Virus record (IMG/VR): IMGVR_UViG_3300034190_001539
Location: 1 to 64,000 of that record
From: a virus
Reading direction: 5' to 3' (one strand)
DNA: 64,000 nucleotides
The first letter of the stretch is position 1, and each line of letters starts with the position of its first letter. Shown here piece by piece: positions 1 through 64,000 of this stretch. The position numbers and the translations under genes are program-made. The notes below the pieces were generated by a model. The model did not search any database. It was not told the origin of the DNA and saw only the letters and a list, made by a program, of their open reading frames with translations.

Positions 1-76
1 TACATAATACAATAAGTTCTAGAATATCTTCTAGCCTATCTTTTTGAGTGAATGTGCAGAGTAGTTGAGTTTTCAT
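1..76 (-). CDS. Start of an unidentified gene, cut by the left window edge
   Basis: An ATG at 76 overlaps the TGA stop of the preceding gene in an ATGA arrangement. The frame is open to the window edge and encodes 25 residues beginning MKTQLLCTFTQKDRLEDILE. This translational-coupling geometry is the same as at several other junctions in the window, which supports a real start. The peptide is too short to assign a function. Confidence 0.6.
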   Translation of the reverse strand, partial: MKTQLLCTFTQKDRLEDILELIVLC

Positions 77-2220
77 TTAACTTTTTTCATCCAATAATCA
101 GCTGGATTATTATGTTTCATTCTACTTGAGTAAACATTTGTTGGTATGATTTTACCATTTTTACTTATACTGTAACCTTGATCTGGATCCCAGCCGTGAT
201 ATACTACACTATCTGTACCATTGGAATGGACACGCTTAACATATTTCTTACCACCCTTTGAACCAACTACATAATCTGAATTAGAATAAGATTGTGATTT
301 CATTCCTCTCTCAGGATGATTGTATACCATACCAGCTACCCATTGATTAAGATGATAAAGTTCAAATCTTTTCTGTGCGTTTTCTAAGCCTTCACTCTTT
401 TCTTTCATTCTCGTCTTATTTAATCTTGCTAATTGTTTTTCTGAAGCGTTCTTACACTTACTCATAACCTCTTCTAAAATTTTTGGATTGTCTTTAAATT
501 CAGGATAATATTCATAAAGTGAATTTAAATTATCTTCATTTGCTTTCTTTAACTCATCATCAGTTAATGGTTTTGGTGCTTCATCGGATTCAGGAAATAA
601 CTTACCATAGTATTCAGTTAGTCCATTCAACACATCTAAAGTTCCTTTTCTTTCTTTGCCACCAACAGTAATACTAACATCATTATCTTTGTAAGTTGAA
701 TTTTGATTCTTATTAGGCATTTGGGATGCACCACCACCAGCGAACTTTACTGAACTACCTTCTATAGTATATTCTGCTCCCCTACCATCTACAGATACAG
801 CAGTTTGGTCTATGTCTGAACCTCTTAAAGATAAGACATCAGAAGTTTTAAAATTAGCTGAAGATGGAATGTAAGTTTCAACTCCTCTATTCAGAAGAAC
901 TATAGCCTCAACTGTTTCTGCCATATACGCTGTCATCATTGTATATTCATTAGACCCACCCTTAGTAGGATTGTTCTGTTTAGTTTCAGCTAAGACATCT
1001 AAACACTTTTCATAAAATTCAGATTGGAGTTTTTCTTTTTCTTCATCCGAACTTACCTTACTTTTTTGATTTTCTAATTTTTGAAGCAGCAACATATCTT
1101 GCTTTACTTTCTTTGCAATACCTCTATTAAATTCATCTTCTTCTGATATATTATTTTCTAATTTTGTAAACATATCAGCCATATTATTTGTGGCATTTAC
1201 AATACATTCTGTTCTTCCTTCTGGTGTATCAGCCGAATTTATATCACAAAATTCTACCTCACCATCAGGTAAAGTTTCTAACTTCATTTGTGATAATGGA
1301 TCGTTGGGATCTGATTTTAAGGTAAAACTTCTTTTGCCTATCGTAACTTCTTTAGAAAGAATTTTACCATCTTCCATATTTGTTTTTACTGTACCGACTT
1401 TTCTTTTTGTGTGTACTTGTTGTGGTGATAGCGCTACTCTACTTATACCTCCTGGTCTAACTGGTATGGTAGCTCCACTCTTTTCAATCATAGCAACTAA
1501 TTTTCCTTGAGCTTTATTGCCCTCATTTTTGCTTCCCCAAGCATATCTATAATTTGAACCAACATAAATTTTTTCTTTACCCTCTTTTTCAGGCTGTAAA
1601 TAAAGTGGTTTTGAAAGTTTATATTTTTTAACTAAACTTTTAACTAAATTTTGTGCTTCTTTTTGTTTACCATCACTCATAAGTTTTTCAACTTTTTGTG
1701 CCGTCTTTTCAATTACAGGATAAACTTCAGCTCTAGCGCCTTTATGATCAAGTTTATCTACATCCACATCAGGCATATCTGAATCATCTCCATCATCGCT
1801 ACTTTTAGGTCTTTCATAATCAGGCGATACACCTTTATTGGAATCAGCATCTCTGTCGAACTCGCTTGGCTCATCCAACTTTTCACCATCTTTCTTATCA
1901 TCAGTATCCTTATCGACTTTTACTAACTTGCCATTATCATTTTTGAATGATATACCCTTTTCATTTTCCTTTCCATAACCTTGACCTTTCCAAATCAATC
2001 CCATCTTCTTAATTTTTTCTCTGTCTTGTTTGGATAGTGGTTTGTTTTCAGGCGCTTCCATCAGAGTACCCAACAACTCAGCCCTTGCTTCTCTGCTCCA
2101 ACCGAAGTCATCTAATACTTTTTCTAATAAAATAAGTTTAGCGCTGTTATTTACATCAGGCTTACCATCGCTTGTACGATAAGACCACTCTACTAATATT
2201 TGATTTAAGTCTGTAATCAT
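73..2220 (-). CDS. Large virion-associated protein of unknown function (715 aa)
   Basis: I do not recognise a catalytic domain. The N-terminal ~60 residues are helical (ILLEKVLDDFGW region). They are followed by a charged, Asp/Lys-rich low-complexity stretch (about residues 75-155), a Lys/Glu-rich helical section, and a central part with Gly-rich and beta-like sequence (about 450-520). The N terminus ILVE|W and the later TLME|A fit the T4 gp21-type cleavage rule (L/I-x-E), so it may be a processed head-internal protein; this is inference. Its ATG overlaps the stop of the polymerase-like gene by four bases (ATGA), implying coupled translation. Large charged proteins of this type occur in marine T4-like phages without assigned function. 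Confidence 0.6.
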   Translation of the reverse strand: MITDLNQILVEWSYRTSDGKPDVNNSAKLILLEKVLDDFGWSREARAELLGTLMEAPENKPLSKQDREKIKKMGLIWKGQGYGKENEKGISFKNDNGKLVKVDKDTDDKKDGEKLDEPSEFDRDADSNKGVSPDYERPKSSDDGDDSDMPDVDVDKLDHKGARAEVYPVIEKTAQKVEKLMSDGKQKEAQNLVKSLVKKYKLSKPLYLQPEKEGKEKIYVGSNYRYAWGSKNEGNKAQGKLVAMIEKSGATIPVRPGGISRVALSPQQVHTKRKVGTVKTNMEDGKILSKEVTIGKRSFTLKSDPNDPLSQMKLETLPDGEVEFCDINSADTPEGRTECIVNATNNMADMFTKLENNISEEDEFNRGIAKKVKQDMLLLQKLENQKSKVSSDEEKEKLQSEFYEKCLDVLAETKQNNPTKGGSNEYTMMTAYMAETVEAIVLLNRGVETYIPSSANFKTSDVLSLRGSDIDQTAVSVDGRGAEYTIEGSSVKFAGGGASQMPNKNQNSTYKDNDVSITVGGKERKGTLDVLNGLTEYYGKLFPESDEAPKPLTDDELKKANEDNLNSLYEYYPEFKDNPKILEEVMSKCKNASEKQLARLNKTRMKEKSEGLENAQKRFELYHLNQWVAGMVYNHPERGMKSQSYSNSDYVVGSKGGKKYVKRVHSNGTDSVVYHGWDPDQGYSISKNGKIIPTNVYSSRMKHNNPADYWMKKVK

Positions 2221-3524
2221 TTAAATTTCCTCGTAATATCTTTCATTTCGTGGTAATTCCATCCTTTTGCTACTTTAACTGGATACTTACCCTTTTGTTC
2301 AATAGTACCCTTTACCATTTTAATAAACTCCAACCCATCTTTTATATGGAAGTCAAACAAAAATGAATCATAGCTATACAGAATTAATTTACTCTTATAA
2401 TCTTTAATTTTTGGTACTAATTCTGCGAGCATAGCCATATTACTTTCTGTTTCCATTAACTGAATAAGATAATTAAATACCTTATTTCTATTCATATCGG
2501 ACAGATTTTTCTTATATATCCTCTTATTATAAATATCAGATTCTATGAAATTCTTTGATTTATATCGTTTCCAAACTTCTCCTATATATTTTTCAACTTT
2601 TTTGAAGAATGGATTTTTTCTAAGAACATCATCAGGTATGTGCCCATATAGATATTGAAAGGAAAGGGATTTAGCCTCATTATAATCTACACCATATAGT
2701 TTAGCCATATGGTTATGGACAGAGCCTTTTGGAAATTTATAATCTACCACATCTGCAATCAATCTTAGATGATAAGCATCATAGTCCATCTCAATCAACA
2801 TACCATCCTTGCCATATCTACTTATAAATTTCTTTCTACTGCCATCTTTTTTATTGAGAGCAGCAAAGTTCATACCACCGAATCTATTGGATGGGCGGCC
2901 TGTAGCGGTGTAAGGATTATACTCTGAATACACCATACCACCTATAATTTTTAGTCCATTACTTTCTATCTTTTGTAAACTTTCTAATACATCGAAGTTG
3001 TAAGTTTCAAATACAGACTCAGTAAGTTTATTTCCCATAATAGCAGCCAGTTTAATCTTTTCGTCTACCAGCTTTCTACAATACTCAATATGCTTTACCA
3101 AAGGAACTGCACAATTTATATTAGGTGTTTTATAGTGTGTACTATAAAAATATCTGTGTGCGTTGGTGGTTACTTCATCTATTACCAATGGTACATTTTT
3201 TTCTAAATAGTAATTCATCTGAACATCATATACATTTTTCCAATCTAAAAAGTGTAGTAACTTTTTTTTATCATAAGTGTAAACTTTTTTTGGCGTATAT
3301 GTCTTTTTAATATATTTACTTCCTAAATTAACAGCATCTGAATGGCGAAATGGTAAGATATATTCCTCTGTATTATCATCTAAAAATCTCACATAAAGTA
3401 AACATAACTCTGTTTGTATTGGATGCACATTTGGATCACATTGTATCGGTATTACAACAGAGTCATTATTTTTGAACTCTGTCATAAATTTATTCCATTC
3501 TTTTGTTGTTTCTATTATTCTCAT
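2217..3524 (-). CDS. Family-A DNA polymerase-like protein, compact (435 aa)
   Basis: The C-terminal half carries family-A polymerase signatures in the right order: TATGRPSN (206-213), motif A-like MDYDAYHLRLIA with Asp247, an O-helix-like segment with Lys285, Phe289 and Tyr293-Gly294, a NYLIQ segment near 351, and motif C-like SYDSFLF with Asp386. Both expected palm carboxylates are therefore present. The O-helix Arg (four residues before Lys285) is replaced by Tyr and the conserved Gly after Phe by Gln. The N-terminal ~150 residues resemble a degraded 3'-5' exonuclease fold (for example YDVQMNYYLEKN) without the usual D-x-E motif. At 435 aa it is much shorter than PolI. It could be a lesion-type, repair or inactive polymerase. 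It is coupled to the downstream virion gene (ATGA overlap). Confidence 0.75.
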   Translation of the reverse strand: MRIIETTKEWNKFMTEFKNNDSVVIPIQCDPNVHPIQTELCLLYVRFLDDNTEEYILPFRHSDAVNLGSKYIKKTYTPKKVYTYDKKKLLHFLDWKNVYDVQMNYYLEKNVPLVIDEVTTNAHRYFYSTHYKTPNINCAVPLVKHIEYCRKLVDEKIKLAAIMGNKLTESVFETYNFDVLESLQKIESNGLKIIGGMVYSEYNPYTATGRPSNRFGGMNFAALNKKDGSRKKFISRYGKDGMLIEMDYDAYHLRLIADVVDYKFPKGSVHNHMAKLYGVDYNEAKSLSFQYLYGHIPDDVLRKNPFFKKVEKYIGEVWKRYKSKNFIESDIYNKRIYKKNLSDMNRNKVFNYLIQLMETESNMAMLAELVPKIKDYKSKLILYSYDSFLFDFHIKDGLEFIKMVKGTIEQKGKYPVKVAKGWNYHEMKDITRKFK

Positions 3525-3557
3525 TTTGTATATTCGTACTCACAAGGAAACATTTTT

Positions 3558-4115
3558 TCACTCATTATTTGCATCGAAAAAAAATGTTTGAAATAATCTA
3601 CTATTTTGTCTATCTGTTCCAAATCCAGGAACTTTACTACGATGGTAATAACCACCCCTATAAACAATTAATCGATTATAAATATTTCCGACATATGCTA
3701 TTTCTTCCCACTCCTTTTTGTTTGTAGTTTTCAAATCAGTATCCTCTGTTCCATTCCAATAATAAATGCCTGTATCTTTATGTCTATAAAAGGATGTGCC
3801 AGATTCCACAGGAGCATTAGGTGTTAAGTATAATACGCCAGCCCATTCTGTCATATCGTGATGTATCCAAGTTTTATCTTTCTTTGTTGTATATTGAAAA
3901 GAGGTGTTGTATTCCTCTGGCCAATAGCTTATTTTTTGTTTTATAATTGAATTTTCAAAAAATTCTTTTAAGTAATTATGGTGGTCTTTATAATGTGGTT
4001 GTGTCCTAACACCTGGATAATTACCCTTTACATCAAAATCTAATGTAAGTGCGTAATCCCTAACCTCATCAGGATTCTCATAGAAATCATCAAATATATG
4101 TAAGCCTTCTAACAT
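3558..4115 (-). CDS. 2OG-Fe(II) oxygenase-like protein (185 aa, DUF6445-like)
   Basis: The protein looks like a small double-stranded beta-helix dioxygenase. An HxD-type iron motif lies in WIHHDMTEW (about residue 83), a distal His in GGYYHRSK, and a candidate 2-oxoglutarate Arg in NSRLFQTFFF near the C terminus. This spacing matches phage and marine bacterial proteins of the DUF6445 type. The substrate is unknown; protein, nucleotide or sugar hydroxylation are all possible. The ATG at 4115 follows the ThyX stop immediately (TAA-TAATG), so the two are probably translated together. The iron-ligand assignment is by eye. Confidence 0.65.
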   Translation of the reverse strand: MLEGLHIFDDFYENPDEVRDYALTLDFDVKGNYPGVRTQPHYKDHHNYLKEFFENSIIKQKISYWPEEYNTSFQYTTKKDKTWIHHDMTEWAGVLYLTPNAPVESGTSFYRHKDTGIYYWNGTEDTDLKTTNKKEWEEIAYVGNIYNRLIVYRGGYYHRSKVPGFGTDRQNSRLFQTFFFDANNE

Positions 4116-4117
4116 TA

Positions 4118-4816
4118 TTACCAGTTATGAGCTTCAGCCCATATCTCTGTAATCTTTGGGAAAGTTTCGTGCATCAATTCTAACATCGATTTAGCATACT
4201 CTTGAATCTCTATTTGAGATGTCTTTTCGTTTCTTAACTCAATAAAATTCATTACGGCCTGAAAGGAAGCTGTCCAATATACCTCTGTGTATTGATTTAA
4301 TGGTAAGATGATTCTTGCCTGTTCTTTAGCCATACCAGCATCAATCATTCTATCATACGCCATCTCTACTTGTCTCATATACTCATTGAAAACACTAGTC
4401 ATTCTTTTTTGTTGTAAGTCGTCTAACACACCCTCTGATGCTTGTTTATTATCTTCCGATTGTTTTCTCCAAACTTCAGGTATGTAGAAATCTTCTACTG
4501 GCACATATCTACCACTTATCTCATTCCACGCGTGATCTTTAGCAGAACTATTGGATGTTGTTTCTATACCAACAACGTGTTTGTACCATTGTCTCATCAC
4601 AAACTCTGGCGCTTTAATGTGAAATTGAACCTGTAGGTGTCTGAATGGAGAGTAGTGTTTGTATTTTGCCAAATACTTTACCAATCTTCTATCAGCGGCT
4701 GACCATACAGATTTTCTTTTTCCGAATGAAACACGAGCTGAATTGACGACAGTCAAATCGTTTCCCAACGAATCAACAACCTCAATAAAGCCTTTATCTA
4801 AAACTTTATTTTTCAT
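4118..4816 (-). CDS. thyX: Flavin-dependent thymidylate synthase ThyX
   Basis: ThyX makes dTMP from dUMP using FAD, NADPH and methylene-tetrahydrofolate. The sequence shows the family order: DLTVVNSARVSFGK near the N terminus, SPFRHLQVQFHIKAP with the conserved FRH, VMRQWYKHVVG in place of the classical RHR signature, and then NEISGRYVPV, the phage/bacterial version of the NExSxRY motif. The C-terminal RIILPLNQYTEVYWTASF and NFIELR segments also match. The length of 232 aa is normal. It starts at an ATG behind a short AT-rich gap and is the first gene of the small metabolic block (thyX, oxygenase, polymerase-like) downstream of the baseplate genes. Confidence 0.93.
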   Translation of the reverse strand: MKNKVLDKGFIEVVDSLGNDLTVVNSARVSFGKRKSVWSAADRRLVKYLAKYKHYSPFRHLQVQFHIKAPEFVMRQWYKHVVGIETTSNSSAKDHAWNEISGRYVPVEDFYIPEVWRKQSEDNKQASEGVLDDLQQKRMTSVFNEYMRQVEMAYDRMIDAGMAKEQARIILPLNQYTEVYWTASFQAVMNFIELRNEKTSQIEIQEYAKSMLELMHETFPKITEIWAEAHNW

Positions 4817-4866
4817 ATATAACCTTAATTTATAATATATATTAAACTAAATTACCAAAATGTAAA
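4817..4866 (-). promoter_or_regulatory. AT-rich gap with possible late promoter upstream of thyX
   Basis: The 50-base gap is almost pure A/T. On the sense (minus) strand it contains TTATAAATTAAGG about 10-20 bases before the thyX ATG, one base off the T4 late consensus TATAAATA. The placement is close to the start codon, so this is only a weak suggestion. Confidence 0.25.
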
Positions 4867-5742
4867 TTAATATCCACCGCCTCCGCCGGCTCCTCCTGTC
4901 ATTACTCCTGGTGGAGGACCTGTTGGCGCACTTTGTTGCGTTTGAGTTTGTGTCTGAGTCTGCGTTTGTGTCTGCGTTTGTGTCGAAGTCTGCGTTTGTG
5001 CCGGAGACTCACCTAATCTTTCTCTTATTATTTCTTCGGGAGTTTGATTAACTGATTTTCTAAAATACTGAAATGGGCTGAGTAAACCTTTTATATTTGG
5101 CCAATCCTCTGATGCTAATTCAATTCTTCTGAGATTAGCTGCTTCAACCGATTCTGTAGTTCCTGTTAAATACCAAGTCACATTAATATAATCATATAAT
5201 GGTGAACTCAACATATCATCTGAGTTTATTTCAAATGGAACTTTTCTTTCATCATTTGCCTTTCTAGCAAAACTTCTAATCATAAACCCAGCTTTATAGT
5301 CATCTTCTGTTGGTGGTACTATGCTGCCCTCCAATAAAATAGGTTCCTGTTGATTCAATGTATTATAATAACCAATTAAATTATTCTTTACATCTACAGG
5401 ATAAATAAGTTCACTAAACACATTGTGTTCAAATGAAGTCATATGATACACACTTAAATCTTTTGTATAATGAACGTGATAAGGTTTTCCTTTTTTTACA
5501 AATTTTCCTTTCCTATCTTTGAACTGAAATTTTTTAGTTGTAAATCCTTTTTCTACTCTCACGGTATTTCTATTGATTCTTTCTATTTGTGGATTTGATA
5601 ATTCTATACCCTTTCTACGTGATTCATTAATTTTATTCATAAGGCGTAAATTCTCTGCAGAGACAGTTGTAATCTCTTCCTCAATTGCCTGTTGAGCTTG
5701 TTGTTGAGTCATATTCATCATACTTTCTGCTGAGATAGCCAT
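4867..5742 (-). CDS. Putative virion protein with TQ-repeat and Gly-rich tail (291 aa)
   Basis: The first ~230 residues form an ordinary, moderately charged domain that I cannot name. The C terminus is unusual: Gln-Thr dipeptides repeat about ten times (roughly residues 245-268), followed by a Pro/Gly run ending GGAGGGGGY. It sits directly downstream of the 1321-aa baseplate-type protein (10-base gap), so it is probably a tail or baseplate component. Its ATG is preceded by a clear AGGAG-type ribosome site. No catalytic motif is visible. Confidence 0.6.
   Translation of the reverse strand: MAISAESMMNMTQQQAQQAIEEEITTVSAENLRLMNKINESRRKGIELSNPQIERINRNTVRVEKGFTTKKFQFKDRKGKFVKKGKPYHVHYTKDLSVYHMTSFEHNVFSELIYPVDVKNNLIGYYNTLNQQEPILLEGSIVPPTEDDYKAGFMIRSFARKANDERKVPFEINSDDMLSSPLYDYINVTWYLTGTTESVEAANLRRIELASEDWPNIKGLLSPFQYFRKSVNQTPEEIIRERLGESPAQTQTSTQTQTQTQTQTQTQTQQSAPTGPPPGVMTGGAGGGGGY
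4928..5005 (-). repeat. Short tandem repeat encoding (Thr-Gln)n
   Basis: A degenerate 6/12-bp tandem array (sense ACNCAR alternation) encodes the TQ run. Third-base variation between units keeps the DNA less repetitive than the peptide. Confidence 0.75.
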
Positions 5743-5752
5743 TTTCTACTCC

Positions 5753-8700
5753 TTATCTATTATCGTATTTTGCTATATATGTTGAACTAAAATACCTACC
5801 ACTGTTAAGTAACGAAGCTTCGTTTGCACTTACGATAGAATTATTTGATTCGCCAGTTGAGTTTGGTGGTTCTATATTATCATCCCAAAACTTTTGCCTT
5901 ACTTCCCACGGGACTGGTGTTTTTCCACTATTTTCACCATAAAATACTTCTTGCTTATACTCACCATTGTCACGTTGCTTTTGGGTACTCGACCATTCAG
6001 GTCTCCAAAGTGGTATGACTCTGTATATAAGTCTATTCTGTGCACCAGTTTTTCTATAAGTTGTTTTCCGTGGTGCTGGATTTGATTTACGTTTTGGTGC
6101 TTTCTGTTTCTGTTCCCTTTTTACCTTTTGTACAGGCGTTTCAACTATTTTAGGTGGTATTGGTGGTGGTGGTGTTGCAGGTGGTTTTGGTTTTGGTGGT
6201 GGTGGTGGAACTTCAGCATAACCCACTTCAGGTTTAGTATACTCAACTATTGTAACTTCTTCTACTGCTGTTTGTGGTGCTTTAACTGTTTTTACTATTA
6301 CTGGCATTGGTATTCGTGGTTGTCCAGGAGATCCTTTAACCACTCTTATTATTTCCATTTCTTTTTCAGGCACCTCTACTTCTATTTCCTGTGCCGGTTC
6401 GGGAACTGGTGTATCTATTCCCTCATCTTCTGGAGGTATACCATTATTTATTACTATTGGTGGTACAAATGCTTCTTCAGCAGGTTCTTCAATCGGCAAT
6501 TCTTCTTTTTCAGGCAAAGGTTCTACATAATCTTCTGGATCTGCGCTTGGTTTAAAAGCTTCTAAAGGTGGTAATGTAAATGTATTATTTAAAGTAAATC
6601 CACTAAATGCAGAATCTGGTCCTATTACGCCTGGTTGTTCAGGTGGTTTAGCAGGTGGTTTTGGTGTGGTTGTAAGAGCTTCTATAGGTTTAGTTTTTAC
6701 CTTTTCTAATGTCAATCCCTTTTCATTTGGAATTGAATTGTACCTCATTTTTGTATTTATTTCTGTAGTCCAACCAGCAGAATCTACCTTTTGATTTAAA
6801 TTAAAAATTTGGAAATAAACTTGCGGTCCTAAATTAATAGCATCTTTGTAAATCTCTAAATTATATTTGGGTTGAATATAATCGGTTTGGATGACATCAC
6901 CAGGCATAATTCCACCAGTACCATCTATCTCTAAAGTAAGTTCGGCTGGAATAATATCATCTGAACTAAACTTTCCTCGTCCACCTGAATCATTTAAATA
7001 ACTTCTTAAAGCATACTTAGCTTCATCCAATAACACAAATTTATTTAATTTTTCATCGTAATTATAATAACCACCTTTTCTGCTATCATTTTCCCCATAA
7101 ACATTTGTTCCTGCTTTTGATTTATTGTTTTTGTCCGTTTCGATTTCCCAAATCATCTTTTGAACTACATTACCATTTTCTTCAGTTACATTAACAAGCC
7201 TTAATCTTTCTTTTGGTGGTTCTTCCTTTGTAGTAACTGTACTGGTTGCTTCTTCTGATGATTTGTTTCCGGACACCCACCTTTTCCACCAATTTCTATC
7301 CCATAATGTTTTTAAAACATTAAAAGAACCCTTAGTATTTCCTTTTACTATTTTAGAATTATAGCTCGAATATTCACTACCAACAGTTGTCGCTGTAAAT
7401 GGTACATTGTTGTCTATATTATGATCTCCGCTTTGAAAACTTTTCGTTAAACTTTTTAAATATTTGTCCTTAAAAGGATCGGAGCCTTCTACGATTTCAT
7501 CAGTTCTGAACAACTTACTTATTTCAGAACCATTGTATTCACTTTCATTTGTCATACCTTTGTTTTTATTTGAGGCATATAAAGCACTTACAGCCATAGC
7601 GTTTGGTATTTTAAATGCTAGATTTTGGCTCTTAACTATACTACCAACATTAAAAGCTGGAAATTTGTAAATTCCTTGAGTCTGAATTGCATGTGAGTTT
7701 TCTTTAAATTCTGTATAGATTGGTTTATTTACATTTGAAGTTTTTTTATCAATAATCTTTATATTAGTAGAGTCAAATGGATCTGTAACTATATCAAAGT
7801 TCCAAACACTATTAAAATTCTGATTCATTTGGTTTAGTAATCTTTTTACACCATTTTCCAATGTACCAGGCGGAGATACATTACCCTCATCTTGTATAGG
7901 AGCATCAGCTGCAGATACACCAAAGGCTTTTTGTATTTCCTTAATATTTATCCAAATATTTCTTAAAGCTCCTTTTGGCTTTACATCATCAGTATCGCCC
8001 TCATATGAAAATGGTCTTATATTATCATTTGATGCAATAGCTTCATAAGATTTTAACTTTCTTTTTGCATTTGTAGCTCTTGCTGATTTCACCTTCATCC
8101 TATCTTTTGAATTCCAAATTTTATCTTCACCATAATCACTAATAACTTCTGTGGGTAATGTTTCTTTTATAAAAAATTTGTTTGGGTCTATAGGATGTAA
8201 AAATGGTGGATTTCTTATCAAAGTAGGTACTTTTAAAATATCATTGAAATTGGTAGAATCAATATCAGCATCTAAGTAAATTCCTTGCTTTGCAAAGAAT
8301 TGTTTTTTAATTGAAAATTGATTTAAACTAGTAACAGCGTCTATTTGTGTTTTTAAATATTCAGTAGATATAGGTTCTCCAATTCTATTAGGATCGGTTT
8401 TGGGATTGTGTAATACTGTATCTAAACTTCTAAATGTTAATTTTGCTGCATCATCTTCACCAGCCATAAAAGAAATATATCTATTTATAAACTGATCTTC
8501 AAACCAAGCCCAAGTTACAAAATAATCTATTTTAAAATTATAATCTGTTTGAATCATTACATTTGGTGATTCTTGATTGTCTATAAATACAGCATCGCAT
8601 CCTCTAAATGAACTCATTTTTCCTTGATGTATTGTAAACGCTTTATAATCTTCTAATCCTTTTCCATTATTTGGAAAAACATCTTTAAATCCAGCAGCCA

Positions 8701-9718
8701 CTCTGCCGATTTTACTCCTTACAGCATTAGCACCATCTTTTCCAAATAAAGCGAAGTACTCTATTTCTTTTCTACCAAATCCTGTTTTGTCTTTCAAAGT
8801 TTCTACACCTTCGCCACCAATCAGAGTCTGTCTGTCCGCAAAAACATCTTGAGATTTTAGGGCATAATCTGAAATCCATTCTAATCCAAATATATCGTGA
8901 TAAATAATTCTTTTTAAATTAATCGTAGCATTTACTAAATTGTCTGGTGGAACATATACCTTAGAATCTTCCTGTGAATTAAGCATAAGAGAACCTGCAG
9001 CATTGTGTCCTTTATCCAATGGTAAATCAAATAAATTTGCACCTAATGCTATAATAGTAGTTACACAATCAAACCCCCCATCTGGTCTTAAATCATATGA
9101 AAAGTTACTAACATATCCACCGATAGCATCATAATCGCCTTTCATATCTAATATTTTTTCTTGTGGGTTTGCAAATATTGATTGATTTACTTCAAATTTA
9201 CCCTCAGCGGATTTGGTTATAAATGGTGGTACTTCAAAATTAACAGAATTAGAATTTACCCATCCCCAATCGACAATCACTGTTTTACCAACGCTTAAAA
9301 AATATGGTGTTAATTTTTGTAAATCACCTAAAGAATTAACCATCCAATTAACAGTACATTGTCTTATAGCTTTAAATCCACCTTTGTACTCTACCGATAT
9401 ATCTTTTACTCCACCGATTGGTCTAAATTGATTCCCCCCACCATCTGTAGCTCTACTAGCATATAAATCAGTTCCGAATTTTAATAAACCATCTTCACCC
9501 AACTCTCCGCCAGATATAACAATATTATCAACTTCTTCTTTGTTGGAACACATTCTAACAAAGGTAGTTCTACTCATAATATCTTTTGGTCGTAATGTAT
9601 TGACTACAGATCCTTCAGGTTTGGTTGGTTGGCTGCTATTTAAATTTTTCCAACCCAAAGCTCTTTCTTTAGATTTTAATTTTTCTTGTATATTTTTACT
9701 TATAAACTTTGTAAACAT
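5753..9718 (-). CDS. Large tail/baseplate structural protein with Pro-rich C-terminal region (1321 aa)
   Basis: The length and position (between the LysM/gp53-like gene and a small virion gene, downstream of tape measure) argue for a baseplate component. The N-terminal part has the segment DISVEYKGGFKAIRQCTVNW and VGKTVIVDWGWVN, which I associate with structural proteins of marine T4-like phages without defined role. Residues ~1025-1250 form a Pro/Glu/Val-rich extended region with PPPPPKPKPP-type runs and then a basic stretch (KREQKQKAPKRK). The final ~80 residues look folded again. No enzymatic motif was found. The ATG follows the stop of the LysM gene by one base, indicating coupled expression. 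Confidence 0.7.
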   Translation of the reverse strand: MFTKFISKNIQEKLKSKERALGWKNLNSSQPTKPEGSVVNTLRPKDIMSRTTFVRMCSNKEEVDNIVISGGELGEDGLLKFGTDLYASRATDGGGNQFRPIGGVKDISVEYKGGFKAIRQCTVNWMVNSLGDLQKLTPYFLSVGKTVIVDWGWVNSNSVNFEVPPFITKSAEGKFEVNQSIFANPQEKILDMKGDYDAIGGYVSNFSYDLRPDGGFDCVTTIIALGANLFDLPLDKGHNAAGSLMLNSQEDSKVYVPPDNLVNATINLKRIIYHDIFGLEWISDYALKSQDVFADRQTLIGGEGVETLKDKTGFGRKEIEYFALFGKDGANAVRSKIGRVAAGFKDVFPNNGKGLEDYKAFTIHQGKMSSFRGCDAVFIDNQESPNVMIQTDYNFKIDYFVTWAWFEDQFINRYISFMAGEDDAAKLTFRSLDTVLHNPKTDPNRIGEPISTEYLKTQIDAVTSLNQFSIKKQFFAKQGIYLDADIDSTNFNDILKVPTLIRNPPFLHPIDPNKFFIKETLPTEVISDYGEDKIWNSKDRMKVKSARATNAKRKLKSYEAIASNDNIRPFSYEGDTDDVKPKGALRNIWINIKEIQKAFGVSAADAPIQDEGNVSPPGTLENGVKRLLNQMNQNFNSVWNFDIVTDPFDSTNIKIIDKKTSNVNKPIYTEFKENSHAIQTQGIYKFPAFNVGSIVKSQNLAFKIPNAMAVSALYASNKNKGMTNESEYNGSEISKLFRTDEIVEGSDPFKDKYLKSLTKSFQSGDHNIDNNVPFTATTVGSEYSSYNSKIVKGNTKGSFNVLKTLWDRNWWKRWVSGNKSSEEATSTVTTKEEPPKERLRLVNVTEENGNVVQKMIWEIETDKNNKSKAGTNVYGENDSRKGGYYNYDEKLNKFVLLDEAKYALRSYLNDSGGRGKFSSDDIIPAELTLEIDGTGGIMPGDVIQTDYIQPKYNLEIYKDAINLGPQVYFQIFNLNQKVDSAGWTTEINTKMRYNSIPNEKGLTLEKVKTKPIEALTTTPKPPAKPPEQPGVIGPDSAFSGFTLNNTFTLPPLEAFKPSADPEDYVEPLPEKEELPIEEPAEEAFVPPIVINNGIPPEDEGIDTPVPEPAQEIEVEVPEKEMEIIRVVKGSPGQPRIPMPVIVKTVKAPQTAVEEVTIVEYTKPEVGYAEVPPPPPKPKPPATPPPPIPPKIVETPVQKVKREQKQKAPKRKSNPAPRKTTYRKTGAQNRLIYRVIPLWRPEWSSTQKQRDNGEYKQEVFYGENSGKTPVPWEVRQKFWDDNIEPPNSTGESNNSIVSANEASLLNSGRYFSSTYIAKYDNR

Positions 9719-9719
9719 T

Positions 9720-10013
9720 TTATGAGTTGCTGTTGTGAACGGCTTCTAATATATCATCTATTACTGTTGGTACTCTTAATTTGACATCTGTTCTTGGTGC
9801 AATATCACCTTTACTCAATTCATTAGCTTTGGCAATAATCCACCAAAGGTTTGAATCACCATAATATCTTTGTGCCATATTATCAAATCTTTCACCATAA
9901 ATAGGATAAACAAATATATCAGAATCCTTAATTGGTATGTTTGGAACTATCGTAGGTCTATAATACCTTACATTGTTTTTATCTTTTTCTATTCTTGCGT
10001 TTCTATATCTCAT
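9720..10013 (-). CDS. LysM-domain baseplate protein, gp53-like (97 aa)
   Basis: The core PIYGERFDNMAQRYYGDSNL followed by WWIIAKANELSKGDI is a LysM-type fold, as found in T4 gp53 and in the short LysM tail-tip proteins of other contractile tails, where it binds the baseplate rather than peptidoglycan. At 97 aa it is shorter than T4 gp53 (196 aa), so it may be a minimal LysM hub/wedge protein. It lies between two very large tail proteins with one- and seven-base gaps. Role inferred from motif and neighbours. Confidence 0.7.
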   Translation of the reverse strand: MRYRNARIEKDKNNVRYYRPTIVPNIPIKDSDIFVYPIYGERFDNMAQRYYGDSNLWWIIAKANELSKGDIAPRTDVKLRVPTVIDDILEAVHNSNS

Positions 10014-10020
10014 AATTTAC

Positions 10021-13000
10021 CTATGTTGTTCTCTCTGCTGCTGGTTGTCCTAACTCTCCGTATAACGGTGTGAAATCTTTATCACCACTACTTTTTCTAT
10101 TAGGATAATCTGGAAATCCCAATTGACTTTTATCAGTAAATCTAGTTGCTGGATTACTATTACCATCAGGAATCCAATTTATTCCATAGTGCTTTCCTTT
10201 TGATGCTAATACGTTATTACCTATGTATTTAAACTCACATTGCGCAGATATGAAATGTGGAAATTGTAATCCATCATTTATTTCCCAAGTTGAAGCATCT
10301 TCTACAGTTACAGTTAAAGAACCAAGCAGTCCTGTAACACGATCGAACATATCTCCCATTGTCAAACTTATGAGTGGTGTAATCATTCTTTCTTCTGGCG
10401 TATACGATGGATAGCACATACCAACTAAATAATTTAATTTTTCCATTAGTATTGGCAATTCTTGAGCTGTTTTTGGATATATCTTGAACCCAAAGCTTAT
10501 GTTTCTATCTGCACCTTGATATATGTAAACCTTATCTGGTCTACCAACATATCTTTCCTCTCCGTATTCAGGAGTTATAGAGTCTGATATTCCTTCCAAA
10601 ATTGCTCTAAATATAATGAACTTATTATTAACCATATCGTGAAACTTAAATTTTATAAAGTCATTAATTTTTTGATTATTTAAAACCTCATCTTTAGTAC
10701 CATATGGTAGCATATTTACTTTATCTGTAAAGTGATTTGCAATCTTACTATCAGTTCCAATCCGTATCGCAGTTTGTATTAAATCTGCTCTTCCAGTGGA
10801 ATCACCTATACCATCCTTATCTAAAGGTCTAGCTATTGAACCTCTAGCTCCACCTTGATTTCCAGTATCAGCTACTTTTCTATTATATGGAATTTCATCT
10901 TTTGTAACATTATGTGTTTGATTTAGAATTTTTCTGGCCATACTCTGAAGTGGCATTTTACCATTAAATTCATAATCTAATCTTTCATCACCCTCACCCA
11001 GCTTAGTTAATTTGTCATATGGCGATGTGTGAAATATTGTTTTATTTCCTGAGTCATTACTAGCATCACCTACATTTGTACCATTATTAAAAGTACCGCC
11101 TATTTTATCTTCAATCTTTCTAGCATCACTTCTTAAAAGATCTACAGTACCTGTAAATGAGGGTATTCCTTTATCAATTGATTTTGGGGCAGATGATATT
11201 GGAAATAAATATTTATTTGGATTCATTAACAACATAGAAGTTACTAAATCTCTTCCACCAATTTCGGCTGTTACACCGAATCCAAAATTTACAGATTGTT
11301 TCTTTATTACTTCAGGATTGCTTTGCATAGCTATTCTACTACCATAACCAGTATTTGGGTTATTAAATTTACCAACAGCATTAAATACAGTATCCATTCC
11401 CGATGGCAATAAATTTGTTATGAATTCTGGTAAGTTTTCACCTAATGGAACTATATCTCCATATCTACCACCACCTATGTGCCTTTCTGCATGATTAATT
11501 GGTAATGCTAATGAAGCTAATAATGTTGCTAATCCTTGAGCTCCACCTGATTGAATCACTCCTTCTGGATCATCAATAGCTCCAATCGGTATTCCTAAAA
11601 TAGAGAGTGGATTATAACGTTTAGTTTCTAATGTAGGATTAAGTCCTTGTAAAACAAATTGTTTTCCTAAAAATCCTATACCATCAGTTGTTAATAAAAA
11701 TTTACCTATTCTTATTTTATCAGCAAAATTTCTCTCTACCAAACCAGTAAATGATGGAGCACCTCTAAAAAATCCACCTAAAATATCATCAGCACCAGCT
11801 GCCAATGCGCCAAAAAATCCCGTGTCGGAGCTTATAGGATTCAATCCCCAATTGTTCCCTACTTCTCTTAAAATAAAAGGTTGTCTAAATAAATCAAAGT
11901 TGTTTGGGTCTGCTACCTCTCTAAAAGTTTTCGTTCCAAATTTATTATTTTCTGTCATTCCGCTTGGAACATTTTTATATGTACCATCTCTAAATTCAAA
12001 TAAATTATCAATGTAAACAGAATCTTCGTAATTCTCTTTCATTGTAGTAGCAGAAAATTCACTCTGAAAAGTATCTGTAGTTACATCTTCTGTGGTTCTA
12101 AAATTTTCTCTTTGTAGATTTAAAGTTGTTTGTGGAGTTGCCGTAGGATACGTTGCTGGAACTGTATACACATTATCACCAGCTATATCCTCAGGAGTAG
12201 AGAATTGTGAAGTTCTATTTACCAATGGCATCAAACTAGCAAACTCAACTACCTCACCACCTATTGGAGATTGTGAGTCACCAGCCTCAATATGTATAGA
12301 ACCATCCTTATATCTATCTCTTAAATTCATCACACCAGCACTTCCAAACTCAACTACATATCTATTCTCTAAGAAAGGACTTGGTAGTGGAACATTAGTA
12401 AATGGTGCAGTTACTGATGAATGAAATGGTGGTGTTTCAGAACTTCTATTTCTTTCACGAAAAATAGTAAAATCAAATTGATTAAGTACAGGTAGTAAAG
12501 ATGTGCCATGTGCATTTTCATATAGTGGCGTATCATCAAATGCTGATATTGTATATTGTGTAGGACCTGTAGATGTGTGTTGTTCTACTGCTCTCGTTAA
12601 AGTTAAATCATTTGAGAATGGTTGAGTTGGATCGTAAGAACTCAAATAATCTGCAATCGGAGTAGTCATAAAAGCAGAAGTAAATTGTGGTTGGTTTACA
12701 GGTGCCAGTGATGTATCTGAATCAAGTATATGTGATGGATTCGATAAGCCTGGATTTCCTTCTTCACTATATTCACCATTTTGTCCAAAAGCACTTCGTG
12801 TTTTTGTGTTTGTTCTAACTCCACTATTAGGTGATGATATAGTAGACTCACCATTATATTCATTTGGTAGAGAATTAGTACTTTTCATAAACTTATTGTA
12901 TTCTGTTTCCAAATTTGTTTTAGGTGTAAACCCAGTAGCGCCAGCAGTTTCATTATCAAAGAAATCAACACCCTTTTCTATTTGATTGTCAATACTATCG

Positions 13001-13056
13001 GGAGTTGTCTGTCCTTTGAAAGCTGATAAGTCTGATACTAAATCTTTAAGTGCCAC
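10021..13056 (-). CDS. Large tail-tube/baseplate-proximal structural protein (1011 aa, GTG start)
   Basis: The C-terminal ~200 residues contain a recognisable phage-tail segment: ISFGFKIYPKTAQELPILME, LNYLVGMCYPSYTPEER, LTMGDMFDRVTG and a WEINDGLQFPHFISAQCEFK region. I associate these with a baseplate or tube-cap-like protein in contractile phages. The N-terminal ~400 residues are Ser/Thr/Pro-rich and probably extended. The start is GTG at 13056; an AGGAG lies about 7 bases upstream and MALKDLVSDLSAFKG looks like a natural N terminus. It follows the tape-measure gene by 10 bases. The exact T4 counterpart (gp48/gp54 region) is not certain. Confidence 0.65.
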   Translation of the reverse strand: MALKDLVSDLSAFKGQTTPDSIDNQIEKGVDFFDNETAGATGFTPKTNLETEYNKFMKSTNSLPNEYNGESTISSPNSGVRTNTKTRSAFGQNGEYSEEGNPGLSNPSHILDSDTSLAPVNQPQFTSAFMTTPIADYLSSYDPTQPFSNDLTLTRAVEQHTSTGPTQYTISAFDDTPLYENAHGTSLLPVLNQFDFTIFRERNRSSETPPFHSSVTAPFTNVPLPSPFLENRYVVEFGSAGVMNLRDRYKDGSIHIEAGDSQSPIGGEVVEFASLMPLVNRTSQFSTPEDIAGDNVYTVPATYPTATPQTTLNLQRENFRTTEDVTTDTFQSEFSATTMKENYEDSVYIDNLFEFRDGTYKNVPSGMTENNKFGTKTFREVADPNNFDLFRQPFILREVGNNWGLNPISSDTGFFGALAAGADDILGGFFRGAPSFTGLVERNFADKIRIGKFLLTTDGIGFLGKQFVLQGLNPTLETKRYNPLSILGIPIGAIDDPEGVIQSGGAQGLATLLASLALPINHAERHIGGGRYGDIVPLGENLPEFITNLLPSGMDTVFNAVGKFNNPNTGYGSRIAMQSNPEVIKKQSVNFGFGVTAEIGGRDLVTSMLLMNPNKYLFPISSAPKSIDKGIPSFTGTVDLLRSDARKIEDKIGGTFNNGTNVGDASNDSGNKTIFHTSPYDKLTKLGEGDERLDYEFNGKMPLQSMARKILNQTHNVTKDEIPYNRKVADTGNQGGARGSIARPLDKDGIGDSTGRADLIQTAIRIGTDSKIANHFTDKVNMLPYGTKDEVLNNQKINDFIKFKFHDMVNNKFIIFRAILEGISDSITPEYGEERYVGRPDKVYIYQGADRNISFGFKIYPKTAQELPILMEKLNYLVGMCYPSYTPEERMITPLISLTMGDMFDRVTGLLGSLTVTVEDASTWEINDGLQFPHFISAQCEFKYIGNNVLASKGKHYGINWIPDGNSNPATRFTDKSQLGFPDYPNRKSSGDKDFTPLYGELGQPAAERTT

Positions 13057-13066
13057 TTTGTTTCTC

Positions 13067-15136
13067 CTAGCTACTCATAGCCATTTCACCAACTTTACCT
13101 GTTAGTGTGTTCATTAATTGTTTATTCTCTGTTCTTAATTGTCTACTCTCATCTATGACCTTTTGTAATAAATTATTTGTTTCCTTCATATTATTACCAA
13201 AACCTAATTCATTTTTAGTTCCTGATATTGCCTCACCTTTGTGTATTTGTGCTAAACCACTCTCTGTAACAATACCACCAGTTTCAGCTCCAGGTGGTTT
13301 TTTTCTTAAAAAAGCATATGCTGCCCCACCCACAGTAGCTATAGCAGCAAGAGCAAGAAGCGGTCCGACTATCGGAACTTTAGCTGCACTAGCACCAGCC
13401 GTAACTGCTGCTTTACCTGCAGCCGCTGCAGCTCCTTTCATTTCTTCGGTTGTTTGTTTTTTACTTAATGCCAATTGAACTAACTTTATACTACTAATAG
13501 TTGCCTGTATAGTTGCAGCAATTGCTGAAAGTTGTTGTCCTTTTGCTATTAATTGAGTTAATTCAAATTGTGTTGATTGTTGTTTTTCTAATTCTTCAGC
13601 TTTCTTCTCTGCTAATTCTGCAGATGTTTTCTCACCAGCAACTATTTTACCTAAGTCAGCAACACTAACACCGATAGCCTTTGCTAATGATTGTCTTTCT
13701 ATAACATTCATAGCCTCAAAGTCTGCTTGGCTACCTACCTGATTCTTTACCTCTTCAGCTAACCCAGCCAAATCACCTGTAAGTGCTAATTCTCTTGCTT
13801 TATCTAAATTTAATTGTCTACCCAATAGTACCGATGCTTCCATCTGTGATTCAATGGAAGATTCAAAGTCTAATAGGTTACTAGCTATATCAGCAACATT
13901 TCCTAAACTTAAACCCAATCTCCTAGCTGATACAGCCGCAGTAGCAATATTTCTACCACCATCTTTAGCAAATTTAGCAAAGTTTTCTGCGTCTTGAGCA
14001 ATATCATCTAATACTAATTTTTTAGAAACACCGGCAGCTGCAGCTAAATTACCAGCTACCTCTATTGTACTTAAACTAGCATCTAAACTTCCACCCTGAA
14101 TTATTTGTATAGACTTAGCAAGTTTGGCAGCATTTTCTCCACTTATACCAGTATCTCGTGAAATTTCAGCAAACTTATTTAAGGTACTTAAAGAAAGTTC
14201 ATCTATATTACCAAACTCTTGTGATATTCCTACTGAAAAAGCCTTAACCTCTCCAGCTCTCATACCTAACTTTGTAAAAGTTGCTTCAACAGCAGATACT
14301 TTTGCTCCCAATACAGCAGACTGACCTACACTCAATCCTAATTCTTGTTTAAGCTCTTTTGCATTTTCTACCAATCCCTTAGCAAAAGAAAATGCGGCAG
14401 CTGCTATACCAGCTTTTAAAGCAGTTCCTCTTAATTCTTTACTTTTAAGTATACCACCATATATTCCAGCTTTTTTAGTCAAACCTCCAAATTCATCTTC
14501 AATATCACCAACCGCATCCACCATATCCTTTAAGCCTTCTGAATTTAGAGTCTTTATGTCCTTTTCAAGTTTTTCTACTTGTCCATCTATAGCGGCTACA
14601 GCTTTTTCACCTAAACTACCATACTCTTCCATAGATAAGCCGGCTTTTTCTAAAACTTTATTAAGAATTTCTTGCTTACCAATATTCTCTAATGTATCAG
14701 ATTCAAAGTCATTTAATACATCATCTTGCACTTCTCTGACAGCATTCAATCCCTTTACACTATCTACTAATCTTTTTTGGTCTGCTTCACTTAATTTTTC
14801 GGTTCTTAATTTTTGTAATGCTAAATTTTTAACTCTCTGACCTTCTTTTACAAGTGTTTTATCTAATACACCCAAACTTTGTAATAATTTTCCTTTTTGT
14901 GAATCTAAAAGTTTACTCATATCTTTAGCTAAACTTCTAGCTTTATTATCAGCTTTTGCTATTGCTGCTTTTGTTTTAAGAATTGCTGTTTGTGTGTCTT
15001 TTAGCTCTTTCTCTAAGCGTACTACATTTTCAATATATTGCTGACGGGTTTTATCGGTTCTACGACCATCATCTCTTAATTTTTTCTGTGCGTTTAATTC
15101 AGCAGTAATTAACTTTTCTGTTCTTATGTCAGCCAT
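13067..15136 (-). CDS. Tail tape measure protein (689 aa)
   Basis: The N-terminal ~210 residues are almost entirely coiled-coil. Then come Ala/Gly-rich helical segments (TALKAGIAAAAFSFAKGLVE, and about 285-460), a long Ala-rich hydrophobic stretch around residues 570-605 (VPIVGPLLALAAIATVGGAA) compatible with a membrane-inserting helix, and the C-terminal motif ETGGIVTESGLAQIHKGEAI, which is typical of tape measure proteins. A final coiled coil ends the protein. It lies between the gp26/gp51-like genes and the large tail proteins, as expected. Its length should set the tail length. Confidence 0.85.
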   Translation of the reverse strand: MADIRTEKLITAELNAQKKLRDDGRRTDKTRQQYIENVVRLEKELKDTQTAILKTKAAIAKADNKARSLAKDMSKLLDSQKGKLLQSLGVLDKTLVKEGQRVKNLALQKLRTEKLSEADQKRLVDSVKGLNAVREVQDDVLNDFESDTLENIGKQEILNKVLEKAGLSMEEYGSLGEKAVAAIDGQVEKLEKDIKTLNSEGLKDMVDAVGDIEDEFGGLTKKAGIYGGILKSKELRGTALKAGIAAAAFSFAKGLVENAKELKQELGLSVGQSAVLGAKVSAVEATFTKLGMRAGEVKAFSVGISQEFGNIDELSLSTLNKFAEISRDTGISGENAAKLAKSIQIIQGGSLDASLSTIEVAGNLAAAAGVSKKLVLDDIAQDAENFAKFAKDGGRNIATAAVSARRLGLSLGNVADIASNLLDFESSIESQMEASVLLGRQLNLDKARELALTGDLAGLAEEVKNQVGSQADFEAMNVIERQSLAKAIGVSVADLGKIVAGEKTSAELAEKKAEELEKQQSTQFELTQLIAKGQQLSAIAATIQATISSIKLVQLALSKKQTTEEMKGAAAAAGKAAVTAGASAAKVPIVGPLLALAAIATVGGAAYAFLRKKPPGAETGGIVTESGLAQIHKGEAISGTKNELGFGNNMKETNNLLQKVIDESRQLRTENKQLMNTLTGKVGEMAMSS

Positions 15137-15148
15137 AATTTACCTATT

Positions 15149-15331
15149 TTATAAGTCATCCGCTGATATGTTTTTCATTAACTTAACTAAATCAGCATTT
15201 GCTTTTCTTAAATCTTTAACTTTTTTTGCTATTTTTGGATTGTCTTTTAAAAATTGTTTTTCTTTAGAGCTAATAGCACCTCTCATAACTTTTTTTAAAA
15301 AGTCTGATACGAAGTTTTCGTCTATCTTCAT
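15149..15331 (-). CDS. Small basic helical protein, unknown (60 aa)
   Basis: I chose the ATG at 15331 (MKIDENFVSDFLKKV) because GGAG lies six bases upstream. Earlier in-frame candidates (an ATG 12 bases upstream and a TTG at 15370) are less well placed. The peptide is Lys-rich and helical. It sits between the gp51-like gene and tape measure, a position used for tail-assembly chaperones in many phages, but I see no diagnostic motif. It has its own AT-rich promoter-like element at 15368-15385. Confidence 0.6.
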   Translation of the reverse strand: MKIDENFVSDFLKKVMRGAISSKEKQFLKDNPKIAKKVKDLRKANADLVKLMKNISADDL

Positions 15332-15367
15332 AAAATTCTCCATACGATTATTTTTTGTGGATTGATT

Positions 15368-15385
15368 CAATAATAAATATCAAAC
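15368..15385 (-). promoter_or_regulatory. AT-rich TATTTAT element (candidate late promoter)
   Basis: Sense strand reads GATATTTATTATTG about 40-50 bases before the ATG at 15331. The same TATTTAT core recurs in other gaps of this window. Confidence 0.4.
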
Positions 15386-15388
15386 TTA

Positions 15389-15598
15389 TTACTTTTTGAA
15401 TGATGGACGTGAACTTTTGTTTTTCTGTTGTGCTTTCTTTATTTCCTCTGCCTCATCCTTATAGTGTTTCTGTAATCTTTTAAAATAGAATTTTCTAAGA
15501 TAAATGGGCATATTATAGACTTCAGAGAATGAGAACATTCCCTGCGAATTAAAACTTATTTCAAATATTGAGTTGTGTAAGCTTACTTTATATTCCAA
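15389..15598 (-). CDS. Small baseplate-assembly protein, gp51-like (69 aa, TTG start)
   Basis: The segment YNMPIYLRKFYFKRLQKHYK, followed by an acidic/basic helical tail, is typical of the small protein encoded directly after the gp26-type baseplate gene in T4-like phages (T4 gp51, hub assembly). The frame opens with TTG at 15598, overlapping the last 11 bases of the upstream gene. Internal ATGs at M21 or M30 would truncate the conserved-looking N-terminal part, so the TTG is kept. Assignment to gp51 rests mainly on position and pattern. Confidence 0.5.
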   Translation of the reverse strand: MEYKVSLHNSIFEISFNSQGMFSFSEVYNMPIYLRKFYFKRLQKHYKDEAEEIKKAQQKNKSSRPSFKK

Positions 15599-16334
15599 CG
15601 GAAGGCCAAAGAAACGTAACGGTCATAGGGACCGTGAACTCCTTTTCATTTCCATCTTCATCTATGTATACAGACTTCATCTCCACATCTGGATTTATAC
15701 TATTAACATAAGCTCTGAAATCTCTAGAATCTCTAGATAGAAATTCATTGTCTACAAAACTATTTATACTAGCTTTTTTAGCATCACCATCTACAGATAA
15801 TATTTGATGTTTTAATCTTGTTGTTGTTTCATAACCAATACCATCACCTATCTTCTTATATCCCTCAATTTCTTTATCCATACTCTTTTCATCTGATTGA
15901 GTTAGTAACTTAAAGGTTAATTTTCTTTTAGTGGCAGGTAATTCAAAATCAAATTCATTTGCACCATTTACAACTATTTTCTCATCTAACTTTTTCTCTT
16001 TTAGTGTAGTTAAATCGACTACTACTTCTTTACCATCTACTTCTACTTCGTAATCTTTACCATACGCTAATATACGAGACGCAATAAGAATTGCGTTTTT
16101 ATCACCCAATAACATATCATCTAATTTGATTGATTTATCTACTATTAGAGCTTCTAATAACTTATCAATAACTATACCCTTTTTAATAAGGTTAGCTGAT
16201 GTAAGTATATCCTCTTCTCTTGCCGTCATATATTTAATTTCTATTGTACCGCTAGATAGTGGGCTATCCTTTGGGTATAACAATCCTTGTGACGGCAGAT
16301 CCACTACTTCTGTAGGGAACTTAACTTCTGCCAT
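15588..16334 (-). CDS. T4 gp26-like baseplate hub protein (248 aa)
   Basis: The N terminus FPTEVVDLPSQGLLYPKDSP, followed by GTIEIKYMTAREEDILTSAN, LIKKGIVIDKLLEALI and LLGDKNAILIASRILAYGKD, matches the T4 baseplate gp26 family (Pfam T4_baseplate) in order and spacing. T4 gp26 is 208 aa, so this version is slightly longer. It precedes the gp51-like gene with an overlap and lies upstream of the tape measure, consistent with baseplate hub assembly. It shares a transcript direction with tail tube and holin-like genes. Confidence 0.75.
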   Translation of the reverse strand: MAEVKFPTEVVDLPSQGLLYPKDSPLSSGTIEIKYMTAREEDILTSANLIKKGIVIDKLLEALIVDKSIKLDDMLLGDKNAILIASRILAYGKDYEVEVDGKEVVVDLTTLKEKKLDEKIVVNGANEFDFELPATKRKLTFKLLTQSDEKSMDKEIEGYKKIGDGIGYETTTRLKHQILSVDGDAKKASINSFVDNEFLSRDSRDFRAYVNSINPDVEMKSVYIDEDGNEKEFTVPMTVTFLWPSVGI

Positions 16335-16366
16335 AATTGACTCCTATGATTTTTTTAAAATTATAA

Positions 16367-16576
16367 CTATTTTTTACCAAATTTTTCGGCGGCTGTAACT
16401 CCTAATCCAACTACTGAAATATACATAAAACATTCTAATATTTTATCTTTTACTTCAAAGGCTGAAAAAGTATCAGCACCCCAACTTGCAATCAACATAG
16501 TGAAAGCAGCAAAACCTACTACTCTCTTTGAAGATATTTTTGCATCGCTAGAGAGCATCTCTTGAATAAAACCCAT
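16367..16576 (-). CDS. Small two-helix membrane protein, holin-like (69 aa)
   Basis: There are two hydrophobic stretches: residues ~19-36 (VVGFAAFTMLIASWGADTFS) and ~47-62 (LECFMYISVVGLGVTAAEKF). A short charged linker separates them and both tails are charged (SSKR at the N side, EKFGKK at the C end). This is the topology of small class II holins and of unnamed phage membrane proteins with an SSKRVVGF motif. It is inserted between tail tube and baseplate genes rather than next to a lysin, so a lysis role is only a candidate. Confidence 0.5.
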   Translation of the reverse strand: MGFIQEMLSSDAKISSKRVVGFAAFTMLIASWGADTFSAFEVKDKILECFMYISVVGLGVTAAEKFGKK

Positions 16577-16588
16577 ACTTAACTCCTC

Positions 16589-17077
16589 TTAGAATTGTAA
16601 GATAGCGTAATCGTATCTTAGTGTTAATGTTATTTCTGCTGGTTCACTAACTGACCAATCTAAATCACCAAAATTGGCTGATTGTATCATAGCACCTTTA
16701 AGTGTCCATTCTTCTACTTTGTCTCCAACAGGTCCTAATACATTAAAAGTAATATCTTTCTTATAAAAATCAGAGTAACCATCTCTACCAGTAACAGACT
16801 CTTTATGTAATCGAACCCATTCCATAACTGCTTGTGCGCCAGATGGTACAATAGGATCGTATAGAGTAACTTCTAAAGTTTCCCAAGCTCCCTTTCCTTT
16901 TACATACCTCTTAACATTGATGTGATCTAATTCAATCTCTTCAAATGTAATAGTTGGTCTATTGGCTGTTTTGATTAAATATGCTGGAACGCCTTCTATG
17001 TACATAATGAACCGATTTTTTGTTTTCGGCTCAAATGGAGTGAACATAATTTCTGAAGGATCGATTAAGTCTGCCAT
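16589..17077 (-). CDS. 19: Tail tube protein gp19
   Basis: At 162 aa it is essentially the same length as T4 gp19 (163 aa). The pattern FEPKTKNRFIMYIEGVPAYL, ITFEEIELDHINVKRYVKGK, GAWETLEVTLYDPI and GAMIQSANFGDLDWS is the tail tube fold shared by contractile phages. The protein forms the inner tube through which DNA passes. It has a clear AGGAG site and a promoter-like AT-rich element 34-46 bases upstream, and lies two genes downstream of the sheath gene. Confidence 0.93.
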   Translation of the reverse strand: MADLIDPSEIMFTPFEPKTKNRFIMYIEGVPAYLIKTANRPTITFEEIELDHINVKRYVKGKGAWETLEVTLYDPIVPSGAQAVMEWVRLHKESVTGRDGYSDFYKKDITFNVLGPVGDKVEEWTLKGAMIQSANFGDLDWSVSEPAEITLTLRYDYAILQF

Positions 17078-17108
17078 TACAGTTCTCCTATTAAGTGTTT
17101 AATTCTTT

Positions 17109-17123
17109 CATATATAAATATAC
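17109..17123 (-). promoter_or_regulatory. AT-rich TATTTAT element upstream of gp19
   Basis: Sense strand GTATATTTATATATG lies 32-46 bases before the gp19 ATG. It falls just after the terminator of the preceding gene (17194-17222), exactly where a promoter is needed. Confidence 0.45.
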
Positions 17124-17193
17124 ACAAACTGAAAAATCGATACAGATTATCATCTTATTATTTCATAGTTTTTTCATAGTTTTACAGAAAACA

Positions 17194-17222
17194 AAAAAAG
17201 GTGAGAAAATCTCACCTTTTTA
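17194..17222 (-). terminator. Rho-independent terminator after the 177-aa gene
   Basis: Sense strand forms a perfect stem AAAAAGGTGAG / CTCACCTTTTT with an ATTTT loop, followed by a T run. It begins about 18 bases after the stop of the gene ending at 17240. Confidence 0.9.
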
Positions 17223-17239
17223 AGTTGTTTAGTTAATCA

Positions 17240-17773
17240 CTACTTGAGGTTAATACCACCAGTATTAGCAGCTAAACCATCTAAGATGTCATGTGCTATC
17301 CATGCAGTACCAGCAGTTGCTGATATACAAGTTACTGAAAAGCGAGATCCAATAATAGCGTTCGCATCAAATCCAACTGAATCGTTAGCATCTGAAGCAG
17401 CAACATTATCACCATCACCTTTAGGCACAGCACCTAAGATTTTTTCTGAAGCCGCACCCAACACATCAAAATCCTGACCAGCAGTTCCTATCAGAACAAA
17501 TGTGTAGGTACATCCTATTGCATCTGCACAAGATGGTAATGTTATATCATGCAATCCACCAGTTAATGCTGGAACTAATGTAATTAGTCCTGACTGACCT
17601 GCGGTTAGTGCTGTATAGCTTGTAGCTTCACCACCATCTGTTAAAAGTTGTGTATTTCTTCTAATACCGCCTACCTGAACATTATTTTCAGAAGTCAATA
17701 CACTATTTTTCAAACCATCTAATGATGGGGCTGATTCTCTGGTATACTTAATAAAATCACTTCTTACACCCAT
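17240..17773 (-). CDS. Putative virion decoration/structural protein (177 aa)
   Basis: The protein is small, Ala/Gly/Thr-rich and mostly beta in appearance. Its N terminus, MGVRSDFIKYTRESAPSLDG, has no signal peptide. It is a monocistronic unit: its own leader and promoter-like elements upstream, and its own strong terminator downstream, between the sheath and tube genes. Such isolated, separately terminated genes in head-tail regions often encode abundant virion proteins. I do not recognise the family. Confidence 0.55.
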   Translation of the reverse strand: MGVRSDFIKYTRESAPSLDGLKNSVLTSENNVQVGGIRRNTQLLTDGGEATSYTALTAGQSGLITLVPALTGGLHDITLPSCADAIGCTYTFVLIGTAGQDFDVLGAASEKILGAVPKGDGDNVAASDANDSVGFDANAIIGSRFSVTCISATAGTAWIAHDILDGLAANTGGINLK

Positions 17774-17900
17774 TTTACTATTCTCCTTATTTAATTTACG
17801 CGCTACTCAAATTAAGTTATTGTTTAAATTTATCTAGACCCTCTACTATTAATTATATTTATGCGCTACTACAATTAACAATCTAAATATACCTTTTGTC
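17774..17900 (-). promoter_or_regulatory. Leader with two copies of a ~28-bp element containing GCRTAAAT
   Basis: Two sense-strand copies share AGTAGCGC followed by [GA]TAAAT (around 17789-17815 and 17851-17879). The upstream copy reads GCATAAATATAA, close to the NATAAATA late promoter reported for T4-like cyanophages. The spacing is about 63 bases. It could be a tandem promoter or a binding site. Confidence 0.4.
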
Positions 17901-17916
17901 TATTATAAATATCATT
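17901..17916 (-). promoter_or_regulatory. AT-rich TATTTAT element upstream of the 177-aa gene
   Basis: Sense ATGATATTTATAATAG lies just downstream of the sheath terminator and ~130 bases before the ATG at 17773. Confidence 0.4.
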
Positions 17917-17922
17917 AAAACA

Positions 17923-17952
17923 AAAAACCCCACTTAAAAGTGGGGCTTTTCG
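17923..17952 (-). terminator. Rho-independent terminator after the tail sheath gene
   Basis: Sense strand GCCCCACT / AGTGGGGT stem with a short TTTA loop followed by TTTTTT, 22 bases after the sheath stop codon. Confidence 0.92.
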
Positions 17953-17973
17953 TATTATAATTGAGTTTATAAA

Positions 17974-20478
17974 TTACTCTGGAAACGCAGCGCCTGTTGG
18001 CAATACTGAGAAATCCAAAACAATGAACTCAGCCGTTCTAGTAGGTTGTATGAATATCTGTCCAACCAACTGATTTCTATCTACGACATCAGGTGTATTG
18101 TTGGAATCATCCATTACAACTTTGAATGCACTCAAACCACTATTGGATTGAACGGATTCTAAGAACGGATTTACTATATTTAGGAATCTAGCTCTTGTAG
18201 ATGAATCGTTTTGTTCAAATACTAAGAATCTACTTGAGGAAGCAATAAACTTCTTCAATCTGATTAATAGTCTACGAACATTGATTCTATCAAGTGCAGA
18301 TGGTTTAGCCTGTAGTGTCTTTTGTCCAAATACCACAACTCCTTGACCAGGAAATGAAGCAATCGGATTAACTCTACCCTCATAAAGTGTATCCCTATCA
18401 GTATGAGTAAGCTTCTTCTTAGTCATCCTAACATTAGATAATCCACCTCTGTTCAATCCAGCAGGAGCAAACCATTCGTGAGCTACACTATCTGTGAAAG
18501 CAATCACACCAGGTATTACTACTGATGGTGGCACCCAAACTTGACCATTTCCAGCAGGGTTTTCAATCTTAACCCACGGATAATAAGTAGCCACATAGTT
18601 TGTATCTAATCCGACAACATTATCAACTGCTGTTGCAACATTATCATCTATATCAGCACTATCTAATACATAAAAAGCATCAGCTCTTTCTTCAGCTTTA
18701 TCAATCGCATGATTTGAAACAACTGAGTGATGTTTATGGATAATACCTGGAGTTACGAGCATATTAATATCGTAATCATCAGGATTAGCTATAGCATTTA
18801 TCGCTCTTTTGTAAGCAATTGAACCACTAGCGGTTGTAGTTGAACAATCAAATCCACTTGTATTTGTAGATGAGATTGAAGTACCAGTGTTCTTTGAAGC
18901 CGCTGGATTTACACCATCAAAACCATGTTGCATTGGAACAGAAAACTTTAACTGCTCAGCGGATTGAGAAATTGTCAAAGTTTGTGTACTAATAGCAAAA
19001 TTAGTTTTATTTGAGTATTCAAAGGATGTAGTATCTCCATATCCAAACATATTTTCCAAAGAGAAATCAGCATTACCACCAGCCGTTTCATTATGTGAAA
19101 TTGGTGCTAAATAAGCATAGTTTGTTGATGTTTCACTGTTAGGATAATCAGGATGTAACTTAATACCGTAAGGAAGATACTCTTTGTATGTTCCAACGTT
19201 ACTTTTGTCACCATCGCTGGTTTGTGTTAGTGCGAATGACGCTGTTGGTACAACGTTTGCAGAAACAATAGGATCTAATACAGCAGCATGCCCCATAGGT
19301 TGTAAATTAGGATTACTTCTAAATAAATCCTCTTTATAATCACCTATACGAATAAGTTGAGATAAATTCGGATAGTCACCATATGTAGTAATCTCACCAT
19401 TGTTATTTACAGTCTGAAACATATCACCAATTACCTTTACTATGTAATTAGATGAATCAGGATCCATATTAAGTCCACTATAGCTTTCTAATGGTGCTGG
19501 ATTACCTGTTCGGTATACAGCGAGACCAAATTGTGCATAAGTTGGGCTTGAATTAGAACCTTGCGGTCTTTTGACATCTCTTATTACAACATAGTAATGA
19601 TTAGTTTCATTTCCATCTGCTCTCGTATAAACTCTAAACAGATTTGTACCACTACCACCAATTAATTGAGAATTAATGAAAGGTGTTCTAGCAGAGGAAG
19701 CATCTTTATTACCAGTATTGGTTATAATATAATTACCATTTGATGTATCGACTGTTTCTGTTCCTGTGGCAAAGTTGAATGTTGCATCTTCAGTAAACAT
19801 TTTGGCCTTATCTGCACTAGAAGCTATCATACCACCAGCAAGTGAAGCACTTACAGAGCTTTCAAAAAACTTATACATATATCCTGGAGCTTCTGTAGCA
19901 CCTATTGATTGTGCTTTAGGATCTGTAGGAACTTGCCTTAAAATATAATTACCAGATACAGCATCATTTTCTCCTGTAGCAGAACCTTTTGTTATTATCG
20001 AAAGATTCGTTAAACTAGCAGTCGCATTAGCACCAGCTAATTCTAATGTAAAATTACTAGCGCTTGTAGCACCTTTAATAGAACCACTTAAAGCGCCTGT
20101 TCCATTACTATTATTAATTGCTGGTAAAAATGAAGCTACAACTAATTTTCCATCCTCACCATAGTTGGCTGATGAACCACTAATAAGCAGATTAAATCCA
20201 CCTACTGAATATCCACCTATATATCCAACTTTTACTATTGTTACAGTTCCTGCGGAACGTAAATATTCTTTTACTGTATATGGTGTGTAATAATCCGAGT
20301 TATAAGATCCGAATATCTGTTCAAACTGCTCAAAACTTCTTATTATCGTGGGTACAAAGGAAGGACCTCTTACTGTTGGTCCGACAATTGCTGCCCCGAT
20401 TTCCGAAATTCCTTGCGGTAGAAAAGATAAATCTTTTTCTCGAGTAAATACACCAGGACTGACTATTCTCTCTGCCAT
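17974..20478 (-). CDS. 18: Tail sheath protein gp18
   Basis: The N terminus MAERIVSPGVFTREKDLSFL and then ISEIGAAIVGPTVRGPSFVP with FEQFEQIFGSYN are the classic T4-type sheath opening. The C-terminal part (ALDRINVRRLLIRLKKFIAS, LVGQIFIQPTRTAEFIVLDF) is the conserved assembly domain. At 834 aa it exceeds T4 gp18 (659 aa), mostly through Ser/Thr/Gly-rich insertions in the middle that would face outward. The sheath contracts to drive the tube through the cell envelope. The gene has its own promoter-like element upstream and a strong terminator downstream, fitting a very abundant product. Confidence 0.95.
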   Translation of the reverse strand: MAERIVSPGVFTREKDLSFLPQGISEIGAAIVGPTVRGPSFVPTIIRSFEQFEQIFGSYNSDYYTPYTVKEYLRSAGTVTIVKVGYIGGYSVGGFNLLISGSSANYGEDGKLVVASFLPAINNSNGTGALSGSIKGATSASNFTLELAGANATASLTNLSIITKGSATGENDAVSGNYILRQVPTDPKAQSIGATEAPGYMYKFFESSVSASLAGGMIASSADKAKMFTEDATFNFATGTETVDTSNGNYIITNTGNKDASSARTPFINSQLIGGSGTNLFRVYTRADGNETNHYYVVIRDVKRPQGSNSSPTYAQFGLAVYRTGNPAPLESYSGLNMDPDSSNYIVKVIGDMFQTVNNNGEITTYGDYPNLSQLIRIGDYKEDLFRSNPNLQPMGHAAVLDPIVSANVVPTASFALTQTSDGDKSNVGTYKEYLPYGIKLHPDYPNSETSTNYAYLAPISHNETAGGNADFSLENMFGYGDTTSFEYSNKTNFAISTQTLTISQSAEQLKFSVPMQHGFDGVNPAASKNTGTSISSTNTSGFDCSTTTASGSIAYKRAINAIANPDDYDINMLVTPGIIHKHHSVVSNHAIDKAEERADAFYVLDSADIDDNVATAVDNVVGLDTNYVATYYPWVKIENPAGNGQVWVPPSVVIPGVIAFTDSVAHEWFAPAGLNRGGLSNVRMTKKKLTHTDRDTLYEGRVNPIASFPGQGVVVFGQKTLQAKPSALDRINVRRLLIRLKKFIASSSRFLVFEQNDSSTRARFLNIVNPFLESVQSNSGLSAFKVVMDDSNNTPDVVDRNQLVGQIFIQPTRTAEFIVLDFSVLPTGAAFPE

Positions 20479-20520
20479 GTGTTTTCTCCTTAAAGGGTTT
20501 TAAAAATCATTGAAATTTAT

Positions 20521-20537
20521 TATATATAAATATAATC
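20521..20537 (-). promoter_or_regulatory. AT-rich TATTTAT element upstream of gp18
   Basis: Sense GATTATATTTATATATA lies 43-59 bases before the sheath ATG, in the gap after the 101-aa gene. Confidence 0.45.
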
Positions 20538-20572
20538 AAAAAATCTCAAAATACAACCGATTGCTATTTTTT

Positions 20573-20878
20573 TTACTCTGCAGCTGCTATTTCTTGAGTT
20601 TCTTCTTTAGATGTTGGTGTAAAAATACCTGTTTTTGGATTTAATTGACCAGGGCCATACTTTTCATTCAACTCTTTAACCAAATCACGTTCCTTTTGTT
20701 GGGTTTCGGCATAATCTGATTGTAGTTGCATTTCACTTTCTTCAATCTGTTCTGCTCTTTGATTATTCACAAGCTTCTGTACTGAAACTTGCCCTAACAA
20801 AATCTGAATGTCTTGATACTTTTGACTTAAATCACTAAGAGACTTTAACTCTTCTTCCGTAAACTTAATTTCACTCAT
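20573..20878 (-). CDS. Small coiled-coil protein of unknown function (101 aa)
   Basis: Residues ~5-70 are a continuous acidic/Gln-rich heptad-type helix. It is followed by a short segment with KYGPGQLNPKTGIFTP and a Glu-rich tail. No catalytic motif is present. The position immediately before the tail sheath gene suggests a virion or assembly role, but nothing more specific can be said. The ATG at 20878 has a plausible AGGAG site. Confidence 0.6.
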   Translation of the reverse strand: MSEIKFTEEELKSLSDLSQKYQDIQILLGQVSVQKLVNNQRAEQIEESEMQLQSDYAETQQKERDLVKELNEKYGPGQLNPKTGIFTPTSKEETQEIAAAE

Positions 20879-20912
20879 TACTTACTCCTATTAGTTCAAT
20901 AATAATATATAT

Positions 20913-20926
20913 CAGATAAATATCTG
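20913..20926 (-). promoter_or_regulatory. AT-rich palindrome CAGATAAATATCTG upstream of the 101-aa gene
   Basis: A perfect 6-bp inverted repeat around AA, carrying the TATTTAT core on the sense strand, 35-48 bases upstream of the ATG. It could be a promoter or an operator-like site. Confidence 0.35.
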
Positions 20927-20939
20927 AAAGTTAATTTTT

Positions 20940-23378
20940 TTAACCATTTGGCCATCTAATTTTGTCTTTATCAGCCCAATTATCAATATTTGTTATACCG
21001 CCTCTGAATTTATTAGGATGTCTTTCATCTTGCATTGATGGACTGTGAAATCCAAATTGTCCATCCCAATCATTACCACGTTTTTCATTAGCTTCAAAGG
21101 AAAAGTCAGCTGCTAACTCTTCAGGTGCAAACTTCATTCCGTTTTCTTCTAAATACTTTCTGTGGATTCTGCAGATAGCATCATCATCCGATGGATATAA
21201 ATCTATAACATCATCTTTTTGTACAAAGTCTAACATCTTTTTACTTATCAGACTAAATCCAGCATTCCCAACATTATTTTCTTCATACCACCACGGTGCG
21301 CCTATGTAATCATAGTTTAAGAACTCATCTTTCCAAGCCTTTGGATTTAAGATAAAGCCATCAAATTCTATATGTAAAATGTATTTAGTTTTGATGTAAG
21401 AATTCATTTTTTTCCACATAAAGTGTATTACATCTAAGTTTGATTGACAATGAGGAATTTTAATTATATCATCATTGTCTCTGTCCATAGAAGTAAAGAA
21501 TTTAACATCTCCAAATTGAGCATATATAGTAGAAATATTAACTGCTCTCAAAGCCCTTTCGTAGTCAATACAATCCACTATCACCAATGTCACATCTTTT
21601 AAATCTAGCTTTTCTTTTTCATACCACCATTCTTTTCCGTGATTATACTCTCTTCTCGGTGGATATTTTTTTACTATCTGTTCCATAGTTTTGTCTTTCA
21701 TTAGAAGTGATTCGTGTCTTGGAATCTCATCGTTATATTCACCTTGCCAAGTAGATTCTACTCCAAAATGTGTGCAACCACCAACGTAACAGGCTATAAA
21801 ATTATCTCTGTTTTGTTTACCACCACTTTCTTCGTGCCACCATTGTACCCACCAATCTAAACCTGCAAACCAAGCACAGTAGTCATTATTTGTTTTTGTC
21901 TCTGAATACAAATCTACATCTATCGGTAGCATTTTAAATAATTCATCACGTCTCATCATCATATTACCAGCTCTGGCAGTTTGTCTATATAACCAATTAC
22001 CATCTTTGTGTGTAATATCGTGTTCAGGTGAATTATAAAATGTTGCTATTGTTACATTATCTTCTTCATCTAATTTATCACATAATATAGATAATGGTTC
22101 GTGATATTGATTATCGTGGTCTGAAAACATAATGTATTGGCAATTATCAAAGAACCCACTTTCCCAAATTTTATTTGTTCCACCTCTTTGTCCTAAATTT
22201 TCATCAATAGAAATTATAGTTATATTATCATATTCTTTACAAACCTCAATTGCTTGTTCTTTCAAATCAGAATTATCAGATTGTTCTAAAACACAAATTT
22301 TATCATTAGGTTCTATAACTTCCATTAAAGAATCTAAAGTTCTTTTTAAATAATAAGGTTTATTGTAACTCAATAATTGTATAGCAACTCGTGTGGCATT
22401 TTCTCCTTTACCCCAACTATGAAATCCACCCGAAAAGAATTCGTGTTGAGTAAATTCTCCTTTTATCTTTCTATGTCCTTCTTTTTTTAAATCTACCCCA
22501 TCCCAATATTTTGTTTTGAAACCAAGTATTTCTTTTACTATATCAGCTGATGTTGCTTCTTCTATCTCTACATCTTTATCTATGATTCCATAGTATTCAT
22601 CTAATTGTGATTGTGAAGTAACTACAGGATTTTGCCAACCATCAAATGTAAAATTCATCATTTCAATTAAACCCAAAGGTAGTTTATTTTGTTGTTTATA
22701 AGAAATTGAATTAAATGAACTTTGTCTGTTTTTTTCTTCGACTCTCCATTGATCCATTTCATAATCATACTTATTTGAAGTAATTAAGGGAAATCTTCCT
22801 ATATCATATCTAGCGTATAAGTTTGGTATTGGTTCATCTATATATTCTTCAACACTATTTTGATTAATATCCAATACACCTTTGTTATAAGTTTCTGTAA
22901 ATTTTATGATTTCGTCTGTGTTTTGATTAGAAAAGTGTCCTCTATCGAATTCATCTGTAGCGATGAATAGTTTACATCCTGTATGTTTTTGGAATTTTTT
23001 ACAATACTCTAACCACTCACTAGCCTCTTCCCAACTCAATGTATCTAAAACTATCTGTACATTTTTACCTCTCAAATCATAATCATATCTTTTTAAAAAA
23101 TTGAATTCACCATTTTCAACTGAATATACTTTGAAAACCCAATCAGCGTGCCATTGAACCCAATTGGATTGCCATGAACCCATACCTACAAGTTGAAATG
23201 AATCCCAATAACACAATTGTCCTTTTTGGTTTTTTAAATATTGTTCTACATATAAAGTATAATATTTATCGTTAGTGTGTATACACCTAACTATAGGATC
23301 TTTAATTATTTTGATGTGATCTTTTCTTTCTTGCATAAATTCTCCCTCCCAAGGAGCTCTAATCGGCCTTCTTCTCAT
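20940..23378 (-). CDS. Multidomain glycosyltransferase: TibC-like N-terminal module, GT2, DUF5672-like (812 aa)
   Basis: Residues ~30-145 align by eye with the N-terminal domain of the heptosyltransferase-like gene at 28180-32175 (DW..KVYS, RYDYDLRGKNVQIVL, EYCKKFQKHTGCKLFIA). Residues ~328-545 are a GT2-type domain: TRVAIQLLSYNKPYYLKRTL, DENLGQRGGTNK and the acidic FSDHDNQ that should bind nucleotide-sugar and metal. Residues ~590-812 match the DUF5672-type glycosyltransferase-like domain (DVTLVIVDCIDYERALRAV, HIEFDGFILNPKAW, YIGAPWW, GNAGFSL). It is the last gene of the glycan cassette and overlaps the carbamoyltransferase by 20 bases. The acceptor is unknown; adjacent fibre or host surface glycan are the candidates. 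Confidence 0.8.
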   Translation of the reverse strand: MRRRPIRAPWEGEFMQERKDHIKIIKDPIVRCIHTNDKYYTLYVEQYLKNQKGQLCYWDSFQLVGMGSWQSNWVQWHADWVFKVYSVENGEFNFLKRYDYDLRGKNVQIVLDTLSWEEASEWLEYCKKFQKHTGCKLFIATDEFDRGHFSNQNTDEIIKFTETYNKGVLDINQNSVEEYIDEPIPNLYARYDIGRFPLITSNKYDYEMDQWRVEEKNRQSSFNSISYKQQNKLPLGLIEMMNFTFDGWQNPVVTSQSQLDEYYGIIDKDVEIEEATSADIVKEILGFKTKYWDGVDLKKEGHRKIKGEFTQHEFFSGGFHSWGKGENATRVAIQLLSYNKPYYLKRTLDSLMEVIEPNDKICVLEQSDNSDLKEQAIEVCKEYDNITIISIDENLGQRGGTNKIWESGFFDNCQYIMFSDHDNQYHEPLSILCDKLDEEDNVTIATFYNSPEHDITHKDGNWLYRQTARAGNMMMRRDELFKMLPIDVDLYSETKTNNDYCAWFAGLDWWVQWWHEESGGKQNRDNFIACYVGGCTHFGVESTWQGEYNDEIPRHESLLMKDKTMEQIVKKYPPRREYNHGKEWWYEKEKLDLKDVTLVIVDCIDYERALRAVNISTIYAQFGDVKFFTSMDRDNDDIIKIPHCQSNLDVIHFMWKKMNSYIKTKYILHIEFDGFILNPKAWKDEFLNYDYIGAPWWYEENNVGNAGFSLISKKMLDFVQKDDVIDLYPSDDDAICRIHRKYLEENGMKFAPEELAADFSFEANEKRGNDWDGQFGFHSPSMQDERHPNKFRGGITNIDNWADKDKIRWPNG

Positions 23379-24972
23379 TTTTACTCCAATATAAATTATC
23401 CTCTACTATTAAATAATCAACAGTACCTTTTTTTAAATGTTCAAATGGTTGATTCAAATCAAATATAATTGGTTCTCCATGACCATTAAAAGATGTATTT
23501 AAAAGAACTGGTATTTTAGATATTTTATCATATTCGTTTAAGATGCTATGAAAAAACTTATTTCTTTCTTTAAAAACTAATTGTGGTCTCAGAGTATTAT
23601 CTACTCTATGAACTACAGCAGGTATTTTATCAATCCACTCATCTTTTACTGTATAACACATTGTCATAAACTCAGCAGTCATTTTTGATTTTGTATTTTT
23701 ACAAATATCATCTATCTTTTCTCCTAAAATAATCGGAGCGAATGGCATTATTTCGTGTCTTTCTAATCTGTCATTTAAAGTTTCGTGCATTTCTTTATCT
23801 GTGGCTCTAACTAATATACTTCTAGCACCCAATGCTCTAGGCCCGTATTCCATTTTTCCCTGAAAACAACCGATGATATTTCCATCATCTAATAATTGAG
23901 CAACTTTTTTAGGATTAAATTTTTCTTTTTGAAAATCCCATTCCTTTTCTTCTTTTTTTATTTCATCCTTTGTATAATGGTTTCCTAAAAACATATTTTC
24001 AAATCTTTTATTTTTCCACTCACCCAATTCTACTGATTTCATTATAGCTGCAGCTAGCGCTAATCCAGAATCACTCATAGCTGGGTAGACATATACTTCA
24101 TCAACCCAATCTAATTCATTTATTTTTTGATTTAATTTTACATTGGCAAAAATACCACCAGCAACTGCTACCCTTTTGTATTCAGGATAAAATTTATGTA
24201 AATCTTCTAAGTATTCTAAAAAAACATCCTCTGTTAATTTTTGTACATTGAAAGCCCATTCAGCTTTTATTTCAAAATTACTATTCCAATCATCAATGCT
24301 ATCTGTAATGTTTCCCATAAGAGTTTCTAATTTTTGCCAATTACCAACAGGACCGAAGCTTAAATCATTTGTATAATGTAATGTCTGTTTTAGTTTATTA
24401 TAAATTTTTTCATTATATTTTCCGTGTCCGGCCATACCCATAAGCTTTCCCTCATCTTTAAGAGAATGCCACACCTTTCCCTCTGGCGCAAACCAAGGTG
24501 TACAACGACCAAAAAACTGACCAATAGATGCTGATTTATCTTTTAATTGTTTATGTACTAAATGTAATTTATCATCATATCCTAAATAAACTCTACCAAC
24601 AGTTTTAAAACCACTTCCGTCGTGAGTAACAACTAAAGTCTTTTCTTTAAAGCCTGAAGTATAGTAAGCACCAGCAGCATGACATAAGTGATGTGGATAT
24701 GTAACAATCTTTCTTCTAATTTCATCTGATTTGTATCTATCAAAGTCTGGCTCTGCTACCTCTGCTATACATATATAATCAGAATCCTCTGTCTTATATC
24801 CAAAATCATTTTCTATTGTATCTAGAGCAAACCAAGGATAAACTCCACTAAGAGCAAAAGATTTAATCTTACGAATTCTTTCTTCTTCTATAACTATCTT
24901 TATATCACCATCCTCTATATAAGCCACACAAGAATCATGAGCATGCCCAATCAATCCAAATATCTTACTCAT
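23359..24972 (-). CDS. Carbamoyltransferase, NodU/CmcH/TobZ family, full length (537 aa)
   Basis: These enzymes carbamoylate sugar hydroxyls using carbamoyl phosphate and ATP: a C-terminal YrdC-like domain makes carbamoyl-adenylate and an N-terminal Kae1-like domain transfers it. Here the Kae1-like part shows LIGHAHDSCVAYIEDG, the metal-binding HHLCHAAGAYYTSGF and a GGIFANVKLNQKI segment. The YrdC-like part shows GCFQGKMEYGPRALGARSIL and PVLLNTSFNGHGEPI. Length is normal for the family. It overlaps both neighbours (4 bases upstream as ATGA, 20 bases downstream). It is divergent from the two other carbamoyltransferase sequences in this cassette. Confidence 0.9.
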   Translation of the reverse strand: MSKIFGLIGHAHDSCVAYIEDGDIKIVIEEERIRKIKSFALSGVYPWFALDTIENDFGYKTEDSDYICIAEVAEPDFDRYKSDEIRRKIVTYPHHLCHAAGAYYTSGFKEKTLVVTHDGSGFKTVGRVYLGYDDKLHLVHKQLKDKSASIGQFFGRCTPWFAPEGKVWHSLKDEGKLMGMAGHGKYNEKIYNKLKQTLHYTNDLSFGPVGNWQKLETLMGNITDSIDDWNSNFEIKAEWAFNVQKLTEDVFLEYLEDLHKFYPEYKRVAVAGGIFANVKLNQKINELDWVDEVYVYPAMSDSGLALAAAIMKSVELGEWKNKRFENMFLGNHYTKDEIKKEEKEWDFQKEKFNPKKVAQLLDDGNIIGCFQGKMEYGPRALGARSILVRATDKEMHETLNDRLERHEIMPFAPIILGEKIDDICKNTKSKMTAEFMTMCYTVKDEWIDKIPAVVHRVDNTLRPQLVFKERNKFFHSILNEYDKISKIPVLLNTSFNGHGEPIIFDLNQPFEHLKKGTVDYLIVEDNLYWSKNEKKAD

Positions 24973-26900
24973 AAAGCGTATTCCTTATTTATATCAACTG
25001 CAGTTTTGTATATTTCCATATCATCCCTATTTAGATTTTCTATAAATCCTCTATCTATTTTTTCATATTCTTCTTTATATAAATCCCACTTTGAGTTTTG
25101 TATAGTATTTTTAAAATCAGAATCTCCTGATTCTACATCGAAATATGGGTAATTAGAATCTTTTATTTTGACACCAAACATCTTTTCAAATTTTTTCAAA
25201 CTATCATTGTAAGATTCAGTAATTCCTATGAAATCTATTTTTTCAAAGTTTCCTTCAATATATTTACCATAAATATTTTTTGAAAATTCTAATTCACAAT
25301 ATTCATATAAACTTAAATCTTCTTCTATTATTTTATTTTGTATTGGATTGTGATGTGATGGTGAGCTTTTTAAAAAATAATATTCTGATATTAATCTGTC
25401 AATTGGATTTCTAAACCAAGTAACTAATTTATGAGAAGATAAGTCTGAATACTTACCCAATCTAAAATGTCCGTGTATACATTGAAAGTGTTTAGTATCA
25501 ACTGAGGGAGTTAATTCGTATTTATTCCAAGTTGGATGATCACCATAATCTTCATATAAAAGAAAATCTTCTTTTTTCGTAAAATATTTTTCATCATACA
25601 AAACTCTATCTCTTACATTTACCTTTGCATCTCTAGCTCCAAAAATATCATATAGTACATTTCTAAACAAATTACCACCAGTTCTAGGTATATGAGATGA
25701 TATTATCCTAAGCTTTGATTCTTCTTTTTTAGTATGAATTATTTCACCATCTTTTGGCATAGTCCATAAATCTTTATATTTATAATAATCCCACAATCTA
25801 TCATCATTGAATGGATATATCTCATCATTTAAAGCCATATCAATAGTTTCTTTAGATAGCGTAGGACATCTTTCAGTTCCCAAAGGGCTCATAGTTAAAT
25901 GTGATGTATCGGGATATAACCAACCTAAATGATTTATAGTGTCATTATATCCTGTTGTAGAGTTTTCACCCGCGCCTCCATTTGGTGATTCATTAGGAAA
26001 TAATGGTTGAAAATGTTTAACTCTTTCAAAATGTTTTTCTCCACAAGGTATAACTTCCATACGATTAGTTACTGTAAGTAAAGGTAATTGAACATAATCT
26101 GGATGAAATCCAGCAAATATAGTTTGTACACTACCTGCTTCTTTTAGTCTTTGTTTTTCTGGCAGTATTCCAATTGTCTTTAAACCTAATCCCTTTGCTA
26201 TATGATATATACTACTTTGTGCGCCTATGTATATAGGAAATTCAGCAACAAAGTCAATTAATTTATTTCTAGAAACATTTAACACATGCGTATCAGCTGA
26301 TTTAACGAGATAGTCATCGGATAAACCTAATTGTACACAACGATAAGTTTTTGATAAATGTCCAACCACTTCTTCTAATAAATCATTATCTCCAAATCTA
26401 CCACCAGTTTTACTATTTAGTGTAAACAATATAGTGTTCTTTCTCTTTTTAATATTTGGTGAAGCAAATAGTTTTGGTGTATAATCCTCTGTTCTTAATC
26501 CCCAAGTATTAGTACATCTCTGAATTGTTGTTCCAAAAGTTCCCATAGAACCCCATTTGTAATCGAAATTATGAGTACCATCTACATATGGATTGTGTTG
26601 AAATACATCAATAAACCACTTTGGTATAAATACTTTACATCCCTTATAATATATTTTTAATAACTCAGGCAGTCTAGTGTATGGAATAATATCACCAAAA
26701 GAAGTACCACGATCAGATCTGTAGTCTACTGCTATTTCGGGATGTCCTATATAAAAATTATAGTCATCAGGAACATGCGGCGGAAAACCTTCAAAATCTA
26801 ATATCTCTTCTTGAAAGTTTTTAACTTTCCAAAAGTCTTTTGTCTGATTAATATAATGAAGAATATCCCCATCGGTTTGTGGCTTTTTAGCTATATTCAT
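24969..26900 (-). CDS. GT9-like glycosyltransferase fused to sulfotransferase (643 aa)
   Basis: Residues ~45-290 resemble a GT-B heptosyltransferase/GT9 fold (IGHPEIAVDYRSDRGTSFGD, TILFTLNSKTGGRFGDNDLL, FPIYIGAQSSIYHIAKGLGL). Residues ~396-643 are a sulfotransferase: the PAPS 5'-phosphosulfate loop SSHIPRTGGNLFRNVL (401-416) and the 3'-phosphate motif VTWFRNPIDRLISEYYFL (493-510) are both present and in the right order. The product would add a sugar and sulfate an acceptor. It overlaps the truncated carbamoyltransferase by 14 bases and the next carbamoyltransferase by four. A GT9-sulfotransferase fusion is unusual; a recent gene fusion is plausible. Confidence 0.8.
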   Translation of the reverse strand: MNIAKKPQTDGDILHYINQTKDFWKVKNFQEEILDFEGFPPHVPDDYNFYIGHPEIAVDYRSDRGTSFGDIIPYTRLPELLKIYYKGCKVFIPKWFIDVFQHNPYVDGTHNFDYKWGSMGTFGTTIQRCTNTWGLRTEDYTPKLFASPNIKKRKNTILFTLNSKTGGRFGDNDLLEEVVGHLSKTYRCVQLGLSDDYLVKSADTHVLNVSRNKLIDFVAEFPIYIGAQSSIYHIAKGLGLKTIGILPEKQRLKEAGSVQTIFAGFHPDYVQLPLLTVTNRMEVIPCGEKHFERVKHFQPLFPNESPNGGAGENSTTGYNDTINHLGWLYPDTSHLTMSPLGTERCPTLSKETIDMALNDEIYPFNDDRLWDYYKYKDLWTMPKDGEIIHTKKEESKLRIISSHIPRTGGNLFRNVLYDIFGARDAKVNVRDRVLYDEKYFTKKEDFLLYEDYGDHPTWNKYELTPSVDTKHFQCIHGHFRLGKYSDLSSHKLVTWFRNPIDRLISEYYFLKSSPSHHNPIQNKIIEEDLSLYEYCELEFSKNIYGKYIEGNFEKIDFIGITESYNDSLKKFEKMFGVKIKDSNYPYFDVESGDSDFKNTIQNSKWDLYKEEYEKIDRGFIENLNRDDMEIYKTAVDINKEYAL

Positions 26901-28176
26901 TAAAAGCTCCTAATATTTCTTTTTCATTATATTTTTTTCCCATAAAAGCACTTTCCTCTCTATTAGACAAGTTGAAAATTCCTTTTTTACTATGAAAGTT
27001 AAAGTAACCATAAAAAGCACATCCTAAACTTATACCACTATCATCAGCTGCTGGAACAAAAAAGTGATTATCAAAAATATCTAAATCTATTATTTTTTGA
27101 TTTGCCACAGAATTTAAGAAACTGCCACCTGCAGCACAAAAGTTTTTGACATCTGAAATCATTGAACACTTTTTAGCTAAAAATTCAACAACTCTTTCAA
27201 ATTGATTTTGTACAAACCAAGCATGATCTGCTTTAGATTGAAAATCATTTTCATATATAGTATCACTCATATAAGATGGTATTGGTGTATTTATATACAT
27301 TTCATCTAATTCTTCTTGTTCTTCATATGGGAGGTGTTCATGAGCCCTTATCAAATATTCACCAACCTTAGGATCTTTATCAATGTATACCATTGGTTCT
27401 TTATATTTTTGTTTAACTTTATCTTCATCTCCAAAGGGAGCTAATCCCATAAGTTTTCCAGCATCATCTCCAGTCAAACCTATGTGAATACAATTGTCAT
27501 AATACCACTCCCCAAGTGATTTTCCTAATCTATATCTAGTGCTAAAACCAGAACCATCTTTGTGTTTTCCTACTGTATTAAAATATGAGTAAGCTGCTTT
27601 GTATCGAGAGTATATTCTTTTGAATACACCTTTTTTAACTTCATAAATACTAGTAGCTTCAACACACTCACCAAGTCTTGTTTTTTGAGTATGTGCTATT
27701 TTGTTTTCTACAAAATCATCTACTGTTTGTTTGTAATTCATTTCACCAGCATTGTCAGCTACTAAAATAATAGATTCATCAAAACCACTTGAGTAATGAG
27801 TTGAGTATGCGTGTGCTAAATGATGTGTACAATAATTTAATCTATCATTTGGCAAATTATATCCATTTTTTTTCAACTTCTGAACTAAAAATCCGTCTAC
27901 ACTTATTTGTTGGTCTGGTGTTAAACCAATGCCATTCCAAACAATTCTATCTAAATCCATTTTCTGTATATTAGCATAGTCTAAACAATAGTCCATAGCT
28001 TTCCAAGGAAATTCTATTAATGAATAATCCCAATTATTTTCTTCTGGCGATGGATAGCCATTGTCATTTTTAATTCTAGTAATTCTTTCTAAATTTATAG
28101 AAACGAATACCTTGCCTTCTCTCAGTAAAGTAGCGCCAGATTGATGTCCTATGTTTACACCTAAAACCCAAGTCAT
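26887..28176 (-). CDS. Truncated carbamoyltransferase: Kae1-like domain only (429 aa)
   Basis: It is closely similar along its whole length to the carbamoyltransferase part of the upstream fusion protein (VLGVNIGHQSGATLLREGKV, THHLAHAYSTHYSSGF, AAGGSFLNSVANQKIIDLDI, NREESAFMGKKYNEKEI). It stops exactly where the paralogue continues into the YrdC-like domain. The metal-binding HHLAHA is kept, so the transfer domain could still work if carbamoyl-adenylate comes from another protein, or the gene may be decaying. Its end overlaps the GT9-sulfotransferase start by 14 bases. This looks like a local duplication followed by replacement of the 3' part. Confidence 0.85.
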   Translation of the reverse strand: MTWVLGVNIGHQSGATLLREGKVFVSINLERITRIKNDNGYPSPEENNWDYSLIEFPWKAMDYCLDYANIQKMDLDRIVWNGIGLTPDQQISVDGFLVQKLKKNGYNLPNDRLNYCTHHLAHAYSTHYSSGFDESIILVADNAGEMNYKQTVDDFVENKIAHTQKTRLGECVEATSIYEVKKGVFKRIYSRYKAAYSYFNTVGKHKDGSGFSTRYRLGKSLGEWYYDNCIHIGLTGDDAGKLMGLAPFGDEDKVKQKYKEPMVYIDKDPKVGEYLIRAHEHLPYEEQEELDEMYINTPIPSYMSDTIYENDFQSKADHAWFVQNQFERVVEFLAKKCSMISDVKNFCAAGGSFLNSVANQKIIDLDIFDNHFFVPAADDSGISLGCAFYGYFNFHSKKGIFNLSNREESAFMGKKYNEKEILGAFNEYS

Positions 28177-28179
28177 TTA

Positions 28180-31100
28180 TTAGTCTCTGATTGGTGTTAT
28201 TAAATAATTTTCTACAACTAAATAATCAATATCATTTTTAAGAAAACATCTTATAGCATCAGCAGGTGTCTCTACTATAGGTTCACCAGCCTCATTAAAA
28301 GATGTATTCAATATTACTGGAATGCCTGATAGCTTTCCGAACTCTTTTATAACATCATAATATCTTTGATTGGTTTCTCTTCTTACAGTTTGTAATCTAG
28401 CAGTTCCATCTACGTGTGTTATGGATGGCAACTTTTTTTTAAACTCCTCTTTTACTTGAGCTATTAACAACATATATGGGCTTTCTGTAGTATGTGTAAA
28501 GTATTTATCAGCATCTTCTACAGTACAAGCAGGAGCAAATGGTCTATACCACTCTCTATGTTTTACCCTATTGTTAATTATATCTTGCATATCGGGATGT
28601 GTTGGATCTCCTAATATACTACGATGTCCTAATGCTCTTGGCCCCATTTCACTTCCACCTTGAAAGAAACCAACAACTTTTCCTTCGTGTACAAATGAGG
28701 CAATTTTTTTAGCTAAAGCATCCTCATCCTCAATTTTTTCGTAAGTTATTTTATCAACATTATTTATATCACTCATTATTTCCTCCTCAGAGTAATCTTT
28801 ACCCATAAAGACAGTCTCTTCTTTATTACTTAAATTTACCTTACCTTTGTCAGGATGAAAATTGTAATATCCATAAAAAGCAGTTCCAATTGATATACCA
28901 CCATCGTCTGCTGCTGGTACATAAAAATGGTCATCAAATAAATCTAAATCGACTATTTTTTGATTAGCAATTGAATTAAGGAAGCAACCACCAGCGCCTG
29001 TCAAGTATTTAACATCGGAATTCATTGAAGCCTTTTTAGCTAAAAATAATATTAAATCTTCAAATTTATTTTGAATCATCCAAGCCCAATCAGCTTTTGA
29101 TTGAAAATCTTCTGATGCTATATTAGAACTAAAATATTCTGGTCTTGGAGAATCTATATACATAAGAGTTTCTGCAGTTTGTTCTTCTCTCGGAACTGCG
29201 TGATGTACTCTTATAAAATAATCTCCTGATTTTGGGTCTGGGTCTATATAAACCATTTTCTCATTAAATCTTTTGTTAGCTACCTCAGGCCTACCATATG
29301 AAGCTAAACCCATAAGTTTTCCAGCATCATATAGTCCATCCATACCTATGTAGTTACAACCTAAAGCATAAAGTTCTCCAACTGACTGTCCTAATGTCGG
29401 CCATAATTCACCAGCTTCTGGAAAAGGTTTATAAGCTCCGTATATTTTAGTGAATACACCCTTTTTAATTTCATAGATACTACTGGCCTCTACACATTTC
29501 TCTATCGGATATTTTTTCATATGTGCTATTTTGTTGGTGGTGAACTTATCAATCACATCTCTGAAATTGGTTTCTCCGCCAGCATCTACTACAATCGAAA
29601 CAGACTCTTCAAACCCACTCGAATAGTGTGCTGAATAAGCATGAGCTAAATGATGAGTACAATAGTTTAATCTATCTTCAGTAAAATGCCAACCATTGTC
29701 TTTTAGTCTATTAGCCCAAAGTCCATTTGGATCAATTGCTAAGTCAGGAGGTAAACCTATACCATTCCAAACAATTCTTTCCAAATCTTTTTTAGTTATT
29801 CCAGCATAATCTAAACAATATTCCATAGCTTTCCAAGGAAAATCATCATTAGCCTCATCGTGCTTTATTCTAGAAATTCTTTCTGAATTTATTGAGACAA
29901 ATACTTTTCCATTTTTTACTAGTGTAGCGCCAGAGTCGTGTCCAATATTTACCCCCATAACCCATCTATCTTCACCAACTTTAATAGGTTCTATGTTATT
30001 TTTGTTTTTATTAAAAACAATAGTTCCATCATATGAATCACTGCTACCTTTTTTATATTTAGGTACAAAACCACATTTTGTTAATTTTTTTAATAAAGGC
30101 TGTAATCTATCAGTATTATGATGAAACTCTAATAAGATTTGATTTACATTATTTTTTAAATAATCTTCGCTAGCATTTAAGAAGATTTCATATTCGGCAC
30201 CCTCTACATCACATTTAATAAGATCTATATAATCTATTTTGTTCTGTTTGATAAAATCATCAAAAGACAAACATTCAACATTAGCAGTTGTTATATCTCT
30301 TTCAAATGTATATGGATTGTTATAATTAACAGGATTAACCCATTTTTCTATTTCAGGCCAATCGTTGATATAAAAAGAACCATTTGATGTAGAATGTTGT
30401 GGGTATTTTAACCATCTATTTTCAGTAATTTCTCCTAATGCACTATTGGAAATAATTACATTATCTGATTCTTTAAATGTTTTGTTAAGTCCACTCCACA
30501 AATCCGGATTTGGTTCTAGTGAATAACAAACTTTAACATTTTGTTTTGAAACCCATCTTGTGAAAACTCCTATATGTGATCCTATATCCATCACCACAGA
30601 ATCTTCGTTAAGATTGAATAAACCTTTATACTCATCTGCATAAAATATTTCTTTATGGTTTGCCCAATTTACATCAAATTCATTAGTTATATATTTAAAT
30701 TCATCTTTATTTTTAACAGAGTTGTCATTTAATTTTATGCTAAATGTTTTAATTTTAATTTTTTCTTTTGTGTAAACTACGACATCTACTTTATCTAAAT
30801 AATAATTTTCCCAAGGAGTAACATAATTAAATGGAAGCCAATAAGATGTATTCTCATCAAAAGCTATTTTTGAAGTGTATAAGGTTAAATCAGAATATGG
30901 GTCTACTACTCTGACAATAAATTCCGATTTCCTATCATTATAAAACCAAAGTTTACCTACTTCTGTTGCATCTACTGTTAGATTTGTAACATTTTTTATC
31001 TTATTACCTAATTTTATTTTTTTATTTAACATAACTTTTATTCCCTCAATCACCATTTCAGGTGTTATTTTTTTAGTACACTCAAATTCTCTATCTGTTC

Positions 31101-32175
31101 CTTTTTGTTTTGGACAAAAATTCCAATCGCCTGGAGAAAAACCATCTGTATGCCAACAACCTGTACAAACATTGTCATCATTTTCTAAGTTGATGTGTTT
31201 GGTTTTATCAGCAAAATTATACCAAGAATAATTATGTCCGTGAATTAAAACCACTGGAATATCTACAGCCCAAGCCAACCAACTTAATCCAGAACTTACA
31301 CCTATAAATAGTTCAGCATACTTTAAATCACCAATTCTATCTTCAATTGGTAAATCACCTGATTTATCAATAATACCAGTCGGATTTATATTGCCCATAT
31401 AACCGCTATCTTCTCTAGATAAATATACAACTTTATACCCAATCTTCAAAAAATAATCAACTACTTTTTGCCAACCACCATCATTATTCCAATATTTAAG
31501 TTGTGCGCTAGCGTGGGGTCCTATACAAATGTACTTACCCTCAATTTTATTTTTAGGTTCAAATTTTTCTAAATTAAGCTTTGGTTTAATTTCTTTAGTT
31601 GGCAATCCTAATATATCCGAAGCTGCTTGTTGCATAGAAATATTAGATAAGTCTACTTTATTATAAGAATCATTAAATTCATAAAATGGTTCTGTATTTT
31701 TATAACCAAAAACACCAACCTCATATGTAGCATAAAAAGATTTTGTTGGCCATTCTGATCCTTCTTTCCAAAAAGTAAAATCGTAAGTTTCTTTAAATAT
31801 TTCTGGAAAAATTGTTCCACAGAATATTTTACAATTATGTTTTTTTCTAAACTCTTCTACATAAGAAATCCAGGCAAAGTTGTCGCCTAACATATTTGAA
31901 GATATTCTTACAAAAACTTCTTTGTCTTTTAAATCTAATTGATGTTCATAGATTAGTTTACCATCTTCATATATTACTATCTTCCAATCAGTATACCATT
32001 TTCTAGAATACATAGCTGAAACACCAATTGATACTGTAGCATCGTATACTAATGTATCAGCATCCCAAAACTCTATGGTATATTCGGAATTATTTTTACG
32101 CTTTGAATTGATTATTACAAATGGACCTGAATCGAAGTTGAATTCTATTTTCAAATCTCTTATAGTCTTTATCAA
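28180..32175 (-). CDS. Triple fusion: TibC-type O-heptosyltransferase, FkbM methyltransferase, carbamoyltransferase (1331 aa from TTG)
   Basis: Residues 1-390 match autotransporter strand-loop-strand O-heptosyltransferases: YTDWKIVIYEDGKLIYEHQL, EEFRKKHNCKIFCGT, QQAASDILGLPTKEIKPKL, SSGLSWLAWA, and four Cys (337, 340, 354, 366) spaced like the TibC iron finger. Residues ~495-722 are an FkbM-family SAM methyltransferase (VVMDIGSHIGVFTRW, DLIKCDVEGAEYEIF). Residues ~738-1331 are a complete NodU-type carbamoyltransferase (THHLAHAYSAHYSSGF, GGSEMGPRALGHRSILGDP, LNTSFNEAGEPI). A beta-rich linker lies between ~395 and 495. The readable frame starts at TTG 32175. A better ATG at 32195 (AAAGGG five bases upstream) is one base out of frame across an A8 tract. 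First gene of the cassette. Confidence 0.88.
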   Translation of the reverse strand: MIKTIRDLKIEFNFDSGPFVIINSKRKNNSEYTIEFWDADTLVYDATVSIGVSAMYSRKWYTDWKIVIYEDGKLIYEHQLDLKDKEVFVRISSNMLGDNFAWISYVEEFRKKHNCKIFCGTIFPEIFKETYDFTFWKEGSEWPTKSFYATYEVGVFGYKNTEPFYEFNDSYNKVDLSNISMQQAASDILGLPTKEIKPKLNLEKFEPKNKIEGKYICIGPHASAQLKYWNNDGGWQKVVDYFLKIGYKVVYLSREDSGYMGNINPTGIIDKSGDLPIEDRIGDLKYAELFIGVSSGLSWLAWAVDIPVVLIHGHNYSWYNFADKTKHINLENDDNVCTGCWHTDGFSPGDWNFCPKQKGTDREFECTKKITPEMVIEGIKVMLNKKIKLGNKIKNVTNLTVDATEVGKLWFYNDRKSEFIVRVVDPYSDLTLYTSKIAFDENTSYWLPFNYVTPWENYYLDKVDVVVYTKEKIKIKTFSIKLNDNSVKNKDEFKYITNEFDVNWANHKEIFYADEYKGLFNLNEDSVVMDIGSHIGVFTRWVSKQNVKVCYSLEPNPDLWSGLNKTFKESDNVIISNSALGEITENRWLKYPQHSTSNGSFYINDWPEIEKWVNPVNYNNPYTFERDITTANVECLSFDDFIKQNKIDYIDLIKCDVEGAEYEIFLNASEDYLKNNVNQILLEFHHNTDRLQPLLKKLTKCGFVPKYKKGSSDSYDGTIVFNKNKNNIEPIKVGEDRWVMGVNIGHDSGATLVKNGKVFVSINSERISRIKHDEANDDFPWKAMEYCLDYAGITKKDLERIVWNGIGLPPDLAIDPNGLWANRLKDNGWHFTEDRLNYCTHHLAHAYSAHYSSGFEESVSIVVDAGGETNFRDVIDKFTTNKIAHMKKYPIEKCVEASSIYEIKKGVFTKIYGAYKPFPEAGELWPTLGQSVGELYALGCNYIGMDGLYDAGKLMGLASYGRPEVANKRFNEKMVYIDPDPKSGDYFIRVHHAVPREEQTAETLMYIDSPRPEYFSSNIASEDFQSKADWAWMIQNKFEDLILFLAKKASMNSDVKYLTGAGGCFLNSIANQKIVDLDLFDDHFYVPAADDGGISIGTAFYGYYNFHPDKGKVNLSNKEETVFMGKDYSEEEIMSDINNVDKITYEKIEDEDALAKKIASFVHEGKVVGFFQGGSEMGPRALGHRSILGDPTHPDMQDIINNRVKHREWYRPFAPACTVEDADKYFTHTTESPYMLLIAQVKEEFKKKLPSITHVDGTARLQTVRRETNQRYYDVIKEFGKLSGIPVILNTSFNEAGEPIVETPADAIRCFLKNDIDYLVVENYLITPIRD

Positions 32176-32195
32176 TTTTTTTTCTCTTTAGCCAT
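32176..32195 (-). promoter_or_regulatory. A8 tract between a well-placed ATG and the fusion-gene frame
   Basis: Sense ATGGCTAAAGAG is followed by eight A and then TTG. With nine A, ATG at 32195 would read MAKEKKKLIKTIRDLK in frame with the fusion protein; with eight it stops after MAKEKKN. The tract may mediate slippage or phase variation, or be an assembly error. Confidence 0.55.
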
Positions 32196-32254
32196 TAAAA
32201 CCCTTTGTTATATATATACTATGAAAACATCAAAAAATAATTTATTTTTGCATT

Positions 32255-32500
32255 TTAGTACGAACCACTAACATCATTTCCTATCCAAAATAGATTACAT
32301 TCTGGACAAAATGAACCTGTTATAAAGTCTCCTATCTCTTCATCATCGCTATCCATATCGTGAGTTGAAGATATTTTTAGTAATGAACCTGAAGTCGCTC
32401 CTTTTGTACTAATGATACTATAATCTTCCGTTCTGCATATGTATATTGATTCGGATAATTGTGTTGTTCCATCACAACTTCCACTGTGTATTAGACTCAT
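32255..32500 (-). CDS. Small protein with C-terminal CxxC, unknown (81 aa)
   Basis: The peptide is Ser/Thr/Asp-rich and beta-like, with a CPEC motif near the C terminus and two further Cys in the first 23 residues (GSCDG, YICRT). Four Cys could bind zinc or form disulfides. It lies four bases downstream of the fibre-like gene and is the last gene before the glycan cassette. An AT-only inverted repeat (32233-32250) follows the stop but is too weak to call a terminator. Function unknown. Confidence 0.5.
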   Translation of the reverse strand: MSLIHSGSCDGTTQLSESIYICRTEDYSIISTKGATSGSLLKISSTHDMDSDDEEIGDFITGSFCPECNLFWIGNDVSGSY

Positions 32501-32504
32501 ATCA

Positions 32505-33278
32505 TTATCCTGTTATGTAAATACCTAAGAAAAGAGTACCCATATTTGATCCGTAACCATAGCCTGTAAAATCAATAGTATTAGAAGAAAATGTAATTTC
32601 AGGAAACCTTAGATAAACATCTTTGCTAGCACCAGCACCACTTGATTCATAATAAATAGTATCACCATTTACACCTGTTCCACTTGACGGAGGTGTACCA
32701 TTACGGTGATTCCATCTTCCTGCCGTAGTCGCAGTAGCTATATCAATAAATGTAGCGCTGTGATCGTATGCTGTATTAGTGGTTAGGGATGTTGTTTGAA
32801 TACCAGTGAATCCTGCTGTAGCGAATGATGACCATCTTTCGGTGGAGTTATAATTTATTCTTCTCACCTGAGCATCAGATCTAAAAGAAGTTCCTGACTC
32901 AAATCTAAAGAAAATGTGACCTGTATTGCCGATGATTGATGCTCCTGCATAAGCTGCTGCTGATAAATCTATACCGGAAACAGTTACTAAACCAGTACCT
33001 TGATCTCCTGAAAACATTTGAGTAGAGCTACTATTACCATAAGAGCCTACCGCTACCTTATCATGATCGTAGGCATAAAATTCGGACATCGCGTGTGGAG
33101 TAAGACCATCAGGTCTATCATCGGAAGCATTAGCAGTATTTATAGTACCTTCTATACCACGAGAACAATCTTCTAATGATATTGGATTACCATCAAAAAT
33201 AGCTGTTGAATAATCATTGGTTCTTATTTCTTGATGTATACCTTTTAATGATATTGCACCACTACTTGGAACTGCCAT
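32505..33278 (-). CDS. Tail-fibre/adhesin-like protein (257 aa)
   Basis: The N-terminal pattern PSSGAISLKGIHQEIRTNDY, then ISLEDCSRGIEG and MSEFYAYDHD, is typical of short phage tail-fibre tip or adhesin proteins (SSGxISxxDI repeats). The rest is Ser/Thr/Gly-rich and beta-like, ending in hydrophobic TLFLGIYITG. Its ATG overlaps the stop of the 2704-aa fibre gene (TAATG), so it is translationally coupled to it and probably attaches to or assembles with that fibre. Assignment rests on pattern and position. Confidence 0.6.
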   Translation of the reverse strand: MAVPSSGAISLKGIHQEIRTNDYSTAIFDGNPISLEDCSRGIEGTINTANASDDRPDGLTPHAMSEFYAYDHDKVAVGSYGNSSSTQMFSGDQGTGLVTVSGIDLSAAAYAGASIIGNTGHIFFRFESGTSFRSDAQVRRINYNSTERWSSFATAGFTGIQTTSLTTNTAYDHSATFIDIATATTAGRWNHRNGTPPSSGTGVNGDTIYYESSGAGASKDVYLRFPEITFSSNTIDFTGYGYGSNMGTLFLGIYITG

Positions 33279-36200
33279 TATTTCAACGCCTCTAGTTCTC
33301 GTCTAAGTTCATCGATTTGTTTTTGTTGGTCCTTTATAGACTCTATTAGTAATGGAACTATCTTTTCGTATTTTACTGTCAAGTAATCTTCACCAGATTT
33401 TGAATTACCATCTTTATCTAAATCAAAAGGAGCAATATGAACAACTTCTGGTAATACTTTTTGTACAGATTGTGCACTAACACCTATTTGAATATCATCA
33501 TGTTCAAATCCAAAACTTTTTGCTAAATCATTGTTTTTGTAAGTAAATACTTCTATATCCTTAATTTTATTTATTGGATTATCTATACCAATTTTAATTC
33601 TATCTTTTAGTCTAGTATCTGAATAGTAAGCAGTTACATCACCAGTGACTGTAAAGTTGGTTGTAGTTACATCAATTCTAGCGGTAGAATCTCCATCATA
33701 AATTGCAATTCGTTGAGTAGAATTTCCACCACCATTTAAGAAAAGAGTACCTCCATTTTTAGCACTTACAAATGTGTGACCATCTGTCGTATCATAAAGC
33801 ATCAGATAATCAGTAGTATTATGGTCATCTGTAGTGAATGCTAAATATCTAGCAGTGCTAGCTGCCCAAGGTTTCATTTGAAAATGATGAGTTGCTACTG
33901 TAGCGGCTGAAAAGTCTCCTGTTATATCTAAAGGACCAGTAAGAATGAAATCAGTACCATCCCATACTAAAGAAGCATCAAAACTCGCAACCGCTGCCCC
34001 AGTTCCAAATACAAGCTTTGTATTATCATAAAATTTAAGGTGGTCTTGTGATTCATCCCAAATCATTTTTCTAGCTGAGGTAGCACCAAAGAATGTTACA
34101 TCTATTCCAGTATCATCTACACCAAATTCAACTGGAGCACCTGAAAATCTAGATTGATCTTCGGCAAAATGAACCCTTTCACCAATAGCTTTAATTGTAA
34201 CATTATTGATTGCATCTGAGTCTTGGGTGTCACCTATTGTCATTGTTTGACCATTGACATGTATTCCACCATTTTGAGCATTATGGCCAGATGATGCTAT
34301 CTTTAGTTCTGCATTAGTTGCACTTACTGACAAAATAGTACCATCAAAAGTCATATTAGCTTCAGCATTTATTGTAGATGAATCTACAGATGTTATTACT
34401 CTGTTATTAGTCTGATTGGTATACGAAGTTATTCCAGCATTACCACCAGTTCCACCAGTAGCACCTTGAGCGCCTTGCGCTCCAGTTCCGCCTGTTCCAC
34501 CAGTAGCACCTGTACCACCTGTTCCACCAGTGCCTGTTCCACCAGTTCCACCAGTAGCTCCAGTTTGACCTGTACCACCAGTTCCGCCTGTTCCACCAGT
34601 AGCACCTGTACCACCAGTTCCGCCTGTGCCAGTTCCACCAGTTCCACCAGTTCCACCTGTTCCGCCTGTAGCGCCAGTTTGACCAGTTCCTCCTGTTCCG
34701 CCTGTTTCTCCAGTACCACCAGTACCACCAGTTCCAGTTCCGCCAGTACCACCTGTGTGACCTGTACCACCAGTAGCACCAGTTGCTCCAGTAGCGCCTG
34801 TTTGTCCAGTTCCTCCAGTTCCACCAGTTCCAGTTCCACCTGTTCCGCCAGTAATGCCTTGCGCTCCAATTCCACCTGTTCCGCCTGTAATGCCTTGCGC
34901 TCCAATTCCACCAGTTCCTCCAGTTTGACCTGTACCACCAGTAGCACCAGTTGCTCCAGTAGCGCCTGTTTGTCCAGTTCCTCCTGTACCACCAGTTCCA
35001 GTTCCACCAGTTCCGCCAGTACCACCAGTACCACCAGTATGTCCAGTAGCACCTGTAGCGCCTGTTTGTCCAGTTCCGCCAGTTCCGCCAGTACCAGTAC
35101 CACCAGTACCACCAGTTCCGCCTGTTCCACCTGTTCCACCAGTAGCACCTACACCACCAGTACCACCTGTTTGACCTGTTCCACCAGTACCACCAGTGCC
35201 TGTTCCACCAGTTCCGCCAGTGTGACCTGTTCCCCCAGTTCCACCAGTATTACCTTGTCCACCAGTTCCGCCTGTTTGTCCAGTTCCACCTGTTCCACCA
35301 GTACCTGTTCCGCCTGTTCCACCAGTTTGACCAGTTCCGCCTGTTCCACCAGTTCCACCAGTCGCTGTACTAGCTGCTCCAGTTCCACCAGTTCCACCAG
35401 TTCCACCAGTAGCACCTGTTTGTCCAGTTCCTCCAGTTCCGCCAGTTCCGCCTGTTTGTCCAGTTCCGCCAGTTCCACCAGTTGCTCCTTGCGCTCCAAT
35501 TCCACCAGTTCCGCCTGTACCAGTTCCACCAGTTCCACCAGTAGCACCTGTTTGTCCAGTTCCTCCAGTTCCTCCAGTTCCGCCAGTTGCTCCTTGCGCT
35601 CCAGTTCCGCCTGTTCCTCCAGTACCTGTTCCACCAGTTCCACCAGTTGCTCCAGTTTGACCTGTACCGCCAGTTCCACCTGTCTGTCCAGTTCCACCTG
35701 TTCCACCAGTTTGACCTGTTCCACCAGTTCCGCCTGTTGCTGTACTAGCTGCTCCAGTTCCGCCAGTACCACCAGTACCAGTTCCGCCTGTTCCACCAGT
35801 TCCTCCAGTAGCGCCAGTTTGACCTGTTCCGCCTGTTCCACCAGTTGCTCCTTGCGCTCCAATTCCACCAGTTCCACCTGTGCCAGTTCCACCAGTTCCA
35901 CCAGTAGCACCTGTCTGTCCAGTACCACCTGTTCCGCCAGTTCCACCAGTAGCACCTTGCGCTCCAGTTCCGCCAGTTCCGCCAGTGCCAGTTCCACCAG
36001 TTCCACCAGTTCCACCAGTAGCACCTGTTTGTCCAGTTCCTCCAGTTCCGCCAGTTGCTCCTTGCGCCCCAATTCCACCAGTTCCTCCAGTACCTGTTCC
36101 GCCAGTACCACCTGTGTGACCTGTACCACCAGTTCCACCAGTAGCTCCTACTCCACCAGTTCCACCTGTTGCACCTACTCCACCAGTACCACCAGTACCT

Positions 36201-39200
36201 GTACCACCAGTTCCACCAGTTGCTCCAGTAGCACCTGTTTGTCCAGTTCCACCAGTTCCACCAGTAGCGCCTTGCGTTCCAATTCCACCAGTTCCTCCAG
36301 TGCCTGTTCCGCCAGTACCACCAGTTGCTCCAGTAGCACCTGTTTGTCCAGTTCCACCAGTTCCTCCAGTAGCGCCTTGCGTTCCAATTCCACCTGTTCC
36401 ACCAGTACCAGTTCCACCAGTACCACCTGTGTGACCAGTTCCACCAGTTCCGCCTGTAGCACCTACTCCGCCAGTTCCGCCTGTAGCACCTACACCACCA
36501 GTTCCACCAGTACCAGTTCCGCCAGTTCCACCAGTAGCACCAGTTGCTCCAGTAGCGCCTGTTTGTCCAGTCCCACCAGTTCCGCCAGTTTGACCTGTAC
36601 CACCAGTTCCGCCTGTGCCAGTTCCACCAGTTCCGCCTGTAGCACCTGTTTGTCCAGTTCCACCAGTACCACCAGTTGCTGTACTAGCTGCTCCAGTTCC
36701 GCCAGTTCCACCAGTTCCAGTTCCGCCAGTTCCACCTGTGTGACCAGTTCCGCCAGTTCCGCCTGTAGCTCCTATACCACCAGTACCACCTGTTGCGCCT
36801 ACACCACCAGTTCCGCCTGTAGCACCTACACCGCCAGTTCCACCAGTAGCACCTGTTTGTCCAGTTCCGCCTGTTCCACCAGTAGCACCTGTTTGTCCAG
36901 TTCCACCAGTACCACCAGTTCCTACTGTATAATCTACTCCATCTATTTGTAACAATCCAAACGAACCAGTTGAGGTTGATGAACCACTTATTGCATGTTG
37001 TCCACCAGTATAAACTATTCCATCACCCGTACCATTGTTTGTAATTGTTATTGCACCATTATTACCATCTTGCCTTAGATGTATTAATTCATTGTCCATT
37101 GAAGCATTTTCAGCAATAACACTAACAAGTGGATTTGCGGTAGCTGCCGCATTTGAGTATATCTCTAATGCTTTATCACCCGAATTAGTCGTATCTATGT
37201 AAACAGCTGGTGTGTCATAATCATCATGGTCAATGTGTATTGCTGTTTTATTATCTGAATATATTGATAGTGCAGCAGTATTTTCAATGTTTGATGAGTG
37301 TCCACCAAAAATTGACATTTTTTGAAATACTTCAAGTTTGTCCTCTACACGAGCTTTACTTGATTCTAACCTACCAAACGAACCAGTTGATGTTACTGAG
37401 CCACTTATGTTTCCAAGAGGCAACTCCAAATTACCTTCTTTAGTTAGTATAAAAGTATCTTGCATACCACCATCATTTTGTGATATAACAAACGATACAC
37501 TTGTTTCATCAAATCTTACTTTATTTTCACCACCTAATTTTAATTGACCAGTGTTTACAACCTCAGTTGTCATCTGAGAGTTGTCTACTTTAAATTTATC
37601 GTTTCCACCATTTCTATAAACTAATTGGTCATTATCATAAACTAATGAACCATTAGCATCAAAAACATAACTAAAAGATGTACCCTCTGTCCTTCCAAAC
37701 GAACCAGTTGATTCAAATGAACCACTTAAAAAAGTTCCATCAATAGTAAAGTTAGATTCAGCAGTTCCTGAACCATCACCATCTGCAGTTAATATTCTGT
37801 TCTCTCCATCATTGGCGATTGCCATAAATCCACCAGTTCCGCCTGTTTGACCTGTGCCACCAGTTCCACCAGTAGCACCTGTTTGTCCAGTTCCGCCTGT
37901 TCCACCAGTAGCACCTATACCACCAGTTCCACCAGTTCCAGTTCCACCAGTTCCGCCAGTAGCACCAGTTGCTCCAGTCTGTCCAGTTCCTCCAGTTCCT
38001 CCAGTTTGACCTGTACCACCAGTTCCACCAGTTTCGCCTGTTCCTCCTGTACCACCAGTCGCTGTACTAGCTGCTCCAGTTCCACCTGTACCACCAGTAC
38101 CAGTTCCACCAGTACCACCTGTGTGACCAGTTCCACCAGTTCCGCCTGTTTGTCCAGTTCCTCCTGTTCCGCCAGTTTGACCTGTACCACCAGTTCCACC
38201 AGTGCCTGTTCCACCAGTACCACCAGTTGCTCCAGTAGCACCAGTTGCTCCAGTTTGTCCAGTTCCTCCTGTTCCGCCAGTTTGACCTGTACCACCAGTT
38301 CCACCAGTGCCTGTTCCACCAGTTCCACCAGTTCCGCCTGTAGCGCCTGTTTGTCCAGTTCCACCTGTTCCGCCTGTAGCGCCTTGCGCTCCAATTCCAC
38401 CAGTTCCTCCAGTACCTGTTCCACCAGTTCCACCAGTCGCTCCAGTTGCTCCAGTTTCACCTGTTTGACCAGTTCCGCCTGTTCCGCCTGTAACACCTAC
38501 TCCACCAGTACCACCAGTACCAGTTCCGCCAGTTCCACCAGTAGCGCCAGTCTGACCTGTACCACCAGTTCCGCCAGTTTGACCAGTTCCGCCTGTTCCA
38601 CCTGTTTCGCCTGTACCACCAGTTCCGCCTGTTGCTGTACTAGCTGCTCCAGTTCCACCTGTTCCACCAGTACCTGTTCCACCAGTACCACCAGTAGCAC
38701 CTGTTGCTCCAGTCTGTCCAGTTCCACCAGTTCCGCCTGTAGCGCCTTGCGCTCCAATTCCTCCAGTACCACCAGTTCCAGTTCCACCTGTTCCGCCTGT
38801 TTGACCAGTACCACCTGTTCCACCAGTAGCACCTATACCACCAGTTCCTCCTGTAGCACCTACTCCACCAGTACCGCCAGTTCCAGTTCCACCTGTTCCG
38901 CCAGTTTGACCTGTTCCACCAGTACCGCCAGTACCTGTTCCACCAGTTCCGCCTGTGCCTCCTGTTGCACCTGTTTCTCCAGTTCCTCCAGTACCCCCAG
39001 TAGCGGTAGACGCAGCGCCAGTTCCGCCTGTTCCACCAGTTCCAGTTCCTCCTGTTCCGCCTGTTTCTCCAGTTCCACCAGTTCCGCCTGTTTGTCCAGT
39101 TCCGCCAGTTCCCCCTGTAACACCTACTCCACCAGTACCACCAGTGCCTGTTCCACCAGTTCCACCAGTTCCGCCTGTTGCTCCAGTAGCACCTGTTTGT

Positions 39201-41392
39201 CCAGTTCCTCCTGTTCCACCAGTTTGTCCAGTTCCTCCTGTACCACCAGTTCCAGTTCCACCAGTTCCGCCAGTAGCACCAGTTGCTCCAGTTTGTCCAG
39301 TTCCGCCAGTTCCGCCTGTCTCTCCATTACCGCCAGTACCACCAGTTCCAGTACCACCAGTTCCACCAGTTTGACCTGTTCCGCCAGTACCACCAGTTCC
39401 CTGACCACCAGTTCCGCCTGTTCCACCTGTATCTCCTACACCACCAGTACCACCAGTTCCAGTACCACCAGTTCCACCAGTTGCTCCAGTTGCTCCAGTT
39501 TGACCTGTTCCACCAGTACCACCAGTTGCTGTGCTAGCTGCTCCAGTACCACCAGTTCCACCAGTGCCAGTTCCACCAGTTCCGCCAGTACCACCAGTTG
39601 TTCCATCACCGCCAGTTCCTCCTGTAGAACCTACACCACCAGTTCCGCCAGTAACTCCTATACCACCAGTTCCGCCAGTACCTGTTCCGCCTGTTCCGCC
39701 AGTAGCACCAGTAGCTCCTGTTTGACCAGTTCCACCAGTTCCACCAGTTTCACCTGTTCCGCCTGTTCCGCCTGTTACTCCATCTCCACCTGTTCCACCA
39801 GTAACACCTATACCACCAGTTCCACCTGTGCCAGTTCCACCAGTTCCGCCTGTTTGACCAGTTCCACCTGTTCCTCCAGTTCCTTGTCCACCAGTTCCAC
39901 CAGTTGCTCCAGTTTGTCCAGTTCCGCCAGTTCCACCAGTACCTGTACCACCAGTTCCACCTGTTGCACCTGCTCCACCAGTACCACCAGTTCCAGTTCC
40001 GCCAGTTCCGCCTGTCTGCCCAGTTCCGCCTGTTCCACCAGTTTGACCTGTACCACCAGTTCCGCCTGTTTCGCCTGTTCCACCAGTTCCACCTGTGCCA
40101 GTTCCACCAGTTCCGCCTGTTTGACCAGTTCCACCTGTTCCACCAGTAACACCTATACCACCAGTACCACCAGTTCCTTGACCACCAGTACCACCTGTGT
40201 GACCTGTTCCACCAGTTCCTCCAGTTCCAGTTCCGCCAGTTCCTCCAGTTTCGCCTGTAGCACCTGTTTGTCCAGTTGCTCCAGTAGCACCTGTTTGTCC
40301 AGTTCCACCAGTTCCGCCTGTTTGACCTGTGCCACCAGTACCGCCAGTTCCTTGTCCACCAGTTCCACCAGTTCCACCTGTAACACCTACACCACCAGTT
40401 CCACCTGTGCCAGTTCCGCCAGTTCCACCAGTAGCACCTACACCACCAGTTCCGCCTGTCTGCCCAGTACCACCAGTTCCGCCTGTTTCACCTGTTCCAC
40501 CAGTACCACCAGTTCCAGTTCCACCTGTTCCACCAGTTGCTCCAGTTGCTCCAGTTTGACCTGTACCGCCAGTTCCACCTGTCTGTCCAGTTCCACCAGT
40601 TCCGCCTGTAGCACCTACACCACCAGTTCCGCCAGTTCCAGTTCCGCCAGTTCCACCAGTAGCACCAGTTGCTCCAGTAGCGCCTGTTTGTCCAGTTCCA
40701 CCTGTTCCGCCTGTCTGTCCAGTTCCACCTGTACCACCAGTACCAGTTCCACCAGTACCACCTGTTCCGCCTGTTGCTCCAGTAGCACCTGTTTGCCCAG
40801 TTCCACCAGTTCCGCCTGTCTGTCCAGTTCCACCAGTACCACCAGTACCAGTTCCGCCTGTTCCACCTGTTCCACCAGTAGCACCTACACCACCTGTTCC
40901 GCCAGTTTCACCTGTTCCACCAGTACCACCAGTACCAGTTCCACCAGTTCCACCAGTTGCTCCAGTAGCACCTGTTTGTCCAGTTCCGCCTGTTCCACCA
41001 GTAGCACCTATACCACCAGTTCCACCAGTTCCAGTTCCACCAGTTCCACCTGTTCCGCCTGTTGCTCCATCACCACCAGTTCCGCCAGTAGCACCTTCAC
41101 CACCAGTTCCACCAGTAGCACCAGTAGCGCCAGTAGCGCCAGTAGCACCAGTTGCTCCAGTAGCTCCAGTTTGACCAGTTCCACCAGTTCCACCAGTTCC
41201 TACTGTATAATCTTCACCATTTATTTGTAAAACACCAAATGAACCAGTTGATATTGCTGAACCACTAATATTACCAGCTACTGATATATAACCAAAAGAA
41301 CCCGATGTTTCGGATGAACCACTAATATTACCTTTCTTAACGATAATATCGTGATTAAATACATTTTTACCTATGTATTTGGGATTAGACAT
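33278..41392 (-). CDS. Giant collagen-like fibre with S74 intramolecular chaperone (2704 aa)
   Basis: Domain order: residues 1-67, beta-type with SGSxxTSGSFG motifs; ~68-1187, Gly-X-Thr collagen-like repeat; ~1188-1489, beta-rich middle domain again carrying STGSFG motifs; ~1490-2319, second Gly-X-Thr repeat; ~2320-2590, beta-rich tip; 2591-2704, peptidase S74 chaperone ([12 protein letters not shown] with the Ser-Asp autocleavage pair, [15 protein letters not shown]) ending in a coiled coil. S74 domains trimerise fibres and then cut themselves off, so the mature protein should be a trimer. X is mostly Gly, Gln, Ala, Glu, Val or Ile and I see no Pro, Lys or Arg in the repeats. It is probably the long receptor-binding fibre. 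It lies next to the glycan cassette. Confidence 0.9.
34435..36925 (-). repeat. Second collagen-like (Gly-X-Thr)n tract, ~830 codons
   Basis: The tract is a 9-bp quasi-repeat (sense GGN NNN ACN) with frequent synonymous variation. It is broken by Gly-Thr dipeptides about every 30 residues and by three GAASTAT interruptions (near 35365, 35742 and 36679). Confidence 0.9.
37830..41190 (-). repeat. First collagen-like (Gly-X-Thr)n tract, ~1120 codons
   Basis: Same 9-bp quasi-repeat as the second tract, with Gly-Thr dipeptide interruptions in blocks of 29-35 residues and four GAASTAT interruptions (near 38059, 38634, 39003 and 39529). Long open frames on the plus strand here are shadows of this repeat. 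Confidence 0.9.
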
Positions 41393-41393
41393 A

Positions 41394-41717
41394 TTATGTC
41401 ATTTCCAATATACTTGCAAAGGCTTCTAAATCACCTGTAGCTGATGCAATTGCTTTCAATATATCACCAGCTTCTAAATTAATTGGTTTCTCTATTACCA
41501 AAGTTGAATCTGCTGGCACATCTACTGTTTTCATTATATGAAATGTAGTACCAGCGCTTGAATCTGTTACAGTAATATCTACTGTGGCATCGTTAGTTCC
41601 ATCTATATTGCTAATATAAATTGCGTGAATAATTCCAGTTGTATTTGCTGGAGCAGTATAAATAGTTGTAGCACTATCACCAATTGCTACGCCTGCATTT
41701 TTAAAAGTATTAGCCAT
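41394..41717 (-). CDS. Small beta-rich virion protein (107 aa)
   Basis: The sequence is a compact beta-sandwich-like protein: alternating hydrophobics, many Thr/Asp ([35 protein letters not shown]). It has no Cys and no signal peptide. Such proteins occur as head or fibre-associated components in marine phages. It lies between two fibre genes, two bases before the giant fibre ATG. Specific role unknown. Confidence 0.55.
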
Positions 41718-41719
41718 TA

Positions 41720-41965
41720 TTATCCTCCAAAGACTATAGCCATCGCCGTAGCGTGGTCAATTACAGATGAACCTTGTTCAAAGATTCTTCCCTCAGCATT
41801 AATGTCAGCACCAGCTTTTAGTGTTCCAAATGAACCTGTAGATGTAGAAGAACCAGACACCAAAGCAAAAGATCCAGTAGATGTAGAATCGCCTACAAAG
41901 CTACCTGAAATCGTAAATGAACCAGTCAGTTTTGGATTTAGTTGTTTACTTCGTTGTAAAGCCAT
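41720..41965 (-). CDS. Small fibre-segment protein with STGSFG repeats (81 aa)
   Basis: It carries [20 protein letters not shown], the same motif found at the N terminus and in the middle domain of the 2704-aa fibre, but without collagen repeat or chaperone. It may be a short fibre spacer or a fragment left by fibre-gene rearrangement. It overlaps the end of the zinc-finger gene by 20 bases. Confidence 0.55.
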   Translation of the reverse strand: MALQRSKQLNPKLTGSFTISGSFVGDSTSTGSFALVSGSSTSTGSFGTLKAGADINAEGRIFEQGSSVIDHATAMAIVFGG

Positions 41966-42221
41966 ATCTTTTCTCTTCTTTTACACTCTCCCAATGACTT
42001 TTCATTGAGCGAGAAATTCTTTTTTTATGCTCTAAAGACTTAGGTTGTTTCATTTTCTCTATAGTCTCTAAAGAAATCTTTCTGTCCATCTGTGCACAAG
42101 ATTTACATGCACTATTATTACCAACTGCTCTGTCAAAAGCATCTTTTCTTGAGTATGTCAGCATCTTTTTACAAGATGGACACTTTCTATTTTTTCTATC
42201 TTCCCAATGCCTTTTTCTCAT
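41946..42221 (-). CDS. Zinc-finger/NUMOD3-like DNA-binding protein (91 aa)
   Basis: A CPSC...CKSC four-cysteine finger (residues ~14-42) is followed by helical segments SLETIEKMKQPKSLEHKKRI and SRSMKSHWE, which resemble NUMOD3-type DNA-binding helices of phage homing endonucleases. No HNH or GIY-YIG catalytic core is present in the 91 residues, so it may be a remnant or a stand-alone DNA-binding module. It is inserted between the neck genes and the fibre genes. Confidence 0.6.
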   Translation of the reverse strand: MRKRHWEDRKNRKCPSCKKMLTYSRKDAFDRAVGNNSACKSCAQMDRKISLETIEKMKQPKSLEHKKRISRSMKSHWESVKEEKRYGFTTK

Positions 42222-42236
42222 AGTAATAAATATAAA
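42222..42236 (-). promoter_or_regulatory. AT-rich TATTTAT element, very close to the 91-aa gene
   Basis: Sense TTTATATTTATTACT ends directly at the ATG at 42221, so it is too close to serve that start in the usual way. It could serve the fibre genes downstream. Confidence 0.25.
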
Positions 42237-42259
42237 GAAATAGTAAAAGAAAGGTGGAA

Positions 42260-43801
42260 CTACGAATTAAATTTTCCTTGCGCTATTATTTCATCATCAT
42301 CTTCTAAATCATAACCTATACTGGTTGTATTAACTATTAGGTGAAATGTAGAGCCTGCTTGTTGTATCGTAAGAGCATCATGTTCCATATACTGACCATT
42401 TATAAAAAATACAAAGTCTTGTTCATTAGTGGCAGTAAGTCCAGTTGGAGCAGAAGCTGTTACAGCAGTAAAACTAGCAGTTGATGGTGCTGAAATAGAG
42501 TTAGCTTTTTTAACAAATTGTTTTCTCAAATAAGAGTTAGTATCACCTGTGGTTACTCCATCCACCGATAGAGATCCAGAAATATTTACACTACCTGTAA
42601 ATTGGTGCGTATCGTCTATTGTGTCACCAAATATAGTAGAACCACTTGATTGCATAACAGACATAGAAACAATGGATGATGATACTATATAATTTTCTGC
42701 AAAAATATCACCTTTAACAACCCAATCAGTATTTACTTCAGCTTTACCATCATCTCTTTGTTTTATTTCAAATGATGTTGCTCCAATATGAATTGCATTT
42801 GAAGCACTAACATTATTAAACTGAACTGTGCTTGTAGTTCCTACTTCTTGCCCAATAGAAAAGGTAAATTCTTTTTCCTGTGTTCCATCAAATTTTCCCT
42901 CACCGCCTATGCTGACTCCAGTTCCAGCTATTACCTGAAATGATTTATCCAAAGTACCACCAGCAGCACCTTGTTGTACGGATATTTTTACATCTTTAGT
43001 CTTACTGTCTCCAACTAAGTTGGTTAGATTTACACTTACATCATCTCCTATTAAAATTCTTTTTGGTGTTAGTGTTTTTTGAGTTGTAAGAACTCTATTA
43101 AATTCTTCAGGTATTAAATAACCATTTAAAGTAACTGAAAAGTTTGTTCTAATCAGTCTTTCAGAATTTACAGAAACTTCACTAGCATCTGTATAATTAT
43201 CTATTGTTGTTCTGAATTTAAATTTTCCATCTTCTCCCCAATAAGAACCCTCACTCCAAATAATCTTTTCTACAATCTTATTCATTTGTTCTGTGTAGGT
43301 TGTCCATATAACAAAATCATAAGTCACACTAACATAATCAGGCACACCTACTGTGTATAATTCATTAACTTTATTTAAACCTTGTTGTACGGAAAATTTA
43401 TCATAACGATTTTTTTCAGAATATTTTCTTTGGAATGTATAAAATAGTTTAGGGTCTTTAGGATCTAATTTATCAACAGACATATTAGTATCTTTTTCAA
43501 TAGATGTTCTTTTAAAAGCAATTAATGGTATTATTAATTGTTTTTTATTATCTACTAAATAACCATTTTTTTGTACCATAGCCCATCTTTCAGGATTAGA
43601 ATACATAAGAGGAACTTTAATAGATTCTCCATTTTCCTCAACCATTGGTTGGATTGTATTATTAAAGTAAAACATAATAGCTGCATCAATATCCATCAAC
43701 CCAACTGATATTTGTTTTACTGTATCGTCATCTCTCGACCTTAATCTACCACGATTTAATTTTTTCCTAGCAGAGCGAGGTATTGGTTTTTCACGAGCCA
43801 T
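42260..43801 (-). CDS. gp15-like tail completion protein with fibre-like C-terminal extension (513 aa)
   Basis: Residues ~30-240 resemble T4 gp15-type sheath terminators: IDAAIMFYFNNTIQPMVEEN, IKVPLMYSNPERWAMVQ, a YDFVIWTTYTEQMNKIVEKI helix and SVTLNGYLIPEEF. T4 gp15 is only 272 aa. Here about 250 further residues form Ser/Thr-rich beta sequence (DTHQFTGSVNISGSLSVDG) like the fibre proteins. It is the third gene of the neck block, after gp13- and gp14-like genes, with the start overlapping the upstream stop. The extension suggests an exposed appendage on the neck. The gp15 assignment is moderate. Confidence 0.6.
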   Translation of the reverse strand: MAREKPIPRSARKKLNRGRLRSRDDDTVKQISVGLMDIDAAIMFYFNNTIQPMVEENGESIKVPLMYSNPERWAMVQKNGYLVDNKKQLIIPLIAFKRTSIEKDTNMSVDKLDPKDPKLFYTFQRKYSEKNRYDKFSVQQGLNKVNELYTVGVPDYVSVTYDFVIWTTYTEQMNKIVEKIIWSEGSYWGEDGKFKFRTTIDNYTDASEVSVNSERLIRTNFSVTLNGYLIPEEFNRVLTTQKTLTPKRILIGDDVSVNLTNLVGDSKTKDVKISVQQGAAGGTLDKSFQVIAGTGVSIGGEGKFDGTQEKEFTFSIGQEVGTTSTVQFNNVSASNAIHIGATSFEIKQRDDGKAEVNTDWVVKGDIFAENYIVSSSIVSMSVMQSSGSTIFGDTIDDTHQFTGSVNISGSLSVDGVTTGDTNSYLRKQFVKKANSISAPSTASFTAVTASAPTGLTATNEQDFVFFINGQYMEHDALTIQQAGSTFHLIVNTTSIGYDLEDDDEIIAQGKFNS

Positions 43802-44289
43802 TAAATACTCCTAATTCTTTCTATCTGTATAGAACTCTTTCTGATTAAGAAAGTGTTTGCTATAACCGAATAGTTTTGGTCAAATTGTCCACCTATTAAC
43901 TGATTCTCATTTATAGTACCAACCTCAAAATACCCATAGTTCCAATCTATTAAATCGCCTATCTCTAATACCATTGAAGCATCTATAAAAGATTGTCGTA
44001 AGAATGAAAATGTTGCTGTCTGTCCAGCATCAGGTCCAAATTCTTCTTGATTAAAATCAAAATCTTCAGCATCTATTAATGCATTCATTTGTACACCATT
44101 CTTATATACCTTCTTACCACCAGCAGCTTCACCATACATATTGGTTACAGACTCCTGAAGTGATGGTTTGTATACAATACATTCTTGATTTATAATACCA
44201 TCTTTGTTATTCTGTTTATCCCCAACCAACTCACGTGTAACTCTTGTAATTAAGTTCACATCAGATTGAGGTAAAAATCTACCAGCCAT
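43801..44289 (-). CDS. Neck/head-closure protein, gp14-like (162 aa)
   Basis: The segments ESVTNMYGEAAGGKKVYKNG and VQMNALIDAEDFDF and the C-terminal IRKSSIQIERI fit the gp14-type neck component of marine T4-like phages. T4 gp14 is longer (256 aa), so the match is partial. The position between gp13-like and gp15-like genes is the expected one. The gene starts four bases downstream of gp13 and shares its last base with the next ATG. Confidence 0.55.
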   Translation of the reverse strand: MAGRFLPQSDVNLITRVTRELVGDKQNNKDGIINQECIVYKPSLQESVTNMYGEAAGGKKVYKNGVQMNALIDAEDFDFNQEEFGPDAGQTATFSFLRQSFIDASMVLEIGDLIDWNYGYFEVGTINENQLIGGQFDQNYSVIANTFLIRKSSIQIERIRSI

Positions 44290-44293
44290 ATGA

Positions 44294-45460
44294 TTATCCT
44301 ATATATATTGGATAAGGAACTTTAGCCAACTTTTCTTGTAGATATTCAGCTTCATCTTTATCAGCTTCTAAAAGAGCTTTTCTACTTGTTTGGTCTAACA
44401 TTTCCCTAAGTTGAGTTACTAATATCTCCTTTTCAGTAGACGCCTCTGTTCGTAAGGTGTCTCCATCTAATGTTGTTTCAGCACCAGGTATTGGAAGTGA
44501 AGCATATTTACTTCTTATTGTTCCCAATAATTCTTTACAAAGAGCTAATCCATATTTCTTAATCCACTGTTTACCAACTTCGTTAATATTCGCAAAAGTC
44601 ATATTGTCAAAAGGAGCGTTTGAAAAATCTGTTATTACACCATCCGATTTTCCTTGCAGTGTATTATTTCTATCTTGCTTTACCAAATATCTAAAATGAA
44701 GTTTATATTCGCTTGTAGGATTTGGAAAAATTCTAAGTTTATTATTAACCAATTCAAATGAGTAAGCAGATTTTCTTATCTGGTCATTGAACTCAATAGC
44801 TTGAACCTTTAATAAATCAGCATACATCGGCATCATCATAAACTGAACGGCTGGTGAGTTGTTGCCCCAACCAAAAGAATCTAACATATTGTAACTACCA
44901 TCACCTGTACCAGCATAAGGATCGAAATATCTAGTAACTGCCGGAGAAGCCTCATAAAATACTTTTCTAATCTCTATGGCATTACCACTTTCAGATGGTT
45001 GTGCCCAAAGAGCGTCTAAATCATAAACTTGCGAACCACTTGATACTGCTATAGAACCACTTTTAAAATCTACTGTACCACCGACACCTGCTTCTGTTCC
45101 GTATTGTTCAGCTAACTGAATACTTCTACCAATAGTGGGTGTTAGTTTTCTGTGTGTTAAATCTGTTTTTGTAGCACCAGAGCCTGTATTTTGTCCTTGT
45201 AGTGCCAACATATTATCCCTAATATTAAACTGATTTACTTGCGCACTGTATTCTGTGATAGCTTCTTCATAACAAGCATAAAATTGTTCTTTCTGTAATT
45301 CAACTGCTATTATGGGAAAGCCTAATCTTTTAGCTGCCCAATCTGAAAATTTATCCACATTATGATTACTAGATCCCGAAAAGTCTGTATCTGTATCGTA
45401 AAATCCATATGGAGTATCACCAGTTGAAAATGAACTACTACCTGGCCAAATTGCTTCCAT
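44294..45460 (-). CDS. Neck protein gp13-like (388 aa)
   Basis: The N-terminal DKFSDWAAKRLGFPIIAVEL, followed by YACYEEAITEYSAQVNQF, is the gp13-type opening. The middle and end (LRIFPNPTSEYKLHFRYL, KKYGLALCKELLGTIRSKYA) also fit. T4 gp13 is 309 aa, so this is somewhat longer, with Gly/Ser-rich inserts. It seals the DNA-filled head and forms the platform for the tail together with gp14. It is the first gene after the capsid terminator and has its own promoter-like element. Confidence 0.75.
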   Translation of the reverse strand: MEAIWPGSSSFSTGDTPYGFYDTDTDFSGSSNHNVDKFSDWAAKRLGFPIIAVELQKEQFYACYEEAITEYSAQVNQFNIRDNMLALQGQNTGSGATKTDLTHRKLTPTIGRSIQLAEQYGTEAGVGGTVDFKSGSIAVSSGSQVYDLDALWAQPSESGNAIEIRKVFYEASPAVTRYFDPYAGTGDGSYNMLDSFGWGNNSPAVQFMMMPMYADLLKVQAIEFNDQIRKSAYSFELVNNKLRIFPNPTSEYKLHFRYLVKQDRNNTLQGKSDGVITDFSNAPFDNMTFANINEVGKQWIKKYGLALCKELLGTIRSKYASLPIPGAETTLDGDTLRTEASTEKEILVTQLREMLDQTSRKALLEADKDEAEYLQEKLAKVPYPIYIG

Positions 45461-45490
45461 TATATTCTCCTAAAAAAAGGTGTATTTATT

Positions 45491-45505
45491 CATTAATAAA
45501 TATAC
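45491..45505 (-). promoter_or_regulatory. AT-rich TATTTAT element upstream of the neck operon
   Basis: Sense GTATATTTATTAATG lies 31-45 bases before the gp13-like ATG and directly after the capsid terminator. Confidence 0.45.
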
Positions 45506-45512
45506 AAGGCAC

Positions 45513-45545
45513 AAAAAAAGGGTGAGAAATCTCCCACCCTTTTTA
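45513..45545 (-). terminator. Rho-independent terminator after the major capsid gene
   Basis: Sense strand AAAAAGGGTG and CACCCTTTTTTT form the stem, with a small internal bulge and an AGATTTCT-type loop, followed by T. It starts ~20 bases after the gp23 stop. Confidence 0.85.
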
Positions 45546-45566
45546 AGTAGATTAATTGATATTCAA

Positions 45567-47189
45567 TTAAACTTGATCGATGTCGGTTACAACAACTTTT
45601 CCGTAGAATTCTGGACGAACCATCTTCTTAGCGTAACGAGTCATCACACCTTTACGTGGAGTAAAGTTTTGAGGATCGTATACTAACGGAGTCATAATCA
45701 TCGGTACATATGGAGCATATACAGCACCAGTTTCTAAGAAATTGCTTCCTCTGAAACCAATAAGTATAGAATTATCCAACATGTAAGGATTCTTATAAAC
45801 AGTATATCTGTTATTGATTGAACCAACAGCTTCAACACCCATAGCATAAGTTTTACCTTCTGCATTACCAGTATTAGCAATATATCCGCTAACTGATTCT
45901 AAGATTGTAGCAGTTTCAGGTGAAACAACAACAAAATTAGCACCACCACGAAGTGTTTTCTGATGGATAGCATTAGAAACAGATTGTATCTTAATACCTA
46001 ATGTTTGAAACCATTGAGATTTCGTATAAGCATTAGAAGCACCACTTATTTGTGAAAAAGCAGGTGCACCTGTTCCAGAACCATCATACTCATAGCCAAC
46101 TTTAGCTGACCAGTATGCTGTCTTAGCAGAAGCATTAGCTTTTAACATATCAAGGATTTCTAAATCGATTTCCATTGCGATGTACTCACTTAACATAGCA
46201 GTTAGTTCAGCTTCGGCATCAACAGAATGATAAGCATTAAGATCCTGAGCAAGCTCTGGTGTCCATACAGCTTTTAACTTTCTTGTTTTAGCAACGATAG
46301 CTTCACTTCTTAACTGAATGTCTACTTCTGGAATCTCAAGATCATCAGCAGATGATGGTCCAGGTGTAGTAAACGAGCTCTGTTCAAAATCACCACGTTG
46401 AGTAGCAATTGGAGCTTCGTGATACTTAACACCAAAAAGTTGTCCATCAGCAGGTGTAATCTTAGCAAAGAAACTAGCAGTAGTTACATTATTGACATCA
46501 TCAACTACACTATAAGCTGGATAAACAGCTGTTACTCCAGAACCACTAAGTTCCCAAGCACGTATGCCATTGTAGTCAGGTCTAGTAAATAAACCAGCAC
46601 CAACTGATACTTTTAAAAGTGTTCCATCAGCAACAGAAGCACTTAAATCAGGCTCAAAGTCTACATCTTTCCATGTAGCAGAACCAGTAGTCATACCAAG
46701 TGGCGTAATACCTTCAGCTTTTTTATCGTTGATTGAATATCCAAATTTGCCTGCACCATACAAACCACCACTAGCATCGCCAGAACCTGAAGTATTACCA
46801 AATACATCAGAATTTTGATCGATTTGTGAGGAAGCAGAACCATATTTGAAGTCCAAAAAGAAAATCAGACCTGATGGTAGATTCATCGGTTGTACACTAA
46901 CAAACTCTTGTGCTGACAATTCACCAAAGATTCTACGAACCAATGGTAATGCAACACCAGACCACTCTTCTCTATCACCACCAGTACCTGTCGCTGAAGC
47001 TTCTTTAATAAGCTGCGTTGCCTGGTTTTCTAAAAGAACAGCCATTCCCTGTTTCTTAGTGGAGTCATCGATTTCATCTAACAATCCGGTCGGTTCCCAT
47101 TTGTCGACCAGTTTCCTAGTCTGTTTGAGAAGCTCTTTGTGTGGGTTGTGCCCAGTCATCAAAGAGTTTAGATTATCAAAGTTTGACAT
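45567..47189 (-). CDS. 23: Major capsid protein gp23
   Basis: Signatures of T4-type gp23 are clear: LVDKWEPTGLLDEI, MAVLLENQATQLIKEA, LVRRIFGELSAQEFVSVQPM, LPSGLIFFLDFKYG and, near the C terminus, YVPMIMTPLVYDPQNFTPRK. At 540 aa it is close to T4 (521 aa). The site I-K-E63|A64 sits where T4 gp23 loses its 65-residue propeptide, so prohead maturation by the gp21 homologue is expected. It lies between scaffold and a strong terminator, consistent with a very highly expressed gene. Confidence 0.97.
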   Translation of the reverse strand: MSNFDNLNSLMTGHNPHKELLKQTRKLVDKWEPTGLLDEIDDSTKKQGMAVLLENQATQLIKEASATGTGGDREEWSGVALPLVRRIFGELSAQEFVSVQPMNLPSGLIFFLDFKYGSASSQIDQNSDVFGNTSGSGDASGGLYGAGKFGYSINDKKAEGITPLGMTTGSATWKDVDFEPDLSASVADGTLLKVSVGAGLFTRPDYNGIRAWELSGSGVTAVYPAYSVVDDVNNVTTASFFAKITPADGQLFGVKYHEAPIATQRGDFEQSSFTTPGPSSADDLEIPEVDIQLRSEAIVAKTRKLKAVWTPELAQDLNAYHSVDAEAELTAMLSEYIAMEIDLEILDMLKANASAKTAYWSAKVGYEYDGSGTGAPAFSQISGASNAYTKSQWFQTLGIKIQSVSNAIHQKTLRGGANFVVVSPETATILESVSGYIANTGNAEGKTYAMGVEAVGSINNRYTVYKNPYMLDNSILIGFRGSNFLETGAVYAPYVPMIMTPLVYDPQNFTPRKGVMTRYAKKMVRPEFYGKVVVTDIDQV

Positions 47190-47203
47190 TATATGTCTCC
47201 CAA

Positions 47204-48262
47204 TTATATAAGGTTAGCTAACTTCTTAAACCTGTCTCTCAAATCTGAACTTTCAGTTATTACTTTCTTTTCAGATTTGGTAGACGCTATTGGTTTAGAT
47301 GCGCTTCCCTTATGTTCATTTATTTCATTTTTTCTAGCACCAAAAGATTCACCAAGTGTAGAATACACTAACTTGACTTCTCTAAGGTTACTAGCTCTAT
47401 CGAATTGCTCAACGACTTTCATCTTCTGTTCATTGTTCAAACCATGCTTTCTGAATAGTTTGTTTGTGAATAAAAGTTTAGCATTTAGCAAGTTGACTTC
47501 ATTTAGCTTTCCACGAAGTGTTTCGATTACGGAACGATGTTCTTCAAGATCAGATTTTAGTTCGGAAACTTCGTCTTTCTTTTCATCTTCATCTTCTTCC
47601 TCAGAAAGTGCTTTAAGTACTTCGTCAAGATCGATGTCCTCATCCATCTCATCTTCGTCTTTATCTTCACCTTCTTTTAACTTCGCTTTTCCGTCACTTC
47701 CGACTCCAGATGAATCATTGGCTTTTTTATTGACTTTATTGTCACCATTACCAATATCAGAGGAAACGTCATTTTCATCCATTTCTTCTTTTTCATCTTT
47801 ATCTTCACCTTCTTCAAGCTCAGACTCTAACTCTTTAATTACAGATTCTAAATCAAGATCTTCTTCCATATCTTCATCATCATCTTTAGCGATTTCATCC
47901 ATTTCATCTTCATCTTCTTCTTCAGATACTACAGGTGCATATTTAACACCATCGATTTCGATTATTTTGGTTTCATCCACATCAGACGGATCTTCATCAG
48001 CATCATCAGAAGGATCTTCGTCATCTTCTTTGTATGATATTTCATCAACATCATCATCAGAAGGATCTTCGTCATCTTCTTTGTATGAGATTTCATCTAC
48101 ATCTTTCTCATCTTCATCTTCCATTTCTGTTTGAATCTTCTGAGATAGCATGTTCTGCAATCTTGGAGTGAAAGCCTCTTCTAAAGCCATCTTTGCGTTT
48201 TCTAAAGCAGTCTCACGAACAGCTTTTGCGTCAGCAATTGCTTCTTTTAAGAGATCATCCAT
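47204..48262 (-). CDS. 22: Prohead scaffold/core protein gp22-like (352 aa)
   Basis: The protein is extremely acidic (long Asp/Glu runs from about 48 to 230), helical at both ends, and lies immediately upstream of gp23, the standard gp22 position. The C-terminal part (LRGKLNEVNLLNAKLLFTNK, KMKVVEQFDRASNLREVKLV) is typical of T4-type core proteins. LLKE|A near the N terminus and VITE|S near the C terminus fit gp21 cleavage. It is longer than T4 gp22 (269 aa) because of acidic inserts, including a duplicated 17-residue unit. Confidence 0.85.
   Translation of the reverse strand: MDDLLKEAIADAKAVRETALENAKMALEEAFTPRLQNMLSQKIQTEMEDEDEKDVDEISYKEDDEDPSDDDVDEISYKEDDEDPSDDADEDPSDVDETKIIEIDGVKYAPVVSEEEDEDEMDEIAKDDDEDMEEDLDLESVIKELESELEEGEDKDEKEEMDENDVSSDIGNGDNKVNKKANDSSGVGSDGKAKLKEGEDKDEDEMDEDIDLDEVLKALSEEEDEDEKKDEVSELKSDLEEHRSVIETLRGKLNEVNLLNAKLLFTNKLFRKHGLNNEQKMKVVEQFDRASNLREVKLVYSTLGESFGARKNEINEHKGSASKPIASTKSEKKVITESSDLRDRFKKLANLI
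48003..48104 (-). repeat. Two tandem 51-bp repeats in gp22
   Basis: 48003-48053 and 48054-48104 are nearly identical and encode DVDEISYKEDDEDPSDD twice; a partial third copy (DADEDPSD) follows. Confidence 0.85.
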
Positions 48263-48329
48263 TATTATTCTCCTATTTAGGATTTAGTATAGTTATTGGG
48301 AACTATAATAGAATTATTATATTTCGGTT

Positions 48330-48354
48330 ACACCGTATACGATAGGAACGGTGT
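48330..48354 (-). other. Hairpin in the gp22 leader
   Basis: A 7-bp perfect stem (ACACCGT/ACGGTGT) with an 11-base loop, in an otherwise A/T-rich 123-base gap. It is not followed by T residues on the sense strand, so it is not a typical terminator. It may act as a leader structure or RNA processing site for the scaffold-capsid transcript. Confidence 0.45.
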
Positions 48355-48364
48355 GTTTAGTTTT

Positions 48365-48382
48365 GATATATATAAATATAAA
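48365..48382 (-). promoter_or_regulatory. AT-rich TATTTAT element upstream of gp22
   Basis: Sense TTTATATTTATATATATC follows the S21 stop and lies ~105 bases upstream of the gp22 ATG, leaving a leader that contains the hairpin. Confidence 0.45.
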
Positions 48383-48385
48383 AAG

Positions 48386-48613
48386 TTAAAATTTTCTTCC
48401 TCTTTTTCGTGAATCTTCTTCCATTAGTTTTATTTTTTTCCAATAATTACGAGCTTTAGCTTTACTTTTAGCTTCTTTTTTAACATCGGATGGTTTTTTA
48501 TAAAACTCACGTTCTCTTAAATCATACATTAAATTAGAATCTTTTACTTTTCTTTTAAAAATACTGAGAGCTTTCTCAACATTATTATTTTTAACAACAA
48601 CCTTTATTGCCAT
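48386..48613 (-). CDS. rpsU: Ribosomal protein bS21 homologue
   Basis: The sequence shows the bS21 pattern: a short beta start (IKVVVKNNNVEKAL), FKRKVKDSNLMYDLREREFY, KKPSDVKKEAKSKAKARNYW and a strongly basic end. At 75 aa it has the normal length. bS21 sits near the 16S 3' end (anti-Shine-Dalgarno) and affects initiation; phage copies are known, including in pelagiphages. Here it lies between internal head genes and scaffold, directly before the capsid genes, so it would be made with the late structural proteins. A role in favouring phage late mRNAs is inference. Confidence 0.9.
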   Translation of the reverse strand: MAIKVVVKNNNVEKALSIFKRKVKDSNLMYDLREREFYKKPSDVKKEAKSKAKARNYWKKIKLMEEDSRKRGRKF

Positions 48614-48622
48614 ATTTACCTC

Positions 48623-49246
48623 TTAGTCTGTTTCTTTTTTTGCCTTATAATTTCTATCAACATAGTTAAAGAAATCATCCTTATCTTCTGGCTTTAAATC
48701 TTTTGGAGACTTAATTCCAAATTTTTTCATAGCTTTATTAAAAAATTCTTTGTATCCGTCATCCTCTCTAAACATCATATCCTTACCTTCATTAGATTCG
48801 CTATCCTCATCATCATGACCTGGCACATGCTTTTCACCAATCTCATAGTATCTACCTAAGATATTCCCCATATCTTCGTATAAACCACTCATTCTTTCCT
48901 GTAGAGAATTAGCTTCTTGTGAAACCTTACCAAATTGCTTTGATAAGCCTGTAAGTTCTTTCATATTACGGCTGACTGTAACCTTATCAAACATATCTTC
49001 TGTTTCAGATAGAGTATGTTGAGCAGCACCTTCAGCAATCGATGAAAGACTTTCAGCTACTTCTTTTAAGCTACCTTTACCATAGATGGATTCACCTATA
49101 GAGTTAAAGTTACGAATAGATTCTACTAATTCATTTACATTGATAGATGGTTTATCGTTTTCTTTCTTAGCCCACGGACTTTCTGAAATCATACCACCAG
49201 CTATTCTTATCTCTTTTAGTAAATCTTTTAATTTAACATTTGCCAT
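48623..49246 (-). CDS. Putative internal head/prohead core protein (207 aa)
   Basis: It is helical and charged, with VKLKDLLKEIRIAGGMISES at the N terminus. That segment contains LKE|I and ISE|S, compatible with gp21 cleavage, and resembles T4 internal-protein capsid-targeting peptides in length and style. The middle is a coiled-coil region and the C terminus ends DFFNYVDRNYKAKKETD. It lies in the prohead block between S21 and another small protein. No enzymatic motif visible. Confidence 0.6.
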   Translation of the reverse strand: MANVKLKDLLKEIRIAGGMISESPWAKKENDKPSINVNELVESIRNFNSIGESIYGKGSLKEVAESLSSIAEGAAQHTLSETEDMFDKVTVSRNMKELTGLSKQFGKVSQEANSLQERMSGLYEDMGNILGRYYEIGEKHVPGHDDEDSESNEGKDMMFREDDGYKEFFNKAMKKFGIKSPKDLKPEDKDDFFNYVDRNYKAKKETD

Positions 49247-49260
49247 AATATTGTCTCCTT

Positions 49261-49274
49261 AGATATAAATATCT
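49261..49274 (-). promoter_or_regulatory. AT-rich TATTTAT element upstream of the 207-aa gene
   Basis: Sense AGATATTTATATCT, nearly palindromic, ends 15 bases before the ATG at 49246 and just precedes its AAGGAG ribosome site. Confidence 0.35.
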
Positions 49275-49280
49275 ACTTTC

Positions 49281-49538
49281 TTAATTTTCTTTATTTTGAA
49301 ATTTATCTTCTAAACCATCTTTACCATCAAAGTAATTGTACACACTCTGTAAGTAGTCCATAGACTTAGTTAGTTTGGATTGAACCCAAGCCGGCATTTC
49401 AACTTCACCACCATTACCGACATTATCAACTATCTTATAAATCATTTTTGCATACTTCATAGAACGTTCTAATTGAGCTTTAGCCATTTTACCTTCGTGG
49501 TCATCAGCTTCGTTTAATATATCCTTTAATTTTATCAT
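49281..49538 (-). CDS. Small internal head protein candidate (85 aa)
   Basis: The N-terminal MIKLKDILNE|ADDHEGK closely mimics a T4 capsid-targeting sequence ending in an x-x-E|A cleavage site. The rest is helical with no recognisable domain. Its ATG overlaps the stop of the upstream gene (ATGA-type). A co-packaged internal protein is the favoured reading, unproven. Confidence 0.55.
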   Translation of the reverse strand: MIKLKDILNEADDHEGKMAKAQLERSMKYAKMIYKIVDNVGNGGEVEMPAWVQSKLTKSMDYLQSVYNYFDGKDGLEDKFQNKEN

Positions 49539-50686
49539 TTTACAAACTTCATAGCCATTTTAGCCATCTTTGGTATTGATAGATTTGCGAACTTTTTCTT
49601 ATTAGATGTATTGATTTTATCATATACTTGAGTTATAGCAGATGCAGAATAACTATCAACTTTCATCTTTTTACCTGATACAGGATCTTTAATGTTAGTA
49701 ATACCATTCTTTAAAACATCTCTAATTTTAGCAATTATATCAGGATCTTTAGCTTCATTTACAGATTCAGATATTTGAGGATTCCTTTGTGTTCCACTAT
49801 TCCAACTACTAATTAGTGAAATAAACGGAGTCATATGTTTTTTGTACATTTTTAAAATAATCTTTTCGTCTGTTTTATCACCTCTTATTTTAGTAGACAT
49901 TTTAGCTAAAACAATAACTTCTTGTTCAAATTTTCTAACTGATTTCATAAAATCATCAGTTAATTTTTGAGCATATTGTTTTTGACCTTCATTTACATCA
50001 CCCTTACCAGTAAGTTTATATCCTAAAACTTCGGCATTCTCTTTTCTGGCTTTTTCAAATTTTTTCTTTTCAGAACCTTTTAAATCTCCACCAAATCCTT
50101 CATCTTTCTTTTTCTTTTTAAATTTAGCCATAAATCTTTGAAATAAACTTTTTGCTTTTTTATGGTCTTTATGATTTCTATTACCTAAAGCAGTTTTAAC
50201 TTTAACATTTTTTGCAATCTGTCTGTCCAACATAGCTTTGTAAGCTGCTGGATTAGTGACGGACATAGGTGGAACTAATTCTGTTATTTGAGATTCTTTC
50301 TTCAAACGACTCTTTTCAGCCCTTCCTCTATTCTTAGACTCTGATTCAAATCCCACAATCTTTCCCCCTTTGTGTGAGGCGTCTTTGCCATCACCATTAC
50401 CATAAGTACCTTTCTTACGATTGTACTTATTTAATTCTGCTCTATACTTTTTAGACTTTGTAGAAGATTGAAATTTCTTATACTCATCCTTATAGTCTCT
50501 TTCTTCCTTTACCTTTTTAGGTAAGTCGTCATGCTTTGTTTTAGCATACTTTCTTACACTACCCTTTTCCATAGACTTAGCAGCCTTTTGAGCTGCTTTT
50601 GAAAATTTACCAGCGGGCGCTTCACCCTTCTGTATCGACCTTACTATACCCATAAACTTTTGTTGTTGTTTGGATTTAGATGGCAT
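49535..50686 (-). CDS. Basic DUF3008-type fusion protein, probably head-internal (383 aa)
   Basis: Residues 1-~20 (MPSKSKQQQKFMGIVRSIQK) match the DUF3008 motif, normally a stand-alone small protein. Residues ~62-110 (DYKDEYKKFQSSTKSKKYRA, GNGDGKDASHKGG) match a second small module common in marine phages. The remainder is strongly Lys-rich and helical. Several [IV]-x-E sites (ITE|L, DVNE|G, SVNE|A) could be cut by the prohead protease. The high positive charge would suit packaging with DNA. It starts directly after the gp21 stop. Confidence 0.6.
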   Translation of the reverse strand: MPSKSKQQQKFMGIVRSIQKGEAPAGKFSKAAQKAAKSMEKGSVRKYAKTKHDDLPKKVKEERDYKDEYKKFQSSTKSKKYRAELNKYNRKKGTYGNGDGKDASHKGGKIVGFESESKNRGRAEKSRLKKESQITELVPPMSVTNPAAYKAMLDRQIAKNVKVKTALGNRNHKDHKKAKSLFQRFMAKFKKKKKDEGFGGDLKGSEKKKFEKARKENAEVLGYKLTGKGDVNEGQKQYAQKLTDDFMKSVRKFEQEVIVLAKMSTKIRGDKTDEKIILKMYKKHMTPFISLISSWNSGTQRNPQISESVNEAKDPDIIAKIRDVLKNGITNIKDPVSGKKMKVDSYSASAITQVYDKINTSNKKKFANLSIPKMAKMAMKFVK

Positions 50687-51289
50687 TTAGCCTCTCATTA
50701 TATCGTTAATGACTGCTTCTACCTTACCATACTTTGTATTACGAACAGCAACGTTCTTATCAACACTCTCATTCATTGGATACATAAAAGCACCATGTGT
50801 AGATGGATTAGATACGAAGTCAAATGCAATCAGTTCAAAGTCATCCTGCACTTCTTGAGCCCCACTCTCATTCACAGATTCAACCGAACCCATACCACGA
50901 GAACTAATACCCAATCTAATACCACTTTTAAATAATTCTTTTAGAATATTACCGCTCGGTGTTGGTAAAACCTCTACAGTTCCAACTAAATCATCACCAT
51001 TCCAATTCATTTCTGTAATATTATGTGATACGTTAGCTAAATTCACAACAGAAGATTCGGGATGGTCTAACTCACCCATAGCCCTTTTCTGTCCAATAAA
51101 ATTTTCAAAATACTTTTTAGCTTCACGCATTAGTATTTCTTTTGGATACACCCTACCATTTTGGTTTTTAGTGTCTGCTCTTTGCAATACACCCTTAACA
51201 ACTAACTTTCCGTTGTTCTCTTTCATAGCCTCGTTGATTTGGTCGGCTTGTATTTCAAATGGTAAATAATCTACTATTAATTGTTTCAT
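50687..51289 (-). CDS. 21: Prohead core protease gp21
   Basis: The protein matches T4 gp21 serine protease (200 aa against 212). His76 in AMGELDHPESSVV, Ser in LGISSRGMGSV (129/130) and the FDFVSNPST segment (Asp157) form the expected catalytic region. QINE20|A21 and PMNE174|S175 are possible self-cleavage sites in T4-like I/L/M-x-E style. It processes scaffold, capsid and internal proteins during head maturation. It lies between prohead internal genes, overlapping the upstream gene by four bases. Confidence 0.93.
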   Translation of the reverse strand: MKQLIVDYLPFEIQADQINEAMKENNGKLVVKGVLQRADTKNQNGRVYPKEILMREAKKYFENFIGQKRAMGELDHPESSVVNLANVSHNITEMNWNGDDLVGTVEVLPTPSGNILKELFKSGIRLGISSRGMGSVESVNESGAQEVQDDFELIAFDFVSNPSTHGAFMYPMNESVDKNVAVRNTKYGKVEAVINDIMRG

Positions 51290-52068
51290 TTTCTACTCCT
51301 AAATATTCTATCGTAATTTTCTTTTAATATACGAGGATTCTTTTTTGATTCCTTTATTGCTTTATATTTTTTTCCATCGATTACTTTGATTTTTTCGTCT
51401 TTAACTTTTATAATGGAGTTAGCATAATCTCCTAAATCTGCTAATGTTCCATCACCTTCACCATCCATAGCCTTTCTAATTTTTTCATCATCTACCATTT
51501 TTTCAAGAGCTGCGTCTGCTTCTTCTTTACTACCAAAATACATTGGAGAAGATCCCATTCCCAATTCTATAGCATATTGAGGCTCGCCAGTCATATTTCC
51601 ATCATCATCAAAATTTGGAGCAGCGTGAAATCCTAATACATTATCGGGATCATCATCTTTACCAACCAAGCTATGAATCTCTCCACCATAGTTTGCATCT
51701 TCTGAGCCAACTGTTAGTCCTTTATCCTTTGCAATATTCTGTAATTCTTTTTCAATTTGTTCGTTTTCTTTTTCTGGTGCATTTTTTTCGTCATCACCAT
51801 CATCAGAATCCATATCTGGCTCATCTCCACCATCTCTATCGAAATCACCACCACCTAGCTTATCGCCAGAATCCTTTTCACTATCATCGCCACCATCATC
51901 TGACATTTTATTGTAAGCGACTTTTGCTGGGTGGTCATCTGGTTGCTTTTTAGCAGCACCAGCAGTCATTTCTTGAGACTCACCCTCTTTGTCTTTATAC
52001 TTGATGATTTTATCATCATCGACATCAGCCTCATTCATATTTGTTGCAATTTCTAATAGTGAAATCAT
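51286..52068 (-). CDS. Acidic internal head/core protein candidate (260 aa)
   Basis: MISLLEIATNMNE|ADVDDD at the N terminus resembles a capsid-targeting propeptide, and KAIKE|S and RILKE|N lie near the C terminus. Residues ~30-110 are Asp/Gly/Lys-rich and disordered-looking; ~110-210 look folded (VLGFHAAPNFDDDGNMTGEP, ELGMGSSPMYFGSKEEADAA). It lies directly upstream of the protease with ATGA overlap. Function unknown. Confidence 0.6.
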   Translation of the reverse strand: MISLLEIATNMNEADVDDDKIIKYKDKEGESQEMTAGAAKKQPDDHPAKVAYNKMSDDGGDDSEKDSGDKLGGGDFDRDGGDEPDMDSDDGDDEKNAPEKENEQIEKELQNIAKDKGLTVGSEDANYGGEIHSLVGKDDDPDNVLGFHAAPNFDDDGNMTGEPQYAIELGMGSSPMYFGSKEEADAALEKMVDDEKIRKAMDGEGDGTLADLGDYANSIIKVKDEKIKVIDGKKYKAIKESKKNPRILKENYDRIFRSRK

Positions 52069-52253
52069 TAGTCTTTCTCCATCATAATTTCGTGTTTAAG
52101 ACTTTCCAGTTGTTCTATCCACTGTCCAAGTCTCCTTATCATATAATTCTTATCTACATCTTTTTTCTGTATTTCAATTTGCCATCGTTTTAACAATGTT
52201 GAAATACTAAAAAGAGTATCCATATAGGATTTCTTCTTATCTTCAAACGGCAT
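52068..52253 (-). CDS. Small helical protein, unknown (61 aa)
   Basis: A short, probably all-helical, charged peptide (SISTLLKRWQIEIQKKDVDK, WIEQLESLKHEI). Its stop shares a base with the next ATG and it sits in the prohead block. Size and place recall T4 gp67/gp68-type core proteins, but sequence alone does not show this. Confidence 0.5.
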   Translation of the reverse strand: MPFEDKKKSYMDTLFSISTLLKRWQIEIQKKDVDKNYMIRRLGQWIEQLESLKHEIMMEKD

Positions 52254-52264
52254 AGTGACTCCGG

Positions 52265-52693
52265 TTACTGTAACTGACCTACTTTGCTTGCTAGTTTTAC
52301 TAACCTCTCACTTATTTTATTTAAAGCCTTATGTGTATTTTTCCAATATGACCTAGAATCGACATTCAATTCATTTTTAAGACGAACATTCATCTTTACC
52401 AATTTATCCAATTCATTGAGACTATCTCTAATCTCTCTCATAGAACGACCTATCTTTTGTTTTGGATTCATTGACTCATCATTTCTATAGTTGTGATACT
52501 TACCTTCAGTTACTTTGCTGTATCCAGTAGAGTTGGTAGCTATCTTCTTCTTTTTCTTCTTATCTTTCTTTCTACCACCACCAAATGCATAAGGCGTTTG
52601 ATAGCCAGCAATATCACCAGTTACAGAAGCTTCATCGAGCTCATTTTTGATTAACTCTCTGATTATTTCTTTGAGTTTATCCATTTTAGACAT
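52265..52693 (-). CDS. Small head-associated protein candidate (142 aa)
   Basis: The N terminus MSKMDKLKEIIRELIKNELDE|A ends in an LDE|A site like the other putative internal proteins. A basic Gly/Lys patch follows (GGGRKKDKKKKKKIATN), then a helical C-terminal half (MREIRDSLNELDKLVKMNVR). It overlaps the end of the upstream gene by eight bases. No known domain. Confidence 0.55.
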   Translation of the reverse strand: MSKMDKLKEIIRELIKNELDEASVTGDIAGYQTPYAFGGGRKKDKKKKKKIATNSTGYSKVTEGKYHNYRNDESMNPKQKIGRSMREIRDSLNELDKLVKMNVRLKNELNVDSRSYWKNTHKALNKISERLVKLASKVGQLQ

Positions 52694-53540
52694 TCTTTAG
52701 CTCCTTAACTAATTCATAATATCTCATTAATGTAACCACTTGCTTATCCTCAACTATTCTTCCCTTCATAAGAGTTTCTGCTTGATTTATAGCCTCTTTT
52801 AGCTTAATCTTTGTAACTTTGTCTGAAACTTTAGGTAAATGCGATTGGAGTTGCTTTTTTACCTTAACTGTTTCACTTTCAATAAACTCTTTAAGAGAAT
52901 TGGTGTTAGAAATGTTATTTATGTACTCTTTTAACAAATTTCTTTGATTTGCGCTAAGAGAACTATATTTTTTGTTAAATTTTTCAACTAAAATTCCATA
53001 AGCAAGCAATCTCAAATCTTTTTCTTGCTTTTTGTAACCCTCTACCATAACATTCTCTTTCTTTTTGGTTGAAAGGTTCTTTCGTGTTATGTTTTCTACA
53101 ATAGTAAAGCGACTTTCTGTTTCTGTCTGAGGATTCATAGCTTCTTTTGTTGAAAATAGCTTAAAGATTGAAGCATTTACTTTATAGTTTGGTATTCTAG
53201 CCATAAAAAAGTTATTTATATCATAATGAGAACGAACCTCTTTAATTAGATTATATTTTTCTCTTTTTAGAGAAGCTTCGTTTAATTTGATACGAGCAGT
53301 TAATACTGCATCTACTAAATGATTGGCTTTTGTTTCTGATTTGTAATTCTCAACAGTTAATACTCTATATAATTCGTACTCTTTACCCAATTGAGTGTTC
53401 TTATTAAAAAACTCTTTTAATATTTTAGCCGCATAACCTTTCTTATCATTATTTAACACATCGACTGTAATCTGTCTAGTTAATAACTCAAATAATATTC
53501 CGGTGTTACGGATTTTTGAGTGTTTTGTTTTTGAACTCAT
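52686..53540 (-). CDS. Conserved helical protein of the portal block, unknown (284 aa)
   Basis: The ATG at 53540 (MSSKTKHSKIRNTGILFELL) has GGAG six bases upstream; an earlier in-frame TTG is not needed. The protein is helical and basic with no enzyme motif. The N-terminal RNTGILFELLTRQITVDVLN looks conserved in style. It lies just downstream of portal and could be a core or assembly factor. A promoter-like element precedes it. Confidence 0.6.
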   Translation of the reverse strand: MSSKTKHSKIRNTGILFELLTRQITVDVLNNDKKGYAAKILKEFFNKNTQLGKEYELYRVLTVENYKSETKANHLVDAVLTARIKLNEASLKREKYNLIKEVRSHYDINNFFMARIPNYKVNASIFKLFSTKEAMNPQTETESRFTIVENITRKNLSTKKKENVMVEGYKKQEKDLRLLAYGILVEKFNKKYSSLSANQRNLLKEYINNISNTNSLKEFIESETVKVKKQLQSHLPKVSDKVTKIKLKEAINQAETLMKGRIVEDKQVVTLMRYYELVKELKNV

Positions 53541-53569
53541 ATTATACTCCAATCGTTTATATAATTCTT

Positions 53570-53585
53570 CATATATAAATATATG
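53570..53585 (-). promoter_or_regulatory. AT-rich TATTTAT element downstream of portal
   Basis: Sense CATATATTTATATATG lies 30-45 bases before the ATG at 53540, in the 50-base gap after the portal stop. Confidence 0.45.
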
Positions 53586-53590
53586 ATTAC

Positions 53591-55396
53591 TTAATTTTTC
53601 TTAGTATTAAGGGAAGATACTTCATCTTTATATTCAGTTTCTAAGTCACTAGCCTCTGAAAGCAAAGTTTTTGCATCTTTACCCAAATGTTTGAATAGAT
53701 TTTCATAGTGTTTTGTAGCAACTCCACCATAAGCCTTCTTCTTATCATGAGCCCCTAACGGATCTCTACCCCTCGCACCACTATCCTTACTATATTTATT
53801 AGCTTCTTTAGGTCTCCCAGCGCCTGGTTGTCCACCTTCTTCTGAACCACCATTATTATCCAACTCATGACCTGTTCTACCAGCCGCCATATCCGATGGA
53901 GTACCAGCAGATTCTCCGCTCTTAGCAGGATCGTTTCCTTCCATTTCAATTTGTGAGCGTCTAAATTTATTCTTATAGTCAAATACTATTTGTTCATCAT
54001 TTTCTTTAATCTGTTCTTCTGTAAAATTAAAGATGTTTTTGTAAATCCATTCGGAAGATACTAAACCATCTTGTAGCATAGAAGATGCTAAAGATGTTTT
54101 GTTATTCCATAGCTCTACTTTTTCCTGTTCATATATTGTAGATGGATTTGTTAAACCTAAATCAAAGTTTACAAGCTCTTGGTCTCTAAATCCTTGAGCA
54201 TATAGATGAACTACTGCAATCTTTGTTAATTCACTAACAATGATTCTTTGTATTCTTTCAATTGTTCTAGCAAAGCGAACATCTTCAGCAGCCAATGTAG
54301 CTTTAGAACCTAATCCTTCTTCATATCCTAAGAAAGCCTTTGGAACTCTTAAAGATGCTAACATTTTGTTTTTTAAATATTCAATATCCTCTGTTGCTTC
54401 ATAGGTTAAACCTGGAAGTGCATCAATACTTGTTCCACTATCTCCACCTCTTACAGGTAAAAAGAAATCTTCTGTAAGGTTTTGGATATTATAACGAAGA
54501 TTATAGTCACCTGTTTTCTCATCAATAACAGGAGCTTTTTTCATTTTATTAACTACTTGTTGCATATAATTATCAACTTCTGCTGGTGGAATGTTTCCAA
54601 TATCCAACTTAAATACTCTCTTTTCAGGAGCTCTCATAATCCTATGAATCAACATAGCATCTTCCATAAGAGTTAATTGTTTCCACACCTTTCTACCACC
54701 CTCTAATTGTGACCTACCATAAGGTACATAGTTAGAATCTGATAGAAGTCTAAAGTGAGCTACCTCATAGTTCTCAAATGTTTTTGTATCCTGCTTTTTA
54801 GAACTATGTCTACTACTATCTCCTTGTGGTGTTAGCATAAACTGAACTAAAGATGGATTATCAGGATCGTGTCCTTCCATTCTAGCAACATCGTAAGCAG
54901 ACATAGGTGTTACATTCGTAATACCATACTTTTCAGCTACCTCTAATTGTAAAAAGAAATCACCATACTTATTCATATTACGAATCCAAGGCCATAGATT
55001 AAATTCTATGTTTATAATATCATAAAATAGATTGTGTAGTATATCATATATTTGATCATTATCTGTTTTAATATCCAATACTTTACCATACTCATTTTTC
55101 ATTGTTGATTCATCTGAGTAAATATCTAAAGCTGAAGCAATAATAGGATCAGAATCCATTGACTCATAATCTCTAAATAATCCTAATCGTAATTGTTGTG
55201 CATACAATTGGTCGTTATATCCAATCTGTTGCATATTAGAATACAACTTAGTATATCTATCTACTAAATTTGTTTGAACATTTGATTGTAATTGTCCTGT
55301 ATCAACTATTTTTAATTTTCTTCCACCTATATTTCTAACGATAGTGTTTGTTGAAAACAATCGTTTTAGTCTTGAAAATAAATCTTGTTCTGCCAT
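53591..55396 (-). CDS. 20: Portal vertex protein gp20
   Basis: The T4-type portal pattern is present: YESMDSDPIIASALDIYSDE, FNLWPWIRNMNKYGDFFLQL, an MEDAMLIHRIMRAPEKRVFK crown segment, DFFLPVRGG and LASLRVPKAFLGYEEGLGSK. The C-terminal ~110 residues are Gly/Asp/Lys-rich and probably flexible. At 601 aa it exceeds T4 gp20 (524 aa), mostly in this tail. It forms the dodecameric DNA gate and nucleates prohead assembly. It follows the terminase gene by ten bases. Confidence 0.95.
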   Translation of the reverse strand: MAEQDLFSRLKRLFSTNTIVRNIGGRKLKIVDTGQLQSNVQTNLVDRYTKLYSNMQQIGYNDQLYAQQLRLGLFRDYESMDSDPIIASALDIYSDESTMKNEYGKVLDIKTDNDQIYDILHNLFYDIINIEFNLWPWIRNMNKYGDFFLQLEVAEKYGITNVTPMSAYDVARMEGHDPDNPSLVQFMLTPQGDSSRHSSKKQDTKTFENYEVAHFRLLSDSNYVPYGRSQLEGGRKVWKQLTLMEDAMLIHRIMRAPEKRVFKLDIGNIPPAEVDNYMQQVVNKMKKAPVIDEKTGDYNLRYNIQNLTEDFFLPVRGGDSGTSIDALPGLTYEATEDIEYLKNKMLASLRVPKAFLGYEEGLGSKATLAAEDVRFARTIERIQRIIVSELTKIAVVHLYAQGFRDQELVNFDLGLTNPSTIYEQEKVELWNNKTSLASSMLQDGLVSSEWIYKNIFNFTEEQIKENDEQIVFDYKNKFRRSQIEMEGNDPAKSGESAGTPSDMAAGRTGHELDNNGGSEEGGQPGAGRPKEANKYSKDSGARGRDPLGAHDKKKAYGGVATKHYENLFKHLGKDAKTLLSEASDLETEYKDEVSSLNTKKN

Positions 55397-55406
55397 AATT
55401 TGCCTC

Positions 55407-56984
55407 TTAGTTAATTAACCAATCTAACGATTCTTTTTCTCCATTGGGTCCTACTTCCATTTCCCAAGAATTATTTTGATTGGTTGGTGTTTGTGGCAAC
55501 ATCTGTGATGCTACTCCACTTAAAGTTCTCTTAGTTAATTCTATTCCCTCATTTTTGAGTCTTAATGCAGTATCTCTTACCCAAAGTGTAAGAGCAAAAC
55601 TCATCACTAAATCATCGTTGTATCCTGTCATCGCTTCAGCTTTATTATTGTTATATATAAATACAAACAATTCATCAATTAATCTATTTGAGCGAGCAAT
55701 AACTGACTTTTCTCTGAAGTATTCTTCTAATTTAGCAATAACTAATGGTCGTGTTTTGGATGTCATACTAAATCCAGCTACCATATTTCTATCTGCAATT
55801 CTATACTTATTAGTCATTTGATGTTCTGTATCTACATACTTTAAATCTTTACTTGTGTAAAATAAATTTTCATAACCCCTATCAATACATTGTTGTAGTG
55901 TAGCCCAACCTATATTGTTGTTCTCTACTACCAACAAAGCATTATTATATTCTGTTGCTGTATTTACACATAAGTTTCCAAAATCTTTTGTTGATATTTT
56001 ACCTTTATATTCTGCTACTTGTTCCATAGTTTCTATATCCATAACGTGAAATGCAGAATAATCAGAACCATCTCCTCTGCTGACATCAGCACTTAGTACA
56101 TAATCTTTAGTATAGTTTGCTGGTTGCCATACCCAAAGGTTACTATCTATCCCTCTCTTCTCTAATGGGTCTGTAACGTGTGTTTGTTTATACTCTTCTA
56201 AGATTACACCATCTATGACAGTCTGTCCTGAAGTTAAGAAGTCACAATCACATTCTTGAGCAGCTAAAGAAGGACCCAATAGTCTATCTTGCTCTTTTCT
56301 CCATTCATCATTTCTTTCAGGATGTAAGTTCCAATGTAGTTTGATAAAGTTCCAATCGTTACTACCATCTTCTGCACCAACCCAAGTCTTATGAAACCAA
56401 TTACCTATACCATTTGGTGTAGATAGTGCAATACATTGTCCACCAGTAGATAGTGTCTGTGAAGCAGCAGCCCATATCGGTTCAATCTTATCAATGAAAG
56501 CAGCCTCATCTAATATCAAAAGAGACAAAGCCTCAGAACGACCACTATCCTCGCCGCTAGAAACAGCTTTTATCTGTGAACCATTATTATATCGTAATGA
56601 TAGTTTATTATCTTCTGTACATTTCTGTTTTAACCAACTTGGCAAATTAGCGTGCATTACCCTAACCTTTGTAACTAAGTTTTTAGCAGTATCTTGTTTG
56701 GTTGCAATCACTAATATATTTTTGTCTTGATGAAATGTCATCATCCAAAGGGAGTATCCGGCTGACAACGTAGACAAACCTAACTGACGAGCTTTTAGAA
56801 TTACATTGAACCTATGTTCTTCAAATGTTTTAAGAGATTCTTCTTGAAACGGCCAAAGATGAAATGGAACTTTACCTTTAATTGGGTGCTGAACAACACA
56901 ATACTTTTTTAAAAAGTATATAGGATCTTTAGCGCATTTCTTATATTCGCTTTTTATTACCTCTTTTAGTTGTCCTGGTTTCAT
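55407..56984 (-). CDS. 17: Large terminase subunit gp17
   Basis: With the ATG at 56984 (MKPGQLKEVIKSEY; AGGA eight bases upstream) the protein has 525 residues. An earlier in-frame TTG at 57020 would overlap the upstream gene and is not used. Motifs: an adenine/Q-type HLWPFQEESL, Walker A-like KARQLGLST (64-72), Walker B LLILDEAAF (155-163), a coupling STPNGIGNWFHK segment, and nuclease acidic residues in LSADVSRGDGSDYSAF (Asp300), LVVENNNIG (Glu354) and GYNDDLVMS. It is the packaging ATPase/nuclease. It lies just upstream of portal. Its start overlaps the TAA of the preceding small gene (TAATG). Confidence 0.96.
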   Translation of the reverse strand: MKPGQLKEVIKSEYKKCAKDPIYFLKKYCVVQHPIKGKVPFHLWPFQEESLKTFEEHRFNVILKARQLGLSTLSAGYSLWMMTFHQDKNILVIATKQDTAKNLVTKVRVMHANLPSWLKQKCTEDNKLSLRYNNGSQIKAVSSGEDSGRSEALSLLILDEAAFIDKIEPIWAAASQTLSTGGQCIALSTPNGIGNWFHKTWVGAEDGSNDWNFIKLHWNLHPERNDEWRKEQDRLLGPSLAAQECDCDFLTSGQTVIDGVILEEYKQTHVTDPLEKRGIDSNLWVWQPANYTKDYVLSADVSRGDGSDYSAFHVMDIETMEQVAEYKGKISTKDFGNLCVNTATEYNNALLVVENNNIGWATLQQCIDRGYENLFYTSKDLKYVDTEHQMTNKYRIADRNMVAGFSMTSKTRPLVIAKLEEYFREKSVIARSNRLIDELFVFIYNNNKAEAMTGYNDDLVMSFALTLWVRDTALRLKNEGIELTKRTLSGVASQMLPQTPTNQNNSWEMEVGPNGEKESLDWLIN

Positions 56985-57370
56985 TATATTTTTCCTAAGA
57001 TAAATCCTATTCCTAACCAAAGATATTGATTCTCATACCATTTTGGTTTAATTACTTCTACTAATTCTTCATTAGTTTTATCACGAATTTTTAATAAATC
57101 AATTTGTTTTCTCTGAGCAAGCATTAATAAAGAATCTAATTTTATTTGTTCTTCTAATTGATTAATTACATCGTCACAATCAACAATCGATTCTTTGTAG
57201 CCTTCTATCAATGAATCTGCTTTAGCTAATTTGCCTTCCCATTGTGCATCACGAGCTTTCAACATTTCTAATGCTTGTTCTTTTGTAAAAGAAGTTATTT
57301 CTTTTCCATCTTTTTGAATTGATTGTCCAAGTAAAGGAACTATTAATAATAGTGATAAAAAATATTTCAT
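56984..57370 (-). CDS. Exported coiled-coil protein with C-terminal membrane anchor, spanin-like candidate (128 aa)
   Basis: The ATG at 57370 gives MKYFLSLLLIVPLLGQSIQK, a clean signal-peptide start. An ATG 24 bases upstream is less likely because it precedes the signal and overlaps the previous gene. A long coiled coil (about 25-105) follows, and the end YLWLGIGFILGKI is a short hydrophobic anchor. There is no lipobox Cys, so it is not a classical o-spanin. With the neighbouring membrane coiled-coil gene it could form a lysis or envelope unit. Low-confidence function. Confidence 0.55.
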   Translation of the reverse strand: MKYFLSLLLIVPLLGQSIQKDGKEITSFTKEQALEMLKARDAQWEGKLAKADSLIEGYKESIVDCDDVINQLEEQIKLDSLLMLAQRKQIDLLKIRDKTNEELVEVIKPKWYENQYLWLGIGFILGKI

Positions 57371-57371
57371 A

Positions 57372-57665
57372 CTAACCGTGTTTTTTAAGAACATAAATTA
57401 CAGCACTACTTGCAGCTGTTATTTTACTTAATGATAAATCATATACTACACCTGCAGTTAGATTTGCAGCTGGAATTGTTCCACCATCTGATAAATGAAA
57501 TACAGCGCTTCCATGTGTTTTTACTATTACAGCACTTGCGCCATAATTTGATCCTGTATAAGCAGTCATTCCGTCTGATACTACTGATGCAGAAATATAT
57601 GTTCCTGGATGTCCTTTTTTTTGAAAATCAGAATATTCTGATGGTGAGTCGTGCATATTTGACAT
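57372..57665 (-). CDS. Small Ala/Ser/Gly-rich virion protein candidate (97 aa)
   Basis: A compact beta-like sequence (GTYISASVVSDGMTAYTGSN, ASAVIVKTHGSAVFHLSDGG, AAS-SAVIYVLKK end) without membrane segments. Such small proteins occur as head decoration or spike components in marine phages. It lies between two coiled-coil membrane-type genes. Function unknown. Confidence 0.5.
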   Translation of the reverse strand: MSNMHDSPSEYSDFQKKGHPGTYISASVVSDGMTAYTGSNYGASAVIVKTHGSAVFHLSDGGTIPAANLTAGVVYDLSLSKITAASSAVIYVLKKHG

Positions 57666-57676
57666 TTTGTTTCTCC

Positions 57677-57985
57677 CTATTTCTTAGCAAAGTTTCTTAA
57701 AAAATCTTCAGCTGATTCGACTTCATCATTGTCATAAGCTTCCTGCATTTTTTGAGTTTTCTTTTTGCTATTAGTTAATTTACGTTTAAGGTTTCCTATC
57801 TCTTTTTTGGAAGATTTTTTGTTTTCCTCCATTACCTTTATTTCTTTTTCAACTTTTTTCTCTTCTTTTTTGTTTACTTTTATAACTTCTTTTAACTTTT
57901 CTACTTCTTTACTTTTAACTGATTTAGCAGCAAAGAGTGCGCCAACTACGCCAAAAAATCCGAGTATTAATTTCCAAATTTTCAT
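57677..57985 (-). CDS. N-terminally anchored coiled-coil protein, i-spanin-like candidate (102 aa)
   Basis: Residues ~3-20 (IWKLILGFFGVVGALFAAK) form a single hydrophobic helix. Then comes a 65-residue Lys/Glu coiled coil and a short end AEDFLRNFAKK. This is the topology of inner-membrane spanins (Rz type), but also of other small phage membrane proteins. It has a four-gene context of small proteins upstream of terminase. Stop and start are shared by one base with the zinc-finger gene. Confidence 0.5.
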   Translation of the reverse strand: MKIWKLILGFFGVVGALFAAKSVKSKEVEKLKEVIKVNKKEEKKVEKEIKVMEENKKSSKKEIGNLKRKLTNSKKKTQKMQEAYDNDEVESAEDFLRNFAKK

Positions 57986-58512
57986 TATTGTTTCTCCAGT
58001 TCGTTTAAAGCCTTTGTGTATTCTTCTAAGGCTTCGTCAGCCATAGTGTTTATTTGTGTCATATCAATATTCCATTTTTCTTTTTCCAATTCAGGATGAT
58101 TAACACCAACTTGATTATAAAATTCAGGAGCTTTTTGATTTCTAAACTCATTTATTTTTTCTATAGAATCTTTTAGAAATGATATTTTATTCTTCCTAAT
58201 TTTTTCTTCAGCCCATTCATCATATTTGCCAGCTATTCTCATTTTGTTTTCTATTTTTACTTGACAATCAAAACAATGTCCAAATAGTCTCCACATTTTA
58301 TCATCTAAATTTTGTTTCATAACAGAATCACAGTTAGGACAAAACCAAGGCATTCTAACACCCTGCATTAGTTCTGTCATTTTAGGAATAACATCGCCCT
58401 TTTCTTTCTCCTTACCTTTGTAACCAACCATTACTCTTTTATCAGGAGTTCTACCTTTCAGTAAATCACCTAATGCTTTATTCTGTCTTTCTGCTTCTTT
58501 GCTGTATCCCAT
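57985..58512 (-). CDS. Zinc-ribbon protein of the terminase region, unknown (175 aa)
   Basis: A single CxxC...CxxC finger (WFCPNCDSVMKQNLDDKMWR, HCFDCQVKIE) is followed by long helices (EWAEEKIRKNKISFLKDSIE and the C-terminal third). The finger resembles zinc ribbons of nucleic-acid-binding proteins. It lies two genes from terminase and could help DNA recognition, but no small-terminase signature is visible. Confidence 0.6.
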   Translation of the reverse strand: MGYSKEAERQNKALGDLLKGRTPDKRVMVGYKGKEKEKGDVIPKMTELMQGVRMPWFCPNCDSVMKQNLDDKMWRLFGHCFDCQVKIENKMRIAGKYDEWAEEKIRKNKISFLKDSIEKINEFRNQKAPEFYNQVGVNHPELEKEKWNIDMTQINTMADEALEEYTKALNELEKQ

Positions 58513-58514
58513 AA

Positions 58515-61500
58515 TTACCTCGTAAACTTTAACATACCTAGTATTTGATTAACAGGTGCAAATGCTCCTGTATATTTGAAAACCTTTCCTTTAAACACAA
58601 AAGTAATACCCTCACTCGGTATAATCTTTTTAAAGCCACCCAAAGCATTTAATCTATCTAATTGAGTTTTTAACATTTCTAATTTAGAAGGATCTTTAGC
58701 TTTTTTTACCTGAGCTATTACTTTTATCAAATCTTTTTTTATTTTTTGTACAGCCTTATCAGGATTAGCTGCTATAAAATCTTTCATATTACTTAGTACC
58801 TCAGCACCTAATTCAAAGAAAAGAACTTCCCAATCTCTTATGTGCTTTTTCTGTAGCTTGGCATGATCGTTTTTATCAGTAGACAATACCCAATCTAAAA
58901 ACTTAGGATAATCCTTTAAGTCTTTTTTAATCTGTGGAATCTTATATGATTTATCAAAGAAAGCCCACCTCTTCAAAAGACCAGCCATAACATTATTTGT
59001 TACATTAGGATTGTCTGTTTGTTTTCCACCATTAAATATATACTCATACCAATATGCCTGATGATAATCTGATAATGTGTCTGTATCTTTTAAATCAAAT
59101 TCTTTTTTTAATTTGTTTAACTTACCTAAAAAGTAACTTTGTCTGGCAGAAAAGTCTTTTACCTTTGGTAGATTAGCAACAAATGGTTGTGTAATCTTAA
59201 ATGCTTTTTGTACATTTTGATTAACTTGCTTTATCATACCAGCCAAAACTCTTGCACTTCCTCTATCTTCCCCTTGCGGAGAACCTGCGGAATCATATTC
59301 TATTGTTCCGTGAAACTGTAATAATGCTTTATCATATGGTATAACATTTACTGTCTTTGGATATATGACTTCTAAAGACATAAACTTTTTACCTTCATCA
59401 AATATTTTATCCTTTTGCGCTTTACTTAATTTACTAACCGCTATCTGTAAATCTCTTATAGCATAAACAAAGGCTTTTTCAATATCACCTCTACCCGCAA
59501 ACATATTTTTAATACCATTAATATCTAATGCGTTAGCACCAAAATTTTTAATATGTCCTTTGTTACGAGCTGCGATAAGTTTATTATTTTTCCAACTTAC
59601 CATTATATTCTGTCCATCTGTTTTTTCAGTAACAGCGCCTTCACTACTAAGATTACCTTGTAATGTATTAATAATTAGTGTTTTAAAATCTGAAAATGTA
59701 AGATTTTTATCGTCAAATGGATGACTTAAATGACCATAAGCTCCGCCCATAAGCAGTAACTCCTTTTCTTTGTTTCTTTGTCTTAGTTTATTTTTACTAT
59801 TTATTTGTTCTTTTAAATCTATTTCATCACCCTCATATGAATCACCATCAGCACCAGCTGCAAATAGAGTACCAATAATATTATCAATTGCTGCTGTACT
59901 TCCCATCCAATTTACTACTTCCCAACCTAATGGTTTTACTACCTGTTCCATCCAATTTTTGTACTTAGTAACTGCCATAGTAGAACCATTTGCTTGTCCA
60001 TGATCTAAATAAGTTAGTGGTACAGATCTATATTGATCTGTTATTGAATTTTTTGCATCGGAACTCAAAACATAATCTAAAACTTTCCAACCGGCATCTT
60101 TGTAAATTGAATCCAACCATTCTTTAGAAGTCTTTTTGTATGTTTCATAATCTGTATAAAATGTGGAAGGACCATCATCTAAGTTTCCAGCAGGTGTGGA
60201 TGATGATTCTAATAAAAATTCTTCAATTAATTCATCCGTCAATATGTATGATTCAAATAACTTTTTGAAATTATTCGTCATCATAGTATACACAGCTTTA
60301 TCATAATATCCAAATGATTTTTTAAATAGTTTTTCTCTGGCGCCATCATCAATTTTAGGATCACCTAATAACTTTCTCATCTGTGTTCCACTTATATTAC
60401 CTGATTTTGGTGCTTGAACAAAATATCCGTGTTCTTCAAAACCCTTTATATCATTCTTATTTTTTTTATAATCTTGATAGTATGATTTACTACCATCTTT
60501 CTTTTTACCACCTTTTAAACGACCAGCATCTTTTTCACCAAAAGCAAAAACAACTGCTGTATTATTACTATTAAATTTTTTCAATAAATTATTTGGAACA
60601 TATGGCGACTTTTCTTTAATGATACGATTTTTTGGAATACCCATTTTAATCATATGTGAAGCTTTTTCTTTAAAGTTCATCGGATGCCGTGGTGGTTGTT
60701 TTATATCAGAAGTTGTTATATAAACATCATCAAAGTTTGATTTCATCCACTTATATGTAGCTAAATGTCCACTATGAAATGGTTGAAATCTTCCACCAAA
60801 TACACCGATTAGTTTTTTATCTTTGTTTTCGTTCAAATTAGATGCACTATCCCCATTATCAACTATAGAATATACAACATTTTCCATATACAAGTCAAGA
60901 CTTTCTTTTATATTTTTTGCTTTTTTATAACCACTACCATATGGAACTGAAGTATTACCTTTCTTCTTCATTTTCTTAACCATCTTACGGCTTGGTGATG
61001 GTAATGTTCCTGCTGGTGCTCCAAATTCTTCATTCTTCTTTTTGGTTTTCTTTTTCATCTTATTTATGTAAGCTCTATAGACAGCTGCTTCCGAACTCTT
61101 GCCCATCTCTTTAGCTCTCTGTTCCATAGCTACAGCAGCTTGTATCTTATGTGCGTGTTTTTTACCACTTCCACTTATCTTACTAACTGATGCTTTAGCA
61201 TCTTTGACTGTAGCAAACTTTAATCCTTTAATTGTTCCTTTTGGATTCTCATCCGTATATAAATCTGAATGAGACTTTGAACCACGATGTTGTCCTTTCT
61301 TACGAGGAACTCTTGGTTCTTCAGATACATTTTTTAAATAATCTTTATCTTTGGCCATTCTAAATTTTACAACTGGCTTTCCATTTATTGTTGGCATTCC
61401 GTGTTTGTCTTTTCCGATATTTTTAACAAATACCTTTTTGTTTTTAAATCTACCCACTTTAATTGTATCACCAACATTTACATCTATCTTTATAGCCTCA

Positions 61501-62303
61501 AAGAAACGAGATTGGCCTGGATCTTTAAATACTTTTTGAAATTTCTTTTCTTTTCTTAACCAAGCTTTTGCTATTTTACTTTTTGGTTTTAATTTCATAA
61601 ATTTATTTATACCCTTATCAACTAACATCTTAAATTTACTTTGTGCTTGTTTAGGGCTAAGAAATTTATTATTACCAACTACCATAAAATTACTCATACC
61701 AAACAAACCTTGAAAAAATGCTAAATTGTTTTGAACATCTTGCCAACTTTGACGAACAATCTTTTCAGGAACAACCCTTGCCCTTTCTTCATTTCTCTGT
61801 AAAGCAACTTCTAAAGAGGTATTGACAAAAACCATAAAACAATCGTAACCCAATGCTTCTAATTTCTGTTTCTTTTCTTTTACAGAACCATATTTGTGTC
61901 CAGTTCCATCTATGATTACACCCAATCTACCATTGGTATATAATCTCAATCTTTCTTTACTTAAAGATTTAGCAAATTTTCTTAAACCGCTTGTATCATA
62001 ATCTACAGGATCGCCATTTCTATCTACACCTGTCAAATCAGCAAACAATTCATCTGGCATAATGTCTAAGTCTGTAGTACCATAATATTTTTTTAATAAC
62101 ATTTCCAATTCAGAATCTTGATTTACCATCTTCAAACCTGTTTTAGAAACATTTATCTTTTCAGGTATACCGAATAATTGAGAAGCTACATATGATTTAC
62201 CACTTCCAGGCCCTCCAGCTAAAAAGATAGCTTTAAATATGCCAGGATCCCTAGCTCCTTCGTTTAGAAATGGTTTTGTTAAAAATTCTGTAAGTTTATC
62301 CAT
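58515..62303 (-). CDS. Kinase / NMNAT-type nucleotidyltransferase / ligase-like multidomain protein (1262 aa)
   Basis: Residues 16-~250 form a P-loop kinase (Walker A GGPGSGKS 30-37; VIIDGTGH near 129). Residues ~270-325 look like a small KOW/SH3-type module (VNVGDTIKVGRFKNKK, MPTINGKPVVKF). ~330-420 is a Lys-rich module (SGKKHAHKIQAAVAMEQRAK). ~497-680 is a nucleotidyltransferase with GRFQPFHSGH (504-513) and ISGTQMR (637-643), as in NadM/cytidylyltransferases. ~848-1262 is a nucleotidyl-ligase-like domain: TEKTDGQNI with Lys894, FMSLEVIYP and EGITFVFKGKVFKYTG. The N terminus KPFLNE15|G and sites IKE467|S, LNE492|N and LLE699|S lie at or between domains and fit gp21 cleavage. An end-repair or NAD-related role is inferred. 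Confidence 0.8.
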   Translation of the reverse strand: MDKLTEFLTKPFLNEGARDPGIFKAIFLAGGPGSGKSYVASQLFGIPEKINVSKTGLKMVNQDSELEMLLKKYYGTTDLDIMPDELFADLTGVDRNGDPVDYDTSGLRKFAKSLSKERLRLYTNGRLGVIIDGTGHKYGSVKEKKQKLEALGYDCFMVFVNTSLEVALQRNEERARVVPEKIVRQSWQDVQNNLAFFQGLFGMSNFMVVGNNKFLSPKQAQSKFKMLVDKGINKFMKLKPKSKIAKAWLRKEKKFQKVFKDPGQSRFFEAIKIDVNVGDTIKVGRFKNKKVFVKNIGKDKHGMPTINGKPVVKFRMAKDKDYLKNVSEEPRVPRKKGQHRGSKSHSDLYTDENPKGTIKGLKFATVKDAKASVSKISGSGKKHAHKIQAAVAMEQRAKEMGKSSEAAVYRAYINKMKKKTKKKNEEFGAPAGTLPSPSRKMVKKMKKKGNTSVPYGSGYKKAKNIKESLDLYMENVVYSIVDNGDSASNLNENKDKKLIGVFGGRFQPFHSGHLATYKWMKSNFDDVYITTSDIKQPPRHPMNFKEKASHMIKMGIPKNRIIKEKSPYVPNNLLKKFNSNNTAVVFAFGEKDAGRLKGGKKKDGSKSYYQDYKKNKNDIKGFEEHGYFVQAPKSGNISGTQMRKLLGDPKIDDGAREKLFKKSFGYYDKAVYTMMTNNFKKLFESYILTDELIEEFLLESSSTPAGNLDDGPSTFYTDYETYKKTSKEWLDSIYKDAGWKVLDYVLSSDAKNSITDQYRSVPLTYLDHGQANGSTMAVTKYKNWMEQVVKPLGWEVVNWMGSTAAIDNIIGTLFAAGADGDSYEGDEIDLKEQINSKNKLRQRNKEKELLLMGGAYGHLSHPFDDKNLTFSDFKTLIINTLQGNLSSEGAVTEKTDGQNIMVSWKNNKLIAARNKGHIKNFGANALDINGIKNMFAGRGDIEKAFVYAIRDLQIAVSKLSKAQKDKIFDEGKKFMSLEVIYPKTVNVIPYDKALLQFHGTIEYDSAGSPQGEDRGSARVLAGMIKQVNQNVQKAFKITQPFVANLPKVKDFSARQSYFLGKLNKLKKEFDLKDTDTLSDYHQAYWYEYIFNGGKQTDNPNVTNNVMAGLLKRWAFFDKSYKIPQIKKDLKDYPKFLDWVLSTDKNDHAKLQKKHIRDWEVLFFELGAEVLSNMKDFIAANPDKAVQKIKKDLIKVIAQVKKAKDPSKLEMLKTQLDRLNALGGFKKIIPSEGITFVFKGKVFKYTGAFAPVNQILGMLKFTR

Positions 62304-62322
62304 AATTTCCTATGTTCTTATT

Positions 62323-62338
62323 CATATATAAATATAAA
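62323..62338 (-). promoter_or_regulatory. AT-rich TATTTAT element upstream of the kinase/ligase gene
   Basis: Sense CTTTATATTTATATAT lies 20-35 bases before the ATG at 62303, just after the fibre stop. Confidence 0.45.
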
Positions 62339-62347
62339 GTTTGTGAA

Positions 62348-64000
62348 TTATCCATTATCGGTGAGTGTAGTTTTTAAAGCGTTGAAGTCACCACTACCAC
62401 TTATCTGTGCTTTTAGAGTCTCTACCTGTGAAGATAATTCTTGTATAGCTTTTATCATCGGTGATAGGAATTCATTATATCGTAAACTCAACTCAGGATT
62501 TGGAATAGCAGTAAAGTTTTCCATTTCCCAATCAGCAGTATCTCTTATATCTTTTTCACTTCCACTTACGCTTGCACTAACAAACATTCTATTTTCAACA
62601 TATCCTGCAAAGTTGTCTGTGTGGACAGAGGACTTAGCTAATGAGGAAGAAACTTCTTGTGCTATTAAACCATAATGTGGTCTACCTTCTGACAACCATT
62701 GATACTTTACAGGATTTAAATCATTTATAAAATCTAAACCTAAATCTGAACCACTTATCTGCGTTTTAAGATTTCTATCTGATGTCTGTATCGTTCCATT
62801 TGTAGCTCGAACATCATCCCATCTAAAACTAGAATTACCCAAATCATAAAGATTATCTGTTTGAGGTTGGCAATGACCAAAAACCTCTATTGCTCTAGTT
62901 CCTCTAGGTATTGTGATTTGTTTGTAAAAAGTATTATTGTTCATTGTTCCCAAATGAAAATCATCAGAATCTTCATCATAAACTATTTTTGCTCCGTATT
63001 GTGGAGCACTTACACTAAAAGTACCTGTTTCGTACCAAGTTATACCACTTCCATTGGTTTCAGCGCCGTCTTGAGCCCGAATGCTTATCCAATTTTCGTG
63101 GTTACTTGTTGTGTCACCTAATCTAAGAACTGTGCCAGCTGAGTTTTTAGTAGTTAAGTGGACATAACCAGGAGTATTAGCTGAAGAACCATCGCCGCCT
63201 ACTCCAGGTATTAATTCCACATTTCCACCAGCTGCTTGGCTTAAATAAGAAGCCCCACCTTGTATTCTTACTGAACCACCGGTTCCAATTGGTGCAGTCT
63301 GCCCATTAATTAGAGTAGACACTCCATTATCGGCACCAGAAGCTGAAAGGTGGGTTAATGTTAATTCCGTATCAGCGGCTCTGGGTCTTAGTTGGTCTCC
63401 TAAAAAAGCATTACCAGTTCCTGTCGCAGTAACAGTACTACCAACTATAGCGTTTGCAGCTAGCTGATTTTTACAACTAACAGAACCAGAGATTTGAAGT
63501 GGATTTGCATTGCTAGTGTCATAATAAAATATTTGATAAGCATCCTTTACATCATCGTAACCGATAGACAATTTATTAACACTACCACTAACCCATTTTA
63601 CATAACCATCACCAAATTGTTCATCCCACATCAAAGAACTTCTCATTCTTCCTTGTGGTGCCATTTTGAAAGATTGTGCTACTGTTACACCGTTAGCTAT
63701 AACATCTCCTGATAAGTAATTGGTAGGGTCATTAGTATCATCAGATAATTTAAAATTTTCTGTATATATTGGTATACCCTCTGGCAAACCTAAAACACTG
63801 CAAACTTTTGAACCCCAAAATGTGTAAGATTTAAGACCACCATTTGTAGTGGTTTCTGTATCAGTAAAAGTTATACTACCTGTATGTGGTTCTGTAAAGG
63901 AGGCTGAGATATAGTCTATACCCATAGTTCCTGCATTAGAGTTTGCATAAAATTTAGAAGCATGCATGCTGACAGCTTCTTCACTTTGAATATAAGGACT
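62348..64000 (-). CDS. Tail-fibre protein with S74 chaperone, 5' end outside the window
   Basis: An internal ATG at 63967 exists, but the same frame stays open to the window edge with natural-looking sequence (SPYIQSEEAVSMHASKFYAN), so the gene most likely begins beyond 64000. The visible part is Ser/Gly/Thr-rich, beta-helical in style (SLSQAAGGNVELIPGVG-type repeats), then the S74 chaperone: TSDRNLKTQISGSDLGLDFI, NPVKYQWLSEGRPHYGLIAQ, and a final coiled coil (IKAIQELSSQVETLKAQISG). The Ser-Asp before RNLK is the expected autocleavage point. It is a second S74 fibre, distinct from the giant collagen-like one. Confidence 0.85.
   Translation of the reverse strand, partial: SPYIQSEEAVSMHASKFYANSNAGTMGIDYISASFTEPHTGSITFTDTETTTNGGLKSYTFWGSKVCSVLGLPEGIPIYTENFKLSDDTNDPTNYLSGDVIANGVTVAQSFKMAPQGRMRSSLMWDEQFGDGYVKWVSGSVNKLSIGYDDVKDAYQIFYYDTSNANPLQISGSVSCKNQLAANAIVGSTVTATGTGNAFLGDQLRPRAADTELTLTHLSASGADNGVSTLINGQTAPIGTGGSVRIQGGASYLSQAAGGNVELIPGVGGDGSSANTPGYVHLTTKNSAGTVLRLGDTTSNHENWISIRAQDGAETNGSGITWYETGTFSVSAPQYGAKIVYDEDSDDFHLGTMNNNTFYKQITIPRGTRAIEVFGHCQPQTDNLYDLGNSSFRWDDVRATNGTIQTSDRNLKTQISGSDLGLDFINDLNPVKYQWLSEGRPHYGLIAQEVSSSLAKSSVHTDNFAGYVENRMFVSASVSGSEKDIRDTADWEMENFTAIPNPELSLRYNEFLSPMIKAIQELSSQVETLKAQISGSGDFNALKTTLTDNG

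Follow-up and report, generated by a model that had tools for sequence, protein, structure and literature searches.

What would a bacteriophage modify with a single polypeptide that joins a TibC-type glycosyltransferase to a methyltransferase and a carbamoyltransferase? The open reading frame that raises this question lies at positions 28180 to 32175 on the reverse strand of the window (here, the whole 64,000-nucleotide stretch analyzed, positions 1 to 64,000 of IMG/VR virus record IMGVR_UViG_3300034190_001539); it is intact and encodes 1331 residues from a TTG start with no internal stop. The window belongs to a 101,285-base virus record, which we assign to a T4-like myovirus on the basis of its major capsid protein Gp23, T4-type portal, terminase, tail-sheath stabilizer, and tail sheath; the sheath is closest to that of Microcystis phage Mel-JY01, then to those of an uncultured phage and a Flavobacterium phage. 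From the order of genes and from comparison with relatives, the fusion may decorate threonines of the phage's own collagen-like tail fiber. The parts of the fusion gene and its upstream junction are as follows.

28180..32175, reverse strand: fusion protein, 1331 aa; TibC-type glycosyltransferase, linker, FkbM, O-carbamoyltransferase
31024..32175, reverse strand: TibC-type (BAHT, GT9) O-heptosyltransferase domain, aa 1-384; D98, K227, R280, W299, Cys337/340/354/366
30661..31023, reverse strand: β-rich linker, aa 385-505; possible second TibC-type β-barrel, weakly indicated
30001..30660, reverse strand: FkbM methyltransferase domain, aa 506-725; VMDIGSHIG, KCDVEGAEYEIF
28786..29961, reverse strand: carbamoyltransferase N (Kae1-like) domain, aa 739-1130; HHLAH motif
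28183..28785, reverse strand: carbamoyltransferase C (YrdC-like) domain, aa 1131-1331
32172..32195, reverse strand: short ATG...TGA relic, sequence read directly; matches the end of the upstream methyltransferase gene in contig L011

The original prediction placed three complete enzyme families in this one chain, and profile searches and an independent PDB sequence search, which returned TibC (4rap/4rb4), GdmN, and TobZ, bear this out; the domain assignments are near certain. From the N terminus, a TibC-type O-heptosyltransferase is followed by the linker, an FkbM methyltransferase, and a TobZ/NodU-type O-carbamoyltransferase. The first matches the hepto_Aah_TibC profile TIGR04414 over its whole length (residues 9 to 380) with 269 bits, above the equivalog cut-off of 200. 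The FkbM domain matches TIGR01444 (76 bits, cut-off 37.7; residues 527 to 685) and PF05050 (60 bits, cut-off 22.7; residues 530 to 704), with its S-adenosylmethionine-binding motif VMDIGSHIG at residue 528. Residues 836 to 1326 match Carbam_trans_N with 95 bits and Carbam_trans_C with 240 bits, and a match to PHROG 1601 spans residues 739 to 1326. As in TobZ, GdmN, NodU, and PHROG 1601, both the N and C domains are present with their invariant motifs; columns invariant in the family are kept, and the motifs of the FkbM and carbamoyltransferase parts are intact. The window enzyme differs from TobZ, GdmN, and NodU in forming the C-terminal part of a protein-glycosyltransferase fusion, and it scores 150 bits against the NodU equivalog NF041651, far below the cut-off of 1000 for that family.

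Alignment to TibC (4rap) places the catalytic base D110 at D98 of the fusion and the sugar-binding residues K230, R286, and W305 at K227, R280, and W299; T226 corresponds to S223, the sole Thr-to-Ser change. The four cysteines of the iron finger, which had been predicted to be preserved, are indeed found at C337, C340, C354, and C366, aligned with Cys339/342/358/370 of TibC. The position linked to heptose stereoselectivity is Pro300 in TibC and Ser294 in AAH (PMC4358343); it is a serine of the AAH type in the fusion, and by the logic of that study the TibC domain could accept either ADP-heptose epimer. The linker also proved β-rich, as proposed, with an all-β prediction of modest confidence for residues 385 to 485. 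An AlphaFold2 model built from two sequences (mean pLDDT 46) matched TibC in Foldseek at an E value of 6e-3 amid unrelated β-sandwich matches, and HHalign gave 38%; a second TibC-type β-barrel is thus suggestive only.

The TTG start overlaps the TGA stop of the short relic (AATTGATA). In L011 the same TTG/TGA junction occurs, and the TGA there ends a 186-residue methyltransferase-like gene; a poly-A indel masking an upstream ATG start was therefore set aside. Chimeric assembly is excluded, as L010 covers residues 310 to 1331 at 100% identity on a separate contig and L011 holds a full-length copy at 83%. A search for the same three-part fusion recovered it in three other contigs (L009, L010, and L011).

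On the reverse strand, the capsid genes are followed by a fiber gene (41392 to 33278), a 257-residue protein, the fusion, proteins of 429, 643, 537, and 812 residues, a 101-residue ORF, and the tail sheath. The fusion gene, separated from the 257-residue gene by 329 bases, heads a glycan block that sits between the fiber and sheath genes, with gaps between neighboring genes of +3, −14, −4, and −20 bases. Neither the fiber upstream nor the remainder of this block was named in the original prediction. The neighbors are listed below.

33278..41392, reverse strand: collagen-like fiber, 2704 aa, candidate acceptor; Peptidase_S74 at the C terminus
37817..41209 (aa 62-1192) and 34430..36931 (aa 1488-2321), reverse strand: collagen blocks of the fiber
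32505..33278, reverse strand: 257-aa protein between fiber and fusion; no family match
26887..28176, reverse strand: 429-aa paralog limited to a carbamoyltransferase N domain, which shares 57% identity with that of the fusion
24969..26900, reverse strand: 643-aa protein; sulfotransferase (PF03567) in the C-terminal half, GT9-like by eye only in the N-terminal half
23359..24972, reverse strand: second O-carbamoyltransferase, complete, 537 aa
20940..23378, reverse strand: 812-aa protein; TibC-type N-terminal β domain, GT2, DUF5672

The fiber gene lies 1.1 kb upstream of the fusion on the same strand. Its collagen blocks total 1965 residues of Gly-X-Y with 614 Thr, 0 Pro, and no Lys or Arg; Thr occupies the Y position in 452 of the 597 triplets parsed, and short interruptions often break the register. 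TibC hyperglycosylates a long repetitive adhesin that is usually encoded beside it, and bacterial BAHT genes usually adjoin the substrate gene; adjacency to an autotransporter gene is described as “often” found, and is hence typical rather than strictly defining (PMC4358343). The window gene likewise lies near a long repetitive surface protein and shares with TibC and AAH the whole-length domain match, the catalytic base, the residues that bind sugar, and the cysteines of the iron finger. Unlike them, it is phage encoded and fused to FkbM and carbamoyltransferase domains, its neighbor is a collagen-like S74 fiber rather than an autotransporter, and it carries the AAH-type serine. A second analogy comes from BclA, a Thr-rich bacterial collagen reported to be glycosylated (PMC8968730). 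BclA and its relatives share Thr at Y with the phage fiber, but bacterial collagens average 19 to 31% Pro at X (PMC8968730), whereas the phage blocks have none and are paired with a TibC-type transferase that would glycosylate them. On the strength of these two analogues, TibC beside its adhesin and glycosylated BclA, we propose heptose transfer to the threonines of the fiber.

As a whole, we consider it somewhat probable that the phage's own collagen-like fiber is what the fusion O-glycosylates, methylates, and carbamoylates. Late in infection, the TibC domain would move heptose or a related sugar, probably from host ADP-heptose, to Ser/Thr of the upstream fiber, chiefly to the hundreds of Y-position threonines in its Gly-X-Thr repeats. 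The tethered FkbM and carbamoyltransferase domains would next O-methylate and O-carbamoylate the glycan, and the GT9-like/sulfotransferase, GT2-DUF5672, and second carbamoyltransferase proteins may lengthen it or cap it. Such a coat of sugar could stabilize the proline-free collagen, shield the fiber, or alter its binding. Successive modification of one sugar, as originally suggested, is chemically plausible; the methyl and carbamoyl groups may instead go elsewhere on the glycan. Several points count against the fiber as acceptor: the known TibC substrates are β-helical autotransporters that receive sugar on Ser, whereas the acceptors here would be threonines of a collagen; TibC acts as a dodecamer, an assembly that a 1331-residue fusion may not reach; and no ADP-heptose pathway gene was recognized among the proteins scanned, a subset of the ORFs. 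A candidate ADP-heptose synthase in a 1262-residue protein (58515 to 62303) was rejected, its matches being NMN-adenylyltransferase-like.

Polysaccharide modification is a usual role of carbamoyl-, methyl-, and sulfotransferases, and this favors the main alternative, that the block modifies the host cell-surface polysaccharide (O-antigen or capsule) against superinfection. The host-recognition cluster of pelagimyophages, which are also T4-like aquatic phages, similarly has glycan genes beside fiber genes, and the glycosyltransferases there are interpreted in this way, as modifying the host surface, specifically LPS, in passages of PMC7029224 that mention neither TibC-type enzymes nor carbamoyltransferases. 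We nevertheless judge this alternative unlikely for the window, since the sugar acceptor of the TibC family is protein (PMC4358343), the block lies in a T4-like phage amid structural genes of the late class, no integrase or other hint of lysogeny turned up in scans not aimed at such genes, and the type of fiber covaries with the block.

This covariation is seen among close relatives. In a sister phage (L339, sheath 78% identical), a 1016-residue protein joins TibC (residues 4 to 389) directly to the carbamoyltransferase (residues 403 to 1001), and a Gly-Gly-Thr collagen ends ∼2 kb upstream. The L339 fusion is without exactly the linker and FkbM domain; the 429-residue paralog, kept in L009, L010, and L011, is also missing, and the remaining block is identical. 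The methyltransferase is thus a separable module, and on these gene comparisons the methyl step is an optional one, gained or lost. Two further relatives (L341 and L340, sheath 73%) showed no glycan block in the contig DNA examined, the L340 contig being short, and their S74-type fibers, directly upstream of the sheath, consist of non-collagen repeats. Within the lineage, therefore, block and Gly-X-Thr fiber occur together in the window, L011, and L339, and the block is absent where the fiber is of the non-collagen type. Elsewhere, some viral TibC proteins are free-standing, others carry a fused GT4-type domain, and others again are followed by FkbM (L066, L080, and L029); in L084 a carbamoyltransferase gene overlaps the TibC gene. 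In a midpoint-rooted FastTree phylogeny, viral TibC proteins appear to cluster apart from most bacterial ones among the sequences listed.

The association between TibC and collagen extends to unrelated phages. The p values below are descriptive, as contigs are fragments, loci are ranked matches rather than a random sample, and we settled on the collagen cut-offs (20-30 triplets, 5 or 10 kb, Pro < 0.03 per triplet) in the course of the work rather than in advance. A collagen-like gene is present in 11 of 12 tiled TibC phage contigs. Seven TibC-collagen pairs are spaced by 123 to 1148 bp; two of these are in G012, where each of two TibC genes sits beside its own collagen gene; other pairs are separated by 4 to 21 kb, and the distances on the 12 tiled contigs depart from random placement (combined p = 0.011). 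Two jumbo phages also carry TibC, one with collagen within 15 kb (L422) and one with none in that range (L421). Among deduplicated viral TibC loci of at least 10 kb, a collagen gene is nearby at 20 of 48, versus 2 of 58 viral carbamoyltransferase loci and, for bacterial TibC, 1 of 63 loci; both contrasts are strong. A first count (31/85 vs. 2/78) included duplicate contigs and was replaced by the deduplicated one; FkbM loci were too few as a control (3/10), some being TibC contigs themselves. Compared with tail-sheath loci (7/33), the surplus at viral TibC loci is only suggestive and not significant (p = 0.06), so location in the fiber region explains part of the association.

The collagens also differ in composition: 21 of 24 within 5 kb of TibC are Pro poor and Ser/Thr rich at Y, versus 2 of 13 elsewhere (p = 3e-5). 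In the converse test, TibC was on the contig for 9 of 38 contigs with Pro-free collagens versus 2 of 29 with Pro-rich ones, a weak contrast (p = 0.10); the other 29 of the 38 have no detectable TibC, so TibC is not required for Pro-free fibers. There is a broader and more tentative reading, which we hold to be possible though somewhat short of probable: many phages may carry a dedicated collagen O-glycosylation system in which TibC-type transferases, in many cases joined in one chain with additional glycosyltransferases, with FkbM methyltransferases, or with carbamoyltransferases, coat proline-free Gly-X-Ser/Thr tail fibers, the sugar stabilizing them as hydroxyproline does animal collagen.

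The comparison across viral TibC loci bears on the possibility that the acceptor is another virion protein (the 257-residue neighbor, capsid, or tail tube) instead of the fiber. The 257-residue protein adjoins the fusion and is Ser/Thr rich by eye, and mycobacteriophages offer a precedent for glycans on phage virion proteins, glycosylating their capsid and tail-tube proteins, there at the C termini (Freeman 2023, as cited in PMC12619734). It is the collagen-like gene, however, that is common to unrelated viral TibC loci, in a comparison that did not extend to homologs of the 257-residue protein, and we regard this option as distinctly improbable.

Hypermodification of the phage DNA, with the carbamoyltransferase acting on 5-hydroxymethylcytosine, would have a precedent in MetaGPA, where a phage carbamoyltransferase of the same superfamily makes 5-carbamoyloxymethylcytosine and co-occurs with a PF00303 enzyme (PMC8670742). 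The 101-kb record, which is incomplete, has no PF00303 member, and its thymidylate synthase is ThyX (PF02511), which disfavors DNA modification; moreover, carbamoyltransferases on unmodified contigs adjoin glycosyltransferases (PMC8670742), as in the window. This leaves DNA as a highly improbable target.

A full-text literature search of openly licensed papers returned none linking TibC or BAHT to phages. If the fiber is the acceptor, TibC-type protein heptosylation would extend from bacterial adhesins to phage tail fibers, glycan genes of host-recognition regions previously read as LPS or DNA modifying would gain a concrete acceptor, and the stability of proline-free collagen would have a possible explanation. 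Microcystis phage Mel-JY01, an isolated phage, has a similar pairing, which makes the idea of fiber glycosylation directly testable.

Two widely separated TibC genes occur on a single phage contig, each with its own collagen-like gene no more than ~0.2 kb away:

G012 1875-2957, TibC gene
G012 72644-73732, TibC gene

In the 735-kb uncultured phage record LR756501.1 (L422:8035-10122), a TibC gene and a proline-free, serine-rich collagen-like frame lie ~4 kb apart. Two further frames are multidomain or collagen-like:

L019:270-8849, 2859-aa frame; C-terminal TibC domain, three FkbM-like matches
L008:2-3052, + strand, 1016-aa collagen-like open frame of Microcystis phage Mel-JY01 (PP395634.1)

The Mel-JY01 frame is rich in Gly-Thr-Ser/Gly-Ser-Ser collagen-like repeats; the PP395634.1 annotation places chiefly − strand hypothetical proteins there.

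L011, which carries a full-length copy of the fusion, encodes a further protein in the interval from its collagen fibre to that fusion:

L011:7221-7973, 250-aa protein with a subthreshold TIGR02466 match (38 bits; cut-off 62.5)

TIGR02466 is probably an oxygenase-like family; if the assignment is true, such a protein adjoining collagen would be of note.

The window also encodes a paralogue of part of the fusion and a two-domain protein, and the same record holds two large frames outside it:

26887-28176, lone carbamoyltransferase N-domain, lacking the C (YrdC-like) domain
L006:169-12480, 4103-aa frame
L007:3169-9969, 2266-aa frame
58515-62303, 1262-aa protein

The N-domain paralogue is 97% identical between the window and L011 (fusion, 83 to 88%); its partner could perhaps be a C domain supplied by a neighbouring protein. 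The 4103- and 2266-aa frames gave no Pfam matches; the 1262-aa protein joins an AAA/zeta-toxin-like kinase domain and a cytidylyltransferase-like (NMN-adenylyltransferase-like) domain in one chain.
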